A program made the position numbers and the translations under genes. A stretch of DNA of 64,000 bases from Hylemonella gracilis (lineage in GTDB: Bacteria; Pseudomonadota; Gammaproteobacteria; Burkholderiales; Burkholderiaceae_C): contig NZ_CP031395.1 in the NCBI RefSeq assembly GCF_004328645.1, positions 1,637,501 through 1,701,500 on the forward strand, in the 5' to 3' direction. This document shows positions 1 to 64,000 of the stretch, one piece after another; the first letter of the stretch is position 1, and each line of letters opens with the position of its first letter. Below the pieces are notes generated by a model that made no database searches, had not been told where the DNA came from, and worked only from the letters and a program-made list of their open reading frames with translations.

Positions 1-614
1 CGGAAGAAGGCGCGCGCCGCGTGCACGATGTCAGCCTGGTCCGCCGCGTCTTCGATCTGGTCCATCAGCAGCGCGAAATGGGCGGTGTGCTCCTGGTCCA
101 GGGTACCGTGCGAGCGCAGGTAGCTGAAGGCGCTGTCGGGCAGGCCCAGGGGCTTCTGGATGGCGTCGGCCGCCTGCAGCGCCAGCGCCACGCTGGTGCC
201 TTCCAGCACGTGCACCATGCCGAAGAAGCCCAGCGGGTTGCGGCGTGCGATGGTGTCGTAGGCGTAGGCCACCATGACTTCGGTGGCATGCGAGGGCTGT
301 CCGTGACGCACTGCTTCGGCGTCAGCGCCGCAGGCGCGGATGTCGTTGAGGATCCACTCATCGTGGCCGATTTCTTCCTCGATGTACTCGTCCATCGCGT
401 CGTTCAGCCAGGCGTGGTGCGCGGGCAGCGCGGCCTTGGCCGCGCGCAGCAGCGGCACGGTGTGCTTGACGTGGTGGTAGGCCTCGGTCAGGAAGGCGAT
501 GTAGCTGGGTAGCGAGACCTCGCCGCGCAGCAGCACCCCCTGGATGATGGGCGCGGACAGCAGGCCCAGGCGGGCGTTGGCGCTGTCGGTGAGGAGACGG
601 TTGTGAAAGTTCAT
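1..614 (-). CDS. TenA-like / haem-oxygenase-like diiron protein (3' end cut by window edge)
   Basis: Translating the minus strand from the ATG at 614 gives an uninterrupted frame to the window edge, 204 codons. It has the all-helical pattern of TenA/haem-oxygenase-like iron redox enzymes. Likely metal ligands are E44 and H51 (helix with AYHHVKHTVP), E81/H84/D85/E86 (EEIGHDEW), E138 (HVLEGTS) and H169, D173, H176 (SHGTLDQEHTAHF). Relatives include UndA, BesC and SznF, which use a diiron centre to oxidise fatty acids or amino acids; the substrate here is unknown. The start lies 10 bases after the AMP-ligase stop, so the two genes are surely co-transcribed. The C-terminus and any following operon genes lie outside the window. 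Confidence 0.8.
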   Translation of the reverse strand, partial: MNFHNRLLTDSANARLGLLSAPIIQGVLLRGEVSLPSYIAFLTEAYHHVKHTVPLLRAAKAALPAHHAWLNDAMDEYIEEEIGHDEWILNDIRACGADAEAVRHGQPSHATEVMVAYAYDTIARRNPLGFFGMVHVLEGTSVALALQAADAIQKPLGLPDSAFSYLRSHGTLDQEHTAHFALLMDQIEDAADQADIVHAARAFF

Positions 615-624
615 GGTGGATGCC

Positions 625-2064
625 TCAGGAGATCAGGGTTTCGGAAAGAGGGGTGCACATGTCGGCATGCGCGTTGAAGATCGCGGCGCGCTGTGGGCGG
701 CCATTCGCGGTGGCGTAACCGGTCTGCGCGCTGAAGGGCCCGCGGCCCCGTGTCCAGCGCGCCACCCGGGCGTAGTCGGGCAAGGTGGCGTTGGCCGTGT
801 CGACCGCGGCCTGCAGCGCGGCATCGGGCACGTTGTCCTGCACCGGCCAGAGCACGGCCCAGAGGCTGGGTTCGCCGTCGCCGTAGACCACGGCCTGGCG
901 GATGACCGGTTGGCTACCCATGGCCGTTTCCACCCATTCCGGCGAGATGTTGCGGCCATAGGCACTGATCAGCAGGTTCTTCTTGCGACCTTGGATGTGC
1001 ACGTGGCCATTTGCATCGATGTGGCCGAGGTCGCCGCTGGGCCACCAGTCGGGCGCCGGGGTGGCGTCGCCCAGGTAGCCCGCGAACAGGCTGCCCGCGA
1101 CTTCGATTTCGCCATCGGCAGCCACGCGCAGACGTGCATGGGGCAGGGGGCGCCCCACGCTGCCCGGCTGCTGGGCACCCGGCAGGTTCAAGGTTTGTAC
1201 CGAGGCGCCCTCGGACAGGCCGTAGCCCTCGTAGGCGGGGATGCCCAGGGCTTGGGCGGCGGCGATCAGGGGCGCGCCTACGGCGGCACCGCCGACGGCC
1301 ACGAACTTCAGTCCCTCGGGCGCGCGCTGGCCGGTCTGGCGCAGCAGGCCAAGCCAGGCGCGCAGCATCTGCGGCAGCAGGATCATGCTGTCGGGTGCGT
1401 GGCGCAGCACCGCCTGGTGGAAGGTCACCACGTCGAACTGCGAGGAACCCTGCCAGCCCAGCTCGGCCAGGGGCGGTGTGATCAGCAGCGCGCCCTGGCG
1501 GCGCGCCGCCATCTGGCCGGCCACGTTTTCCAGCAGCACGGCAAAGGGCAGCACGCTCAGGTGGCGGCTGATGCCCAGCGGACCCAGGGCCTGCACCACG
1601 CTATCGGCCACGCGTTCCATGGCGGCCAGACGCAGGCACACGCCCTTGGGCGCGCCGGTGCTGCCCGAGGTGTAGGTGATCTTGGACGTGCCGGCCGGCA
1701 TGGCCAGGCCATGCGCGGGCAGGCGCGCCAGTTTCAGGGCCTGGCCGGCGACTTCCAGTGGCTGCCAGGGCAGGACGGACCAGGCGGTGGCCGCAGCCGG
1801 GGCCGCCACCAGGGTGTCCACGCCCGCGGTCAGCAGCGCGTGCCGGATCTGGTCGGGTGTGAAGAAGGGGGGCAGCGGCACGTGCACGATGCCGGCCCCG
1901 GCGGCGGCTTCGTCCAGCACCGTGACGGCGGCGCCGTTGTCCAGCAGCGTGGCCAGCACCCGGGTGCGGGCCTGGCGCAGCGCCTGCTGCGCCGCGCGCA
2001 CGGCCGTGCTCAGGTCGGTGGCGGTCCAGTCACGCTGACCGTCATGGAGGACGGCGGCGCTCAT
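625..2064 (-). CDS. AMP-dependent acyl-CoA synthetase / ligase (ANL superfamily)
   Basis: This 479-residue protein starts at MSAAVLHDGQ. It should activate a carboxylic acid, probably a fatty acid, as acyl-AMP and then acyl-CoA or acyl-ACP. Visible ANL motifs are the phosphate loop YTSGSTGAPKG (131-141), YEGYGLSEGA (278-287), SGDLG (343-347) and the hinge region GRKKNLLISAYGRNISP (359-375). The C-terminal A10 motif reads TANGRPQR (452-459), so the usual catalytic lysine is arginine. The ATG at 2064 overlaps the preceding gene's stop (ATGA), which supports this start over a longer upstream extension. It lies between the T_hemolysin-type gene and the diiron protein, suggesting it loads the substrate they use. 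Confidence 0.88.
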   Translation of the reverse strand: MSAAVLHDGQRDWTATDLSTAVRAAQQALRQARTRVLATLLDNGAAVTVLDEAAAGAGIVHVPLPPFFTPDQIRHALLTAGVDTLVAAPAAATAWSVLPWQPLEVAGQALKLARLPAHGLAMPAGTSKITYTSGSTGAPKGVCLRLAAMERVADSVVQALGPLGISRHLSVLPFAVLLENVAGQMAARRQGALLITPPLAELGWQGSSQFDVVTFHQAVLRHAPDSMILLPQMLRAWLGLLRQTGQRAPEGLKFVAVGGAAVGAPLIAAAQALGIPAYEGYGLSEGASVQTLNLPGAQQPGSVGRPLPHARLRVAADGEIEVAGSLFAGYLGDATPAPDWWPSGDLGHIDANGHVHIQGRKKNLLISAYGRNISPEWVETAMGSQPVIRQAVVYGDGEPSLWAVLWPVQDNVPDAALQAAVDTANATLPDYARVARWTRGRGPFSAQTGYATANGRPQRAAIFNAHADMCTPLSETLIS

Positions 2065-2702
2065 GACAAGCTCCAGCGCCGGGCAAGCGCGCGCAGGCCC
2101 AGGTCGAGACGGCCGGCCGCGACCACCGGGCGGTGGTCGTAGTAGCTGCCCCAGTCCGCCGCGTCCGCGCCCAGCAGGGCGGGGTCGGCCAGCCCCAAGG
2201 CCAGCGGCGTGATGCCCAGGCGCACGAAGAGGTGCTGCAGTTCCTGGGTCAGGGTGCTGACCACCCATTCAAGGTCCAGGCTGGCCAGGTGCGGCCCCAT
2301 CAGGTGGATCAGGCGCTTGCCCGCGCCAGGCTGCACGGCGGAGAGGTGACCCACCTCGACGATGCGCGCGCGGGAGACCCCGGCGGGGGTATCGCGGCCG
2401 AGTAACTGTTCGACCGGTCCGGCCAGGTAACGCTCCAGGAACAGCGGGCCGCTGTCCGCGACGCGGTAGCCGGCGGCGGCGCTGATGTCACCCGACTCGT
2501 CGCGCAGGCTGACCAGCGCGGGCGCGAAATGGCGGACGCGGGCGCCGTAGCGTTCCAGGTAGACATCGTGGATGAAACGTTCGACCTGCGCGCGATCCTC
2601 GTCGTCCACGGCGTGGACGGCGAGGTGCCGACGGCCCGGGGGCAGGGCGGCGACCGAGAGACCGGTGGAAGGGTGGTGGGAGGCCTGGGCCAGCATGTGC
2701 AA
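2061..2702 (-). CDS. Thermostable haemolysin (T_hemolysin) family protein
   Basis: This 213-residue protein resembles the thermostable haemolysin family (delta-VPH type), named after a Vibrio protein but widespread in non-haemolytic bacteria. It has no signal peptide. The region with FIHDVYLERYGARVRHFAP (about 63-81), SLRDESGDISAAAGYR and VEVGHLSAVQPG resembles a GNAT/acyl-homoserine-lactone-synthase-like fold, which would fit an acyltransferase; that is inference. It is first in the leftward operon and overlaps the ligase start by 4 bases. Its 5' end faces the glycine riboswitch of the divergent dadA-type gene, so its promoter must lie in 2703-2837. Confidence 0.75.
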   Translation of the reverse strand: MHMLAQASHHPSTGLSVAALPPGRRHLAVHAVDDEDRAQVERFIHDVYLERYGARVRHFAPALVSLRDESGDISAAAGYRVADSGPLFLERYLAGPVEQLLGRDTPAGVSRARIVEVGHLSAVQPGAGKRLIHLMGPHLASLDLEWVVSTLTQELQHLFVRLGITPLALGLADPALLGADAADWGSYYDHRPVVAAGRLDLGLRALARRWSLS

Positions 2703-2837
2703 TCCTTTGCGCGAGGGGCGTGGTTGGGATGGCGTGATCTTGGCGGCCGTGCCTTAAGCGGGCATTAAGTGCCGGCTCGTGTCATCGATTGGGCCTTTGA
2801 CGCTAGAATCCGACCCAGCCGCACCCGCGGCCCACTT

Positions 2838-3052
2838 GATCGGGAGAGACCGCCGCCACCGCGCGACGGCGCCGAAGGAGCAACCGCCCCGGAAACTCTC
2901 AGGCAAAAGGACCGGTCAAGGCGTATTCACACTCTGAAGAGCCATCGGGTTTCGTCTATCCGGTGCACCGCAGGAGCAAGCGCCCTTCATGGCTGGCCTT
3001 TCATCGGCCTGAAATGACGTGGCGTGAATCTCTCAGGTTCCAAACAGAGGGG
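2838..3052 (+). promoter_or_regulatory. Tandem glycine riboswitch (two aptamers)
   Basis: Aptamer 1 spans about 2838-2917. Its closing helix pairs GATCGG (2838-2843) with CCGGTC (2912-2917, one G-U pair), and it contains the conserved GCCGAAGGAGCAA and AAACTCTCAGGCAAAAGGAC blocks. Aptamer 2 spans about 2930-3052. CTCTG (2932-2936) pairs with CAGAG (3045-3049) around an ACCGCAGGAGCAAG block and GAATCTCTCAGG. This is the classic two-aptamer arrangement joined by a short linker. It ends about 70 bases before the dadA-type start codon, so it most likely turns that gene on when glycine is abundant. Confidence 0.92.
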
Positions 3053-3125
3053 GCGCGCACTGCACATGCGTACACGCGCATGAAATGTGCTTGCGCCTTC
3101 CTCATCGACGTTTGGAGTGCTTTCC

Positions 3126-4382
3126 ATGAAAACCATCGCCGTCATCGGCGCCGGCATCACCGGCGTCACCACCGCTTACGCCCTTTCGCTGCGTGGCTAC
3201 ACCGTCACCCTGTTCGAGCAGAACCGCTACGCGGCCATGGAGACGTCCTACGCCAACGGCGGCCAGCTCTCGGCCTCCAACGCCGAGGTCTGGAACCATC
3301 CCTCGACCCTCCTCAAGGGCCTGAAGTGGATGCTCAAGAGCGATGCCCCGCTGCTGGTCAATCCCAAGCCGAGCTGGCACAAGTTCAGCTGGTTCGCCGA
3401 GTTCCTCTTCAATCTGGGCAAGTACAAGCAGAACACCATCGAGACGACGCGCCTGGCCGTCGCCGCGCGCCAGCACATGTTCGCCTGGGCCGAGGCCGAG
3501 GGGCTGGACTTCGATCTGAAGAAGGAAGGCATCCTGCACATCTACCGCAGCAAGAAGGAATTCGACAACGCGGCCAAGGTGTCCAAGCTGCTGGCCGCCG
3601 GCGGCCTGGAACGCCGCGCGGTGACGCCGGAGGAAATGCGCGCCATCGAGCCCACGCTCGCGGGCGATTACCACGGTGGTTATTTCACCGAGACGGACTC
3701 GACGGGTGACATCCACAAGTTCACCCACGGCCTGGCCGCCGCCGCCGAGCGCCGAGGCGTGAAGACCCTGTACGGTCAGGAAGTGCTGCGCCTGGACAGC
3801 GACGGCCAGCGCGCGCGCGTGACGGTGCGCGCGGGCGAGGGCGAGGAGACGCTGGGTTTTGACGGCCTGGTGGTGTGCGCCGGCGTCAAGAGCCGTGCCT
3901 TCGCCGCCCAGCTGGGCGACCGCGTGAACATCTACCCGGTCAAGGGCTACTCCATCACCGTGAACCTGCAGGACGCCCAGAGCCAGGCCGCCGCGCCCAA
4001 CGTCAGCCTGCTGGACGACGCGGCCAAGCTGGTGACCAGCCGCCTGGGCGCGGACCGCCTGCGCGTGGCCGGCACGGCAGAGTACAACGGCTACAACAAA
4101 GACATCCGTGCTGACCGCATCCGTCCGCTCGTGGAGTGGGTGAACGCCTGCTTCCCCGGCGTGAGCACGCGCCAGTTCACGCCCTGGGCCGGCCTGCGTC
4201 CCATGATGCCGGACATGATGCCCCGCGTGGGCCGCGGCCGACGCGCCAATGTGTTCTACAACACGGGCCACGGTCACCTGGGCTGGACCCTGTGCGCCGT
4301 GACGGCCGACATGGTCGCCGAGGTCATGCAGCAGAGCGGCGGCGCCGTGGCCAAGGGCGCACCCACGCTGAAGACCGCGTGA
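3126..4382 (+). CDS. dadA: D-amino acid dehydrogenase-type FAD oxidoreductase, riboswitch-controlled
   Basis: This 418-residue flavoprotein of the DadA/glycine-oxidase family oxidatively deaminates D-amino acids (or glycine) to 2-oxo acids. The N-terminus MKTIAVIGAGITGVTTAYAL is an FAD-binding Rossmann motif. YANGGQLSASNAEVW follows at about 43-57, and GHGHLGWTL near the C-terminus is a typical family signature. The ATG at 3126 is preceded by GGAG at 3114-3117, so an upstream ATG at 3087 is rejected. The leader carries the tandem glycine riboswitch, which suggests that glycine disposal is a real role. A strong terminator follows the stop, so it is a single-gene unit. Confidence 0.88.
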   Translation: MKTIAVIGAGITGVTTAYALSLRGYTVTLFEQNRYAAMETSYANGGQLSASNAEVWNHPSTLLKGLKWMLKSDAPLLVNPKPSWHKFSWFAEFLFNLGKYKQNTIETTRLAVAARQHMFAWAEAEGLDFDLKKEGILHIYRSKKEFDNAAKVSKLLAAGGLERRAVTPEEMRAIEPTLAGDYHGGYFTETDSTGDIHKFTHGLAAAAERRGVKTLYGQEVLRLDSDGQRARVTVRAGEGEETLGFDGLVVCAGVKSRAFAAQLGDRVNIYPVKGYSITVNLQDAQSQAAAPNVSLLDDAAKLVTSRLGADRLRVAGTAEYNGYNKDIRADRIRPLVEWVNACFPGVSTRQFTPWAGLRPMMPDMMPRVGRGRRANVFYNTGHGHLGWTLCAVTADMVAEVMQQSGGAVAKGAPTLKTA

Positions 4383-4421
4383 TGGCATGAGGGGTGGACG
4401 GCCTGAACGCCGTCCCGCACG

Positions 4422-4459
4422 CGGGCGCCCGATGGCCTATCGGGCGCCCGTTTTCGTTT
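4422..4459 (+). terminator. Rho-independent terminator after the dadA-type gene
   Basis: A perfect 12-bp stem (CGGGCGCCCGAT, 4422-4433, with ATCGGGCGCCCG, 4439-4450) encloses a 5-base loop. It is followed by TTTTCGTTT. It lies 40 bases after the stop codon. Confidence 0.88.
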
Positions 4460-4526
4460 CACACGCCGGCGCGGGAAACTGGCCGATGCCCAGGGGTCAT
4501 GCGCCGAAGCCATAATGGCCCCCGCC

Positions 4527-5474
4527 ATGAACCAACTCGAAGCCCTGCGACAGTACACCGTGGTGGTGGCCGACACCGGAGATTTCCGCCAGCTCGCCGC
4601 TTACGCGCCCCAGGACGCGACCACCAATCCTTCCCTCATCCTCAAGGCGGTGCAGAAGCCGGATTACGCACCGCTGCTCAAGGAGACCGTGACGCGGCAT
4701 CCAGGCCTGCCGATGGACGAAATCGTCGATCGCTTGCTCGTGCGCTTCGGCCGCGAGATTCTGGCCCTGATCCCGGGCCGGGTGTCGACCGAGGTGGACG
4801 CCCGCCTCAGTTTCGACGCGGCGGCCACCGTGGCGCGCGCCCGGCGCATCCTCGCGCTCTACCGCGCCGAGGGTGTGGATACGCGGCGGGTGCTCATCAA
4901 GGTGGCGGCGACCTGGGAGGGCATCCAGGCCGCGGCGGCGCTCGAGCGCGAGGGCGTCCACACCAACCTCACCCTGCTGTTTTCCTTCGCCCAGGCCGTG
5001 GCCTGCGGGCAGGCCGGGGTGCGGCTGATCTCGCCCTTTGTGGGACGCATCTACGACTGGCACAAGAAGGCTGCTGGCGCCACCTGGAACGAGGCCGCGA
5101 ACGCGGAGGCGAACGATCCCGGCGTGCGCTCGGTGCGCCGCATCTTCGAGCACTACAAGCACTTCGGCATCGCCACCGAAATCATGGGGGCGAGCTTTCG
5201 CAACGCCGGGCAGATCACCGCGCTGGCTGGCTGTGACCTGCTGACCATCGCTCCCGAATTATTGGCGCAGTTGGCCGCTAGCCAGGCCCCGGTGACCCGC
5301 AGCCTGGATGCGGCCGCCGCGAAGGCGCTGGACCTGCCGCCCGTGCAGTACGACGAGGCGGGTTTCCGCTACGCGCTCAACGAGGACGCGATGGCCACGG
5401 AAAAACTGGCCGAAGGCATCCGCGCCTTCGCCGCCGACGCGGTCAAGCTCGAGCAGCTGATCCAGAGCGTCTGA
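4527..5474 (+). CDS. tal: Transaldolase
   Basis: This 315-residue class I transaldolase (TalB type) of the non-oxidative pentose phosphate pathway transfers dihydroxyacetone between sugar phosphates. Visible motifs are [10 protein letters not shown] (32-41), [11 protein letters not shown] (87-97) and the Schiff-base lysine K125 in [11 protein letters not shown]. The start [10 protein letters not shown] is chosen because family members begin this way; an in-frame ATG 12 bases upstream is possible. pgi follows after 25 bases. The tal-pgi pair together supplies interconversion of fructose 6-phosphate, glucose 6-phosphate and pentose phosphates. Confidence 0.95.
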
Positions 5475-5499
5475 ACGACCACACAAGAAGGGGACCGCA

Positions 5500-7098
5500 T
5501 TGACGACGCACACCTTGCGCTGTGACCAAGCGCCTGCCTGGAGCCTGCTGCAGGATTTGTACGAACGCCGGGGCCGTGCCCTGGACTTGCGCGAGGCCTT
5601 CGCGCGGGATGCCGGGCGCTTCGAGCGCTACAGCCTGCCTGCGCCCCAGGTCTTCGCCGATCTGTCCAAGAACCTGGTGGACGATGAGATCAACGACGCG
5701 CTCACCCAACTCGCGCGCCAGTGCGAGCTGGAGGCCCAGCGCGACGCCATGTTCGCGGGAGAGCACGTCAACCGCACCGAGGACCGCGCGGCCATGCACT
5801 GGTTGCTGCGTTACCCCCGCAGCGCGGCCTCGGCCCTGCCGGCCAGCCTGCGGCCTGCCCTGGCCGAGGTGCATACCGTGCTCGACGCCATGCTGGCCTA
5901 CGCCGAGGCGGTGCGCACGGACGCCGACATCACCGACGTGGTCAACATTGGCATCGGCGGCTCCGACCTTGGCCCCCTGCTGGCCGTGCAGGCCCTGGAC
6001 CCGTACGTGGACCACCGCAAGCGCTACCACTTCGTCTCCAGCGTCGACGGGCACGAGCTGAGCGCCGTGCTGCGCGGCCTGCGGCCCGAGCGCACGCTTT
6101 TCCTCGTGGCGTCCAAGACCTTCACGACCATGGAGACCCTGACCAACGCCTGCACGGCGCGCGACTGGTTCCTGAGCAAGATCGGCTACCACGACGAGCC
6201 GCGCAACCCCACCGACGTGGCGCGCTACATGGAGCGCCATTTCTGCGCCCTGACCAGCAACGCGACGGCGGCGGCCGAGTTCGGCGCCACCCGCACCTTC
6301 CCGTTCTGGGACTGGGTGGGCGGGCGTTATTCCATGTGGTCTTCCATCGGGCTGATGATCGCCATCGCCGTGGGCGCCGAGCGCTTCCGTGCCCTGCTGG
6401 CCGGCGCGCACGCGATGGATCAGCATTTCCGCGAGGCCCCGCTGGAAAAAAATCTGCCCGTGCGCATGGCGCTGCTGGACATCTGGCACCGCAACTTCCA
6501 CGGCTTCGGCAGCCGCAACATCGCGCCCTACCACAGCGGCCTGCGCCGCCTGCCGGCCTACCTGCAGCAACTGGCGATGGAAAGCAATGGCAAGCGCGTG
6601 GACATGGCTGGACAGACCCTGCCCTACGCCACCGCGCCGGTGGTCTGGGGAGAGCCGGCGGCCAACGGCCAGCACGCCTACTTCCAGATGCTGCACCAGG
6701 GCAGTGACGTGATTCCCATGGAATTCGTGGCCGTCAAGCGTGCCTTGCATGACCTGCCCGGTCACCACGTCAAACTGCTGGCCAATGCCTTGGCCCAGGC
6801 CCAGGCCTTCATGCAAGGCCGGCAGACCGAAGACGGCCACCGCCACATGCCAGGCAACCGGCCCAGCACCTTCCTGCTGCTGGAGTCCCTGACTCCCGAG
6901 AGTCTGGGCGCGTTGATCGCGCTGTACGAGCACCGCGTGTTGGCGGCCGGCGTGCTCTGGGGCATCAACAGCTTCGACCAGTACGGCGTCGAGTTGGGCA
7001 AGGTGCTGGCCCTGGACATCGAGCCGCGCCTGACCAGTGGCGACGCGAGCGGGCTGGACGGCTCGACGGCGGGTTTGCTGGCGCGTTTGCGCGCATGA
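5500..7098 (+). CDS. pgi: Glucose-6-phosphate isomerase
   Basis: This 532-residue enzyme interconverts glucose 6-phosphate and fructose 6-phosphate. Both family signatures are present: DWVGGRYSMWSSIG in the middle and GVLWGINSFDQYGVELGK near the C-terminus (with the active-site lysine). The loop SSVDGHE and the PYHSGLRR histidine are also visible. Translation starts at a TTG (5500) preceded by AGAAGGGG. Its last codon overlaps the ATG of the HAD gene (ATGA). With the downstream mannitol operon, which yields fructose 6-phosphate, this gene is the entry point to the hexose phosphate pool. Confidence 0.96.
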   Translation: MTTHTLRCDQAPAWSLLQDLYERRGRALDLREAFARDAGRFERYSLPAPQVFADLSKNLVDDEINDALTQLARQCELEAQRDAMFAGEHVNRTEDRAAMHWLLRYPRSAASALPASLRPALAEVHTVLDAMLAYAEAVRTDADITDVVNIGIGGSDLGPLLAVQALDPYVDHRKRYHFVSSVDGHELSAVLRGLRPERTLFLVASKTFTTMETLTNACTARDWFLSKIGYHDEPRNPTDVARYMERHFCALTSNATAAAEFGATRTFPFWDWVGGRYSMWSSIGLMIAIAVGAERFRALLAGAHAMDQHFREAPLEKNLPVRMALLDIWHRNFHGFGSRNIAPYHSGLRRLPAYLQQLAMESNGKRVDMAGQTLPYATAPVVWGEPAANGQHAYFQMLHQGSDVIPMEFVAVKRALHDLPGHHVKLLANALAQAQAFMQGRQTEDGHRHMPGNRPSTFLLLESLTPESLGALIALYEHRVLAAGVLWGINSFDQYGVELGKVLALDIEPRLTSGDASGLDGSTAGLLARLRA

Positions 7099-7730
7099 AC
7101 ATCGTCTTCGATTTCGGTGCCGTGCTGTTCACCTGGCAGCCGGCCGAGTTGGTGCGGCGCCATTTTCCGCACCTCACGCCCACGCCACAGGCGGCGGAAG
7201 CATTGGCGCGGGACTTGTTCCATCACGAGGACTGGCAGGGTTTCGACCGCGGTGCGCACGCGCTGGACGAGGCGGTCGAACGCATCTCGGCGCGCCTGGC
7301 CTTGCCGGGTGACGCGCTGCATGCGTTCCTGGCGCCCATCGGCGAACGGTTGGCACCCATCGACGCCACCGTGGCGCTGCTGGCCCGATTGCGCGCGCAG
7401 CGTGAGTGTGACCCGGCGGGTGGCCTGCGGCTGTACTTTCTCTCGAACATGCCGGCGCCCTATGCCCGGGTGCTCGAGCGTCGACACGACTTCATCGGGT
7501 GGTTCGATGGGGGCATCTTCTCGGGTGACGTGCAACTGGCCAAACCGCAACCCGAGATCTACCGCCTGCTCGAATCCCGCTACGGCCTGGAGCCGGCCCG
7601 CACCGTCTTCATCGACGACATGCAGGCCAACGTCGAGGCCGCGCGCAACCTGGGCTGGCAGGCGGTGCATTGCACGCAGCCCGAGCGGCTGGACGCGCAA
7701 TTGCAGGCCCTGCTGCCGCAGCGGTTCTAG
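7095..7730 (+). CDS. HAD-superfamily hydrolase, YihX-like sugar-phosphate phosphatase
   Basis: This 211-residue haloacid-dehalogenase-like phosphatase begins MNIVFDFGAVLF. Nucleophile D6 is followed by a glycine where the usual second aspartate stands, a DxGxV form seen in the YihX/epoxide-hydrolase branch. Motif II is LSNMP, motif III is the lysine of LAKPQPEIY, and motif IV is FIDDMQANVEAA. YihX removes phosphate from alpha-glucose 1-phosphate; a similar sugar-phosphate role is plausible because the gene is translationally coupled to pgi, but the substrate cannot be read from sequence. Confidence 0.85.
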   Translation: MNIVFDFGAVLFTWQPAELVRRHFPHLTPTPQAAEALARDLFHHEDWQGFDRGAHALDEAVERISARLALPGDALHAFLAPIGERLAPIDATVALLARLRAQRECDPAGGLRLYFLSNMPAPYARVLERRHDFIGWFDGGIFSGDVQLAKPQPEIYRLLESRYGLEPARTVFIDDMQANVEAARNLGWQAVHCTQPERLDAQLQALLPQRF

Positions 7731-8086
7731 CCACGAACCGTCTCCGCAGGCGTGCGCAGGCAAAGAAGCGCGTGACGCTCCAGTTCGCCTCGCGCCCACT
7801 GGATGCGTGACCCGCCTCGCAACGCGGGCTGCTGCGCCGGCCTACTTGCCGGGTCCGGTACACGGTTCCATGCGCATCCTAGGGATATCACCAGGGCTCT
7901 CTGCGCATAAAAGTATCGATGACCTGCCGCAGGGTACTGGAGCCCCTGGAATTCCTCACCAGAATGGGCGCCCTGCGGTCGCGCGCATGACGCGCGGCAA
8001 GAGAGTGCCCGCAGCCCCGCATGCGTGGGGGGCGGAAGGTGCCGAGGGGCCGCAGCAACCGTTCCATACACCAGAAGGAGACAGAC
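7731..8086 (+). other. Intergenic region upstream of the mtl operon
   Basis: These 356 bases lack a supported gene and should contain the promoter and MtlR-binding sites of the polyol operon. I see an imperfect inverted repeat at 8015-8030 but no operator I can assign. AGAAGGAG at 8073-8080 is the ribosome-binding site of mtlE. Confidence 0.5.
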
Positions 8087-9394
8087 ATGCACCGTTTTCT
8101 CAAGACCGGCCTGGCCCTGGCCCTCGCGGCCGCGGGCTGCGCGCAGGCGGCCACCGAACTCGTGGTGGCCACCGTCAACAACGGCCACATGATCGAGATG
8201 CAGAAGCTCACGCCGGCCTTCGAGAAGGCGCATCCCGACATCAAGCTCAAGTGGGTGACCTTGGAGGAGGGCGTGCTGCGCCAGCGCGTGACCACCGACA
8301 TCGCCACCAAGGGGGGGCAGTTCGACGTGATGACCGTGGGCATCTACGAGGTGCCGATCTGGTCGAAGAAGGGCTGGCTGATGCCCATCAACACCGACGC
8401 GGCCTATGACGCCAACGACCTGCTGCCTGCCATCCGCGCGGGCCTCTCGCACGAGGGCAAGCTCTACGCCTCGCCCTTCTACGGCGAAAGCTCCATGCTG
8501 ATGTACCGCAAGGACCTGGCCGACAAGGCCGGGGTCAAGCTGCCCGAGCAACCGACCTGGGCTCAGGTGAAGGACTTCGCCGCCAAGGTGCACAACCCGG
8601 CCGGCGGTGTCTACGGCATCTGCCTGCGCGGCAAGCCGGGCTGGGGCGACAACATGGCCCTGCTGACCACCATGGTCAACACTTACGGCGGTCAGTGGTT
8701 CGACATGCAGTGGAAGCCGCAGATCGACACGACGCCCTGGAAGCAGGCCATCGGCTTCTATGTGGACCTGATGAAGGCCTACGGCCCGCCCGGTGCCGCG
8801 GCCAACAGCTTCAACGAGAACCTGGCGCTGTTCAACGAGGGCAAGTGCGCGGCCTGGGTGGACGCCACCATCGCCGCCTCCTTCATCAGCGACCCCAAGC
8901 AGTCCAAGGTGGCGGACAAGGTGGCCTTCGCGATGGCGCCAGTCGCCGTCACGCCCAAGGGTGCCAACTGGCTCTGGACCTGGAACCTGGCCATCCCCTC
9001 CAGCTCGAAGAAGGCCGAGGCGGCGCAGACCTTCGTGAAGTGGGCCACCTCCCGCGCCTACATCGAACTGGTCGCCAAGGAACATGGCTGGCACGCCGTG
9101 CCCACGGGCACCCGCCAGTCCACCTACACCAATGCCGAGTTCCAGAAGGTGGCCAAGTTCGCCGCCGCCGAGCGCAAGGCCATCGACAGCGCCAACCTGA
9201 ACGACAGCACCCTGCCCAAGTCGCCGTACGTGGGCGTGCAGTACGCGGCCATTCCCGAGTTCCAGGCCATCGGTCTGGCGGTGGGCCAGCAGATCAGCGC
9301 GGCGCTGTCGGGCAAGGTCACGGTGGAGCAGGCCCTCAAGACCTCGCAGACCCTGGCCGAGCGCGAGATGAAAAAGGGCGGCTACTACAAGTAA
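8087..9394 (+). CDS. mtlE: Mannitol/sorbitol ABC transporter, periplasmic substrate-binding protein
   Basis: This 435-residue family 1 solute-binding protein of the MtlE/SmoE type has a signal peptide (MHRFLKTGLALALAAAGCAQA), then a mature start near ATELVVATVNNGHM. Motifs typical of polyol binders are FDVMTVGIYEVPIW, YGESSMLMYRKDL and GGQWFDMQWKP. The ATG at 8087 has AGAAGGAG eight bases upstream. It is the first gene of a tight operon (mtlE-F-G-K-D-Z) and delivers mannitol, sorbitol or arabitol to MtlFG. A close paralogue lies at 27571-28908. Confidence 0.93.
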   Translation: MHRFLKTGLALALAAAGCAQAATELVVATVNNGHMIEMQKLTPAFEKAHPDIKLKWVTLEEGVLRQRVTTDIATKGGQFDVMTVGIYEVPIWSKKGWLMPINTDAAYDANDLLPAIRAGLSHEGKLYASPFYGESSMLMYRKDLADKAGVKLPEQPTWAQVKDFAAKVHNPAGGVYGICLRGKPGWGDNMALLTTMVNTYGGQWFDMQWKPQIDTTPWKQAIGFYVDLMKAYGPPGAAANSFNENLALFNEGKCAAWVDATIAASFISDPKQSKVADKVAFAMAPVAVTPKGANWLWTWNLAIPSSSKKAEAAQTFVKWATSRAYIELVAKEHGWHAVPTGTRQSTYTNAEFQKVAKFAAAERKAIDSANLNDSTLPKSPYVGVQYAAIPEFQAIGLAVGQQISAALSGKVTVEQALKTSQTLAEREMKKGGYYK

Positions 9395-9421
9395 GCCCCG
9401 ACCTCGCACGACCTCGCCGCC

Positions 9422-10279
9422 ATGACCCGCCTGCTGCCGCGCGCCTTGCTGGCGCCCGCCGTGGGAGCCTTGCTCCTGTGGATGCTGGTGCCCTTGCTGA
9501 TGACGGTGTATTTCTCCGTCGTCCGCTACAACCTGCTGCAGCCGGGTGACCATCCCTTCGTGGGGCTGGAGAACTTCACCTACTTCGTGACCGACCCGGA
9601 CTTCGGTCCGGCGGTCTGGAACACGCTGGTGTTCCTGGCCAGCGTGGTGCTGATCACCGTGGTGCTGGGCATGGGGTTGGCCCTGCTGGTGGACGCACCC
9701 TTCCCGGGGCGGGGCATTGTGCGGGTGCTGCTGATCTCGCCTTTCTTCGTCATGCCGGCGGTCAACGCCCTGCTGTGGAAGCACATGATGATGAACCCCA
9801 TCTACGGCGTGCTGGCGCAGCTGTCGCGCGGCCTCGGCCTGGAGCCGGTCGACTGGCTGACCCATGCGCCGCTGTTCTCGGTCATCGTCATGGTGGCCTG
9901 GCAGTGGCTGCCCTTTGCCTGCCTGATCTTCATCACCTCGCTGCAGTCGCTGGACCGCGAGCAGATGGAAGCGGCGCGCATGGACGGCGCCGGCCCCATC
10001 CAGCGCTTCTGGTACCTCACGCTGCCGCACCTGGCGCGTCCGGTGGCGGTGGTGGTGATGATCGAGATGATCTTCCTGCTGGCTGTGTTCGCTGAGATCG
10101 CCATCACCACGGCGGGTGGACCGGGCAACGAAAGCACCAACCTGACCTACCTGATCTTCAAGCAGTCGCTGCTCAGCTTCGACGTGGGCGTGGCCTCGGC
10201 CGGCGCGCTGTTCGCCGTGCTGCTGGCCAACATCGTCGCGATCTTCCTGATCCGCATGGTCGGCAAGAGTCTGGACTGA
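9422..10279 (+). CDS. mtlF: Mannitol/sorbitol ABC transporter permease MtlF
   Basis: This 285-residue inner-membrane permease of the MalF/UgpA type has about six membrane helices. The cytoplasmic EAA loop, contacted by the ATPase, reads EAARMDGAGPIQRFWYLTLP. It lies 27 bases after mtlE and 2 bases before mtlG, as expected for a co-transcribed transporter. Confidence 0.93.
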   Translation: MTRLLPRALLAPAVGALLLWMLVPLLMTVYFSVVRYNLLQPGDHPFVGLENFTYFVTDPDFGPAVWNTLVFLASVVLITVVLGMGLALLVDAPFPGRGIVRVLLISPFFVMPAVNALLWKHMMMNPIYGVLAQLSRGLGLEPVDWLTHAPLFSVIVMVAWQWLPFACLIFITSLQSLDREQMEAARMDGAGPIQRFWYLTLPHLARPVAVVVMIEMIFLLAVFAEIAITTAGGPGNESTNLTYLIFKQSLLSFDVGVASAGALFAVLLANIVAIFLIRMVGKSLD

Positions 10280-10281
10280 TC

Positions 10282-11100
10282 ATGGCGACCACCTTTTTCT
10301 TCTTTGCGCGTACCGTCCTGGCCTGGGGCGCGGCGCTGCTGCTGTTCTTCCCGCTGGGCTGGCTGTTCCTCACGGCCTTCAAGACGGAGCTGCAGGCCAT
10401 CGCGGTGCCGCCGCTGTTCCTGTTCGAGCCCACGCTGGACAACTTCGCCGAGGTGCAGCGCCGCAGCGACTACCTGCTGTACGCGCGCAACTCCCTGGTC
10501 ACCAGCGTGGGTTCCACGCTGATCGGCCTGGCCATCGCGGTGCCTGCCGCCTATTCGATGGCTTTCTTCCGCACCCGGCGCACGCGCGACATTCTGATGT
10601 GGATGCTCTCGACCAAGATGATGCCGGCCGTGGGCGCCTTGCTGCCGGTCTATGTGCTGGCGCAGACCGCTGGCCTGCTGGACACGCTGACCGTGCTCAC
10701 CGTGGTCTTCACGCTGTCCAACCTGCCCATCATGGTCTGGATGCTCTACAGCGCCTTCAAGGACATCCCGGGCGAGATTCTGGAAGCCGCGCGCATGGAC
10801 GGGGCCAGCCTTTGGGGCGAGTTCCGCCACGTGGTGCTGCCGCTGTCGCTGGGCGGCATCGCGTCCACCGGCTTGCTGTGCTTGGTGCTGAGCTGGAACG
10901 AGGCCTTCTGGGCGCTCAACCTCAGCAGCGCCAAGGCTGGCACGCTGGCCACACTGATCGCCTCCTACTCCAGTCCGGAAGGGCTGTTCTGGGCCAAGCT
11001 CTCCGCCGCCTCGCTGCTGGCCATCGCCCCCATCGTGGTCTTCGGCTGGTTCAGCCAGAAGCAGCTGGTGCAGGGCCTGACCTTTGGCGCCGTCAAATGA
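10282..11100 (+). CDS. mtlG: Mannitol/sorbitol ABC transporter permease MtlG
   Basis: This 272-residue second permease of the MalG/UgpE type has an N-terminal helix and five further membrane spans. Its EAA loop reads EAARMDGASLWGEFRHVVLP. It pairs with MtlF to form the channel. The stop overlaps an in-frame ATG of the ATPase gene (ATGA at 11097), but the ATPase more likely starts 24 bases downstream, where there is a ribosome-binding site. Confidence 0.93.
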   Translation: MATTFFFFARTVLAWGAALLLFFPLGWLFLTAFKTELQAIAVPPLFLFEPTLDNFAEVQRRSDYLLYARNSLVTSVGSTLIGLAIAVPAAYSMAFFRTRRTRDILMWMLSTKMMPAVGALLPVYVLAQTAGLLDTLTVLTVVFTLSNLPIMVWMLYSAFKDIPGEILEAARMDGASLWGEFRHVVLPLSLGGIASTGLLCLVLSWNEAFWALNLSSAKAGTLATLIASYSSPEGLFWAKLSAASLLAIAPIVVFGWFSQKQLVQGLTFGAVK

Positions 11101-11120
11101 AACCGGGCAAGGACGCTTCC

Positions 11121-12164
<1,044 letters not shown>

Positions 12165-12212
12165 GGCGATTGCTTTTTCTTCTATCTTCTTCCTTTTTCC
12201 GGAGACACGGAC

Positions 12213-13658
12213 GTGACTTCCCCGCAAGCCCCCCTCCGCACGGTGCTGCACCTGGGCCTGGGCTCCTTCCACCGCGCGCACCAGGCGGTGTACCTGCAGC
12301 AATTGATTGACCTGGGCGACACGCAGTGGTCCCTGGTCGGTGCCAATCTGCGGCCCGACATGGCCGAGACCCTGGACGCCCTGGCGCGTCAGGACGGCGC
12401 CTACACGCTGGAGACGATCTCGCCTGCGGGCGAGGTGCGCTACCAGCGCATCAGTGCCATCCGCGAGGTGATTCCCTACGTGCCCGGCATCGCGCCCGTG
12501 GTGGCGCGTGGCGCCGACGGGGCCACGCGCATCGTGTCCTTCACGGTGACCGAAGCCGGGTATTACCTGGACGAGGCCGACCACCTCGACGTCCAGGCGC
12601 CCGAGCTGGCCGAGGACCTGGCCCGTGCCCGGCGTGGCCAGGCGGGTCAGACCATCTACGGCGCCATCACCGCCATCCTGCGCGCGCGCCAGGCCAAGGG
12701 CGCGGGCGCGCTCACGCTGCTCAACTGCGACAACCTGCGCCACAACGGCGAGCGTTTTCGCGCCGGATTGCTGGCCTTCATCCGCCATGCCGGCCTGCCT
12801 GAACTGGCCGCCTGGGCCGAGACCCACACCAGCTGCCCCAACGCGATGGTGGACCGCATCACGCCGCGCCCGCCGGCGGAACTGCGTGCGCGTGTGCGCG
12901 CCGCCACGGGCTGGGACGACGCCGCACCCGTCACGGCCGAGAGCTTCATCCAGTGGGTGATCGAAGACCGCTTCATTGCCGGCCGCCCCGCCTGGGAGCG
13001 CGTGGGCGTGGAACTGGTGCCCTCGGTCGCGCCTTATGAGGAAGCCAAGATCCGCATCCTCAACGCCAGCCACAGCTGCATCGCCTGGGCCGGCACCCTG
13101 GCGGGCTTGCAGTTCATCCACGAGGGCACGCACACGCCCGCCATCCGCCAGATGGCCTGGGACTACGTGACGCAGGACGTGATCCCCTGCCTGTCGCGCC
13201 CCGGCCAGCCCAGCCCGGTGGACCTGCCCGCCTACCGCGATGTGGTGCTGGAGCGCTTCGGCAACCCCGCCATCCGCGACACCAACCAGCGCGTGGCGGC
13301 CGATGGTTTCGCCAAGATTCCCGGCTTCATCGCGCCCACCGTGCGCGAGCGCCTGGCCCAGGGCGCCAACATCGAGAGTGTGGCTCTGTTGCCTGCGCTC
13401 TTCCTGGCTTTCCTACGGCGCTGGCACGCGGGCGCCTTGCCCTACGCCTACCAGGACCAAGCCATGGACCCTGCCGTGGCCCACGCCCTCTGCGAGGCGA
13501 CCGACCCCGTGGCCGCGCTCTGCGCTGACCGCACGCTCTGGGGCGAGCTGGCAGGCGACGCACGGCTGGTCGACGCCGTGCGCCGCGCGAGCGCACGGGT
13601 CCATGACTTCGTGGCCGCCGCACAGGTGTCGACGGCCCGCACCGATCCGGCCCGCTGA
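12213..13658 (+). CDS. mtlD: Mannitol 2-dehydrogenase (polyol long-chain dehydrogenase)
   Basis: This 481-residue NAD-dependent enzyme oxidises D-mannitol to D-fructose (often also arabitol or sorbitol). The N-terminus has the family pattern HLGLGSFHRAHQAVYLQQL. The catalytic K-x5-N-x2-H signature is seen in KIRILNASH. Translation starts at GTG 12213, preceded by GGAG at 12201. It follows the ABC genes by 48 bases and precedes the fructokinase, matching the classical order of the Pseudomonas mtl operon. The mtlY xylulokinase of that operon is absent here, so arabitol may not be fully catabolised through this locus. Confidence 0.93.
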   Translation: MTSPQAPLRTVLHLGLGSFHRAHQAVYLQQLIDLGDTQWSLVGANLRPDMAETLDALARQDGAYTLETISPAGEVRYQRISAIREVIPYVPGIAPVVARGADGATRIVSFTVTEAGYYLDEADHLDVQAPELAEDLARARRGQAGQTIYGAITAILRARQAKGAGALTLLNCDNLRHNGERFRAGLLAFIRHAGLPELAAWAETHTSCPNAMVDRITPRPPAELRARVRAATGWDDAAPVTAESFIQWVIEDRFIAGRPAWERVGVELVPSVAPYEEAKIRILNASHSCIAWAGTLAGLQFIHEGTHTPAIRQMAWDYVTQDVIPCLSRPGQPSPVDLPAYRDVVLERFGNPAIRDTNQRVAADGFAKIPGFIAPTVRERLAQGANIESVALLPALFLAFLRRWHAGALPYAYQDQAMDPAVAHALCEATDPVAALCADRTLWGELAGDARLVDAVRRASARVHDFVAAAQVSTARTDPAR

Positions 13659-13673
13659 CCACCGGGAACTTCC

Positions 13674-14675
13674 ATGCGCATTGCCATCGTCGGCGAATCC
13701 CTGATCGACTTCACCGCCACGGGCCCGCTGGCCTTCCAGGGCCACGAAGGCGGCGGACCCAGCAACTGCGCCGTGGCCGCCGCGCGGCTGGGCCAGGCCA
13801 CGGGCTACATCTCCCAGCTTTCGCGCGATATGTTCGGCGAGCGTCTGTTTGCCTACCTGCAGACCAACGGGGTGGATCTGCGCTTCGTGCTGCGCAGCGA
13901 CGCACCGACCACGCTGGCCTTCGTCGAGCGCACGGCCACCAGCAACCATTACGCTTTCTACATGCAGGGCACGGCCGACACGCTGTGGGCGCCCGCGCAA
14001 CTGCCCGAGTTGCCGCAGAGTTGCCGCTTCCTGCAATTCGGTTCCATCGCCCTGCTGCAGGAGCCCGCGGCCAGCCGCATCGTGGACCTGGTGCGGGCCG
14101 AGCGCGGGCGACGCATTGTGGTGTTCGACCCGAACGCCCGGCCCACCCTGGTGCGCGACCCGCAAGACTTCCGTGCACGCTGCCAAGGCTGGCTGGCCCT
14201 GGCCGACCTGGTCAAGCTCAGCGACGAAGACCTGGCCTACATCCTGCCCGGCTTGTCCGCCGACGAGGCCGCAGCGGTCGTGCTCGCGCTGGGCCCGCGC
14301 GCCCTGGTGCTGACACACGGCGGGCAGGGCGCCACGCTCTACCGCGCGGGGCAGGCGCCCTTGTCCGTGTCCGCGCCCGTCGTGCAGGTGGTGGACACCA
14401 TTGCCGCAGGCGACACCTTCGGCGCGGCGCTGATGGTCGGGCTGCTGGAGCAGAGCGTGGAACGGGCAGGGCAACTGGCCCCAACCACCGCCGCCCGCAC
14501 AGGGGCGCAGGTCGTGCCGGCGAACCCGCCCGATGCCACGCCTGCCCTGGGCGACGCCGCCTGGCGCGCGGTCCTCGGCTTCGCGGCCATGGCCGCCGCG
14601 CTCAACTGCACGCGCGCGGGCGCCAGTCCGCCCACGCGCGCCGAGCTGGACGTGGCGCTGACCCGTCCGGAGTGA
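13674..14675 (+). CDS. mtlZ: Fructokinase (PfkB family)
   Basis: This 333-residue ribokinase-family sugar kinase has a substrate-binding GHEGGGPSNCAVAAARLG region near residue 24 and the catalytic DTIAAGDTFGAAL motif (anion hole and base aspartate) in the C-terminal half. It phosphorylates the fructose made by MtlD to fructose 6-phosphate, the substrate of the nearby Pgi. It starts 15 bases after mtlD with GGGAAC upstream of the ATG. A stretch of about 25 residues before the C-terminus (after VERAGQ) is longer than usual and rich in alanine and proline. Confidence 0.9.
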   Translation: MRIAIVGESLIDFTATGPLAFQGHEGGGPSNCAVAAARLGQATGYISQLSRDMFGERLFAYLQTNGVDLRFVLRSDAPTTLAFVERTATSNHYAFYMQGTADTLWAPAQLPELPQSCRFLQFGSIALLQEPAASRIVDLVRAERGRRIVVFDPNARPTLVRDPQDFRARCQGWLALADLVKLSDEDLAYILPGLSADEAAAVVLALGPRALVLTHGGQGATLYRAGQAPLSVSAPVVQVVDTIAAGDTFGAALMVGLLEQSVERAGQLAPTTAARTGAQVVPANPPDATPALGDAAWRAVLGFAAMAAALNCTRAGASPPTRAELDVALTRPE

Positions 14676-14768
14676 TAAGGTCGCGGCCTCGCGCCCAGCA
14701 TCTGCGCTACCCTGCCTTGCACACGGCGCGGTTTCAGCCCTCCACGACGTTCACACGCCCTGTCCACC

Positions 14769-15710
14769 ATGACTGCCACGACCGTCCCGCGCACCCGCCG
14801 GCCCCGCCAACGCCAGCCCGAGCTGGAGCGCGAATTCGCCCGCTCGCCCGCGCTGGGTTACGAGGACGCGGAGGAGGCCGGCCTGGTGCGCTGCCTCGCG
14901 CATGGCTTTCCGAGCCCGCTGGTGCGCTGGCATTTCCACGAGGAATACGAGCTGCACCTCATCACCGAGACCTCGGGCCGCGCCTTCGTGGGTGACTGGA
15001 TCGGCCCCTTCGAACCGGGCCACCTCGTGCTCTGCGGCCCGCGCCTGCCGCACAACTGGATCTCGCTCGACGTGCCCGAGGGCGGCGCGCCCGGGCGCGA
15101 TCGCGTGATCCAGTTCCGCCACGAACCCGTGGCCCGCGCCGCCGAGGAGATCCCCGAGCTGCGCGGCGTGCTGCAACTGCTGGACCGCGCTCGCCACGGC
15201 ATCGAATTCTTCGGCATGGCCGAGGCCGCGCAGACCCACTGGGACGCCGTCAAGGCCACACGCGGCCTGCGTCGACTGGCCGCCTTCTGTGACTTCCTGG
15301 CCGACCTGGCCGACTGCAACGACTACCGCCTGCTCTCCACCGTGCAGATGCAGGGCGAGGCGGGCGAAGCGCAGATGGAGCAGATCAACCACATCGTCAA
15401 TCGCATCATGGCCCGCGTGTCCGAACCGCTGAGCCTGGCCGACGTGGCCGAGGAACTGGGCATGAGCCAGAGCCGCTTCAGCCGCTTCTTCCACCGCGCC
15501 ACCGGCAACAGCTTCACCGACTTCGTGAACCGCGTGCGCATCAACCACGCCTGCCACCTGCTCATGCAGACCGAGGACTACGTCACCGATATCTGCTATC
15601 AGGTCGGCTTCAGCAACGTGGCCAACTTCAACCGCCGCTTCCTGGAACTCAAGGGCATGACACCGACTGAATTCCGGCGGCAAGCGGAGAGTCGGTTTGG
15701 GGCGGTGTGA
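14769..15710 (+). CDS. mtlR: AraC-family regulator of the mannitol operon
   Basis: This 313-residue protein has an N-terminal cupin-like sensing domain (WHFHEEYELHLITET, about 56-70) and a C-terminal double helix-turn-helix (ADVAEELGMSQSRFSRFFHR and YQVGFSNVANFNRRFLELKG). It matches MtlR of pseudomonads, the activator of the mtl operon in response to mannitol, sorbitol or arabitol. It lies 93 bases after mtlZ on the same strand, so it could be read with the operon or from its own promoter. Confidence 0.88.
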   Translation: MTATTVPRTRRPRQRQPELEREFARSPALGYEDAEEAGLVRCLAHGFPSPLVRWHFHEEYELHLITETSGRAFVGDWIGPFEPGHLVLCGPRLPHNWISLDVPEGGAPGRDRVIQFRHEPVARAAEEIPELRGVLQLLDRARHGIEFFGMAEAAQTHWDAVKATRGLRRLAAFCDFLADLADCNDYRLLSTVQMQGEAGEAQMEQINHIVNRIMARVSEPLSLADVAEELGMSQSRFSRFFHRATGNSFTDFVNRVRINHACHLLMQTEDYVTDICYQVGFSNVANFNRRFLELKGMTPTEFRRQAESRFGAV

Positions 15711-15784
15711 GGGGAGGGCAGACTCGGTGGCTGAATCCGCCAATCAAAGCGGACGTATTGGCAAATGGCTCCACAATCTGATGG

Positions 15785-16504
15785 ATGGCCCAGATTTCTG
15801 AGATCCTGCTTCACGCGCAAGCATGTATTGCGACCGCGGAACAAGTGCTGCTATTGTTTGAGGTCAATCCGCTGACGACCGAGAAGCTTGCCGCCAAAGC
15901 GTTCTTCTGCAGATGTATCGACCATTTTCGTGCAGCCTTGTTGCTTGCTCAGGAAGATCTTGACCCAGAAGCGCTTGTGCTTGTGCGAGGGATTGTCGAA
16001 ACAACATTCGTCGTTGGAGGCTTACTCACAGGCTCTGTAACGACCGCGGAGATGGAGGCATTTGATCGCGCAGGACGAGCCAAAAGTGCAAAGGCACAGA
16101 ATGATTTTCTTCGCAGAAACGCCTCCTCAGACTTACGAGAGCGTGCACGTGAATTCGCCGAGCGCAATGCAGGACCCATATTGAAGTTTGAGCAGATTGC
16201 CAAGCAAGTCGATGCTGAGGATCTTTACAACGGGCACTACCGAATGTTCTCGCACATGGCTGCACACCCTTCCATGACATCGGTCGCTAAGTACATTGAC
16301 TATGGTGAGGGCTCAACAAGTGTCAGGTATCCAGGCATCGGGTACCAACAGAGGACGACGTTGCTGATTGCTTGCGGGGCCTTTTTGCACACCTGCGCCG
16401 CAATCGAACATTGGGTTGGCACGACACCTAGCGTCAACCAATCTATACAAGCATGTCTACTTATGCAGGAATCATTTGGTTCTGTACTTGATCGCAGTAA
16501 CTAA
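15785..16504 (+). CDS. Hypothetical protein, DUF5677-like
   Basis: This 239-residue protein is mostly helical and resembles the DUF5677 family. Features pointing there are the N-terminal FFCRCIDHFRAALLLA helix, LVRGIVETTF, the NGHYRMFSHMAAHPS motif with conserved histidines, and a C-terminal LIACGAFLHTCAAIEHW helix. The biochemical role is unknown. Codon use and base composition are clearly less GC-rich than in the mtl and groEL genes on either side, suggesting horizontal acquisition. It stands alone between mtlR and the groEL terminator. Confidence 0.7.
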   Translation: MAQISEILLHAQACIATAEQVLLLFEVNPLTTEKLAAKAFFCRCIDHFRAALLLAQEDLDPEALVLVRGIVETTFVVGGLLTGSVTTAEMEAFDRAGRAKSAKAQNDFLRRNASSDLRERAREFAERNAGPILKFEQIAKQVDAEDLYNGHYRMFSHMAAHPSMTSVAKYIDYGEGSTSVRYPGIGYQQRTTLLIACGAFLHTCAAIEHWVGTTPSVNQSIQACLLMQESFGSVLDRSN

Positions 16505-16570
16505 TAGACCGCTCTTGGCCGACTGTCGATATTTCTAAGCTTCCACTAGATAAAAAACCACCATAAAAAA

Positions 16571-16600
16571 ACCCGCGGTGTCGCCACCGCGGGTTTTTGT
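16571..16600. terminator. Rho-independent terminator after groEL
   Basis: A 10-bp perfect stem (ACCCGCGGTG with CACCGCGGGT) encloses a 4-base loop, with an A-run on one side and a T-run on the other. It can therefore work in both directions and separates groEL from the convergent hypothetical gene. Confidence 0.85.
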
Positions 16601-16621
16601 TTCAGGCCGTGAGGCTGGGGA

Positions 16622-18274
<1,653 letters not shown>

Positions 18275-18318
18275 TTACTCCGTATTCAGTTCAATTGAAG
18301 AAGGGGGCAGGGAAGTAA

Positions 18319-18609
18319 TTACTTCTCAACCACGGCAAACAGGTCATCCTCTTTCATCACGAGGAGTTCATCGCCATCGACCTTGACGGTCTGGCCGCTG
18401 TACTTGCCGAACAGAACGCGGTCACCGACCTTGACGTTCATGGCGGCCAGTTCGCCCTTGTCGTTCTTCTTGCCCGGGCCCACGGCCAGCACCTCGCCCT
18501 GGTCGGGCTTCTCGGCGGCGCTGTCAGGGATGACGATGCCGGAGGCGGTCTTGGTCTCGTTTTCGACGCGTTTGACGATCACGCGATCAGCCAGAGGACG
18601 CAGTTTCAT
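18319..18609 (-). CDS. groES: Co-chaperonin GroES (10 kDa)
   Basis: This 96-residue protein begins [18 protein letters not shown], the standard GroES start. It includes the mobile loop [15 protein letters not shown] and ends FAVVEK. A longer in-frame extension upstream is rejected because GroES proteins start here and AGGAG-like sequence precedes this ATG. It caps the GroEL ring. It is the first gene of the groES-groEL heat-shock operon. Confidence 0.98.
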
Positions 18610-18733
18610 CAGGAATCTCCTAAAGGTTGAAACAGAAAAAGGATCAGCGAACTGCGCTTTCCCGCTGCGCGGGTCGGCGCTTTTGACTGGGCTGGGGCAC
18701 ATCGTCGTGCTCCGATCAGCGCCAACGGATCCG

Positions 18734-18760
18734 TTAGCACTCATCTCCAGCGAGTGCTAA
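18734..18760 (-). promoter_or_regulatory. CIRCE operator (HrcA-binding site)
   Basis: This is a perfect TTAGCACTC-N9-GAGTGCTAA inverted repeat (18734-18742 and 18752-18760). It is the operator bound by the heat-shock repressor HrcA. It overlaps the downstream edge of the groES promoter, which explains repression. Confidence 0.97.
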
Positions 18761-18787
18761 TCATAAGGCTTTTTGCGGGGGTTTCAA
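18760..18787 (-). promoter_or_regulatory. groESL promoter, sigma-70-like
   Basis: On the minus strand TTGAAA (18787-18782) and TATGAT (18765-18760) are separated by 16 bases. The -10 box shares its last base with the CIRCE repeat, so HrcA would block RNA polymerase directly. The TTGAAAC at -35 is also compatible with sigma-32. Confidence 0.7.
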
Positions 18788-19237
18788 GAGGTGGGATTGA
18801 CGCGTGGCTGTCGAGGCACCTGTCGACTTTCAGTGAATTTTGAATTTTCTTCACTGAGTTTTGAACTCCCGTGAGGCGGAAAATCAAGCCTAAGTCAATG
18901 TTTCAAAAAGTCTTTTGAAGACTTTGAGCGTAGCTTGACGTCACGGCGAATGCGATGAGGCGGCGACGCTTTTGCCTGATCAAAGGGTGATGGTGCTGTA
19001 AGAAAATACAGTTCCCAATCTTCTTTGGGCATGCAGACGAGACAGGGCCATCGTCAGCGCCTAGCTGCCTTTTTATTGCATGCCTTGCAGGCTCTGGCAC
19101 GGGCCAGATGTGCCTGACCATCGCGCCGCTCGATCGGTTGACCCACCACGGCTCCAAGGAGGCCAAGGGCGCATCAAGCCCAAGTTTTTATCCAAACCCC
19201 CAGCGGATCGCTATCCCATCAGCGCCAACACCTCACC
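18788..19237. other. Intergenic region between groES and the Bug-type gene
   Basis: These 450 bases are less GC-rich than the surroundings and have no supported gene. Short ORFs here have no recognisable features or ribosome-binding sites. I see no RNA structure I can name. Confidence 0.5.
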
Positions 19238-20236
19238 TCACTGTTTCTCGAAACCGATCTGTTGGATCATCGTGCCCCAGCGCTCGTACGCGATATGCAT
19301 CTCCTGCATCAACTCGGCCGGGGTGGAGGCCACGGGCTCGTAGGCACCTTTGGCCATGAAGTCGCGCACCGACTGGCTGCTCAAGGCCTGGCGGATCAGG
19401 CCGTTGAGCCGGCTCACGGTTTCTGGCGCCATGCCGGCCGGGCCTACGATGGCGATCCAGCTGGGGAGGTCCATGCCGCTCACACCACCCTCGGTGATCG
19501 TCGGCACCTCGGGGAGGGCTGGGCTGCGCGCCGATGCCACCACGCCCAGGATCCGGATGCGGCCCGTGGCGCGGTTCTGGATGGCGGTGGGAGCGGCGTC
19601 GAAATACGCCTGCACGCGGCCTTCCAGCAGGTCGCGTGCCGCGTCCGCCGTGCCTTTGTAGGGCACATGCACGACGTCGATGCCGGCCGCGCGCGCGAAG
19701 GCGGCGGCATAGACATGCGAGGAGGTGCCGGTGCCGAAGTTGGCGAAATTCAGCTTGCCTGGGTTGGCTTTGCCCCATGCGACCAGTTCAGGCAGGTTCT
19801 GCACCGGCAGCGATACATGCGTGGTCAAGACCAGTGGCCCCTTGGCTGCCATCGAAATCGGCGTGAAGTCCTTGAACGGGTCGTAGGGCACCTTGGACAG
19901 CGTGTGCGGGTTCTGCGCGAACACGGAGGAGGGCGCGTACAGCAGCGTGTGGCCGTCGGGTGCCGCACGCATCAGCTCCTGTGCCGAAATCATCATGCTG
20001 GCGCCGGGTTTGTTGTCCACGACCACCTGGGTGCCGGCGATCTCCGCCAGCCGCTGCCCGATGGCTCGGGCCTGTCCGTCCAGTGATCCGCCAGCGGCCA
20101 GCCCCACCAGCAAGCGGATCGGCCTGCCCGGCTGGGGGAAACCGGCTTGCGCCCGCACGCCTGCAGCGGTGGCGAGCGTGCCGAGGCCGGCCCAGGCCGC
20201 GAAGACGCGACGGGACAGGCGGAAAGAATGGCTCAT
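19238..20236 (-). CDS. Bug-family tripartite tricarboxylate transporter substrate-binding protein
   Basis: This 332-residue periplasmic protein has a signal peptide with a twin arginine (SRRVFAAWAGLGTLATAAG), then the Bug family core: PIRLLVGLAAGGSLDGQAR, VVDNKPGASMMISAQ, and HVPYKGTADAARDLLEGRV at about two thirds. Bug proteins bind carboxylates or aromatic acids for TctAB-type transporters and are greatly expanded in Burkholderiales, often without transporter genes nearby, as here. The ligand cannot be assigned. Confidence 0.93.
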   Translation of the reverse strand: MSHSFRLSRRVFAAWAGLGTLATAAGVRAQAGFPQPGRPIRLLVGLAAGGSLDGQARAIGQRLAEIAGTQVVVDNKPGASMMISAQELMRAAPDGHTLLYAPSSVFAQNPHTLSKVPYDPFKDFTPISMAAKGPLVLTTHVSLPVQNLPELVAWGKANPGKLNFANFGTGTSSHVYAAAFARAAGIDVVHVPYKGTADAARDLLEGRVQAYFDAAPTAIQNRATGRIRILGVVASARSPALPEVPTITEGGVSGMDLPSWIAIVGPAGMAPETVSRLNGLIRQALSSQSVRDFMAKGAYEPVASTPAELMQEMHIAYERWGTMIQQIGFEKQ

Positions 20237-20574
20237 GTCTGATCCTCTGTTATTTGGTCTGCATGATTAAAACGTCTCAATGAAACGAGTTGTTAAGTGG
20301 TTTACCCGCAAGAAAATCACAATTCATTTGAATAAATTGGACTACGAGTCCATTTGAGTTGATTCTGAAAAATGTCACACCTCCCATGCCAAGTGCTGCA
20401 CTTCGGTGCAATTCGACATTCAACAGACATCTGGGAAAGCAGCCAGTCGGCGATGCGGCGTGGAGGTGACTACAGCACGCGGGGCGGTGCAGTTCAGCCG
20501 ATGTGTTGCATCGACCGGTTGAGTCCGCCGACCATTCCTGTCGTTTGCTTGCCATGGTGCATGTCACCTGTCCA
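20237..20574. other. Intergenic region
   Basis: These 338 bases separate the leftward Bug-type gene and the leftward LysR gene. The stretch nearest the Bug gene is AT-rich and probably holds its promoter. No gene, repeat or RNA is supported. Confidence 0.45.
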
Positions 20575-21507
20575 TCAGGCTTGCCGGGTGGCGCCCGCCG
20601 AGGGCGGTGCGTGCATCGCCATCAGTTCCACCACCCAGTCGATGAAGACGCGCAAGCGGGCGCCCACGTGGCGCTTGGGCGGATAGGCCAGGTACAGCGG
20701 CATGGGGGCGATGGACCAGTCCTCGAACAAAGGTCGCAGTTCGCCCCGCACGACATGGGGTGCCGCCAGGTAGTGGGGCAGCCACAGCGCGCCCAGCCCG
20801 GCCAGGCCGGCCGCGAGGTAGGCATTGCCATCGTCCACCGCGAGGGCGTAGCGGCCCCGCACTTCCAGGCGTTCTTCACCGCGCCGCAGGGCGCAGGGCA
20901 GGATGCGCCCGGTGCTGGACCAGAGGAACCCCACGATCTGGTGCGGCGCGGTTTCCAGATCCAGCGGGTGCGCGGGGGTTCCGGCGCGTGCCAGGTACGC
21001 GGGCGCGGCGTACAGCCGGATGGCCAGATCGCCCACATGCCGCGCCACCAGCGAGGGGTCGCCCGGTTCACCACCGCGCACCACGCAATCGACGTTCTCG
21101 CCGATCAGGTCCACCACCCGGTCACTCACGCCCAGGTGGACCTGGATGTCGGGGTAGCGCGCGTGGAAGTCAGGGAAGGCCGGCACCAGGATCAGGCGGG
21201 CCAGCGGGCTGGGCACGTCCACCCGCAGGCGGCCGCGCGGCGCGGCGGCGGCGCTGCTCAGGCTGGTCTCGGCGTCCTGCATGTCGGCGAGCAGGCGCAC
21301 GACACGCTCGTAATAGGCGGCGCCATCGGCCGTCACGTTCACCTGGCGGGTGGTGCGGTTCAGCAGCCTGACCCGCAAGCGGGCTTCCAGCTGCTGCACC
21401 AGCTGGGTCACGGTGGTCTTGCTCATGTGCAGGGTCTGTGCCGCCTGGGTGAAGCTGCGGGTCTCCACGACGCGGGCGAAGGCCTGCATGGCATCGAAAC
21501 GGTCCAT
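20575..21507 (-). CDS. LysR-family transcriptional regulator
   Basis: This 310-residue regulator has an N-terminal winged helix-turn-helix (FARVVETRSFTQAAQTLHMS, TVTQLVQQLEARLRVRLLNR) and a C-terminal periplasmic-binding-like effector domain. It belongs to the LysR branch with DRFDAMQAF N-termini. It is divergent from the RidA-type gene with a 148-base gap, the usual layout when a LysR protein controls its divergent neighbour. Its ligand is unknown. Confidence 0.92.
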   Translation of the reverse strand: MDRFDAMQAFARVVETRSFTQAAQTLHMSKTTVTQLVQQLEARLRVRLLNRTTRQVNVTADGAAYYERVVRLLADMQDAETSLSSAAAAPRGRLRVDVPSPLARLILVPAFPDFHARYPDIQVHLGVSDRVVDLIGENVDCVVRGGEPGDPSLVARHVGDLAIRLYAAPAYLARAGTPAHPLDLETAPHQIVGFLWSSTGRILPCALRRGEERLEVRGRYALAVDDGNAYLAAGLAGLGALWLPHYLAAPHVVRGELRPLFEDWSIAPMPLYLAYPPKRHVGARLRVFIDWVVELMAMHAPPSAGATRQA

Positions 21508-21655
21508 GGCCGGTGGGGGGTGTGAAAAAGGTGGGAGGGAATGGGATTGTCTGGATTATGAAAACAGTCTTGGACAAACTTTCCTGTTTATCCAAACGAT
21601 AGGCTTGCCTACAGTGCCTGCTTCACCCAACGCTGCACGCAATGAAAGGCATGTG

Positions 21656-22048
21656 ATGACCCCACGTGATGTTGTTTTCCCCGCAGGCCGGCAGGCCCTG
21701 TACGAGCGCAACCGCTATTCCCCGGCCGTCCGTTCCAACGGTTTTCTGTTCGTGTCGGGCCAGGTCGGCAGCCGTGAGGACGGCTCGCCCGAGCCCGAGC
21801 TGGAAGCCCAGGTGCGGCGCGCCTTTGACAACCTGAACGCGGTGCTGGGCGCGGCCGGTTGCAGCTTCGACGACGTGATGGACGTGACGGTCTTCGTCGT
21901 CAACCCGGAGCAGAACTTCGAGCGCATCTGGCGCATCGTGCCCGAGTACTGGGGCGAGGCGCCACACCCCACGCTGACCGGCATTGGCGTGACCTGGCTC
22001 TACGGCTTCCAGTTCGAGATCAAGGTGATCGCCAAGCTGCCCGGCTAA
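21656..22048 (+). CDS. RidA/YjgF-family protein
   Basis: This 130-residue protein of the Rid superfamily begins MTPRDVVFPAGRQALYERNRYSPAV. Family features are GFLFVSGQVG (about 26-35), QVRRAFDNLNAVLGAAG, MDVTVFVV and a C-terminal PHPTLTGIGV. RidA proteins deaminate reactive enamine/imine intermediates, protecting PLP enzymes. This is a YjgH-like subgroup, where the conserved arginine of true RidA may be missing, so enamine deaminase activity is uncertain. It is divergent from the LysR gene, a likely regulator. Confidence 0.85.
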   Translation: MTPRDVVFPAGRQALYERNRYSPAVRSNGFLFVSGQVGSREDGSPEPELEAQVRRAFDNLNAVLGAAGCSFDDVMDVTVFVVNPEQNFERIWRIVPEYWGEAPHPTLTGIGVTWLYGFQFEIKVIAKLPG

Positions 22049-22115
22049 GCAGCGTTGGGCGTAGGGACTGCAGCGCGGCACAGACCTTGCCCCGCCATTG
22101 CTGGATGGCTGTATA

Positions 22116-22131
22116 CTGTATTTAATTACAG
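22116..22131 (+). promoter_or_regulatory. LexA box (SOS operator) upstream of imuA
   Basis: A perfect CTGT-N8-ACAG palindrome with an AT-only spacer lies 21 bases before the imuA ATG. It matches the LexA consensus of gamma- and betaproteobacteria, so the imuA-imuB-dnaE2 cassette should be induced by DNA damage. Confidence 0.9.
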
Positions 22132-22152
22132 TATTTGAACGGGGCAAAGTTC

Positions 22153-22928
22153 ATGGGCATCCAGGCATTGGTCAGCTCGCAGGTGCCTTCGCCACGGCTG
22201 GCGGCGCTGGACGGGGTGTGGCGCGCGGCCGAACTGGCCCGCGTGCGGCAGACCTATGTGCCCAGCGGTCATGGCGAGTTGGACCCCGAACTGCCCGGCC
22301 AAGGCTGGCCCCTGGGCCAATTGACCGAGATCCTGCAGGCCCAGCCGGGCTTGCATGAATGGCGGTTGCTGTTGTCCGCCTTGCGCCAGGCCGTGGCGCA
22401 CGGTCCTCTGGTGCTGGTGGGAGCGCCGCAACTGCCCAACTTGCCCGTCTTGAGCTTGTTGGGTATCCCCGCCCGGCAACTGCTGCGCGTGGACGCCCAC
22501 TCGGCGGCCGAACGCCTGTGGGCCACCGAGCAGGTGCTGCGCGGCCGCGAGCTGGGCGCCTTGCTGAGCTGGTTGCCGCGGGCCCGTCCCGAACAACTGC
22601 GCCGCTTGCAACTGGCCAGCACGGCCACGCAGGCGCTGGTGTTCGCCTTGCGTCCGATCGCCGCGCGGCATGAATCTTCCCCCGCGCCCTTGCGCCTGAC
22701 CCTGCAGGCCGCGCCCCAAGGCGCTGAGGGGGGGCGCCGGGGCTCAGCGTGGAATTGTTCAAGCGCCGTGGTCCCGCCCTGGACCATGCCCTCACGCTCG
22801 CCGCGCCGCTGCCCGTCACGGCCGCGCTGCGCCGGCGTCGCCTCCCGGAGGAACCCCCTCATGCTGTGGTGCGCCCTGCGACCCCGTCTCACGCCTGGCA
22901 CCGCGCCCAGCAGCCCGTCGCCGCATGA
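22153..22928 (+). pseudogene. imuA: ImuA, SOS mutagenesis RecA-like protein, frameshifted as read
   Basis: ImuA is the RecA/SulA-like partner of ImuB and DnaE2 in translesion synthesis. The first about 190 residues from the ATG at 22153 read well (GWPLGQLTEIL, LLLSALRQAV, LVLVGAPQLP, RARPEQLRRLQLAS). At a run of seven Gs (22728-22734) the frame breaks. With one extra G the sequence continues as GLSVELFKRRGPAL and ends at the TGA 22926-22928, a normal ImuA C-terminus. As given, the original frame instead runs on into imuB to make a 707-codon fusion from a TTG at 22135. The loss may be a sequencing undercall or a real mutation. Confidence 0.8.
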
Positions 22929-24258
22929 ACCCCCGCCCGGTCCTGAGCAGCAAGCCCTGGCCTGGTGGGCCTTGCAGTTCAGCCCCCGGGTCTGCATGCT
23001 GGAAGAGGCGGTGCTGCTGGAGGTGCAGGCCAGTCTGCGGCTGTACGGCGGTCGGCGCGCGCTGCTGCATCGCTTGCGCGCGGCCTTGCCCGAGGCAGAG
23101 GCTGCGGCCTTGGCCGTCGCCCCCACGGCCCTGGCCGCCTTGGCCCTGTTGCGCACCGTGCCGCAAGAAGAAGCCGCGCTCGACGCGCAGGCCGTTCCTG
23201 CGGTGATTCCGGCCGTGGCCTGCGCCACACGCCACCTGAGTTCCACGCTCGATGCCTTGCCGCTGCTGCACCTGAGTGCGGCGCGCGCGCATGCGCCCGT
23301 GCTCGCGCGCCTGGGATGCCGCACCCTGGGGCAACTGCGGGCCTTGCCGCGTGACGGTGTCTCGCGCCGTTTCGGCGCGGCCTTACTGGAGGCACTGGAC
23401 CGCGCCTACGGCCAGCGGCCCGAGGCGCAGGACTGGATCGCGCTGCCCGAGCGCTTCAGCGCCAGGCTGGAGTTCACGGGGCGCGTCGAGACAGCGGAAG
23501 GCCTGCTCTTCGGCGCGCGGCGCCTGCTGGGGCAACTGGTCGGCTGGCTGCAGGCGCGGCAGCGGGGCGTGCTGGCCTTCACCCTGCATTGGGAGCATGA
23601 CTTGGTGCGCCGGGGCGAATTGCGCAACGGCCAGCTGGACCTGCGCACCGGTGCCGCCACACGCGACACGCGCCACCTGGCCCGGCTGCTGGGCGAGCAC
23701 CTCGCGCGCATCCAGTTGCCCGCGCCGGTGCAGGCCATCCGCCTGGACGCCACCGAAACCGAAGCCTTCAAGGCCGACAACACCAGCCTGCTGCCCGGGG
23801 ACGTGAAGGACGGCGAGCCGCTGGCGCAGCTCATCGAACGATTGGCCGCGCGCCTGGGCCCGCACCGCGTGTTGCGTGGCCGTGTCTTGGCCGACCATCG
23901 GCCGCAGCACATGCAAGCCTGGTTCGCCGCGAGCGAGCCTGCGGCGAAAACAAAAACAGCGACGCCTGCGCTGCCGCCACACCTGCGCTTGCATCCCGCC
24001 TGGATCCTGCGCGAACCGCTGCGCCTGGACATGCAGGGTGACCGCCCGCTCTACCAGGGGCCGCTGCGCATGCTGGCCGGCCCCGAGCGACTGGAGACCG
24101 GTTGGTGGAGTTTCTCCGCCGCTGCTGAAGTGGAGGGCGAGGAACTGGCTTTGCGGGATTACTACGTTGCTCGCAGCCCGCAAGCGGGTCTGCTCTGGGT
24201 GTACCGGCGCCGCGGTGGAGGAGAGCTGGCCTGGTTTCTACAAGGGATTTATGGATAG
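22861..24258 (+). CDS. imuB: ImuB, inactive Y-family polymerase-like mutagenesis protein
   Basis: This 465-residue protein starts MLWCALRPR, the typical ImuB beginning. It continues with WALQFSPRVCMLEEAVLLEV and SLRLYGG, a degenerate Y-family palm, a helix-hairpin region (LARLGCRTLGQLRALPR) and a little-finger part. The catalytic acidic residues of true Y-family polymerases are not evident, in line with ImuB acting as a beta-clamp-binding adaptor for DnaE2. It overlaps the corrected end of imuA by 68 bases and the dnaE2 start by 8 bases. Confidence 0.88.
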   Translation: MLWCALRPRLTPGTAPSSPSPHEPPPGPEQQALAWWALQFSPRVCMLEEAVLLEVQASLRLYGGRRALLHRLRAALPEAEAAALAVAPTALAALALLRTVPQEEAALDAQAVPAVIPAVACATRHLSSTLDALPLLHLSAARAHAPVLARLGCRTLGQLRALPRDGVSRRFGAALLEALDRAYGQRPEAQDWIALPERFSARLEFTGRVETAEGLLFGARRLLGQLVGWLQARQRGVLAFTLHWEHDLVRRGELRNGQLDLRTGAATRDTRHLARLLGEHLARIQLPAPVQAIRLDATETEAFKADNTSLLPGDVKDGEPLAQLIERLAARLGPHRVLRGRVLADHRPQHMQAWFAASEPAAKTKTATPALPPHLRLHPAWILREPLRLDMQGDRPLYQGPLRMLAGPERLETGWWSFSAAAEVEGEELALRDYYVARSPQAGLLWVYRRRGGGELAWFLQGIYG

Positions 24259-27200
24259 CTCCGCCCGCAACCTCATGTCCATGGCCACGGCTGGTTCGAC
24301 GCTGCCCGCTTACGCTGAGCTGCATGCCTTGAGTAACTTCAGTTTTCAGCGTGGAGCCTCACAGCCGGAAGAGCTGGTGGCGCGCGCGCATGCGCTGGGC
24401 TACAGCGCGCTGGCGATCACGGACGAGTGCAGCATGGCTGGCGTGGTGCGCGCGCATGGCGAGGCCAAACGGTTGGGCCTGGGCCTGCTCATCGGCGCCG
24501 AGCTGCGGGTGGAGGTGCCCGATGCCCAAGCGGGTGAAGCACACTTCACGCTGGTGCTGCTGGCGCGCAGCCGCGCGGGGTATGGACAGTTGTGCGAGCT
24601 GATCACCCAGGCGCGCAACCATACGGTGACGCCGCGCGAGCGGGAGCGCGGCCTGCGCTACCGGCTGCACATGGAAAACTGGCCCCCTCCAACACTGGAC
24701 AGCCGCGATTTGCTGGCCTTGCTGGTGCCTCAACGCGACGGCCTGCAGCCCGATTCGCCCGACTTCGCGGCGCAGCTGGACAGGCAGCTGCAGTGGTTGC
24801 GCGCGAGGTTCATGCCACATGGCTGGCTGGCGGTGGAACTGCTGCAGAGTCTGGACGACGAGTTCTGGCTGCGCGAGTTGCAGGCCGCGGGGGCGCGCTG
24901 CGGCGTACCCCTGGTGGCAGCGGGCGGGGTGCACATGCACGTGCGCTCGCGCAAGCCGCTGCAGGACGTGATGACCGCCATCCGCCTGGGCCGGCCCGTG
25001 GCCGAGTGCGGCTTTGACCTGCAGCCCAATGCCGAGGCGCATCTGCGCTCGCGCCAGCGCCTGGCCGCGCTCTACCCGGCGGCGCTGCTGGCCGAGACGG
25101 TGCGCCTGGCCGGGCTCTGCCACTTCAGCCTGGACGAGCTGAAGTACGAGTACCCGCAAGAGGTGGTGCCCGAGGGCGAGACGCCGGCTTCTTACCTGCG
25201 CCGCGCCACGCTGGAAGGCGCGCAGACACGCTACCCGCAAGGCGTGCCGGTGGCGGTGCGGCGGCAGATCGAGCACGAGCTGGCGCTGATCAGCGAGCTG
25301 CGCTACGAGAAATACTTCCTCACGGTCTACGACATCGTGCGTTTCGCGCGTGACAAGAACATCCTGTGCCAGGGCCGGGGTTCCGCGGCCAACTCGGTGG
25401 TCTGCTACTGCCTGGGCGTGACCGAGGTAGACCCGGCGCGCACCAGCGTGCTGTTCGAGCGCTTCATCAGCAAGGAGCGCAACGAGCCGCCCGATATCGA
25501 CGTGGATTTCGAGCACCAGCGGCGCGAGGAGGTCATCCAGTACCTCTACGCCAAGTACGGCCGGGACCGTGCCGCGCTGACGGCCGCCGTGCACACCTAC
25601 CACGCGCGCGGGGCGATCCGCGACGTGGGCAAGGCCCTGGGCCTGGACGAGGACATGATCGACGCACTGGCCAAGGCCCATCAGTGGTGGGACGGGCGCG
25701 AGGTGAACCATGAGCGTCTGCGGGCGCTGGGGCTGGATGCGGACAGTCGACCGATCCGTCTGCTGCTCGAGCTCACACGACCGCTGCTTGGGTTTCCGCG
25801 CCACCTGTCGCAGCACAGCGGCGGTTTCGTGCTCACGGGCGACAAGCTCACGCGCACGGTGCCCGTGGTGCCCGCCGCCATGGAAGGGCGCACCACCATC
25901 GAGTGGGACAAGGACGACATCGACGCGCTGGGCCTGCTCAAGGTGGACGTGCTGGCCCTGGGCATGCTCAGCGCCATCCGCCGCACGCTGGATTTCGTGA
26001 GCCAGTGGCGTGGGCGGAAGTTTCGCTTGCAGGACATTCCGCCCGAAGACCCCGAGACCTACGACATGATCTGCCGCGCCGACGTGGTGGGCGTGTTCCA
26101 GATCGAGAGCCGCGCGCAGATGAGCATGCTGCCGCGCCTGCGGCCGCGCTGCTTCTACGACCTGGTGATCGAGGTCGCCATCGTGCGCCCCGGACCCATC
26201 CAGGGCGGCATGGTCCACCCCTTCCTGGAGCAGCGCGAGCGCCAGCGGCGCGGTGAGCCCCTGGCCCTGCCCAATGAAGCCTTGCGTCCGGCGCTGGCGC
26301 GTACCCTGGGCGTGCCCATCTTCCAGGAACAGGTGATGCAGATCGCCATCATCGCGGCAGGCTTCACGCCGGGCGAGGCGGATCAACTGCGCCGCGCCAT
26401 GGCCGCCTGGCGGCGCAAGGGCGGCGTGGACAAGTTCCAGCAGCGCCTGAGCGAGGGCATGACGGCGCGCGGTTACGAGCGCGAATTCGCCGAGGCCATC
26501 TTCCGGCAGATCGAGGGCTTTGGCGAATACGGCTTTCCGGAAAGTCACGCGGCCAGTTTCGCGCTGCTGGTCTACGCCAGCGCCTGGCTCAAGCACCACG
26601 AACCCGCGGCCTTCCTGGCCGGGCTGCTCAATTCCTTGCCCATGGGGTTCTATGGTCCGTCGCAACTGGTGCAGGACGCGCGGCGCCATGGCGTGACGGT
26701 TCGGCCCGTGGACGTGCTGCACAGCGATTGGCACTGCACGCTGGAGCCGCAGGACGAGGCCGGAATCGGCCATCGACCCGCCACCCAAGCGGCCGTGCGC
26801 CTGGGCTTGTGCCTGGTTGCAGGGTTGAAGAACGCAAGCGCGCGGCGCATCGCCGAGGCACGTGCCCAGGGGCCGTTTTTCAACACCGAAGACCTCGCCT
26901 TGCGTGCGGGGCTCGATGCGCTGGATCTCAATGCCCTGGCGAGCGCCGACGCGCTCATGGGCCTGTCGGGCCACCGGCGCCAGCAGGTCTGGGATGCCTC
27001 GGCCTTGCACGCCGCGCCGGCCTTGCTGCGCGGCGCGCCAGTGCACGAGCCGACGCTGACGCTGGAAGTCGCGCCGGAGGGCGAGGAGATCGTCTTCGAC
27101 TACGCAGCCACCGGCCTCACGCTGCGGCGGCATCCGTTGGCGCTGCTGCGCCCGCGCCTGTCTCGCCTGGGCTTGCAGACTGCACAGGCCTTGCTGGGCT

Positions 27201-27493
27201 GGCCGAGCGGACGGCCTGCGCGGGCTTGCGGACTGGTCATGGCCCGGCAGCAGCCGGGCACGGCCAAGGGCGTGGTCTTCGTGACGCTGGAAGACGAGAC
27301 CGGGAATGTGCAGGTCATCGTCTGGAAGGCCTTGCGCGACCAGCAGCGCGAGGTGTTGCTGTCCGCGCGCCTGCTGGTCGTGCACGGCACCTGGCAGCGC
27401 GAGGGCGCGGTGTGCCATCTGATCGCGAAGCACCTGGAGGACCGGACGCCCTGGCTGGGACGTCTGGCCACGCAGAGCCGGGATTTCCACTGA
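24251..27493 (+). CDS. dnaE2: Error-prone DNA polymerase DnaE2 (ImuC)
   Basis: This 1080-residue C-family polymerase is the catalytic member of the SOS mutasome. An N-terminal PHP domain (YAELHALSNFSFQRGAS, ALAITDECSMAGVVR) is followed by the polymerase core with GRGSAANSVVCYCLG and the catalytic aspartates in PDIDVDF (414-420). A C-terminal OB-fold region (VVFVTLEDETGNVQVIVW) ends the protein. The ATG at 24251 has AAGGG just upstream; ATGs at 24275 and 24281 are alternatives. As the third gene of the LexA-controlled cassette it should be damage-inducible. Confidence 0.95.
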   Translation: MDSSARNLMSMATAGSTLPAYAELHALSNFSFQRGASQPEELVARAHALGYSALAITDECSMAGVVRAHGEAKRLGLGLLIGAELRVEVPDAQAGEAHFTLVLLARSRAGYGQLCELITQARNHTVTPRERERGLRYRLHMENWPPPTLDSRDLLALLVPQRDGLQPDSPDFAAQLDRQLQWLRARFMPHGWLAVELLQSLDDEFWLRELQAAGARCGVPLVAAGGVHMHVRSRKPLQDVMTAIRLGRPVAECGFDLQPNAEAHLRSRQRLAALYPAALLAETVRLAGLCHFSLDELKYEYPQEVVPEGETPASYLRRATLEGAQTRYPQGVPVAVRRQIEHELALISELRYEKYFLTVYDIVRFARDKNILCQGRGSAANSVVCYCLGVTEVDPARTSVLFERFISKERNEPPDIDVDFEHQRREEVIQYLYAKYGRDRAALTAAVHTYHARGAIRDVGKALGLDEDMIDALAKAHQWWDGREVNHERLRALGLDADSRPIRLLLELTRPLLGFPRHLSQHSGGFVLTGDKLTRTVPVVPAAMEGRTTIEWDKDDIDALGLLKVDVLALGMLSAIRRTLDFVSQWRGRKFRLQDIPPEDPETYDMICRADVVGVFQIESRAQMSMLPRLRPRCFYDLVIEVAIVRPGPIQGGMVHPFLEQRERQRRGEPLALPNEALRPALARTLGVPIFQEQVMQIAIIAAGFTPGEADQLRRAMAAWRRKGGVDKFQQRLSEGMTARGYEREFAEAIFRQIEGFGEYGFPESHAASFALLVYASAWLKHHEPAAFLAGLLNSLPMGFYGPSQLVQDARRHGVTVRPVDVLHSDWHCTLEPQDEAGIGHRPATQAAVRLGLCLVAGLKNASARRIAEARAQGPFFNTEDLALRAGLDALDLNALASADALMGLSGHRRQQVWDASALHAAPALLRGAPVHEPTLTLEVAPEGEEIVFDYAATGLTLRRHPLALLRPRLSRLGLQTAQALLGWPSGRPARACGLVMARQQPGTAKGVVFVTLEDETGNVQVIVWKALRDQQREVLLSARLLVVHGTWQREGAVCHLIAKHLEDRTPWLGRLATQSRDFH

Positions 27494-27570
27494 GCAAGTC
27501 CAGAAGAGGCGTGGGGTGTGTCGAGACCCGCCCATACGCGTGCCCTTCATCCTGGATCGGCCGCGGGTCT

Positions 27571-28908
27571 TCAGGGGGGCGTCGCGCTCAGCATGCGCCG
27601 CTGCGCGGCACGCTGACTGAGGGCCAGCGCTTCGTCCACGCTCAGGTGGCCGGCCACCGCCTCCGCGATGCGCTGGCCCACTTCGTCTCCGATGGCCGCG
27701 AATTCCGGGATCGTGGCGAACTGCACCCCGAGGTAGGGGCTGGGCGGCAGCGTGGCGTTGCGCGGGTCGGCGCCGCGGATGGCGGCGAGCTCATGGCTGG
27801 CCCAGGGCGCGGCACGCTGGAAGCGCGGATTGGCGTAGGTTGAAACGCGCGTGCCCGAAGGCACCAGACCCCAGCCTCGCAGGGCCGCCACCTGCTCGAT
27901 GTAGGTGCGCGACGTGGCCCAGGCCACAAAGGTCTGGGCCGCTTCCGTGTGCGCCGCGTCGATGTCCGAGGGGATGGCCAAAGCCCAGGCCCAGAGCCAG
28001 CGCGCGCCCTTGGGGGTGGTCCCCACGGGGGCCGGGGCGAAGCCGACCTGTTGCGCATGGGGGTTTTGTCCGGGATCGGCCAGAAAACCTGCCGCCACGG
28101 TGGCGTCGACCCAGATGGCGCACCGCCCGGCGAGGAAGAGCGCCAGGTTCTCGTTGTAGCCGCGTTGAACCGCGTCGGGCGGGCCGTAGCGACGCAGCAG
28201 GTTCACATAGAGGCTGAGTGCCTCGTGCCAGGCCGGGGTCTGCAACTGCGGGCGCCATTGCATGTCGAACCATTGGGCACCATGGGTGTTCGCGATCGTG
28301 GTGAGCAAGGTGATGTTTTCGCCCCAACCGGCTTTCGCCCGCAGGCAGATGCCGTAGACCTTGTCCTTCGGGGCATGCAGCCGGGCCGCGAAATGGGCAA
28401 TGTCCGACCAGGTGGGTTGCGCGGGCATGGACAGCCCGGCGCGGGCGAACAGGTCCTTGCGATAGAACAGCATGGAGCTTTCGCCATAGATCGGCGCGCC
28501 GTAGAGCCGGCCCTGGTGCGACAGGCCTTCCCGGATGTTGGGCAGCAGATCCTGGGGCTCCATCTCTGGGGTGGTGTGGATCGGCGTCAACCAGCCCTGG
28601 CGCGCCCAGATCGGTACCTCGTACATGCCGACCGTCACGACATCGAACTGGCGACCCTGCGTCGCGATATCGCTGCTGACCGCCTTGCGCAGCTGGGCTT
28701 CGCTCAGGGTGATCCAGCGCAGCTTGATGTTCGGATGGGCACGCTCGAATTCGGGGCTCAGCGAAGCCATTTGCAGCATGTGCCCATTGTTGACCGTGGC
28801 GACGACCAGGGTGAGGGCGGCTGCGGGCAGTGACAGCGCCAGGCCGCCGAGCAGGGCGCCGAGACGGCTCAGACCAAAGATCCGGGGCGTGGCAACGTGC
28901 CGCGTCAT
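27571..28908 (-). CDS. Orphan polyol-type substrate-binding protein, paralogue of MtlE
   Basis: This 445-residue family 1 solute-binding protein has a signal peptide (LGALLGGLALSLPAAA). It shares long stretches with MtlE at 8087-9394: LVVATVNNGHM, FDVVTVGMYEVPIW, YGESSMLFYRKDL, VYGICLRAKAGWG and GAQWFDMQWRP. No permease or ATPase is adjacent. Its ATG overlaps the stop of the upstream c-di-GMP gene by four bases (ATGA at 28905-28908), so the two are translationally coupled. I infer a sensory rather than transport role, perhaps presenting a polyol signal to the receptor, but it could also feed the MtlFGK transporter. Confidence 0.88.
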   Translation of the reverse strand: MTRHVATPRIFGLSRLGALLGGLALSLPAAALTLVVATVNNGHMLQMASLSPEFERAHPNIKLRWITLSEAQLRKAVSSDIATQGRQFDVVTVGMYEVPIWARQGWLTPIHTTPEMEPQDLLPNIREGLSHQGRLYGAPIYGESSMLFYRKDLFARAGLSMPAQPTWSDIAHFAARLHAPKDKVYGICLRAKAGWGENITLLTTIANTHGAQWFDMQWRPQLQTPAWHEALSLYVNLLRRYGPPDAVQRGYNENLALFLAGRCAIWVDATVAAGFLADPGQNPHAQQVGFAPAPVGTTPKGARWLWAWALAIPSDIDAAHTEAAQTFVAWATSRTYIEQVAALRGWGLVPSGTRVSTYANPRFQRAAPWASHELAAIRGADPRNATLPPSPYLGVQFATIPEFAAIGDEVGQRIAEAVAGHLSVDEALALSQRAAQRRMLSATPP

Positions 28909-31900
28909 GTGCCTGTTTCCAGTGTCTGCTCCGCACTTTGGCGCCCCAGCGTCTGCAGGCTGGCCTCGAACGCTTCCACGGCTTGCGGTCGTCCGAAGAA
29001 ATAGCCTTGAAAGGCCTGGCATCCCTGTTCCACCAGGAAGCGGTGCTGGGCCTCGGTCTCCACGCCTTCGGCGATCACGTCCAGTCCGAGGCCCCGACCC
29101 ATGGCGATGATGGTCTGCGCCACCATGGCGTCGCGGTGGCTGGCCGGCAGGTCGTCCACGAAGGACTTGTCGATCTTGAGCTGCGTCAGCGGCAGCTTGG
29201 TCAGGTAGTTGAGCGAGGAGTTGCCGGTGCCGAAATCGTCCAGCGAAATCATGAAGCCGCAGGCTCTCAGGGCCTGAAGCTTGCTCATCGAGACGTCGAA
29301 CTCGTCGATGGCGGTGCTCTCCGTCACTTCCAGCTTGAGTTTTTCTGCCGGGATGCCCGCGCGCCGGATCTTGGTCATGATGTCGTCCACGAAGGTGGGC
29401 GACTTGAACTGTCGCGGGCTGATGTTGACTGCCACGGTCAGGTGGCTGGTCTCGGGCCGACCGGCCCACCGAGCCAGTTGATGGCAGGCGGTGGACAGCG
29501 CCCATTGGCCGATCGGCTCGATCAGGCCGGTTTCCTCGGCCAGGGGGATGAAGTCCGCAGGTGGCACGAGTCCGCGGCGCGGATGAACCCAACGCATCAG
29601 GGCTTCGGCGCCCACAGGGCGGCCCTGCGCGTCCACTTGCAATTGGTAATAAAGCACGAGCTGGCCCCGTTCGATGGCTTCGCGCAGCTCGTGTTCAAGA
29701 TCGCGGCGACGATCGATCTCGATCTGCATCGCCTCCTCGAAGAAGCGCACAGTGTTGCGTCCTTCCTTCTTGCACTTGTACATCGCCAGCTCAGCTTGGC
29801 GCAGCAGGGTGCCAGGATCTGACCGTTCGCTGGACGACAGAGTGATGCCCACCGAGGCGGTGCAGACGAGGCGATGCCCGGCCAGCGCCAGGGGTATTTC
29901 GACGGCGCAGCGCACGGCTTCGGCCAACGCTTGGGCGCGTTGGGCCGCTTCCTGTCGTTCCAGGCCGAGGTTCTTGGCGACGAGCACGAAGCTGTCACCG
30001 CTGAAGCGGCCAATGGTGTCGCCTTCACGTGCGATCTCGCTGATGCGCCGTGCCATCTCGATCAGCAACTGATCGCCAATCACATGGCCGAGCGAGTCGT
30101 TGATCTTCTGGAACAGATCGAGGTCGATCATCATCACGGCATCGAGGGCCTGTGGTTCCGCGCCTCGGTCGGGGACGTGGCCCATGCGGTCTTCGATCAG
30201 CAGCCGGTTGGGCAGACCCGTCAGGGGATCAAAGAGCCGCAGCCGCTCGGCCAGCGCGCGCGCGTCCCGTTCAGCGGTGATGTCTTGCAGATTGCCGATG
30301 TAGCGCAGGGTACGGCCTGCCGCATCCGTGACCTCCGTGATGGACAGGCGCACCGTGTAGAGATGGCCTTCGCGGTGCCGGTTCACGACTTCACCCTGCC
30401 AATGCCCGTCGCGCTTGAGGGCGGTCCAGAGCGCCTGATAGAAAGAGGGCTCGTGCAAGCCGGACTGCAGCAAGCGGGGTGTCTTGCCGATGGCGTCCTC
30501 GGCGCAATAGCCGCTGATCCGGGTGAAGGCGGAGTTCACGCGCTCGATCACGCCGTTGGCGTCGGCGATCATCATGCCGTCGTGGCTTTCAAAGGCCACC
30601 GAGGCGATCCTCAGTTCGTGCTCCGAGCGGTGGCGCTCGGTGATGTCACGCCCGATCGTCAGGATGCCCGCGGGCGCACCCTGTGCGTCGTGCACCAGCA
30701 CCTTGACCATCTCGATGTCGCGCGTGCCGCCATCCTGGGTCCTGAAGGTGGTGTCGTATTGCAGCGGCTTGCCGCCCTGCAGCACCTCTTGGTCATTGCC
30801 CTGGACGAAATGCACGAAGGCCTTGTCGGTCAGCAGATCCTGGTCGGTCTTGCCCAGCAACTGTTCGCGTTTGAGGTTCAGCAGGCCAAGGGCACCGGTG
30901 TTGCAATCCAGGTACACGCCTTCCGGGCTCTTGAGCATCATGGCGTCCGGGCTGCTTTCGATGATGGCGCGCAGCAAAGCCCGTTCCACGCGCAGTTCCT
31001 GGGCGGCGCCCTCCAGTTGCTGATGCTTGTGCTGAATCTCGGCGGTCCTGTGCTTGACGGAGCGCCGCAGCATGCGGATCCAGAGGCCGCCAGCCGCACC
31101 CAGGCCCAGCACCAGCAGCATGGCGATCATGGCGATGCGCAGGTAAGGACGGTACTGGAAAGGCTGGCTGAACCATCTGTCGTGCAGCTGCGCGCGCTCT
31201 TCGGCGGTGATCAGGCGCATGCCTCGCTCGACCAATTCGTACGTTGCGATGTCGCCTCGGTTGACCGCCCAATGGAACTGACCTTCGTACAACTGGAACG
31301 CTCGACCAAAGTTGAGTTGGTCGCGATGCAGGTACAGATAGTAGTTGGCTGGCTCGTCGTCCATGCAGAAGATCTTGATCTGGCCTGCCTTCGCCGCTGC
31401 CAGGATGCTCTGGTAGTTCGGATAGGCGGCCAGGTCAGAGACCCCCCGGCTTGTCAGCGCGTCCACGCAGGCGTCGCCGCGCTGCACGCCGATCGTGAAG
31501 CCGCTGAGGGAGGCAGCGTCGTGGATGCCCTGGATGGAGCTGTCCACGTAGATGCTGACCGGCAGCGTGGCGTAAGGCGAGGAGAAGTCATAGAGCTGTT
31601 CACGCACCGGTGTGCGGAATATCATGTCGATCACATCGGCTTCACGGTCGCGGATAGCGCGCTGCGCCTGCGACCATTCAATGGCTTGCAGGTCCACGCG
31701 GACCCCGGTCTTGCTTTCCCAGAGTCGCCAGAGATCGACGATGTAGCCTTCGGCCTGCCCGTCCGCGCGCAGGACGACATAAGGGGGGTAGTTGTTGTCG
31801 GTGACGACACGCAAGACTGGGTCCGCATGCGACGCCGAGGCCGCGATGGTCAGTAACACCCACGCCAATTGCCATCGCCATGCTGGCAAAGGCCTTGCGC

Positions 31901-31910
31901 ATGCAGTCAC
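28905..31910 (-). CDS. Membrane receptor with SBP_bac_3, two PAS, degenerate GGDEF and intact EAL domains
   Basis: This 1001-residue protein has a signal peptide (1-29), a periplasmic amino-acid-binding-protein-like domain (about 32-250), a membrane helix (256-278), a short coiled coil, two PAS domains (about 312-425 and 434-548), GGDEF (about 555-722) and EAL (about 735-985). The GGDEF active site reads SGDSF (637-641), so cyclase activity is unlikely. The EAL domain keeps EAL (769-771), N829, E861/E864, DD (891-892), K915 and EGVE (948-951), as in active c-di-GMP phosphodiesterases. Translation starts at GTG 31910 with AGGAGG four bases upstream. It is coupled to the MtlE-like binding protein. 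Confidence 0.92.
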   Translation of the reverse strand: MTACARPLPAWRWQLAWVLLTIAASASHADPVLRVVTDNNYPPYVVLRADGQAEGYIVDLWRLWESKTGVRVDLQAIEWSQAQRAIRDREADVIDMIFRTPVREQLYDFSSPYATLPVSIYVDSSIQGIHDAASLSGFTIGVQRGDACVDALTSRGVSDLAAYPNYQSILAAAKAGQIKIFCMDDEPANYYLYLHRDQLNFGRAFQLYEGQFHWAVNRGDIATYELVERGMRLITAEERAQLHDRWFSQPFQYRPYLRIAMIAMLLVLGLGAAGGLWIRMLRRSVKHRTAEIQHKHQQLEGAAQELRVERALLRAIIESSPDAMMLKSPEGVYLDCNTGALGLLNLKREQLLGKTDQDLLTDKAFVHFVQGNDQEVLQGGKPLQYDTTFRTQDGGTRDIEMVKVLVHDAQGAPAGILTIGRDITERHRSEHELRIASVAFESHDGMMIADANGVIERVNSAFTRISGYCAEDAIGKTPRLLQSGLHEPSFYQALWTALKRDGHWQGEVVNRHREGHLYTVRLSITEVTDAAGRTLRYIGNLQDITAERDARALAERLRLFDPLTGLPNRLLIEDRMGHVPDRGAEPQALDAVMMIDLDLFQKINDSLGHVIGDQLLIEMARRISEIAREGDTIGRFSGDSFVLVAKNLGLERQEAAQRAQALAEAVRCAVEIPLALAGHRLVCTASVGITLSSSERSDPGTLLRQAELAMYKCKKEGRNTVRFFEEAMQIEIDRRRDLEHELREAIERGQLVLYYQLQVDAQGRPVGAEALMRWVHPRRGLVPPADFIPLAEETGLIEPIGQWALSTACHQLARWAGRPETSHLTVAVNISPRQFKSPTFVDDIMTKIRRAGIPAEKLKLEVTESTAIDEFDVSMSKLQALRACGFMISLDDFGTGNSSLNYLTKLPLTQLKIDKSFVDDLPASHRDAMVAQTIIAMGRGLGLDVIAEGVETEAQHRFLVEQGCQAFQGYFFGRPQAVEAFEASLQTLGRQSAEQTLETGT

Positions 31911-32355
31911 GATGCCTCCTACCCTGGATGATTCGAGAAGCCATTCCGCAGGATCAGCGCGCCTACCAGTCGGCGGTCGGACCAGCGTGCAGGCAACATA
32001 TCAAATCACAGCTTTGCGCCGCAAGGCCCTGCCGGTCATCAAACAGCGCATTCATTTCGGCCCAAAAGCGGAAGTTTTTGGGGGATGAGGTCGATTGGTA
32101 AGGAGCCTTGGCGTGGTGATGGAGGGCCGTGCCAGCGACGCAGCAAAGGCCCGTGACGCCGCAGACAGAGGGACCGACTTGAACTGCTGCGGCGTCTGGC
32201 TTAGGACAAGGTGCCTTCAGATGGTTTGGAAAACTGGGCGATAGTCGGGAATACCCCGTCCATGCAGTCCACCTCTCCTGTCGTTATCCTGACATAGTTA
32301 GGGGAGAATATCCGACTGGTTTGACTGCTAAAGCCGAATCCGGCTAGGGAAAAGC
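31911..32355. other. Intergenic region between divergent genes
   Basis: These 445 bases hold the leader of the leftward EAL receptor (AGGAGG at 31915-31920) and the promoter of the rightward PAP2 gene. I find no convincing ORF, repeat or structured RNA. Confidence 0.5.
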
Positions 32356-33162
32356 ATGCGCGTCACGTTCCTCTCCGCAATGTTCCCCAGACTGCGCCGC
32401 GCGCGCAATCAGGAATTGCTGCATCTGGTCGGATTTGTGCTGGGGGTGGTGTTGCTGTTTGGCTTGTGGCCGACGCTGGATTTGACGGTCAGCGGTTGGT
32501 TCTACGCTGGCGACGGTCAGTTTCCTGCCAAACAATGGGCTTGGGTGCGGACGATCTATGACTACCCCAAAGTGGGGCAGTGGATTGTCGTTGCCGCCTT
32601 GCTGGCGTTGCTTCTGGGGCGGTTTTTGCCGGGGCGCTGGCGCGTGACGCGCTCATGGCGGCGGCGTTGCCTGGCGCTCCTGTTGGCGGCCGCTCTGGGT
32701 GTCGGCTGGCTGGTGCATGACGTCGTGAAGGAGGTTTCCAACCGGCCGCGCCCTAATCAGACGCTCGGACTGGGCGGGGAGTACGCCTTTGTCCCGATGC
32801 TGAGGTCTGGCATGCAATGCGGGGACTGCGTATCTTTTGTCAGCGGTCATGCGGCGGGTGGCTTTGTCTACATGGCCTGGGGCATGTGGGGGGCGCCCGC
32901 GACGCGTCGTCGCTGGCGCCGCATTGGCTGGTTCGCTGGTGGCGTTCTGGGGGGGGTCCGCATCCTGCAAGGCGGGCATTTCCTCAGCGATGTGCTGTTC
33001 TCGGCCGTGGTGATGTGGCTATGTTGCTGGCTGATGCGTGAGCTGTGGCTGCGGTTCGCGCGTTGGCGTCGCTGGCGCAAGGCGGGATCTGAGGCTGACG
33101 CGGTGGTTTTGCCCGTGGTCTGTAATCAGGCTCACACGCCCAGCCTGTCGCGCAGGCTGTAG
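32356..33162 (+). CDS. PAP2-family membrane phosphatase
   Basis: This 268-residue integral membrane protein has five to six helices and the three phosphatidic-acid-phosphatase motifs: KEVSNRPRP, SFVSGHAAG and RILQGGHFLSD. Such enzymes hydrolyse lipid phosphates such as undecaprenyl pyrophosphate, phosphatidylglycerol phosphate or lipid A phosphate. The domain resembles LpxE/LpxT-like or KdsD-like phosphatases with a conserved CGDC segment between motifs 1 and 2. Its 3' end overlaps the convergent oxidoreductase gene by 31 bases. Confidence 0.88.
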   Translation: MRVTFLSAMFPRLRRARNQELLHLVGFVLGVVLLFGLWPTLDLTVSGWFYAGDGQFPAKQWAWVRTIYDYPKVGQWIVVAALLALLLGRFLPGRWRVTRSWRRRCLALLLAAALGVGWLVHDVVKEVSNRPRPNQTLGLGGEYAFVPMLRSGMQCGDCVSFVSGHAAGGFVYMAWGMWGAPATRRRWRRIGWFAGGVLGGVRILQGGHFLSDVLFSAVVMWLCCWLMRELWLRFARWRRWRKAGSEADAVVLPVVCNQAHTPSLSRRL

Positions 33163-34436
33163 TACCAGGCACCCAGCGCCGTAAAGGGGACCCGGAACAG
33201 CCGGCCGCCCGGGAAAGGGTAGTGTGGCAGGGCACCAAAGGCGTCGAAGCGTTCGGCCTGGCCGCGCAGTGCTTCGGCCAGCACCTTGCCCGCGACGTGG
33301 GTGAAGGTCACGCCGTGACCGCTGCAGCCCTGTGAGTAATAGATGTTGTCGCCCAGCCGGCCCATCTGCGGCAGGCGAGAGAGCGTGAGCAGGAAGTTTC
33401 CGGTCCAGGCGTAGTCAACCTTCACGCCCTCAAGCTGAGGGAAAGTCTTGAGCATCTTGGGCCGGACGATGGTCTCGATGTCAGTCGGATCCCGCGCGCC
33501 ATAGACCACACCACCGCCATACAGCAGACGGCGCCCGCGTCCCCGATCATTGGCCGTTAAGCGAAAGTAGTCGAGCAGGTAGTTGCAGTCTTCCACGCAG
33601 TAGTCCTGCGGCAGCAGGCTGCGAGCCAAGTCTTGCGGAAGTGGTTCGGTGGCGATGACCTGAGTGCCGCAGGGCATGGACTTGGCGGCCAACTCCGGCA
33701 GCAGGCCGCCCAGGTAGGCATTGCCGGCCACGACCACGAAGCGGGCCCGTACCTGGCCGTGCGGCGTGTGCACGACGGGAGGTGTCTGCGCGGAGCCCCG
33801 GTCGATGCGGATGGCGGGGCTCTGTTCATGGATCACGCCGCCCAGCGACACGATGGCCGCCGCCTCGCCCAGGGCCAGGTTGAGCGGGTGGATGTGGCCA
33901 CCGCCGTGATCCAGCGCACCGCCGATGTAACGCTCGGTCGCGACCACGTTGCGGATGGCGTTGGCATCCAGCATCTCCAGCTGGGTGTAGCCGTGACGCG
34001 CCCACAGCGTTTGCTGGGCTTCCAGGTGGCGCATCTGCCTGGCCGTGAAGGCCGCGAACACGCCGCCTTCTTTCAAGTCGCAGGCGATGCCGTACCTGGC
34101 CACGCGCTCCCGGATGATGCGTCCGCCTTCGAAGGCCATGGCGGCCAACAGGCGGGCGGGCTCCGCACCGACCTGGCGCTCGACGGTATCGATGTCGCGG
34201 CTGTAGCTGTTGACGATCTGCCCGCCATTGCGGCCGGAGGCACCGAAGCCGACCTGAGCGGCTTCGAGCACCGTGACCTTGAAGCCATGTTCCAGCAAGT
34301 GCAGCGCGGTGGACAGCCCTGTGTAGCCCGCGCCGATGACGCAGACGTCGGTATCCACCTGCCCGGCAAGAGCCGGGTACGCCACCTGGGGGTGGCGGGA
34401 CGCGGCGTAGTAGCTGTGGGGGTGAGACGTGCTCAT
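33132..34436 (-). CDS. FAD-dependent oxidoreductase, gamma-glutamylputrescine oxidase (PuuB)-like
   Basis: This 434-residue DAO-family flavoenzyme has an FAD-binding motif VCVIGAGYTGLSTALHLLEHG (near residue 31), then GFGASGRNGGQIV and, near the C-terminus, YYSQGCSGHGVTFTHVAG. The overall pattern is that of PuuB/OrdL proteins, which oxidise gamma-glutamylputrescine or other secondary amines to aldehyde, ammonia and peroxide. No other putrescine genes are nearby, so the substrate is uncertain. Confidence 0.85.
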   Translation of the reverse strand: MSTSHPHSYYAASRHPQVAYPALAGQVDTDVCVIGAGYTGLSTALHLLEHGFKVTVLEAAQVGFGASGRNGGQIVNSYSRDIDTVERQVGAEPARLLAAMAFEGGRIIRERVARYGIACDLKEGGVFAAFTARQMRHLEAQQTLWARHGYTQLEMLDANAIRNVVATERYIGGALDHGGGHIHPLNLALGEAAAIVSLGGVIHEQSPAIRIDRGSAQTPPVVHTPHGQVRARFVVVAGNAYLGGLLPELAAKSMPCGTQVIATEPLPQDLARSLLPQDYCVEDCNYLLDYFRLTANDRGRGRRLLYGGGVVYGARDPTDIETIVRPKMLKTFPQLEGVKVDYAWTGNFLLTLSRLPQMGRLGDNIYYSQGCSGHGVTFTHVAGKVLAEALRGQAERFDAFGALPHYPFPGGRLFRVPFTALGAWYYSLRDRLGV

Positions 34437-34520
34437 GGATGGACGCGACCCTTTGGCTTCGGCCAGCCCTTCGGGCTTTAACGTCGCTGCGCGAAGTTAG
34501 TCTGCGCCGAAGAACCGATG

Positions 34521-34542
34521 AAACCGCGTGCAGTGCACGCGG
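34521..34542 (-). terminator. Possible terminator after metK
   Basis: A 7-bp stem (CCGCGTG with CACGCGG) with a 5-base loop lies six bases after the metK stop in its direction of transcription. It is followed by only three Ts, so it is weak. Confidence 0.4.
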
Positions 34543-34547
34543 CTGGC

Positions 34548-35729
34548 TTACAGCCCGGCTGCTGCACGTAGAGCCGCAGCTTTATCGGTTCTTTCCCAGG
34601 TGAACTCGGGCTCCTCGCGGCCGAAGTGGCCGTAGGCGGCGGTCTTCTGGTAGATCGGGCGCAGCAGGTCCAGCATCTGGATGATGCCCTTGGGTCGCAG
34701 GTCGAAGTGCTCGTTCACCAGCGCCGCGATCTTGTCGTCGGCGATGACACCCGTGCCTTCGGTGTAGACCGTCACGTTCATGGGCTTGGCCACACCGATG
34801 GCATAGGCCACTTGCACCTGGCATTGCTTGGCCAGACCTGAGGCCACCACGTTCTTGGCCACGTAACGCGCCGCGTAGGCGGCGGAACGGTCCACCTTGG
34901 ACGGGTCCTTGCCGCTGAATGCGCCGCCGCCGTGCGGGCAGGCGCCGCCGTAGGTGTCGACGATGATCTTGCGACCGGTCAGGCCGCAGTCACCCTGCGG
35001 GCCACCGATGACGAAACGGCCGGTCGGGTTGACTAGGTAACGCGTGTCCTTGAGCCATTCCTTGGGAAGCACGGGCTTGATGACTTCCTCGATCACGGCT
35101 TCGTAGAAGCTGGCCTTGAGCTTGGTCGCGCTTTCGCTCTGGTCGGGGCTGTGCTGGGTGGACAGCACCACGGTGTCGATGCTGTGCGGCTTGCCGTCCA
35201 CGTAACGCATCGTCACTTGGCTCTTGGCGTCCGGGCGCAGGAAGGGCAGCTTGCCGCTCTTGCGCAACTGGGCCTGGCGCTCGACCAGGCGGTGCGCGTA
35301 ATAGATGGGGGCGGGCATCAGCTCCGGCGTCTCGTCACAGGCGTAGCCGAACATCAGACCCTGGTCACCGGCGCCGGTGTTCAGGTGGTCGTCGCTGGCA
35401 TGGTCCACGCCCTGGGCGATGTCGTTGGACTGCTTGTCGTAGGCCACCAGCACCGCGCAACCCTTGTAGTCGATGCCGTATTCGGTGTTGTCGTAGCCGA
35501 TGCGCTTGATGGTGTCGCGCGCAGTCTGGATATAGTCGACGTTGGCGTTGGTGGTGATTTCACCGGCCAGGACCACGAGGCCAGTGTTGGTCAGCGTTTC
35601 GGCGGCGACCCGGCTCTTGGGGTCTTGCGCGAAGATTGCGTCCAGGATCGCATCCGAGATTTGGTCAGCCACTTTGTCGGGATGGCCTTCGGAAACGGAT
35701 TCGGAAGTGAAGAGGTAGTCGTTCGCCAT
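34548..35729 (-). CDS. metK: S-adenosylmethionine synthetase
   Basis: This 393-residue enzyme makes S-adenosylmethionine from methionine and ATP. Motifs are [20 protein letters not shown] at the N-terminus (catalytic histidine), [12 protein letters not shown] and the glycine-rich [16 protein letters not shown]. Its leader (35730-35872) is shared with the divergent lpxL-type gene. I found no known SAM riboswitch there, although an inverted repeat is present. Confidence 0.98.
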
Positions 35730-35872
35730 TGAATAAACTCCGGTATTTGCTGCGGCGCTGGCCTGGAGTTCAGGGCGAACGCTTTAGCAGAATTGTTTTA
35801 TGTCGCCCTGCAAGTTGCTCATTTAACTCAGCGACGCGGTCATTCTAGCCTGGAAAATTCTTCTCTCACCTC

Positions 35873-36709
35873 ATGATTTTGCTGTTTCGCTTCTTGTCCA
35901 GGTGGCCTTTGGTGGTGCTTCACGGCGTAGGCTGGCTTCTGGGGTGGCTGGTGTTCAGTGCGTCTCCCACCTACAGACGCCGATTCATTGCCAACATCCG
36001 GCAGGCGGGATTGAATTGGCGGCATGGCCTTACAGCCATAGGCCAGACGGGCTGCATGGTGATGGAAACACCTCGCTTGTGGTTTGGGGGGGCGGTACCA
36101 GTGCAATGGGCAAAGGGCGCGGAACTGTTGGTACAGCAGGCATTGGATGCAGGCAAGGGCGTTCTGATACTCACACCCCATCTGGGCTGTTTTGAGATGA
36201 TTCCCCAGGAATACGCCAAGAGATTCGGTGCAGTGCAGCCAATCACCGTGCTGTACCGTCCCTCGCGGCAGCCCTATCTGCGTGAGGTCGTGGCAACGGC
36301 CCGGCAGCGGGAGCATCTGTTGACCGCTCCAACCACGCTGGCCGGTGTCAAGCAGATGCTGAAGGCTCTGCGCGCCGGTCAGTGCGTCGGTCTGTTGCCA
36401 GATCAGGTGCCGCCCGAAGGGCTAGGAGTGTGGTCACCGTTCTTTGGGCGGGAGGCTTACACCATGACCCTCTCGGCCCGTTTGGTGCAGCAAACGGGCG
36501 CATCGATTCTGCTAGTGCGTGGCGAGCGCCTGAGTTGGGGGCGAGGGTACCGGTTTCATGCCCTGCCTATGCGACAAGAACTGCCTGATGACCTGGCTGC
36601 GGCGGTGGCCATGGTCAACCAAGCCATGGAGCAGTTGATACTCAGCAGTCCAGGTCAGTACTTATGGGGTTACTCACGGTACAAGCAGCCACGCAAGGAG
36701 TCTGTCTGA
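35873..36709 (+). CDS. Lipid A biosynthesis acyltransferase (LpxL/HtrB family), first copy
   Basis: This 278-residue membrane-anchored acyltransferase adds secondary acyl chains to lipid A. It has an N-terminal hydrophobic helix and the catalytic H-x4-E pair (H103 and E108 in TPHLGCFE). It also has LLPDQVPPEGLG and a C-terminal WGYSRYK. Its stop overlaps the next gene's start (TGATG). The two form the beginning of the envelope polysaccharide locus. Confidence 0.9.
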   Translation: MILLFRFLSRWPLVVLHGVGWLLGWLVFSASPTYRRRFIANIRQAGLNWRHGLTAIGQTGCMVMETPRLWFGGAVPVQWAKGAELLVQQALDAGKGVLILTPHLGCFEMIPQEYAKRFGAVQPITVLYRPSRQPYLREVVATARQREHLLTAPTTLAGVKQMLKALRAGQCVGLLPDQVPPEGLGVWSPFFGREAYTMTLSARLVQQTGASILLVRGERLSWGRGYRFHALPMRQELPDDLAAAVAMVNQAMEQLILSSPGQYLWGYSRYKQPRKESV

Positions 36710-37581
36710 TGTGGGCGAGGTTGGGAATTGAATGCCTGCGCCTCATTGCGCTTTTGCCACTGAGTTGCGTGCGCGGTTTGGGTTCTGTCTTGGGGCTTTT
36801 GCTCTATGTGTTCGTGGGGTCGCGTCGGCGCATCGTCATGACCAACCTCGCTTTGTGTTTTCCAGACCAACCGCTGGCTCAAAGACGGCGCTGGGCCCGG
36901 GCCTGCTGCGTCTATTTCGCGCAAACCCTGCTGGATCGCGCCTGGCTTTGGCATGGCAAGTCAGACGTGGTGAGTCGACGATTGCGATTGACGGGTGCGG
37001 TGCATGATCTACAGGGAGACGCGCCCACGGTGATTTTTGCACCGCATTTTTTTGGTCTTGACGCCGCGGGCGCAGCGGTGAGTCAGCAGATCAATCGGCC
37101 CATCGCCAGCATCTACATGCCTCAACGCAACAAGGTGGCCGATGCCTGGCTGCGCAAGGGGCGGATGCGTTTTGGCGATGTGCGACTTTTTGAGCGCAAG
37201 GACGGCAGTCTCAAGTCGATCGTCGCCACGCTGCGGGCTGGCGGCTTGCTGTATCTGTTGCCAGACATGAACTACGGGCGCAAGGATTCCGTCTTTGTGC
37301 CCTTCTTCGGTGTGAACACCGCGACCGTGCCTTCATTGCCACGCTTTGCCCGCCTGGGCAAGGCCAAGGTGGTTCCGGTGACGGCTCGCCTGACCAAGAT
37401 CGGCTACGACATTGAAGTGCACCCAGCCTGGACCGACTATCCGACAGATGACGAAGCGGCGGATACGGCGTACATGAACCGTTGGCTGGAGGGAGTCATT
37501 GCCACCATGCCGGCCCAGTACTACTGGGTGCACAAACGCTTCAAAACCCGGCCCAAGGGCGACAAGAAAAAAATGTATTGA
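36709..37581 (+). CDS. Lipid A biosynthesis acyltransferase (LpxL/HtrB family), second copy
   Basis: This 290-residue paralogue of the preceding enzyme has the H-x4-D variant of the catalytic pair (H113 and D118 in APHFFGLDAA) and LLPDMNYGRKDSVFVPFFG. AAGGAG lies eight bases before the ATG at 36709, so a longer upstream start is rejected. Two coupled LpxL-type genes imply that two secondary acylations of lipid A are encoded here. Confidence 0.9.
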   Translation: MWARLGIECLRLIALLPLSCVRGLGSVLGLLLYVFVGSRRRIVMTNLALCFPDQPLAQRRRWARACCVYFAQTLLDRAWLWHGKSDVVSRRLRLTGAVHDLQGDAPTVIFAPHFFGLDAAGAAVSQQINRPIASIYMPQRNKVADAWLRKGRMRFGDVRLFERKDGSLKSIVATLRAGGLLYLLPDMNYGRKDSVFVPFFGVNTATVPSLPRFARLGKAKVVPVTARLTKIGYDIEVHPAWTDYPTDDEAADTAYMNRWLEGVIATMPAQYYWVHKRFKTRPKGDKKKMY

Positions 37582-37593
37582 CCGGAATCGATT

Positions 37594-38721
37594 TCAGTAT
37601 CGTGGGGTGGGGCGCAACGATTGCAGGCGTGCTTTTATGCGCGCGTAATGCGCATCGTCTGCTTTTACTTGGCGATTTCCAGGAATGAGGTAATCGTCTT
37701 TCAGGTAGGTCAGGAAATTGCGCCGCAACTGCTCATCGGGTGTGAACTGCTCCAGTTGAGTCAAGGCCTTTTCCAACTGAGGCCCGCTGCGAGCCGAGAG
37801 CGTCAGGCCGGGAAGATCGTAGAACGCCTGTCCTATGACAATGACTTTCTTGCTGTACAGCATGGCTTCAATGCCGACCGTGGAGCTGATGGTGATGACC
37901 GCTTCGGCATTTTCGATCAAGGTTTGAGTCGGGTATTCATTGGCGAAAAACCCCCTGTCCGCCGGCAGCAGCGAATGCAGATCGCCGTAAGTCTTGTGGC
38001 TGGAGGGGTGTTCCTTGAAGACGAACTGGTATTGCGGGAATTTGTCTGATAGAGCTCGAAGCTCATCAAACAGATGGCGCATGTTCTGAATCCAGGGGGA
38101 GAACAGAATGATCTTCGAATCAGTGTCGATTTGAAACGGGATGAAGACGTAACGTTTCGGCAATTCACGTCCCGAGGATTGCCTGGCGGTCTTGACCCGG
38201 CGAGCGACCAATTGGGCAGCCTCCGGGGCTGGCGCTGGCGGCAGGTTCCGAAAGAATGCCGGATCACGCGGTACCGAATTCCGCTCGTGGATTCCTTTGC
38301 CGTCGCAAACGGTTGTGTTGGGCAAAAAGCCATGCTCCATGAAGGCGCAGGGGATGTTGTCCCGTCGAGCGGCCTCTGCAAAAATGTAGCGGCGCGGTTT
38401 CAAGCCGTTCCAGATCACGGCCAAGCTGGGGGAGAGTCGCCGCATGGTTCTGCGGTCACAAGCGTAATGCCAGCGAAAGATCAGCCGTTGCATCGCCATC
38501 CAGATCGGGCCTGGGGATTTTCCATCGCGTTCCGCACGATAGTCTTTGATGGCATAGGACATGCAATCAGTAAGCAGCGCTTCGGGGGGCGACAGCAGAT
38601 CCGAGAGGGAGGGCCACTTCAAAGGTGAAGGACGCATCACCACGAAAGCCTCGCCCATGAACTTACCCAGCTCGTTAAAATAGGTTCGCTGAGCGAGGGC
38701 TTTTGCGCAAAAAACAATCAC
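37594..38721 (-). CDS. Capsule-synthesis-type (Capsule_synth) glycosyltransferase
   Basis: This protein of about 375 residues resembles the Capsule_synth family, whose members include KpsC/KpsS Kdo-transferases and related lipopolysaccharide Kdo enzymes. The typical second half contains ILFSPWIQNMRH, YQFVFKEHPSSHKTYGDL and AVITISSTVGIEAMLYSKKVI. I start it at GTG 38721 because GGAG lies eight bases upstream; a TTG at 38769 in the same frame has no ribosome-binding site. It is divergent from the following glycosyltransferase. It probably adds Kdo or another acidic sugar to the core or surface glycan; the exact substrate is unknown. Confidence 0.75.
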   Translation of the reverse strand: MIVFCAKALAQRTYFNELGKFMGEAFVVMRPSPLKWPSLSDLLSPPEALLTDCMSYAIKDYRAERDGKSPGPIWMAMQRLIFRWHYACDRRTMRRLSPSLAVIWNGLKPRRYIFAEAARRDNIPCAFMEHGFLPNTTVCDGKGIHERNSVPRDPAFFRNLPPAPAPEAAQLVARRVKTARQSSGRELPKRYVFIPFQIDTDSKIILFSPWIQNMRHLFDELRALSDKFPQYQFVFKEHPSSHKTYGDLHSLLPADRGFFANEYPTQTLIENAEAVITISSTVGIEAMLYSKKVIVIGQAFYDLPGLTLSARSGPQLEKALTQLEQFTPDEQLRRNFLTYLKDDYLIPGNRQVKADDAHYARIKARLQSLRPTPRY

Positions 38722-38798
38722 GAGTTCATTCTCCGGTGTCGATTCCAAACCCGTGATGACGGGCAACAAAAAATTGTCGACAAATTATAAGGACGTCC

Positions 38799-39662
38799 AT
38801 GAAGCTAGTCATGACACTGTTGGTCAAAAACGAGGAGGACACAATAGAAACCAACATCCGTTTCCATGCAGATCAAGGCGTGGATGCTTTTATCGTCATG
38901 GACAATGGTTCAACCGACGCGACGCCAGAAATTCTGAAGATCTTGCAAAAGGAATACGACCTGACCGTCGTCCACAATGCCTCGACGGCATACAAGCAAA
39001 GCGAATGGATGACGGGCATGGCCCGGCAGGCTCGCAGGGAACTAGGCGCTGACTTGGTCATCAGCAACGACGCCGATGAGTTCTGGAGCACGCATGATGG
39101 CAGTTCCCTGAAAAGCAAACTGACCTCGCAGGAGTCAGTGGTGACGGTCCGACGCTACAACTTCATTCTGGATGAGGCGCAAGGCGAGGATCGCGATGGT
39201 TATGTGCATTGCAGCAATCGCGTGATCAACCCGATTCTCTACACCTCTCAGGAATATGAGGTCCAGAAGAAGTTATCCATGCCCTTGCAGAGGATCGCCC
39301 CCAAGGTCATCGTCAACCCTGTGGGGCTGCTTCACATCAACGGGGGCAATCATCGTGCCAAGCACATCATGTTTTGGCGCAATCGCGTGTCTGAAGACAT
39401 TGTCGTGGACCACTATCCCATCCTAAGCTATCGAAATTTTGAGAAAAAAATTCAAAGTCGCCAAATCATCCGTACCCTGCATCCGGAGAGAAGGCTCAAT
39501 GTGCATTACCGACGCTGGTTGGCCAGCCTGGATTCGGGCGAGTTGAGGCAAGAGTATCGACAGATGTTGGTTAACGAGAAAGAGTGCGAAGTCCTACAGC
39601 GCTTTGGCGTGATTGAGCAGGTTAAGCCGACTGCCTTGGCGCGCTGGCATGCTGCGCGTTAG
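38799..39662 (+). CDS. Family 2-like glycosyltransferase
   Basis: This 287-residue protein of the Glyco_tranf_2_4 type (GT-A fold) has a nucleotide-binding start [31 protein letters not shown] (34-46) and a metal-binding NDADEFW (90-96). AAGGA lies upstream of the ATG. A similar protein lies at 49838-50674. It presumably adds a sugar to the LPS or surface polysaccharide. It is followed after 19 bases by the epimerase gene. Confidence 0.85.
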
Positions 39663-39681
39663 ATTTGATCCATATCCGATC

Positions 39682-40704
39682 ATGCAAAAAAAACATTACC
39701 TGATTACTGGCACCGCCGGATTCATTGGGTTCCATCTCGCTCAACGTCTGCTGCAAGAGGGGCATTCCGTGGTCGGTTTCGATGGCATGACCAAGTATTA
39801 CGACCCACGCCTGAAAGAACGCCGCCACGCCATTTTGAGTGAGTTCGGTACGTTCACGCCGGTGATCGGAATGTTAGAAGACAAGGCCGTACTGGACAAG
39901 GCCGCCAGCTACGACAAGCCAGACGTCATTGTCCATCTGGCGGCGCAGGCGGGCGTGCGTTATAGCTTGGAGAATCCCAAGGCATATGTGGATTCCAATT
40001 TGATTGGCACGTGGAACATGCTGGAATTGGCGAAAGAACACCGTCCTGAGCACCTGCTTATTGCTTCCACTTCATCCATTTACGGTTCCAACGAAAAAAT
40101 CCCCTTTGCCGAAATAGATCGCGCCGACGAACCCATGACGTTGTACGCGGCGACGAAGAAATCAGGCGAGTTGATGGCGCACAGTTATGCCCATCTGCAC
40201 AAGATTCCGACGACTGCATTCCGCTTCTTCACCGTCTATGGCCCCTGGGGCCGTCCCGACATGGCATTGTTCAAGTTCGTGGACAGCATCTTGCGCGGCC
40301 AAGCGATCGATATCTATGGTGAAGGGAAAATGAGCCGCGATTTCACCTACATCGATGATTTGATCGAAGGCATCGTCAGATTGATGCGGGTGATGCCGGG
40401 TGAGAATAATCGGGTTACGAATATCGACACGTTGTCGCAGCATGCGCCCTTTCGCGTCGTCAATATTGGTGGCGGGCAGCCTGTCGAGCTGATGAAATTC
40501 GTTGAGACGGTGGAGCAAGCGGTCGGTCGTCCGGCCCTGCGGAACATGCTGCCCATGCAGCAAGGTGATGTTCCGCGTACTTATGCAGCACCTGAATTGC
40601 TCGAAGCTTTGACAGAGTTTCGTCCGGACATTCCGGTTGCTGTAGGCGTTCAGAAGTTCGTCGAGTGGTATACGTCGTACCTCGCCGAAGTAGAAATCAG
40701 ATAG
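39682..40704 (+). CDS. NAD-dependent epimerase, UDP-glucuronate 4-epimerase-like
   Basis: This 340-residue short-chain extended-type enzyme has the NAD-binding ITGTAGFIG (8-16), a catalytic serine/threonine region STSSIYG (129-135) and YAATK (155-159). [15 protein letters not shown] and the following [19 protein letters not shown] are typical of UDP-glucuronate epimerases (GlaE/LspL/WbpP group). It would supply UDP-galacturonate or a related precursor to the neighbouring transferases. The start is the ATG just before QKKHYLITG. Confidence 0.88.
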
Positions 40705-40725
40705 GCGACCGAATGCGGGAAGGCT

Positions 40726-41394
40726 TTACCGTTGTAACCACTTTTCGATACGTCCCAGAATGCCTCTTCGCTTGGGCTGTTTGATCGGGAAGGCTGCGGC
40801 CGATGCCTTGGCCAGCTTTTTCAGATCAAGCGCAGCAACAGTGCTTTCATAGGAACCGCGTGGCGCGACGAGAACCCAAAAACCTTGTCGCACCGGTTGG
40901 AGATAGAGAATCTCGAATCGCGCAGTCAGGCGCTGCAGCCACCAACTGGGCGCCTCTTGGATGATGTGGGCGTTGCGCCCGTCACTCAATATTTTCTTTG
41001 CGGGACCTGTGTGAATCGAGAAGAGCCCATAGCTCTTGGTGATACCTGCAAGGTCGTCGAGCACACCATCTAGCAGATGCGGCTCGATGTGTTCCAACAC
41101 ATCGATGCAGCACACGAGGTCTGCGGGGTGCGGCGAACCATATTCGGGAAACACGGGATCATAGGGGTGATAACGGACGGCACCGTGTCCCATGGTGTCC
41201 AACTTGTGCTTCAGCGCACGCTTGCCCGCGCCGTAATCAGCCAGCGACTGCACGCCGCTCAGCTTGATCAACTGGCTAACCAGCGGCGCATACATGACCG
41301 ACGCCACACCATACCGCCGGCTTTTATGCAGTTTCTGCTGCTCTGCCAGATAGGTTGCAGAAATAGTGGTGAGTGGTGGTGTGGGCTGGGTCAT
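40726..41394 (-). CDS. SAM-dependent methyltransferase
   Basis: This 222-residue class I methyltransferase has a weakly conserved SAM-binding loop SLADYGAGKRAL (about 50-61) and the acidic motif CCIDVLEHIEP (about 94-104). It probably methylates a sugar or a glycan intermediate because it lies in the polysaccharide locus. It is read leftward, the last gene of the run that begins with the acyltransferase and O-antigen ligase genes. Confidence 0.8.
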   Translation of the reverse strand: MTQPTPPLTTISATYLAEQQKLHKSRRYGVASVMYAPLVSQLIKLSGVQSLADYGAGKRALKHKLDTMGHGAVRYHPYDPVFPEYGSPHPADLVCCIDVLEHIEPHLLDGVLDDLAGITKSYGLFSIHTGPAKKILSDGRNAHIIQEAPSWWLQRLTARFEILYLQPVRQGFWVLVAPRGSYESTVAALDLKKLAKASAAAFPIKQPKRRGILGRIEKWLQR

Positions 41395-41418
41395 TGGGAA
41401 TCTCCTTAACTTGGCATG

Positions 41419-42750
41419 CTAACGCATAGGCTGGGCCACTTCGGCCCGTCTCGCCATGACCAATTGCGCCGCCAGGACGCAGACGAGCAGGGCGTAAGTC
41501 ATGCCATTGAACGCAGACTTGTATATCACCACGCTGACAAGTCCAAACGCAAACACGGAGCCAATCGTCAGTATTCCAGCTGCTGCGTGGGCGCGCTGAT
41601 GAGCGTCTCCGATCGAAATTGCATGCCGCAAGCAACGGATGAAGAAAACCAATGGTCCGAGAATTATCCCGAGATAAGCCAGCAATCCTACGCTCCCGCG
41701 TGTGGCCATCGTGTGCAAGATGTCTGAATGAGCATGGCTCCATGGATGGAAAGCCGGGATGTCACCCTGAACGATCATGCGTTTGAGTTCGGGTTGGTAC
41801 TCGGTAATTCCTATACCTATGAACGGATGTCGTAAGAACATCTGCCAAGCCGCTTCCCACATGCCGAAGCGTGCACCAATCGAAGTATCGAAATTTTCCT
41901 TTTTGACCTGCTGGATGTCATATACCATTTCAGTTAAACGTAACTTTTGCTGCAAGGTATGAGAGTTCAACAAGAGTACGCCACTGAGTATTGTCCCCAC
42001 CAGTCCGAGAACCAGCATCCAGCGGTGAAAGCGGTCTTTGCGAAATGTCAGCAGTAAGCCAATAAGTAGTGGCAGTGGCAACAAGGACGAGCGCGAGCCC
42101 GATGCCATGCTGGCAAACATTGCCAGCATGGCAAGTGCGAGCAGACAGACACGCCATCGAGCGCGCATTTGCGTGGACAGTGCACTGAAAAGAATCAAGA
42201 GCATGGCAGCTATCATGCTCCAATTGCCGAAGCGAATCGGAGAGCCGCTGAGTTCACCCGCGCGTGCCAGTCCCTGGATGGCGGTGTCATGTACACCATG
42301 CCAAGTGGCAAGCAATGCTGCGACAACAAGCCCCCAAAGCAGGCTATTGGGACTTGCATGGGTGACAGTTGCTAGAACGAGCACGCTCAAAACCAAAATT
42401 AAAACGTACTGCCAGTAGTTGTAGATATAGGCCTTCTCCAAAGGCACGGGAGAACTTAGGAAGAACAATCCCGACATCAGCCCCCAAAGCAGAAATGGCC
42501 AGGCAATCCAACGCAAATCTGGTTGCTTGGCGTGCAAGAAGATAGAGCGTATGCCGGATCGTGTTTCCGCATGGGCCCACACGGTGATGAAAGCAAACAA
42601 GGCAACCCAGGATGTGCCAACCATTTTTTGGCTCTGAAGAAACAGAGCCCCAAATACGCCGAATGTCAGAGTATTTAGAAGCAGACGCCTCCATGCATCA
42701 AGTAGATTGGACGATGGCGAGGACATAGGTGATAGGGCTTGATCTGACAT
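41419..42750 (-). CDS. O-antigen ligase / polymerase-like membrane protein
   Basis: This 443-residue protein has about ten to twelve hydrophobic helices and the Wzy_C-type periplasmic loop, containing ARFGMWEAAWQMFLRHPFIG, GITEYQPEL and SHAHSDILHTMATRG. These are the hallmarks of the WaaL/RfaL O-antigen ligase family, which transfers polysaccharide from undecaprenyl diphosphate to the lipid A core. I use ATG 42750; a TTG at 42756 would overlap the previous stop. Ligases and Wzy polymerases cannot be separated safely by sequence alone. Confidence 0.82.
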   Translation of the reverse strand: MSDQALSPMSSPSSNLLDAWRRLLLNTLTFGVFGALFLQSQKMVGTSWVALFAFITVWAHAETRSGIRSIFLHAKQPDLRWIAWPFLLWGLMSGLFFLSSPVPLEKAYIYNYWQYVLILVLSVLVLATVTHASPNSLLWGLVVAALLATWHGVHDTAIQGLARAGELSGSPIRFGNWSMIAAMLLILFSALSTQMRARWRVCLLALAMLAMFASMASGSRSSLLPLPLLIGLLLTFRKDRFHRWMLVLGLVGTILSGVLLLNSHTLQQKLRLTEMVYDIQQVKKENFDTSIGARFGMWEAAWQMFLRHPFIGIGITEYQPELKRMIVQGDIPAFHPWSHAHSDILHTMATRGSVGLLAYLGIILGPLVFFIRCLRHAISIGDAHQRAHAAAGILTIGSVFAFGLVSVVIYKSAFNGMTYALLVCVLAAQLVMARRAEVAQPMR

Positions 42751-42752
42751 TT

Positions 42753-44777
42753 TCAACGCGCCATCGCATCGAGGTATGGCTTAAGCACTTTGCTCACAAG
42801 GAAACGCCCTCCACTGTATCGCGAAAGATGGTCTTCATCTCGGTACAAACTTGCCCCCTCTTCATTGAAAAGCAAGCATTCGTCAATAGGACAAAATGCA
42901 TCGATGCTGGGAATGATGGTTACACCATGCAACTGACTCAACGCAGCCAAGTAATCCTTTTGCCGGGTAAGCACTTGAGCTTTTAGTAAGCGTGGCGAGG
43001 CCGATGTGCCTTGCATTAGGTGTAAGACAGCGCGCAATGGCTGCCCAGGTTCGAGCATGCGTGGATCGAAAGTAAGTTCCGGGTTGTCCGCAAGTACATA
43101 AACGTGCTTGCCCAGTTGATTCATACGATCGATGATCGGTTGCAGCACACGTTGCACCCGTTCCGAGTCCATTTTCTCCGCGCTCATGATCAGGAACACG
43201 GAATGTACTTCTGCATTCTGCCGAATGCTGAGCGCGATCCGGTCTATTACACTGGGCAGCGCCTTTGCAGGAATGCCGTGTCTGAAAGCGGAGCGTCCCA
43301 CCAGCCACGTGTTGAGTCCGAGGCTGGCGTTGTAGTCTGCGACGGCTTCGTAAGCGGCCAGTGCGTGGCTATCACCCCAGAGGACTGCAGTCCGGGCTCC
43401 TTGCGCATTGTGGTAGCGGCAGTACGGTAAGAACTTCCCCGTGCCTCCGGAAAAGTCCGGATTTGCGAGGAGGTCCTTGTACAAATCACCAAATCGCAGG
43501 CGGCAAGCCTCGTCACTGTTTTCGGCGGTGGATCGGTCAACCAGTCGATGCCGGCCCGTCTCCTCAGTCGCGGGTTCACCCGATGTCGACAGGTGGATGC
43601 CATAACCTGTCAAGCCTGCAAGCGTCAGTGCGACAGTCAGTCCGATGGCTTTGGCCCCGAGAAACTTGCCAAACCGCAGAGGTCGCTCCACCAGTTTGTA
43701 GGTCAGCGCAGCCAGAATGATTGCCGCACCAAGCAATATCCAGCGCAAGCCGAAGGCCGGCATTTCCCCCAGAATGATGCGGGGAAAAACCAGCAAAGGC
43801 CAGTGCCATAGGTAAAGGGGGTAGCTGATGAGGCCGATCCACACCAACGGCCGCCAACTTAAAAATCTGTTGAATGGGGTGGGGTTGCCCGCCCTCGTGC
43901 CGGCGGCAATCAGCAAAACAGTACCCAACACGGGGGCCAGTGCTTGTATGCCGGGAAAGCGCCGCTCTTGAGCTTTCAGGGAAAGTAGCAAGAGAAGAAA
44001 GCCGACCCCGGCCATCCAATGCTCTTTATGACCCCGGTAGCGGCGTCTTGTATCGTTTTCGGGGGGCGGTGTCGGCGATGTGATGGCGGCGTGCTTCTGT
44101 CGCTGCCAAAAAGCCAACAGCACACCAGCCAACAATTCCCAAAAGCGCGTCATGGGCATGTAGAAATCAAACGCCGGGTTGATTCTGTAGACCGCGAGAT
44201 TCCAGCCGAAAGACGCCAGGGTTATCAGTCCAATACCCACGGCGATACGTGACTGCTTGCGCCAAGTGCCGAGGGAGACCAGATAAATGAACAGCGGGAA
44301 GACGAGATAGAACTGTTCTTCGATCCCAAGGCTCCATAGATGAAGCAAGGGTTTGACTGCCCCCGCTTCGTCGAAATAGCCGGTTTCCCCGAAAAGCACG
44401 AGGTTGGAGACGAAACCCGCGCCGCTCGCGACATGTTTGCCCAGGTTGCCAAAATCTTCGGGCAGCAGAGCGAAATAGCCAAAAAGTAGGCAGGTGCCCA
44501 GCACCAGCAGCAAGCCCGGAAGAATGCGGCGCGCACGCCGCGCATAGAAATCCAACAGGCTGAAGCGGTTTTCCGCGAAGGCGTCCAACAGGACGCCTCC
44601 GATCAGGTAGCCGGAAATGACAAAAAAAACGTCGACACCAATAAAACCGCCGCGCACTGCGCCGGGGAAGTAGTGGTGAAACACCACTGCCAACACGGCG
44701 AAGGCGCGGAGCCCATCGATGTCGAAGCGCCAAGTGCCCGGATTCGGATGGCGGGCACCAGAAGAAGCTGCCATCAA
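42753..44777 (-). CDS. OafA-type O-acetyltransferase: acyltransferase 3 membrane domain plus SGNH domain
   Basis: This 674-residue protein has an N-terminal acyltransferase-3 region of about ten helices (FDIDGLRAFAVLAVVFHHY, 18-36; GVDVFFVISGYLIG, 47-60; FYARRARRILP, 77-87). A C-terminal SGNH hydrolase-like domain has GDSH at 468-471 and a DEDHLS near the end. Such proteins acetylate O-antigen or other surface sugars using acetyl-CoA across the membrane. It overlaps the upstream glycosyltransferase by four bases (ATGA). Confidence 0.92.
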   Translation of the reverse strand: MMAASSGARHPNPGTWRFDIDGLRAFAVLAVVFHHYFPGAVRGGFIGVDVFFVISGYLIGGVLLDAFAENRFSLLDFYARRARRILPGLLLVLGTCLLFGYFALLPEDFGNLGKHVASGAGFVSNLVLFGETGYFDEAGAVKPLLHLWSLGIEEQFYLVFPLFIYLVSLGTWRKQSRIAVGIGLITLASFGWNLAVYRINPAFDFYMPMTRFWELLAGVLLAFWQRQKHAAITSPTPPPENDTRRRYRGHKEHWMAGVGFLLLLLSLKAQERRFPGIQALAPVLGTVLLIAAGTRAGNPTPFNRFLSWRPLVWIGLISYPLYLWHWPLLVFPRIILGEMPAFGLRWILLGAAIILAALTYKLVERPLRFGKFLGAKAIGLTVALTLAGLTGYGIHLSTSGEPATEETGRHRLVDRSTAENSDEACRLRFGDLYKDLLANPDFSGGTGKFLPYCRYHNAQGARTAVLWGDSHALAAYEAVADYNASLGLNTWLVGRSAFRHGIPAKALPSVIDRIALSIRQNAEVHSVFLIMSAEKMDSERVQRVLQPIIDRMNQLGKHVYVLADNPELTFDPRMLEPGQPLRAVLHLMQGTSASPRLLKAQVLTRQKDYLAALSQLHGVTIIPSIDAFCPIDECLLFNEEGASLYRDEDHLSRYSGGRFLVSKVLKPYLDAMAR

Positions 44778-45505
44778 CCCTCGCGTTGCAACTTGCTCTT
44801 CGCGGTGGTTGTCAATTGGAATACATCAGCCTCTTTGCAATTGTTCGCCGCCGCGTATTCGCGGAACCATTCCTCGGAGTACCCGCAATCCTTGTAGTCG
44901 GGGTAGAACGGCCCACCTTCGGTGTAATGCAGCATCGACGGATTCTTGAAGTGGTTGTAGTCCACCAATGTGTTCCATTCCAGCGGCAGAGAGCCAATCA
45001 AGTTGTCGTTCTCCAGCCATTTGAACTGGTGGAGTTGAAGACCCGTAGCGGTATTCACATAGTCCGGCGTCAGCGCCTTGCATTTGGCGTTGTTGAACAG
45101 GATCACGCTGGACCAGTTCTTTTTCTCATACCGAGTCTGAGTGGCGTGCATGAACTTCTCGGCTTCTCCGGGGTCATGCTCGTGCTTGCAGACCATGGTT
45201 GCATACTTGTCATCGCGAAGCGCCCACAGCTTGGCAATGTCATCGACGGCAATGATGTCGTTGTCCATGAAAATGGACCAGCCCTCGTAATTGGAGAGGT
45301 AGGGCGTGAAGAAGCGGGAAAATGAAAACTCAGTGGATTGCAGCGGATTCACGTCGCGCGTGTACAGGCGGCCCAGATTGGTCAGGCTGATCGGGCAGAA
45401 CGTCACCGGTGCCGTAGCTCGTGCGGTGATGCTGTGCACCAAGGTCTGAAACGCTACCGGAATGCGGCGGTCGTAACCAATGAAGATTCTGATCGGTTCG
45501 TTCAT
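44774..45505 (-). CDS. Glycosyltransferase (GT8-like)
   Basis: This 243-residue protein begins MNEPIRIFIGYDRRIPVAF and has a metal-binding MDNDIIAVDDI (about 80-90). It ends with NTLVDYNHFKNPSMLHYTEGGP, a pattern of short GT8-like or related GT-A enzymes. It is translationally coupled to the acetyltransferase, so it likely acts on the same glycan. Donor and acceptor cannot be assigned. Confidence 0.75.
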   Translation of the reverse strand: MNEPIRIFIGYDRRIPVAFQTLVHSITARATAPVTFCPISLTNLGRLYTRDVNPLQSTEFSFSRFFTPYLSNYEGWSIFMDNDIIAVDDIAKLWALRDDKYATMVCKHEHDPGEAEKFMHATQTRYEKKNWSSVILFNNAKCKALTPDYVNTATGLQLHQFKWLENDNLIGSLPLEWNTLVDYNHFKNPSMLHYTEGGPFYPDYKDCGYSEEWFREYAAANNCKEADVFQLTTTAKSKLQREG

Positions 45506-45514
45506 GATGTAAGG

Positions 45515-47319
45515 TCAGGCGTAAGCCCGTGTCATGTTGAGGACTATTTTGGCGAACTCGTCCATATCGGGAGTGCCAGTGGGCCAAGTATAGGTGCTCA
45601 ATTCGGCAGCATTCAATGGCCGATTTTGATGTGCATCAATGATGCCTTTCAAAAGTGTGACCAGCGGCGTCTTGCCGCTCACGTAGACCGCGTTGCGATG
45701 ATTTTCGCTAGGCAGCGTGGACATTCCCGGTAGATGGTGATAGCGGTTGTGGGCCGAATGCAGCAGCACCGGCCGACCAGCACCCAGTGCTTCGTCGATG
45801 GTCGTTGAAATGCAGGCCACCAGCAAATCCGTTGCTGCGAGTGCCTGCTTGAACGAGCCTTCGTTGCTGATTTCCACGTTGGGGTAGTGCGGAACAAACT
45901 GCTTGATCGCGGCCAAGTTGATTTCGGTCTTGTTGTTCTGTGGCTTCAGTCGTACGACAAGCTTTGCTTCCGGAATCTGGCCAACTGCTTCAGCCAATTC
46001 CGCAATGCCGTTGATGAATTCATCCGGCGTCTCCACTATCCAGGGAATGTGGTTGTTTTCGCCCACGTAGTTGCCAGCGAACATGATTTGAAAAGTCGGC
46101 TTGTCATGAGCGACTGCCAATACTGTGTTCTGCCGGACTCCGATGACTTTTGCACCGTGCGGTGACAGTTCCCGGATCAACTCAGCAATAGCAGGAAAAC
46201 GCACGGCCAGAACGGTTGCATGGTCACTGTAAATACGGCCGAGAGAAGCCCATAAGTCACCCATCGCTTTGGACGGCGCCTCGCGTTGGGGCGTGTGAGA
46301 AGCATGATTGAACAGAACGACCTGGGTTCCGAGTTTGCGCGCGACGCGACACGCGGAGATCCTGAAGCTTGTGTTGATTGCATCCGTGCTGATCACGGCT
46401 GGCTTAAGCATCGACATTTGGTCTGGCATCGCGCGTTCGTACCCTAGTGCGAGCCCGACGATCCTTTCCATATACGGTTCGGATATCTCAAAGACCTTGC
46501 GTCGAAAATCATCCGCAATTCCCGCTGTCACCGCCTTCATCTCAGGCATGTGTGACTTGACGCGATGTGGATGGAAAAAGTAGGTGGGCGGATGCATTCT
46601 TGGGGCAGCAAGACCTCCCCTGAGTCGAAGGGCACGACCCAAGGAACGCTGCACAGCCTTGATGGCTTTGAAGAGGTTTTCAGGGGTTTGCGTGGTGTTT
46701 CAAGGACCGCCAGCGCCGAATCATGTTTGCGAGCGGCAATTGAGAAACTGTGAGAGGACGGTCGGACCCCGTCGATGATCAACAGCTTCTTTCGATTCGC
46801 CAGCAACAAACGTATGCAGAAGCCGTTCAAGCGAATCAGCATTCGATGCATCCATGACAAATCCAGCGGGTCCAAAGTGGATAGTCTTGCGCGCGACATC
46901 TCACCAAAGACGGTTTCGAAAGCCTCTTGAGGGGTGTTCGCGCGCTGCAAGACGCCATTGGAATCCACCCAATGAATTTCTTCCAAGCCTTGCAAGGACT
47001 GGTAGAAAAATGAGCCTATGCCAAGTTCGTGAAAGTAGGCGCATCGCCCAGCTTCTACTTGTGTGTCAGTCAGACCTTGTTGCCGTGCCAGTCGTTCGAA
47101 CTCAAGTAGCCCATTCTTCAGGTGCATGACGGTTTGAGCATGCATGTGGTCGTTGTAGATGTCGGAGGAGCGAATCACCTCATGACCACTGTCGTGACCG
47201 AATACAGCTGCAGCGGCGGGCGTGAAAGTCAGAAGTCGAGCACCCCGTCGCAAGTTCTGTCTTTGGACGACTCTCGCTTCTTTTTCGTCTCGAATGATGA
47301 TGGTCGGTCTATGGAGCAT
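45515..47319 (-). pseudogene. Unrecognised GT-B-like surface-glycan protein, frameshifted copy
   Basis: This is a tandem copy of the gene at 47322-49181 broken into two frames. The N-terminal part from ATG 47319 (MLHRPTIIIRDEKEA) reads to about 46680. The C-terminal part (IRELSPHGAKVIGVRQ, LLVACISTTIDEALGAGRPVLLH) is in another frame and ends at 45515. Adding one A in the run at 46677-46680 (complement) joins them into one protein aligned with its neighbour over the full length. Homology shows the break is an indel, not two genes. It may be a sequencing undercall or a genuine pseudogene. Confidence 0.75.
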
Positions 47320-47321
47320 GA

Positions 47322-49181
47322 CTAAACTGTCTTCGTGTTCCAGGGTTGAGTTGCAGGTGCGCTGAGGACAAATCGCGCAAACTCGTCCATGTTGGGAGTG
47401 GTGTCGGGCCAAATAAGGGCTTTCAACTCCTGTTCATTCAAAGGCCGATCTCGATGTGCATTTATGACGCCTTGCAAAAGCACGACCAGTGGTGTCTTGC
47501 CGCTTACGTAGACCGCGCTGCGATGCGCCGCTGTAGGCGGCGTGGACATGCCCGGCAGATGCTGGTAGCGGCCGCGGGTGGAATGCAGCAGCACTGGCCG
47601 ACCAGCACCCAGTGCTTCGTCGATGGTGGTTGAGATGCAGGCCACCAGCAAATCTGACTCAGCGAGTGCCTGTTTGAACGTACCTTCATTGCTGATTGCC
47701 ACGTTCGGATACTGCGGTAAGAACTTGCGCAGCGTTTCGGGATTGCATTCCGGCTTGGCGTTCACCTTGACCCGAATCACCAACGTTGCTTGCGGAATCT
47801 GGCTGATGGCCTCGGCCAGTTCGGCGATGCCATCGAGAAATTCATCCGGAGTCTCCAGCATCCACGGGATATGGTTATGCAAGCCCATGTAGTTTCCCGC
47901 GAACAGGATCCGAAACGGGCGATTGCCTTGTGGAGGCGCAAGCTTTTGCGTCTGACGAACGCCAATCACTTTGTCGCCATGGGGGGACAGTTCCTTTACC
48001 AGTTCCGCGATCGAGGGCGCCCTCGCTGCAAGAATGGTCGAATGGTCGTTGTAAATTCTTCCCAGAGACGCCCACAGATCGCCCATCGTCTTTGAGGGCT
48101 CTTCGGTTTGCGGCGTGTGCGAGGCGTGATTGAATAGCACCACTTGCTTGCCCATGGTCTTGGCCGCGCGAGAGGCGGAGATGGCAAAGCCGGTGAACGG
48201 CGAATCCGTGCTGATGATGTCCGGCGCCAGCTGTGCGATGTCCAGGGGAACCTGGAGCTCATGGCCCAGCGCATGCCGTATGACTTTCTCTAGGTACTTT
48301 ATGGAGACCTTCAGGGTTGCCTTGCGGAATTCGTCGTGGACTCCGGCAATGATCCCTTCGATCTCCGGCATGTGAGATCTGGTTTCTTGCGGCCAGAAGA
48401 AGTAACGGGGCAGGCGCGTGCCCGTGAACTCCTTCTTGCTGCGCATCAGCACCAGGGAGCCCGCCATGTAGATCACGGTTTTCAGTAGACTTTTGGGCAG
48501 AGGACGGGACAGCAGGATCACCAGACGCGGGTCTTGCCTGTAGGTCGCATGCGCAAAATTTTGCGAAGAAGGTCGTGCCTTGTCGATGATCAGCAGTTTC
48601 TTCCTGCCTTTCATCAGCCTGTCCATGCGGGCCTTGTAAAGCTTCAGCAACCAGAAATGCAGGGGGAAATACGGGCCGTCCTGTTCAAGGTTTGCGATGT
48701 CGACTTCAGGCTTGAGCATCCGCCTGTGGATGAAGCCACCAAAAACGCCTTCGAACACCTCGTCAAAATTCCTGCTGCCTTTCAGCTTTCCGCGGGTGTC
48801 CAACCAGAAGGTTTCCTTGAAGCCGCGCAATGAATGCCAAAAAAAGGAAGCAGTCGCGAGCTTGTAGAAGTAGGTGATGCGAGTGGCTTCGATTTGCGTG
48901 TCCGTCAGCCCGTGCAATCGAGCGAGCCGGTCGAACTCTTCCAACCCGTCTTTCAAGTGCTCGACGGTTCGCGCATGCAGGTCGTCGCCGTAGACGTTCG
49001 TGGTCCGAATCACTTCGTAGCTTGGATCGTCTGCAAACACGGCCGCAGCGGCTGGGGTCAGTGTCAGCAGCCGGGCATTTTTGGCCAGGGGCTTGCGTTT
49101 GATGGTGTTCGCGTCTGCCACATCGCGAACGACAATCACGGGCCGGTCAGACATGGGCGGTGATCCACAGAGCCTGGTCAT
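47322..49181 (-). CDS. Unrecognised two-part surface-glycan biosynthesis protein, probably GT-B-like
   Basis: This protein of 619 residues (610 if started at the ATG at 49154) belongs to no family I can name with certainty. The N-terminal third (ARLLTLTPAAAAVF, LKDGLEEFDRLARLHGLTD) resembles surface-carbohydrate biosynthesis proteins of spirochaetes and other bacteria. The C-terminal half has VVLFNHASHTPQ, PFRILFAGNYMG, NVAISNEGTFKQALAESD and ACISTTIDEALGAGRPVLLH, which looks like the nucleotide-sugar half of a GT-B transferase. It overlaps the upstream gene by four bases and has a tandem frameshifted paralogue 2 bases downstream. Confidence 0.65.
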   Translation of the reverse strand: MTRLCGSPPMSDRPVIVVRDVADANTIKRKPLAKNARLLTLTPAAAAVFADDPSYEVIRTTNVYGDDLHARTVEHLKDGLEEFDRLARLHGLTDTQIEATRITYFYKLATASFFWHSLRGFKETFWLDTRGKLKGSRNFDEVFEGVFGGFIHRRMLKPEVDIANLEQDGPYFPLHFWLLKLYKARMDRLMKGRKKLLIIDKARPSSQNFAHATYRQDPRLVILLSRPLPKSLLKTVIYMAGSLVLMRSKKEFTGTRLPRYFFWPQETRSHMPEIEGIIAGVHDEFRKATLKVSIKYLEKVIRHALGHELQVPLDIAQLAPDIISTDSPFTGFAISASRAAKTMGKQVVLFNHASHTPQTEEPSKTMGDLWASLGRIYNDHSTILAARAPSIAELVKELSPHGDKVIGVRQTQKLAPPQGNRPFRILFAGNYMGLHNHIPWMLETPDEFLDGIAELAEAISQIPQATLVIRVKVNAKPECNPETLRKFLPQYPNVAISNEGTFKQALAESDLLVACISTTIDEALGAGRPVLLHSTRGRYQHLPGMSTPPTAAHRSAVYVSGKTPLVVLLQGVINAHRDRPLNEQELKALIWPDTTPNMDEFARFVLSAPATQPWNTKTV

Positions 49182-49774
49182 TCTTGGGTGTAGGGGCGCA
49201 CCAACTGCGCTTCAATGCTCCACGGGTGGCCATCCCAGCCTTGGTGCGTAAATCCGATGGGCTCCAAGTGATCGCCCGAGCGCATCAGCGTCTTGATCCA
49301 TTCGAAAGCAATCAGACCAGTGCTGGGCAATTGATCTTCCTTCATGCCCAGGGCCATCAAGCGTTTGTCGAGCTCCGCTGAAAAATCCGCGTCGATTTCG
49401 ATCAGTTTGAACTCTGCGGCGATCGCCTTCTTGTCCAGGGGACAGCGAAAGCTCCGGTAGCTGCGAAAAAAACTGAAGAATCCCTTGGCTGCCGCTTTCA
49501 GGCGGCGTATCTTTTCTTCCGAATAGGCTTCGTTTCTGGCGAACACCAGAGAGAAATCACCGAGCTTTTTCCTGGCAGTCAGCTTGCGCACATGGCGGAC
49601 TACTTTTTTCGAAGGTGTCCCGGTGTTGGTGATGACGACGTACTTGGTCTTTTCCCGTGGGATGAGATCCACGTGCAGGCATTTGTTCGTTTGAATGATC
49701 ACGTCCGCATCGCGGATGCTGGCCTCCATGCCGTTGATGGGCGCGTTTCCGACAAGAAGATATCGCATAGGCAA
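49178..49774 (-). CDS. GT29-like (sialyltransferase-like) short protein
   Basis: This 198-residue protein starts MPMRYLLVGNAPINGMEASI, followed by RDADVIIQTN, then a basic stretch. The C-terminal PSTGLIAFEWIKTLM and IGFTHQGWDGHPW recall the S- and VS-motifs of GT29-like proteins and the IGF.H..W.HP pattern seen in them. This suggests a glycosyltransferase acting on a surface glycan, but the match is from memory of motifs only. It overlaps the large glycan gene (ATGA) and is therefore in the same leftward operon as engB and the family 2 transferase. Confidence 0.55.
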   Translation of the reverse strand: MPMRYLLVGNAPINGMEASIRDADVIIQTNKCLHVDLIPREKTKYVVITNTGTPSKKVVRHVRKLTARKKLGDFSLVFARNEAYSEEKIRRLKAAAKGFFSFFRSYRSFRCPLDKKAIAAEFKLIEIDADFSAELDKRLMALGMKEDQLPSTGLIAFEWIKTLMRSGDHLEPIGFTHQGWDGHPWSIEAQLVRPYTQE

Positions 49775-49837
49775 TTCCTTGGCCTGGGGTGGCAGGACCG
49801 GTGTTCTCGGCTGGGCGTGCCTGAATCTGAATGGGGC

Positions 49838-50674
49838 TCAGGCAAGTCGCCTGAACCGTTCCGGTAGTTGGACGATGATGCGCAGGCCGAGCATGGCGGG
49901 CTTGTTCCAGGCATAAAAGGGGCGGAACCAAGTCTGGATGAATCGCGCGATTCTGAATATCCGCTCGTCCGTGATTGCTCGCTTTTCCGTGATGTCGTGA
50001 ACGACCCGCATACGCGCACGTTTAAAGTGTTTTTGCTCGCCTCTGGCAATGATGTCAGGGTGTTGGTATTTGGCCAGTAGCGCGTCGTAATCTGTGTTGC
50101 CCAAATGCAGCAGGTACAGATTCTTGTCGATCTGGAAATTATGGCCACGGATGCGATGGAAACCACGTCCCCACCGAACGGGCTTGGCAATCACGCTGGC
50201 TTTGGTGAACCGTGTATTGATCAGCGCATAGCCCCGTTGCGCCAGGATGGGCCGAGACTTGTCCAGCGCTTGTTCACGCGCAAGGTGCTGGCCCACGTCC
50301 AATCCCAGGCCGCTGATGCTGGTTTGAATGTCCAGCATTGACAGGTATTGGGGCAGATTCATGCCGGTGTCTGGATCCACAATCAGGCACTCATCCGAAT
50401 CCGTTCCGATGACCAAGTCGTAGGTCTTCAACAATTCGGCGGCGCGATCGGACAGAAAATTCAAGCGGCGGTTCTCTGCATCCACCACCTTGATGCCTTG
50501 TTTTTCAACCAACGTGACGTTGGCGCGCCCAGCCTGGGCGGGCACTTGCTGATCCAACCCATCCATGTAGATGTACAGGTTTTCCTCGCCCAGCAACGGG
50601 CCGTAGTAGGCCACCCAACGGTTCAGGAAAAACTCGTCATTGCGTGCCATCGTGATGGCGGCTATTTTCTTCAT
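49838..50674 (-). CDS. Family 2-like glycosyltransferase
   Basis: This 278-residue GT-A-type protein starts MKKIAAITMARNDEFFLNRWV and has an acidic metal-binding GTDSDECLIVDPDTG in the middle. RGFHRIRGHNFQIDKN and LLHLGNTDYDALLAKYQHPD follow. It resembles the Glyco_tranf_2_4 group and the transferase at 38799-39662. The start overlaps the engB stop by four bases, so the polysaccharide locus is read through from the GTPase gene. Confidence 0.8.
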   Translation of the reverse strand: MKKIAAITMARNDEFFLNRWVAYYGPLLGEENLYIYMDGLDQQVPAQAGRANVTLVEKQGIKVVDAENRRLNFLSDRAAELLKTYDLVIGTDSDECLIVDPDTGMNLPQYLSMLDIQTSISGLGLDVGQHLAREQALDKSRPILAQRGYALINTRFTKASVIAKPVRWGRGFHRIRGHNFQIDKNLYLLHLGNTDYDALLAKYQHPDIIARGEQKHFKRARMRVVHDITEKRAITDERIFRIARFIQTWFRPFYAWNKPAMLGLRIIVQLPERFRRLA

Positions 50675-51558
50675 TTCGTGGTTTCGTTGGCGATTGCGGG
50701 AGGATGGACGACTTCAGCGTCTTCATGCACAGAGTTCGCGTGCGTCCAATCCCACAGCAGGCGGGACACCTCTTCCACCCCTGTGCGCTTGGTGGCGGAG
50801 AACAGCCGGACCTCTCCTCCCCCCGCATTCAGCTTGGCGATGGACAAGGCTTTGGCCCCTTCGCTGCGAGTGAGCTTGTCTGCCTTGGTCAGCACGATCA
50901 GGAACTTCAGGCCCTGCTCGACCCGGGGCCGGATGACTTCCAGCAGCACCTCGTCCAGTTCCGTCAGGCCATGGCGCGGGTCGCACAGCAGCACGATCGC
51001 GGCCAGATTCTCGCGGGTGACGAGGTAGTTGGCCATCACCTGCTGCCAGCGGATCTTGTCCTGTTTGGGCACGGCGGCATAACCGTAACCCGGCAGGTCG
51101 GTCAACACGGCATCGGTCACCCCTTGTTTGCCCAGCGAGAACAGGTTGATGTGCTGGGTGCGCCCGGGTTTCTTGGAGGCGAAGGCCAGTTGCTTTTGCT
51201 GTGTCAGCGTGTTGATGCAGGTGGATTTACCCGCGTTGGAGCGCCCCACGAAGGCGATTTCCGGTACCTCCAGTGCCGGCAAATGGTGCAGGTCCGGCGA
51301 GGTGGTCAGGAAGCGGGCCGTGTGCAGCCAGCCCAGCGCGGGGTGCTTAGGCGCGGCGGCCGGGACCGATTTCCGGGGCAGCGTGGGTGCACGAGAGGTG
51401 GCACGACGCGGGGGGGCTTTGGGAGCGGGTGGGGGGGCATGGCGTCGGGCAGGCAAGGGTGGGGCGCTGGAGCGGCGGGGAGGCGCGGGGCGCGGATGCC
51501 GGGCGAAAAGGCGCGGCGGGCGGCGCATTGTAGAATCGCCGCGTTTGATCCGGGTCAT
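50671..51558 (-). CDS. engB: Ribosome-biogenesis GTPase EngB/YsxC (YihA) with long N-terminal extension
   Basis: This 295-residue protein has a typical EngB GTPase domain from about residue 74: GRSNAGKST (105-113), DLPGYG, LCDPRHGLT and LTKADKL. It assists large ribosomal subunit assembly. The first about 73 residues are a proline-, arginine- and alanine-rich extension with no start codon before the conserved ALGWLHTARF, so the extension appears real. It is translationally coupled to downstream glycosyltransferase genes and divergent from cytochrome c4 (62-base gap). Confidence 0.93.
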   Translation of the reverse strand: MTRIKRGDSTMRRPPRLFARHPRPAPPRRSSAPPLPARRHAPPPAPKAPPRRATSRAPTLPRKSVPAAAPKHPALGWLHTARFLTTSPDLHHLPALEVPEIAFVGRSNAGKSTCINTLTQQKQLAFASKKPGRTQHINLFSLGKQGVTDAVLTDLPGYGYAAVPKQDKIRWQQVMANYLVTRENLAAIVLLCDPRHGLTELDEVLLEVIRPRVEQGLKFLIVLTKADKLTRSEGAKALSIAKLNAGGGEVRLFSATKRTGVEEVSRLLWDWTHANSVHEDAEVVHPPAIANETTK

Positions 51559-51620
51559 CGGGGCTGTCTTGCCGGTCCCGGGCCGACCACCGTTTTGCCC
51601 AACAACCCTAGAACCAGACC

Positions 51621-52268
51621 ATGAAGTTGTTTGCCCCCCTGATGTTGGCTGCCGCGCTGGCAGCGCCCGCCTTTGCCATCGCCGAGGAAGCCCAGAAGGT
51701 CGCAGCCCCCGATCTGGCCAAGGGTGAGGCCAAGTTCGCCTCGGTCTGCGTGGCTTGCCACGCGGCGGACGGCAATTCCACCATCGCGGCCAATCCCAAG
51801 CTGGCTGGCCAGCACCCGCAGTATTTGCTCAAGCAACTGCAGGAGTTCAAGAGCGGCAAGCGCGAAAACGTCGTGATGAAGGGTTTCGCCTCGATGCTGA
51901 GCGACGAGGACATGGTCAACATCAGCGCCTGGCTGGCCGCGCAGAAGCCCAAGACCGGCTTCGCGACCGACAAGGATCTGGTGCAACTGGGGGAACGCAT
52001 CTACCGTGGCGGCATCCCTGATCGCCAGATCGCTGCCTGCGCGGGTTGCCACAGCCCCAATGGCGTGGGCATCCCGGCACAGTACCCGCGTCTGTCCGGT
52101 CAGCATGCCGCCTACACCGAGGCCCAGCTGAGTGCCTTTCGCACCGGCGCCGCGAATCCCAAGGCCGGTGGCACACGCCTGAACTCCTTGCCCATGACGC
52201 AAGTCGCGGCCAAGCTGAATGACCGCGAGATCAAGGCCGTGTCCGACTACATCGCCGGCTTGCGCTGA
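51621..52268 (+). CDS. Dihaem cytochrome c4
   Basis: This 215-residue periplasmic cytochrome has a signal peptide (MKLFAPLMLAAALAAPAFA) and two class I haem c motifs, CVACH (43-47) and CAGCH (140-144). Methionine ligands lie in GFASMLSDEDM and SLPMTQVA. It is an electron carrier from the bc1 complex to terminal oxidases. It is followed by a terminator and then the cytochrome c biogenesis pair resB-ccsB, a common Burkholderiales order. Confidence 0.94.
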   Translation: MKLFAPLMLAAALAAPAFAIAEEAQKVAAPDLAKGEAKFASVCVACHAADGNSTIAANPKLAGQHPQYLLKQLQEFKSGKRENVVMKGFASMLSDEDMVNISAWLAAQKPKTGFATDKDLVQLGERIYRGGIPDRQIAACAGCHSPNGVGIPAQYPRLSGQHAAYTEAQLSAFRTGAANPKAGGTRLNSLPMTQVAAKLNDREIKAVSDYIAGLR

Positions 52269-52312
52269 TTCCGGCGTAGACCTCGACCGCCGCAAAGCAA
52301 ATCCATAACAAG

Positions 52313-52344
52313 GCGGGCTGCTCACAAGGCAGGCCCGCTTTTTT
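52313..52344 (+). terminator. Rho-independent terminator after cytochrome c4
   Basis: GCGGGC (52313-52318) pairs with GCCCGC (52333-52338), with a partly complementary loop and six Ts after it. It lies 44 bases beyond the stop codon. Confidence 0.7.
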
Positions 52345-52368
52345 CATGCCCATTTCCCTGAGCTCTCC

Positions 52369-54579
52369 GTGACCGCCGAAACCCCGTCCGACACCGCCTT
52401 GTCCGGTTTTCGCGCACGCGCCTCGCGCGGGCTGCGCGGTGGCATGGAACTGCTGGCTTCGATGCGCTTCGCCATCGCGCTGCTGACCTTGATCTGCATC
52501 GCCTCGGTGATCGGCACGGTGCTGAAGCAGTCGGAACCCTATGCCAACTATGTCAATCAGTTCGGTCCGTTCTGGGCCGAAGTGTTCGGCAAGCTGAACC
52601 TCTACACGGTCTACAGCGCTTGGTGGTTCCTGCTGATTCTGGCCTTTCTGGTGGTCAGCACGACGCTGTGCATCGTGCGCAACACGCCCAAGATCCTGAC
52701 CGATCTGCGCACCTATAAGGAAAACATCCGCGCGCAGGCGCTGCAGGCCTTCCGGCATCGGGCCCAGGCGACACTGGACGAGTCGCCCGAGGCCGCCGCG
52801 CGGCGCATGGGCGCCGTGCTGGCCGCGCGGGGCTGGAAGGTCAAGCTGCAGCAGCGCGAGAGCGCCGGCTGGATGATCGCCGCCAAGGCCGGTGCGACCA
52901 ACAAGCTCGGTTACCTGGCGGCGCACAGCGCCATCGTGATGATCTGCCTGGGCGGACTGCTGGACGGCAATCTGATCGTGCGCGCGCAGATGTGGCTGGG
53001 TGGCAAGACCGTGTACAGCGGTGGTGGGTTGGTGTCCGAGGTCGCGCCAGAGCATCGCCTGTCCGAGCGCAACCCCACTTTCCGCGGCAACCTGTTGGTG
53101 GCCGAGGGAACCGCGGCGGACACGGCCATCCTCACCCAGCCCAATGGCATCGTGTTGCAGGACTTGCCCTTTGCGGTGGAGCTGAAGAAGTTCATCGTCG
53201 AGTACTACCCCACGGGCATGCCCCGCCTGTTCGCGAGCGAGATCGTGATTCACGACAAGGCCACGGGCGAAGCCCGGCCCGCGCGCGTGGAGGTCAACCA
53301 CCCGGCCAGCTACAAGGGCGTGGAGATTTACCAGTCCAGCTTCGACGACGGTGGTTCCACCGTGAAGTTGCGTGCCCTGCCGATGGACGGCGTGAGTGCG
53401 GCCTTCGAGCTTGAAGGCCGGATTGGCGACAGCACCCGGCTGACCCGGGGGGCTGGCATGCCGGGCGGCAGTGCCGAGCAACTGACGCTGGAGTACACGG
53501 GACTGCGCGTGATCAACGTCGAGAACATGGCCGAAGCCCAGGCCGGGGCGGGCGGCCCGCGCGACGCCGGCGTGGACGTGCGCAAGGTGGACTTGGGCAG
53601 TTCCCTGAGCGGGCTGCACCAGCGCCTGGGCGCGGCCAACAAGCCCGACGCCCCTCAGACCCTGCGCAACGTCGGCCCCAGCGTGAGCTACAAGCTGCGC
53701 GACGCGGCCGGCCAGGCCCGCGAATTCAACAATTACATGGTGCCGGTGGATCTGGGGGAGGGCGCGCCGGTCTTCCTCTGGGGCCTGCGTGAAACGCCGG
53801 CCGAGCCCTTCCGCTACCTGCGCGTGCCTGCGGATGCCGAAGGCAGCAGCGCGGATTTCTTCCGCCTGCGCGCCGCGCTGGCCGACCCGGCCTTGCGTGA
53901 ACGCGCCGTGCGCCGTTACGCCGCGCGCATGGTGGATGCCAACCGCCCGGATCTGCAAGGCCAGCTGGCGGCGTCGGCCTTGCGTGCCTTGATGCTGTTC
54001 GCTGGCGCGGAGGCGGCGCAGGAAGGGCGTGCACCGGTGGGAGGTTTGCAAGCCATGGCCGACTTCATGGAAAGCCAGGTGCCCGCAGGCGACCGCGAGC
54101 GCGCGGGCGAGATGCTGATGCGCATCCTCAATGGCGCGCTGTTCGAACTGTTGCAGACGACGCGCGAACGTGCGCATCTGGCGCCGCTGCCCACTGATGC
54201 CAAGACCCAGGCCTGGATGGCCCAGGCGGTGCTGGCCCTGGGCGATGCCTGGTTCTACCCTGCGCCTTTCGTGCTGCAATTGAGCGATTTCACCCAGGTG
54301 CAGGCCAGCGTGTTCCAGGTGGCGCGTGCGCCTGGCAAGAACGTGGTCTATCTGGGTTGTGCCTTGTTGATCCTCGGGATTTTTGCCATGCTCTACGTGC
54401 GTGAGCGCAGACTCTGGATCTGGCTGGAACCCGCCACGGGAGAGGCTGGCGCGGACGGCGGCATGGGCAGCCAGGCCACCCTGGCGCTGTCGACCAACCG
54501 CGAGACGCTGGACACAGACAAGGAATTCGTGCAACTGCGCGGGCAATTGCTGCCCAACGCGTCGCCCGGTAAGGAGTGA
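52369..54579 (+). CDS. resB: Cytochrome c biogenesis protein ResB (Ccs1)
   Basis: This 736-residue membrane protein of System II cytochrome c maturation with CcsB delivers haem to apocytochromes in the periplasm. It has three N-terminal helices (SMRFAIALLTLICIASVIG, NLYTVYSAWWFLLILAFLV, GYLAAHSAIVMICLGGLL), a large periplasmic domain (LRALPMDGVSAAFELEG) and a C-terminal helix (KNVVYLGCALLILGIFAMLY). The start is a GTG at 52369; an ATG at about residue 26 (MELLASMRFA) would give a shorter form. ccsB follows after four bases. Confidence 0.93.
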   Translation: MTAETPSDTALSGFRARASRGLRGGMELLASMRFAIALLTLICIASVIGTVLKQSEPYANYVNQFGPFWAEVFGKLNLYTVYSAWWFLLILAFLVVSTTLCIVRNTPKILTDLRTYKENIRAQALQAFRHRAQATLDESPEAAARRMGAVLAARGWKVKLQQRESAGWMIAAKAGATNKLGYLAAHSAIVMICLGGLLDGNLIVRAQMWLGGKTVYSGGGLVSEVAPEHRLSERNPTFRGNLLVAEGTAADTAILTQPNGIVLQDLPFAVELKKFIVEYYPTGMPRLFASEIVIHDKATGEARPARVEVNHPASYKGVEIYQSSFDDGGSTVKLRALPMDGVSAAFELEGRIGDSTRLTRGAGMPGGSAEQLTLEYTGLRVINVENMAEAQAGAGGPRDAGVDVRKVDLGSSLSGLHQRLGAANKPDAPQTLRNVGPSVSYKLRDAAGQAREFNNYMVPVDLGEGAPVFLWGLRETPAEPFRYLRVPADAEGSSADFFRLRAALADPALRERAVRRYAARMVDANRPDLQGQLAASALRALMLFAGAEAAQEGRAPVGGLQAMADFMESQVPAGDRERAGEMLMRILNGALFELLQTTRERAHLAPLPTDAKTQAWMAQAVLALGDAWFYPAPFVLQLSDFTQVQASVFQVARAPGKNVVYLGCALLILGIFAMLYVRERRLWIWLEPATGEAGADGGMGSQATLALSTNRETLDTDKEFVQLRGQLLPNASPGKE

Positions 54580-54583
54580 AGAC

Positions 54584-55942
54584 ATGAACACAACCACCCT
54601 GACATTGAACGAGGGCTACTTCGCCCGTCGCAACGCCTTTGACTGGGTTTTTGCCCTGCTCATGCTGGTCGGCGGCGGTTACGCGTTCGCGCGCTACCAC
54701 GCGGCGATGGACGTTTACGAGCAAGCCATCCTGCTGCTGTCCATGCCCGCGCTGATCGCGCTGGGCTGGTCCTGGCGCCCGCTGCGCGCCCTGAGCCTGG
54801 GCGTGGCCCTGCTGGCCCTGCTGGCCATCGCGTCCTACCAGGGCGTGGACACCCAAGGCATGCCGGGGGGTGACCTGGGGCGCGCGGAACAGGTGTTCTG
54901 GCTCAAGTACTTTCTGTCCAGCCAGTCCGCGATTCTCTGGATGAGCGTGCTCTTCTTCATGAGCACGGTTTTTTATTGGTTGGGCATGTTCTTCAGCCGC
55001 GCCCAGGGGGCCACGCTGGAGCTGATCGGCTCGCGTCTGGTCTGGGCCGCGGTGGTGATGGCGCTGACTGGCACCCTGGTGCGCTGGTACGAAAGCTATC
55101 TGATTGGCCCCAGCATTGGCCACATTCCGGTGAGCAACCTCTATGAGGTGTTCGTGCTGTTTTGCTGGATGACCGCGCTGTTCTACCTCTACTTCGAGCA
55201 GCAGTACGCGACGCGTGCCATGGGCGCCTTCGTGATGCTGGTGGTCAGCGCGGCGGTCGGATTCCTGCTTTGGTACACCGTGGTGCGCGAAGCCCATGCC
55301 ATCCAGCCCCTGGTGCCCGCCTTGCAGAGCTGGTGGATGAAACTGCACGTGCCAGCCAATTTCGTGGGCTACGGCACCTTCTCGCTCGCGGCCATGGTGG
55401 CTTATGCCTACCTGATCAAGAGCCAAGCCGAGCGGGAAGCCCAAAACGGGTTGCGCTGGTACAAGCTTGCCCCGCTATGGATCTTCGGCGTCGTGTTGTG
55501 CTTCGTGCCCATCGCCTTCCGCCAGAAGATGGCTGGAGGGGGCAGTTACTGGCTGGTCTATTTCATCGTCGCGGCGCTCATCGTTGTGGGCATTCTGCTG
55601 GGACGCAAGCGCATTGCCGAGCGCCTGCCCTCGGTCGAGGTGCTGGATGACGTGATGTACAAGTCCATCGCCGTCGGTTTCGCCTTCTTCACCATCGCCA
55701 CGGTGCTGGGCGCGCTCTGGGCGGCCGAGGCCTGGGGTGGCTACTGGAGCTGGGACCCGAAAGAAACCTGGGCCCTCATCGTCTGGCTCAACTATGCGGC
55801 CTGGCTGCACATGCGGTTGATGAAAGGCCTGCGTGGCACGGTGGCCTCATGGTGGGCGCTGGCGGGCCTGGGCGTCACGACCTTTGCCTTCATCGGTGTC
55901 AACATGTTTCTGTCCGGGCTGCACAGCTACGGGACTTTGTGA
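54584..55942 (+). CDS. ccsB: Cytochrome c biogenesis protein CcsB (CcsA)
   Basis: This 452-residue polytopic membrane protein has the haem-handling tryptophan-rich WWD motif WGGYWSWDPKETW near residue 385. Conserved histidines lie in periplasmic loops (KLHVPANFVGYG, NMFLSGLHSYG). AAGGAG precedes the ATG at 54584; an upstream in-frame ATG at 54383 would overlap resB and is rejected. With ResB it forms the System II haem lyase. Its 3' end overlaps the convergent anti-sigma gene by 16 bases. Confidence 0.95.
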   Translation: MNTTTLTLNEGYFARRNAFDWVFALLMLVGGGYAFARYHAAMDVYEQAILLLSMPALIALGWSWRPLRALSLGVALLALLAIASYQGVDTQGMPGGDLGRAEQVFWLKYFLSSQSAILWMSVLFFMSTVFYWLGMFFSRAQGATLELIGSRLVWAAVVMALTGTLVRWYESYLIGPSIGHIPVSNLYEVFVLFCWMTALFYLYFEQQYATRAMGAFVMLVVSAAVGFLLWYTVVREAHAIQPLVPALQSWWMKLHVPANFVGYGTFSLAAMVAYAYLIKSQAEREAQNGLRWYKLAPLWIFGVVLCFVPIAFRQKMAGGGSYWLVYFIVAALIVVGILLGRKRIAERLPSVEVLDDVMYKSIAVGFAFFTIATVLGALWAAEAWGGYWSWDPKETWALIVWLNYAAWLHMRLMKGLRGTVASWWALAGLGVTTFAFIGVNMFLSGLHSYGTL

Positions 55943-56124
55943 CCTGATCCACCTGCGCAGCGCTGACTAGCCTCCCGCAAGAAGCGCAACTGCATCTTGA
56001 AGTTGCGGCAGTAGGGGCAGGCCAGTAGGTGCAGGCCTAGCGGGATCTGTTCGCCCAGCGCGAGCGGACGGTCCTGTTGCTCCGACAGCAGGCGAGTGGC
56101 CTGCCGGCATTTTTCCTTCAGCAT
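55927..56124 (-). CDS. Zinc-finger anti-sigma factor (ZAS type)
   Basis: This 65-residue cytoplasmic protein has the H-x3-C-x2-C zinc motif in HLLACPYC (H32, C36, C39), preceded by C6. This matches small zinc-binding anti-sigma factors (zf-HC2 family) that sense redox stress. It overlaps the end of the ECF sigma gene by seven bases, so the two are co-translated. A longer reading from 56214 is rejected because it would overlap the sigma gene much more. It should hold the sigma factor inactive until oxidation releases zinc. Confidence 0.82.
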   Translation of the reverse strand: MLKEKCRQATRLLSEQQDRPLALGEQIPLGLHLLACPYCRNFKMQLRFLREASQRCAGGSGHKVP

Positions 56125-56717
56125 GGCGTGTCTTCCTTGATGTCGGGGGCGAACCAGCCCCGTTCCAGGCAACTGCGCAGGGCCAACCGGGCGCGGTGCA
56201 GGATCACGTGGCAATGGTTGGCTGTGATGCCGAGCTGCTGGCAGACTTCGGATGTTTCGAATTCGAGGAACTCGCGCATCATGAAGACGCGTGCCGTGTG
56301 CTCGGGCAGATGGTTGAGGCAGGCGTCGAACACGTCCCAGAATTCGTGCTGGCGCAGTGCTGCCTGTGGGTCACCCCAACCCTGGGGGCGGGCCGAGAGC
56401 GTCCAGTGGCCGTGGGCGTCGAACAGTGCTTCCAGCGTCTGGTCCAGCGCCTCGTCGTCCGCGCCCAGGGCCGACGCGTTGATGCTGCGGTTTTGCTGGC
56501 GTATCGTGTCCACGATCTTGTGTTTGAGGATGCCGAAGACCCAGCCCTGTACTTCGGCGCGACCGGCGTATTGATGCGCGCCGGACAGGGCGGCGAGCAA
56601 GGCGTCCTGCACTGCATCTTCCGCAGCCGCGGCGTCTCGCAACTGCAGGCGCGCGAAGCGCAGCAGCTTGGGGCGGAAAGCGGCCAGGGTGCTGGCAAAT
56701 GGGGTGGCGGCGGTCAT
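56118..56717 (-). CDS. ECF-type RNA polymerase sigma factor
   Basis: This 199-residue sigma-70-family group 4 protein has region 2 from FARLQLRDAAAAEDAVQDALLAAL through QGWVFGILKHKIVDTIRQ. Region 4 is LPEHTARVFMMREFLEFETSEVCQQLGIT and includes HVILHRARLALR. It is divergent from msrP/msrQ and is coupled to the ZAS anti-sigma gene. The pairing suggests it controls the methionine sulfoxide repair genes under hypochlorite or other oxidative stress; that is inference from related systems. Confidence 0.92.
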   Translation of the reverse strand: MTAATPFASTLAAFRPKLLRFARLQLRDAAAAEDAVQDALLAALSGAHQYAGRAEVQGWVFGILKHKIVDTIRQQNRSINASALGADDEALDQTLEALFDAHGHWTLSARPQGWGDPQAALRQHEFWDVFDACLNHLPEHTARVFMMREFLEFETSEVCQQLGITANHCHVILHRARLALRSCLERGWFAPDIKEDTPC

Positions 56718-56794
56718 GAAATTTCCATGCGCATTTTGGTTCAGTCGGACCCGACGTTCATTTCTTACAGGGAGACAAAAAAATAAGGAAAGGT

Positions 56795-56815
56795 GTAAGT
56801 TTCCCCTGGGCTTAC
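56795..56815. promoter_or_regulatory. Inverted repeat GTAAG-N11-CTTAC, candidate divergent ECF promoter elements
   Basis: GTAAG at 56795-56799 and CTTAC at 56811-56815 give a GTAAG -35-like element in each direction, between the sigma gene and the MsrP genes. The placement suits an autoregulated divergent ECF promoter, but no -10 element is convincing. Confidence 0.35.
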
Positions 56816-56904
56816 CCGACGCTTATTCAGGACGGTCTGCATGGAAAACGGCCTGTCCGGGCGCCGCCATCCGGCCGTGTTCCGACTGACAAATAGATGG
56901 CCAG

Positions 56905-57003
56905 ATGATGCAGTCCGACAGCGCCATGAAGGATGGCGCCATGATGAAGGGCGGCGAGAAGATGAAGAGCCATGCCATGAAAACCGGCGCATCGACGATG
57001 TAA
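56905..57003 (+). CDS. Met-rich micro-ORF, possible remnant of an MrpX/MxKDx-type protein
   Basis: The plus-strand frame from ATG 56905 to TAA 57001-57003 encodes 32 residues, eight of them methionine and five lysine ([19 protein letters not shown]). This resembles the Met-rich periplasmic MrpX protein and pentapeptide MxKDx repeat proteins that accompany ECF sigma and MsrP genes, and which act as methionine sinks for hypochlorite. It lacks a signal peptide, and a TGA at 56887 stops the frame upstream, so it is likely a decayed or mis-sequenced 3' remnant. The rest of 56718-57077 holds no other gene. Confidence 0.4.
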
Positions 57004-57077
57004 ACGTCCGGTGGACAGGACTCTGCAAGTTTTGTCCGTCGGGTGTAGGCTTGCGTGCGCAGAAAAGGAACAACCCC

Positions 57078-58073
57078 ATGCTGATACAGACCCGCAACCA
57101 CGGCTACGACCATACGACTCCCAGCGATATCACGCCGGCATCCGTCTACCAACAACGGCGTGATTTGTTGCGCCTCATGGCTTCCGGTGCCGCGGGTGGC
57201 GCGCTGGCGGGCTGGGCCGGGCGTGACGCTTGGGCGCAGACGCCGCGCCCGGGCAAGCTCGCTCCCTTACCCGGGGCAAAGTCCGCCGTGGCGGGCGCGG
57301 CCACGATGGAAAAGAGCACGTCTTACGAGGATGCCAGCAGTTACAACAACTACTACGAGTTCGGCACTGACAAGTCGGATCCGGCGCGCAACGCGCATCG
57401 GCTCAAGACCACGCCCTGGGCGGTCAGCATCGAAGGCCTGGTGAAGAAGCCGGTCACGTTCGCGTTGGAAGACTTGCTCAAATTGGCTCCGATGGAGGAG
57501 CGCATCTACCGCATGCGCTGCGTCGAGGGCTGGTCCATGGTGATTCCCTGGGTCGGTTATTCGCTGTCCGCCCTGGTCAAGAAGGTGGAGCCCCTGGGCA
57601 GTGCCAAGTACGTGGAGTTCGTCACGCTGGCTGACCGCAAGACCATGCCTTTCGTCGGCTCACGCATCCTGGACTGGCCGTACACCGAGGGCCTGCGCAT
57701 GGACGAGGCCCTGCATCCCCTGACTTTGCTGAACTTCGGCATGTACGGCGAGGTGTTGCCGAATCAGAACGGCGCGCCCGTCCGCCTGGTGGTGCCGTGG
57801 AAATACGGTTTCAAGAGCGCCAAGAGCCTGGTGACCATCCGCTTCACCGAAAAGGAGCCCGGCACAGCCTGGAACAAGGCGGCGGCCAACGAGTACGGCT
57901 TCTACTCCAATGTGAATCCCGACGTGCCGCATCCCCGCTGGAGCCAGGCCACCGAGCGTCGCATCGGCGAGGACAACCTGTTCGCCAAGAAGCGCAAGAC
58001 CCTGATCTTCAATGGCTACGAAGCCCAGGTGGGGCAGCTCTACGCGGGCATGGATCTGAAGAAGAACTACTGA
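57078..58073 (+). CDS. msrP: Protein-methionine-sulfoxide reductase catalytic subunit MsrP (YedY)
   Basis: This 331-residue periplasmic molybdopterin enzyme has a Tat signal (R27-R28 in [13 protein letters not shown], cleavage near 53). The molybdenum-ligand cysteine is C148 in [11 protein letters not shown]. The fold also contains the typical [16 protein letters not shown] end. It repairs oxidised methionine in periplasmic proteins. The ATG at 57078 is preceded by AAGGAA. It pairs with MsrQ 63 bases downstream and lies opposite an ECF sigma/anti-sigma unit. Confidence 0.95.
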
Positions 58074-58136
58074 GAATGACTGGGCTTTCCATGTACGGGT
58101 GCCCGCGCAGGAACCCGGTCAGCGCCGGGGCAGCGC

Positions 58137-58775
58137 ATGAACAAGCTGCTTCTGCACCCGGTGACCAAGCCACTGGTCTTCGTGCTGGCGCTGCTGCCAT
58201 TCGCCGGCCTGTTCCACGGTGCCTGGACCGACCAACTCGGCGCCAACCCCGCAGAACACCTGATCCGCTCCACTGGCGAATGGACCTTGCGTTTCCTGTG
58301 CCTGACGCTTGCGGTGACGCCTGCGCGTCAGCAATTCGGCTGGGCGGCACTGGCGCGTCTGCGCCGCATGCTGGGCTTGTACGTGTTCTTCTACGCCCTG
58401 TTGCACTTCCTCTGTTACGCGGTTTTCGACATGGGCCTGGGCCTGGACGAAGGCGCCTGGGCCGAGATCGTGCGCGACATTCCCAAGCGGCCCTTCATCC
58501 TCGTCGGGTTCGCCGCGCTGCTGCTGCTGCTGCCCCTGGCGCTGACTTCCTTCAACCGTGCCATTCGCGCGCTGGGTGCGCCACGCTGGCGGGCACTGCA
58601 CCGGCTGGTTTACGCCGTGGCCGTTCTGGCCGTGCTGCATTTCTACTGGATGCGCGCGGGCAAACAGGATTTCGCCGAGGTGGCGGTCTACGGTGCCATC
58701 CTCGGCTGCCTGCTGGGCTGGCGCTTGTTGCGCCGTTGGCGTGATGCCCGGAATCAGGTGCCGGTCCGCGCCTGA
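58137..58775 (+). CDS. msrQ: Protein-methionine-sulfoxide reductase haem-binding subunit MsrQ (YedZ)
   Basis: This 212-residue inner-membrane haem b protein has six helices of the ferric-reductase-like type. Helix segments include LVFVLALLPFAGLFHG and LYVFFYALLHFLCYAVFDMG, with haem-ligand histidines in LLHFL and in RLVYAVAVLAVLHFYWM. It passes electrons from the quinone pool or a cytoplasmic flavin reductase to MsrP. It ends one base before the convergent lysA stop. Confidence 0.93.
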   Translation: MNKLLLHPVTKPLVFVLALLPFAGLFHGAWTDQLGANPAEHLIRSTGEWTLRFLCLTLAVTPARQQFGWAALARLRRMLGLYVFFYALLHFLCYAVFDMGLGLDEGAWAEIVRDIPKRPFILVGFAALLLLLPLALTSFNRAIRALGAPRWRALHRLVYAVAVLAVLHFYWMRAGKQDFAEVAVYGAILGCLLGWRLLRRWRDARNQVPVRA

Positions 58776-60086
58776 TCAGGGCAGGATGTCGTGGCGGAAG
58801 CTGTCCGCCGCGCTTTCGCGCCGGCGGATCAGGGTGGGCTGTTCGCCCCGCACCAGCACTTCGGCGGCGCGACCGCGCGTGTTGTAGTTGCTGGCCATGC
58901 TCATGCAGTAGGCACCTGCCGAGAGCACGGCCAACTGGTCCCCCGCCTGAACGGTCAGCATGCGGTCATGGCCCAGCCAGTCGCCGCTTTCGCAGATGGG
59001 GCCCACCACTTCGTAGTTCACGGCTGCGCTGGCCTGCGCAGTGTCACGCGGCGCCAGCGGCACGATCTGGTGGTAGGCCTCGTACATCGCTGGCCGGGGC
59101 AGGTCGTTCATGGCTGCGTCGACGATGCAGAAGTTCTTCTGCTCGCCGGGCTTGAGGTAAAGCACCTCGGTCAGGCAGACGCCCGCGTTGCCGACCAGGG
59201 AGCGGCCGGGTTCGATGAAGATCGCCTTGGCGCCGTGGCCGCGCGCATCCAGTCGGGCCAGCAGCTTGTGCCAGAGCGCATCGGCGGCCGGTGGTGTGTC
59301 GCCGTGGTAGTCGATGCCCAGGCCGCCGCCCAGGTCGATGTGATGCAGTGGGATGCCTGCGGCCTCAATGGCCTCGACCAGGTCCAGCACACGCTCCAGC
59401 GCGTCCAGGTAGGGTCTTTCCTCGGTGATTTGCGAGCCGATATGGCAGTCGATGCCTACCACCTTCAGTCCCGGCAAGCGCGCGGCATGCTGGTAGACGG
59501 CCACGGCGCGCTCGTGCGCGATCCCGAACTTGTTGCCCTTGAGACCGGTGGAGATGTAGGGATGGGTCTTGGCGTCCACATCGGGATTGACGCGAATGCT
59601 CACCGGCGCCACCTTGCCAAGCTCCACCGCGACGTCGTTCAACACGTCCAGCTCGGCCTCGCTCTCGACGTTGAAGCAGCCGATGCCGGTATCCAAGGCC
59701 TGCCGCATCTCGGTGCGGGTTTTGCCCACGCCAGAGAAGATGACCCGGGTCGGATCGCCGCCGGCGGCCAGCACGCGTTCCAGCTCGCCACCCGAGACGA
59801 TGTCGAAACCGCAGCCGGCCCGGGCGAAGAGTTGCAGGATGGCCAGCGAAGAATTGGCCTTGAGCGCATAGCAGATGCGTGCCTTGCCTTGTTCAATGCG
59901 GCTGGCCAGTCCGCGTTGGTACGCGGCCAGCGCGTCCAGCATGGCCTGCTGAGAATAGACGAACAGCGGCGTGCCGTGGATGCGGGCCAGATCGGCCAGG
60001 CGCGCGCCTTCCAGGTAGAGATCCTGGCCAGACGGGGTGGCGCGGTAAGCCAGATGCGGGTGGCCGGGCAGCAGGGGAGCGGTCAT
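58776..60086 (-). CDS. lysA: Diaminopimelate decarboxylase
   Basis: This 436-residue PLP enzyme of the fold-III decarboxylase family makes L-lysine from meso-diaminopimelate. The PLP lysine is K76 in ICYALKANSS. The HIDLGGGLGI loop and the C-terminal CESGDWLGHDR (C-E-S-x-D motif) identify LysA. Its start overlaps lptM by four bases (ATGA), the usual lptM-lysA order in this group. Confidence 0.97.
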   Translation of the reverse strand: MTAPLLPGHPHLAYRATPSGQDLYLEGARLADLARIHGTPLFVYSQQAMLDALAAYQRGLASRIEQGKARICYALKANSSLAILQLFARAGCGFDIVSGGELERVLAAGGDPTRVIFSGVGKTRTEMRQALDTGIGCFNVESEAELDVLNDVAVELGKVAPVSIRVNPDVDAKTHPYISTGLKGNKFGIAHERAVAVYQHAARLPGLKVVGIDCHIGSQITEERPYLDALERVLDLVEAIEAAGIPLHHIDLGGGLGIDYHGDTPPAADALWHKLLARLDARGHGAKAIFIEPGRSLVGNAGVCLTEVLYLKPGEQKNFCIVDAAMNDLPRPAMYEAYHQIVPLAPRDTAQASAAVNYEVVGPICESGDWLGHDRMLTVQAGDQLAVLSAGAYCMSMASNYNTRGRAAEVLVRGEQPTLIRRRESAADSFRHDILP

Positions 60087-60421
60087 GGTTGTTCTTCTGG
60101 GATGGCGAAAATGTCGGACGCAGGGTCTTGGGTGTCTGGGTTCTGGTCGGCCTGCGGCTGTGCCTCTTCTTTCTTTTTCGAAGGCATGAACGGCCAGAGC
60201 GATTGTGGCAAGCTGGCCCGATGGGCGGCCGCCGGATCCTTCTTGGGCAGGTAGAGCTTACCGGTCTGGCCGCAGCCGGCGAGCAGCAAGGCGCCGGACA
60301 GACCGATGACGACGAGCGCGACAGGGGCAAAAACGCGGCGAGGGGAAGAAGCGGGGGTGCTGACTAGAATCGCCAGGGACCGGACAGTGGCACGGACGAT
60401 CGATCGAGCTTTCAACATCAC
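60083..60421 (-). CDS. lptM: LptM-like lipoprotein (YifL family)
   Basis: This 112-residue outer-membrane lipoprotein has a hydrophobic segment [13 protein letters not shown] and a lipobox LAGC with lipidated C50. GQTGKLYLP follows directly, as in LptM, the small lipoprotein that helps LptD mature. The N-terminal stretch before the signal is longer than usual (about 30 residues), so the true start may be internal. It is divergent from cyaY with only eight bases between the starts. Confidence 0.85.
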
Positions 60422-60429
60422 GAAATTGT

Positions 60430-60759
60430 ATGACTGACCTGGAATTCCTGGACCGCGCCGAGGCCGTGCTGCGCGCCATCGAGGCGAACTGCGACCGCAT
60501 CAACGAAAACAGCGATGCCGATATCGACAACCAGCGCACGGGCGGCATGGTGACCCTGGTGTTTTCCGATCGCAGCCAGATTGTGGTGAATCTGCAAAAG
60601 CCCCTGCACGAAATCTGGCTGGCAGCGCGTGCCGGTGGTTTTCACTACAAGTTCGACGGCCAGCGCTGGATGGACACCAAGGGACAGGGCGAATTCTTCA
60701 CCAGCCTGTCGCGTTACGCGAGCGAGCAGGCCCACGTGCCCCTGGTGTTCTCGGGCTGA
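60430..60759 (+). CDS. cyaY: Frataxin-like iron-sulfur protein CyaY
   Basis: This 109-residue frataxin homologue begins [18 protein letters not shown]. Typical motifs are [15 protein letters not shown] and [21 protein letters not shown]. It binds iron through the acidic first helix and modulates Fe-S cluster assembly with IscS. It is divergent from lptM. Confidence 0.94.
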
Positions 60760-60777
60760 GAGGGCCTCGCGCAGGCG

Positions 60778-63330
60778 CTAGGCCCCCCGAGCCGATGCCC
60801 CAGCGCCGTGCCTTGCACTAGTTGCGACGGAACAGGTCCAGGATGCGCGAGCGCTCCTCGCCCTGCGGTTCATCCGTGGGGGCGGGCTGTAGGGCAGGTT
60901 GGGCATGATGCCCCCTGGCAGGGTCATCATCATGCCGCCGTTGTCCTCGTCCAGGCCCAGGGATTTGACGCCCCCGTCTTCGGCGTGTTCCGAGTACATC
61001 CAGTCGATGCCGACCTGGGTCACGCCCTCGGGTGGGATCACTTCCTGCACGGGAACGCCGCGCAGCGCATAGTCCATGTAGCTGATCCACACCGGCAGGG
61101 ACAGGCCACCGCCGGTTTCCTTGTCACCGAGCTTGCGTGGCGTGTCATAGCCGATCCAGGTCACGGCCGTCAGCGTGGGCTGGTAGCCCGCGAACCAGGC
61201 ATCCATGGAGTCGTTGGTGGTACCCGTCTTGCCGTAGATATCGGGGCGCTTGAGTTGAGCCTGGGCGCGCGCGGCGGTGCCGACGCGGGCCACTTCCTGC
61301 AACAGCGTGGACATGATGAAGGCGTTGCGCGGTTCCAGCGAGCGCATGCTTTCGTCCAGCACCACGGGGGGTGTCTCGACCAGCACCTTGCCGTTGGGAT
61401 CGGTGATCTTGCGGATCAACCAGGGGTCGACCAGATAACCTCCATTGGCGAACACGGAGTAGGCCACGGCCATCTGCATGGGTGTGACGGTGCCCGCGCC
61501 CAAGGCCATTGTCAGGTAGGCAGGGTGGCGGCGCGGCTCGAAGCCGAAGCGCGCCGTCCATTCCTGGGCGTAACGCGGACCGATGGCGTCCAGAACGCGG
61601 ATCGACACCATGTTCTTCGAGCGCGCCAGCGCGCGGCGCAGCGGCATCGGGCCTTCGAACACGCCGTCATAGTTCTTCGGCTCCCAGGGCTGGCCGCCCG
61701 TGGACTCGGGCTCGAAGAACAACGGGCCATCGTTGACCACGGTGGCCGGCGTGAAGCCTTTCTCCAGCGCGGCCGAATAAATAAAGGGCTTGAAGCTCGA
61801 GCCCGGCTGGCGCCAGGCCTGGGTGACGTGGTTGAACTTGTTCTTGTCGTAGTCAAAGCCGCCGACCATGGCGTGCACCGCGCCATCGCGCGGGTCCAGC
61901 GAGACGAAAGCGCCTTCCACCTCGGGCTGTTGCAGGATTTCCCAGCTCGCGGCCTGGTTCTTGGCGGGGTCTTCGGGGCTGTGTTGGCGGATGCGCACGA
62001 TGGCGCCGCGCCGGATCTTGACCGTGGGCGCGGCCCGCGAAGACAGGCCGTCCGCCGCGTAGCGCAGGCCGCTGCCGGTGATGTCCAGCGTTTCCCCATC
62101 CTGCCGCATCACCGTCACCTTGCGTGGCTCGGCTTCAAGCACCACGGCGCTCAGCAGGTCGCCGTTGTTCGGGTGGTCCATCAGGGCCTCGGACACGGTC
62201 TCGGCGATGGCGTCGGTGTTGTCGGCGGTCTGCGCCGGCAGGGGAATGACTTTTTCAGGGCCGCGGTAGGGCTGGCGGCGCTCGTACTCCATGATGCTGC
62301 GACGCAGGGCCGCGTAGGCCACTTCCTGCTCGCCCGAGCGGATGGTCGTGTACACGCGCAGGCCACGGGTGTAGGTTTCCTCGCCGTACTGGGCGAAGAT
62401 GATCTGGCGCACGATCTCGGCGGCGTATTCGGCGTGGCCCTGGCCGGGGCGCTCGCCCTGCGTGCTGAGGGTCCGTACCTGGATTTCCTCGGCCCGGGCT
62501 GCCGCAGCTTCTTCGGCCGTGATGAAGCCGTTGTCCAGCATGCGGGAGATGATGTAGAGCTGGCGCGCGCGCGCGCGCTTGGGATTGCTGATGGGGTTGT
62601 AGGCCGACGGTGCCTTGGGCAGGCCCGCCAGCATGGCAGCCTCGGCGATCGAAATGTCCTTGAGGGGCTTGCCGAAGTAGGTTTCCGATGCCGCGGCGAA
62701 GCCGTAAGCGCGCTGACCCAGGTAAATCTGGTTCATGTAGATCTCGAGGATCTGGTCCTTGCTCAGCAGGTGCTCCAGCTTGTACGTCAGCAGGATTTCG
62801 TAGATTTTGCGCGTGTAGGTTTTCTCGGATGAGAGGTAGACGTTGCGCGCCACCTGCATGGTGATGGTGGACGCACCCTGGCTATTGACGCGCCGCAGGT
62901 TGGCCAGCACGGCGCGCGCCATGCCGACGTAGTCCACGCCGCCGTGCTGGTAGAAACGGGCGTCCTCGATGGCGAGCACGGCGTCCGTCAGCGCGCGAGG
63001 AATCTTCTCGATGGGCACGAAGCGGCGCCGCTCCTCGCCGAACTCACCCAGCAGGTCACCTTCCACCGAGTAGATGCGCAAGGGCAGCTTGGGGCGGTAT
63101 TCCGAGAGGTCGGAGATGTCCGGCAGGTTGGGGAAGGCGAAGGCCATGGCCACGGCCACGAGTGCCAAGCCGCTGAGTAGGCCGGCCACGCCGATGCCCG
63201 TGATCCACACGGCGATGCGCGCGAAGGGATGCAGGGTGGCCCAGCGTCGGGAAAGCGTCGATTTCATGCGGGCGAATTGTGCGCCCATGGTGGAGGCACG
63301 GGGCGGGGAAGAGTGTTCGTCGGCTGACAT
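60778..63330 (-). CDS. mrcA: Penicillin-binding protein 1A (bifunctional)
   Basis: This protein of about 850 residues makes and cross-links peptidoglycan. It has an N-terminal membrane helix (37-66) and a transglycosylase domain with catalytic E122 in AIEDARFYQHGG. The transpeptidase domain has S511-S-F-K514, S571-K-N573 and KTGTTN. The C-terminus as read (RMNRRARSARASW...) is abnormal. In the adjacent frame the expected family end TDEPQGEERSRILDLFRRN closes at TAG 60818-60820. One missing C (in the sense strand, near 60878-60886) explains this. The start at 63330 is not well supported by a ribosome-binding site; ATG 63288 is possible. Confidence 0.93.
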   Translation of the reverse strand: MSADEHSSPPRASTMGAQFARMKSTLSRRWATLHPFARIAVWITGIGVAGLLSGLALVAVAMAFAFPNLPDISDLSEYRPKLPLRIYSVEGDLLGEFGEERRRFVPIEKIPRALTDAVLAIEDARFYQHGGVDYVGMARAVLANLRRVNSQGASTITMQVARNVYLSSEKTYTRKIYEILLTYKLEHLLSKDQILEIYMNQIYLGQRAYGFAAASETYFGKPLKDISIAEAAMLAGLPKAPSAYNPISNPKRARARQLYIISRMLDNGFITAEEAAAARAEEIQVRTLSTQGERPGQGHAEYAAEIVRQIIFAQYGEETYTRGLRVYTTIRSGEQEVAYAALRRSIMEYERRQPYRGPEKVIPLPAQTADNTDAIAETVSEALMDHPNNGDLLSAVVLEAEPRKVTVMRQDGETLDITGSGLRYAADGLSSRAAPTVKIRRGAIVRIRQHSPEDPAKNQAASWEILQQPEVEGAFVSLDPRDGAVHAMVGGFDYDKNKFNHVTQAWRQPGSSFKPFIYSAALEKGFTPATVVNDGPLFFEPESTGGQPWEPKNYDGVFEGPMPLRRALARSKNMVSIRVLDAIGPRYAQEWTARFGFEPRRHPAYLTMALGAGTVTPMQMAVAYSVFANGGYLVDPWLIRKITDPNGKVLVETPPVVLDESMRSLEPRNAFIMSTLLQEVARVGTAARAQAQLKRPDIYGKTGTTNDSMDAWFAGYQPTLTAVTWIGYDTPRKLGDKETGGGLSLPVWISYMDYALRGVPVQEVIPPEGVTQVGIDWMYSEHAEDGGVKSLGLDEDNGGMMMTLPGGIMPNLPYSPPPRMNRRARSARASWTCSVATSARHGAGASARGA

Positions 63331-63716
63331 GGGAGCTGTCGTCGGCCGGGCGGCCTCGGAGGTAGGGGGTCTGGGGCAGGACCATCAAGACCGTGAGCAG
63401 GCGGGTCCAAGCCGGGTTGGCGACGTACCCCAGGCCGGATGACCGGGGCGGCAGATCTTTTCCGAAGAATTGCCATTATAAAAATCAAGTGGCCCTGGGG
63501 ATGCTTGGCCGTCCAGGCCCAGGGGTTGAGTTGGAAACAATTGGAGACCCCGTAGTGAAAAAAATGTGAGTGCAAGCTTTTAAATTAGGGCTTGGGAAAC
63601 CTCGCATTCCAACCGTGGCTCGAGCAAACGGCTGCTACGATCCAGCCGCCTGCCAGGCATGAAGGAATCATTCCCTCACCGCTGGCGTTGGATGGGTTTC
63701 ACCAGGAGGGCTCCCC
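63331..63716. other. Intergenic region between divergent mrcA and pilM
   Basis: These 386 bases hold the promoters of mrcA and of the pilM operon. AGGAGGG at 63703-63709 is the pilM ribosome-binding site. No other gene or structured element is supported. Confidence 0.5.
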
Positions 63717-64000
63717 ATGTTGTTCCTGTCGCCACATCGCCAGCCCGAGCCCCTGCTCGGCCTGGACCTTCAGGCCGACGCGGTCAGGGTGGTTGCGCTG
63801 GGCCGGACCCGCCAAGGTCGGCAAACGCTCGAGCACTGCGCCTGCGAGCCGATGGCACCCGGTTGGATGGTCGAGGGCCGCATCGACCATTTCGATGCCA
63901 TCGCCCAAGCCGTGTCGGGTCTGTTGCGTCGGACCCGCGTGCGCGCCATCAAGGTGGCCATGGCCCTGCCCGAGGCGGCCGTCATCACGCGGCGCATCAC
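63717..64000 (+). CDS. pilM: Type IV pilus assembly ATPase-like protein PilM (start only)
   Basis: The ATG at 63717, with AGGAGGG eight bases upstream, opens a frame that continues to the window edge (94 codons). It begins MLFLSPHRQPEPLLGLDLQADAVR, then EGRIDHFDAIAQAV and IKVAMALPEAAVITRRI, as in PilM, the actin-like cytoplasmic inner-membrane complex protein of type IV pili. The mrcA/pilM divergent pair is conserved in proteobacteria, with pilN, pilO, pilP and pilQ expected to the right. Confidence 0.88.
   Translation, partial: MLFLSPHRQPEPLLGLDLQADAVRVVALGRTRQGRQTLEHCACEPMAPGWMVEGRIDHFDAIAQAVSGLLRRTRVRAIKVAMALPEAAVITRRI

Follow-up and report, generated by a model that had tools for sequence, protein, structure and literature searches.

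Two overlapping genes of Hylemonella gracilis, one coding for a binding protein (SBP) of the MtlE/sorbitol-binding family and the other for a membrane receptor with an EAL domain, are best understood as a dedicated SBP-receptor couple that would act on the breakdown of c-di-GMP, a reading to which we give a probability of about 0.78 on the strength of sequence comparisons. The pair is conserved, co-inherited and not part of a transport operon, and it is the conjunction of these three properties that makes a signalling unit the best reading. The original prediction, which had put forward such a unit as a new one, stands in these respects; it had missed a GGDEF domain, and the general scheme was already known.

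The pair lies on the minus strand of the 64,000-nucleotide stretch of contig NZ_CP031395.1 analysed here (hereafter, the window), as follows:

28905..31910, minus strand: receptor gene, 1001 aa, in the order SBP_bac_3, transmembrane helix, PAS, PAS, degenerate GGDEF, EAL
27571..28908, minus strand: SBP_bac_1 gene, 445 aa, of the MtlE/sorbitol-binding family, without adjoining transporter genes
28905..28908, minus strand: ATGA overlap (4 bases) of the receptor stop and the SBP start

The receptor starts with a GTG at 31910, preceded by an AGGAGG at 31915-31920, and ends with a TGA at 28907-28905, while the SBP starts with an ATG at 28908-28906; the four-base overlap of the binding-protein gene with the receptor stop is, thus, present as predicted. 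So is the lack of transporter genes: none flank the pair in the window, and matches to MtlF or MtlG adjoin none of the 14 pair loci described below (0/14). Upstream of the pair lies a divergent gene for a PAP2 protein and downstream, on the other strand, a convergent one for a DNA polymerase III alpha type protein. No RNA family or sigma-70-type promoter was found in the pair region, where we counted five terminator-like sites for 2.7 expected.

The domains of both proteins were assigned by Pfam, and those of the receptor are listed here from its N-terminus:

31167..31814, minus strand: periplasmic SBP_bac_3 (Venus-flytrap) domain, residues 33-248 (Pfam)
31065..31151, minus strand: transmembrane helix, about residues 254-282, leading into a long helix (hydropathy and structure model)
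30627..30977, minus strand: first PAS domain, about residues 312-428 (Pfam)
30273..30581, minus strand: second PAS domain, about residues 444-546 (Pfam)
29754..30233, minus strand: GGDEF domain, residues 560-719, signature degenerated to SGDSF (Pfam)
28986..29690, minus strand: EAL domain, residues 741-975, with the EAL, N, ExTE, DD, K, EGVE and Q motifs intact (Pfam)

This layout agrees with the original prediction as regards SBP_bac_3, the two PAS domains and the intact EAL, all borne out by Pfam and by motifs, and departs from it by the GGDEF domain with its SGDSF signature. HAMP gave no match in the receptor at a Pfam E-value of 0.001, PAS matches being present.

The periplasmic flytrap of the receptor gives profile and fold matches to arginine/glutamine-binding proteins, with the PBP domain of RmcA (7ejg) among many others; its structure model, which contains a helix at 255-309, has a mean pLDDT of 70.5 and a pTM of 0.50, so that fold matches are taken as support only. 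R103, D184, C148 and C182 are identical in all 23 receptor rows compared, receptors without an SBP included, and R103 and D184 correspond in the alignment to an Arg and an Asp that arginine/glutamine-binding proteins conserve, positions which we take to be the anchors of the amino-acid ligand in flytrap relatives. Since residues are kept at these anchor positions, direct sensing of a ligand by the receptor is probable as well.

At the cytoplasmic end, the seven motifs listed for the EAL domain are those that make up the catalytic set of such domains, and the GGDEF domain of the window receptor carries an RxxD that we presume to be I-site-like. The EAL motif is intact in 12 of the 14 pairs, that of the window included, and reads ESL in L053 and EVL in L059, both MAGs; MbaA, which has EVL, is described as a phosphodiesterase (PMC8079147, PMC9993111). 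EVL is also what L075, a distant solo receptor, reads. From its EAL domain, the receptor is probably a c-di-GMP phosphodiesterase. The GGDEF signature is degenerate in all 14 pairs, mostly as SGDSF, and intact in three outgroup rows; the domain is probably non-catalytic, a loss that we grade as likely only, because proteins bearing SGDEF are able to be active (PMC8079147, PMC9993111). As RmcA is described as a GTP-dependent phosphodiesterase (PMC9028604), the degenerate GGDEF may, by analogy, have a regulatory role here too.

The original prediction had proposed a search for co-occurrence of the overlapping pair. Receptor loci were drawn from public genome contigs with a profile of the periplasmic domain built on eight rows, and the best 80 of 314 relatives were kept. 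Immediately 3' of the receptor, 13 of these 80 loci (L046, L048, L049, L051-L057, L059, L063 and L064) carry the same SBP, with at least 547 bits against that of the window; this count should not be read as a prevalence since the loci were picked by likeness. All 13 belong to the 19 closest loci (L046-L064), and the carriers are Hylemonella, Undibacterium, Methyloversatilis, Azoarcus, Thauera, Dechloromonas, Thiobacillus and other MAGs, the closest named relative being Hylemonella gracilis ATCC 19624, with 89% in the periplasmic domain. The spacing between the two genes is −4 in seven of the 13 (L046, L048, L049, L051, L052, L055 and L056), i.e., in 8 of 14 pairs with the window; for L055 and L056, a start at −1 is also possible. 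It ranges from +21 to +28 in four pairs (L054, L057, L063 and L064) and is ambiguous in the last two: the SBP of L059 may start with an ATG at −19, and that of L053 starts either with a TTG at −4 or with an ATG at +62, the latter being more like its relatives. The conservation of the 3' SBP in 13 other receptor loci rules out that the two genes are chance neighbours, and co-occurrence, with the −4 spacing in seven cases, is, thus, established. By eye, the next frames beyond the pair, on the plus strand, differ from genome to genome.

The pair is nevertheless rare. Within the genus, a receptor above 600 bits is found in two of 26 genomes, that of the window and G150, the latter with the SBP beside it; the pair occurs in two genomes out of the 399 sampled from the order, and in a sample of the class (369 genomes), G000 aside, a receptor passing 1e-90 occurs in a single genome (321 bits), only the best few candidates per genome having been scored in both samples. 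In a sample of the family (150 genomes), the best six receptor relatives have no SBP beside them in the stretch examined, where two of them run off the contig; for the SBP matches of this sample, surroundings were examined for nine loci (L034-L042) and some others. Likewise, the 61 more distant of the 80 loci (L065-L125) have no SBP beside the receptor in the stretch examined, with five receptors running off their contig (L066, L072, L099, L104 and L108); one of these, L072, is close (69%), and a pair there is possible.

The two genes of the pair have also travelled together. FastTree trees of the SBP and of the receptor for the 14 pairs have 11 of 11 splits in common, and the distances of the two proteins correlate at 0.93, an agreement that is to be expected from any joint inheritance of neighbours. 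The receptor tree holds 23 rows: 31 of the 53 loci L046-L098 were dropped for a best local alignment of less than 850 residues, L099-L125 were left out, and 16 loci fetched after the trees were built are absent from them. The bond is not a strict one on the receptor side. Five close receptors (L050, L058, L060, L061 and L062) have no family SBP beside them or genome-wide at 1e-20, and L047 keeps an SBP remnant only, in a genome without a family SBP at 1e-20; the receptor is, therefore, not strictly dependent on the SBP. As L050, L061 and the remnant-bearing L047 fall inside paired clades of the receptor tree, repeated loss of the SBP is probable. In the periplasmic domain, the five solo receptors show 63% to pairs, compared with 67% for pairs among themselves, a difference too slight to mark a lost docking surface clearly. 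A docking surface lost in solo receptors was looked for and is unconvincing, with only positions 83 and 84 emerging. A replacement SBP beside SBP-less receptors is argued against by Pfam searches on nine downstream genes (not those of L050, L058, L060, L062 or most distant loci), which gave one Peripla_BP_6 (beside L070, a distant receptor), two kinases, two response regulators, three others and one gene without a match.

Turning to the binding protein, three of its features are used below:

28819..28908, minus strand: putative signal peptide, about residues 1-30, judged by eye from the sequence
27985..27999, minus strand: W304-L-W306-A-W308, aligned with the tryptophan stretch of 4RYA, three tryptophans in 14 of 14 pair SBPs
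27958..27963, minus strand: insertion I316-D317, letters in 14 of 14 pair SBPs and a gap in 27 of 27 MtlE-type rows

The first 45 residues of the SBP contain no cysteine and, hence, no lipobox. Its nearest solved structure by sequence is 4RYA, a sorbitol SBP (477 bits), and PotD is absent among the 40 PDB matches listed for it; the structure model of the SBP itself (mean pLDDT 58) was left unused. A 2025 paper describes 4RYA as a D-mannitol-binding protein whose Trp298 and Trp300 form a clamp (PMC12718374), the offset between the numbering of that paper and the 4RYA chain being our inference. The link with mannitol that the original prediction had suggested would rest on these retained pocket tryptophans; none of the 13 other pair genomes shows an orthologue of MtlF.

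In its own genome, the nearest relative of the pair SBP is the MtlE encoded at window positions 8111-9373 (58% identity over 423 residues), downstream of which come two permeases, an open frame read by eye as an ATPase, a mannitol dehydrogenase and a PfkB kinase; this mtl operon lies about 14-20 kb from the pair. In a tree of 42 SBP rows, the 14 pair SBPs are set apart by one branch (100/99) and the 27 MtlE-type rows by another (98/91), with an orphan, G275, attaching between them; 26 of the 27 adjoin MtlF, the exception being L177, which a contig end cuts short. In a 32-row tree, whose outgroup was too distant and from which L147, L148 and L150 were omitted as repeats of L036, L040 and L034, the pair group obtained 56/98, which is weak by bootstrap. 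The separate pair clade of the 42-row tree (100/99) rules out a recent duplication of the window mtlE, and the pair SBP is placed by these alignments in an older clade apart from the MtlE type. The description of the SBP as a paralogue of the mannitol-binding protein is right as to family, with the correction that the SBP is no recent copy of the MtlE of this genome. Counting positions conserved solely in one group gave 33 for MtlE-type rows and 85 for pair rows, figures that say nothing firm with the interface unmapped. A relaxation of permease-contact sites was also considered from a contrast with 16 closer rows (80 vs. 50) and discarded, as it is biased by the higher identity of those rows.

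The distribution of this SBP family bears directly on the choice between transport and signalling. An MtlF orthologue was found in none of the 13 other pair genomes, seven of which are MAGs and may miss genes, the other six not being titled as such: the best MtlF match there reaches 98 bits and 29%, against 251-512 bits for the MtlF found beside MtlE elsewhere. Six of these genomes have some permease match at 1e-10 (62-98 bits) and seven have none, while each of the 13 has exactly one family SBP at 1e-20, that of the pair itself. The window genome is, thus, the only one of the 14 found with both the pair and an mtl operon. At a threshold of 1e-100, the order sample contains 29 SBPs from 27 genomes; 25 of these SBPs adjoin MtlF and two are pairs. 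The orphan SBP of G275 adjoins a TetR regulator and efflux genes, and that of G501, in which the pair insertion is absent, is followed by about 5 kb devoid of mtl genes and bounded upstream by the end of the contig. Outside the order, ten of the 11 SBPs of the class sample adjoin MtlF and the last is the truncated L177. The family is, thus, regularly met in two contexts, the mtl operon and the receptor described here, with one or two orphans besides.

These observations allow the other possible roles of the SBP to be weighed. It could be an orphaned transport SBP that supplies a permease from another locus, such as MtlFG in the window genome, as its identity to MtlE, the nearby mtl operon, the conserved tryptophan stretch and the more distant permeases of six genomes would allow. 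Supply of MtlFG, conceivable in the window genome, is, however, ruled out for the other 13 genomes, where neither an MtlF orthologue nor a further family SBP is found even in the six not titled MAG, and the pair SBPs form a clade separate from the 27 MtlE-type rows; we give an orphan transport role very little credence. Service to some other periplasmic partner, for example a chemoreceptor, with only expression shared with the phosphodiesterase, has a precedent in the SBPs known to stimulate chemoreceptors (PMC9602780); it would leave the tie to one and the same receptor in 14 genomes unexplained and seems to us just as improbable.

Somewhat less improbable, though still unlikely, is that the receptor alone senses an amino acid in the manner of RmcA, the SBP being a co-expressed accessory that stays outside reception, such as a ligand scavenger. 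The invariance of R103 and D184 down to the SBP-less receptors and the persistence of five close receptors without an SBP would both fit. What such a role does not explain is why an SBP without a transporter, and without other obvious use, has been retained beside the receptor, with a −4 spacing in 8 of 14 pairs and a branching order that matches that of the receptor entirely. A dedicated SBP-receptor couple accounts for the tie, and we keep it as our preferred reading.

In the mechanism that we infer for this couple, in which export, docking, ligand class and enzyme activity are all predicted, the SBP would be exported to the periplasm, bind a small linear polyol-like compound and, loaded (or empty), dock on the receptor at its Venus-flytrap domain; the resulting change would run via the transmembrane helix and the long helix to the PAS-PAS region and the probably non-catalytic GGDEF, so as to alter the phosphodiesterase activity of the EAL domain and shift the choice between motility and attachment. 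As to the direction of the effect, our guess, barely better than a coin toss and made by analogy with arginine and RmcA, is that the loaded SBP stimulates c-di-GMP breakdown; norspermidine-bound NspS is described as acting oppositely on MbaA (PMC8079147, PMC9993111). A more tentative idea, which we consider possible and on the whole rather doubtful, is that of a two-input gate, where the flytrap of the receptor would read an amino-acid-like compound, the docking polyol-type SBP would read a second one, and both would set a single phosphodiesterase. In most carriers, the second cue would then be a pure signal, for example an algal or plant polyol, and not a food taken up via that transporter family.

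If the preferred reading is true, the pair would add a sugar-alcohol-type SBP to the SBP-driven c-di-GMP receptors, among which NspS-MbaA and ScrB-ScrC are described as responding to polyamines or to an autoinducer-like signal (PMC8079147, PMC9993111, PMC10269520). It would also illustrate the recruitment of a family of transport proteins to signalling, in genomes whose search turned up no such transporter, and provide a compact two-gene model, in freshwater and soil bacteria, for the way two cues are integrated by an SBP and a sensor flytrap.

Receptors driven by SBPs are an established mechanism (PMC9602780) and, according to a review, SBP_bac_3 was the sole member of the PBP clan to have been investigated in c-di-GMP networks (PMC8846402). 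The original prediction knew of no described system with this exact layout. Indeed, the combination of an MtlE-type SBP with an EAL receptor is not named in what the open PMC papers searched say of such systems; its scheme is nonetheless known from NspS-MbaA, ScrB-ScrC and RmcA. By sequence, the pair SBP belongs to the same family as 4RYA, the SBP of a polyol ABC transporter (MtlE/sorbitol), and retains its tryptophan stretch, and differs from this MtlE type by the absence of adjoining permease genes, its separate clade and its two-residue insertion. BvgS (4q0c) has a flytrap domain of the same type as our receptor, also in a membrane sensor; there, however, each chain holds two flytraps, and the residue aligned with D184 in the second one is a T. 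The output of BvgS is a kinase.

The nearest system in logic is NspS-MbaA of Vibrio cholerae and Sinorhizobium meliloti (PMC8079147, PMC9993111), in which, as here, the gene of a transporter-type SBP (PotD/PotF there) overlaps that of a membrane receptor with a periplasmic domain, and in which the receptor combines a serine-substituted GGDEF (SGDEF in MbaA, SGDSF here) with an EAL-type domain. Going by the published descriptions, NspS is of the polyamine type whereas the pair SBP is MtlE-like (SBP_bac_1), and the SBP gene is located upstream of mbaA but downstream of our receptor; a putative HAMP and no PAS are named for MbaA, in contrast to the SBP_bac_3 and the two PAS found here. ScrB-ScrC of Vibrio parahaemolyticus (PMC10269520) is alike in that a periplasmic binding protein switches a dual-function c-di-GMP enzyme encoded in one operon with it; as described, that operon has three genes, including the signal-making ScrA, whereas ours appears to be a two-gene unit, neither flanking gene having the look of a third member.

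In receptor build, the nearest relative is RmcA (PA0575) of Pseudomonas aeruginosa (PMC8846402, PMC9028604), with a periplasmic SBP_bac_3/PBP flytrap followed by PAS, GGDEF and EAL in the same order, and with phosphodiesterase described as the main activity of the GGDEF-EAL tandem, as is predicted for the receptor here. RmcA has four PAS domains (PMC8846402), compared with two here, and no partner SBP is named for it in these sources. The two periplasmic domains are only distantly related (profile 8e-12; fold match at 19% identity), 7ejg being one of 32 profile matches at 1e-10, with 48 bits vs. 111 for the best, and coming at rank 33 among the many fold matches of our model. Taken together, these comparisons are best read as describing a pair that would work like NspS-MbaA on an RmcA-like receptor, with the defining features of neither.

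Two cysteines of the receptor are identical in all 23 rows of its alignment, and may possibly form a disulphide with each other:

31467-31469, (-) strand, receptor C148
31365-31367, (-) strand, receptor C182

Elsewhere in the window, the polyol operon and the gene convergent with the SBP gene read as follows:

8021-14672, polyol operon with MtlE, two permease genes, an open frame interpreted as the ATPase, a mannitol dehydrogenase and a PfkB kinase
23876-27493, DNA polymerase III alpha type protein with PHP, pol3 alpha, finger and OB domains, perhaps DnaE2

When another pair-carrying genome, that of Hylemonella gracilis ATCC 19624, was searched with MtlF, a permease of the polyol transporter, no orthologue was found. 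One MtlE-type SBP, at locus L136 (5866-7155, (-) strand), has neither transporter nor receptor; its neighbours code for RND efflux components and a TetR regulator. A further one at L193 (5126-6409, (-) strand) has no transporter genes downstream, its upstream side being cut by the contig end. Near mtl operons of two genomes, weak matches to the GGDEF-EAL part of the receptor were seen at L175 (4182-5189, (+) strand; 56 bits) and L191 (1393-2649, (+) strand; 46 bits).

Among the best 80 of 314 receptor relatives, two distant ones overlap a response regulator by 4 bases, with an EAL output at L098 (11143-12390, (+) strand) and a LuxR-type output at L110 (10092-10775, (+) strand). At L070, a Peripla_BP_6 protein (3761-4984, (+) strand) lies 195 bases 3' of a remotely related receptor of this type, possibly forming another SBP-receptor couple.
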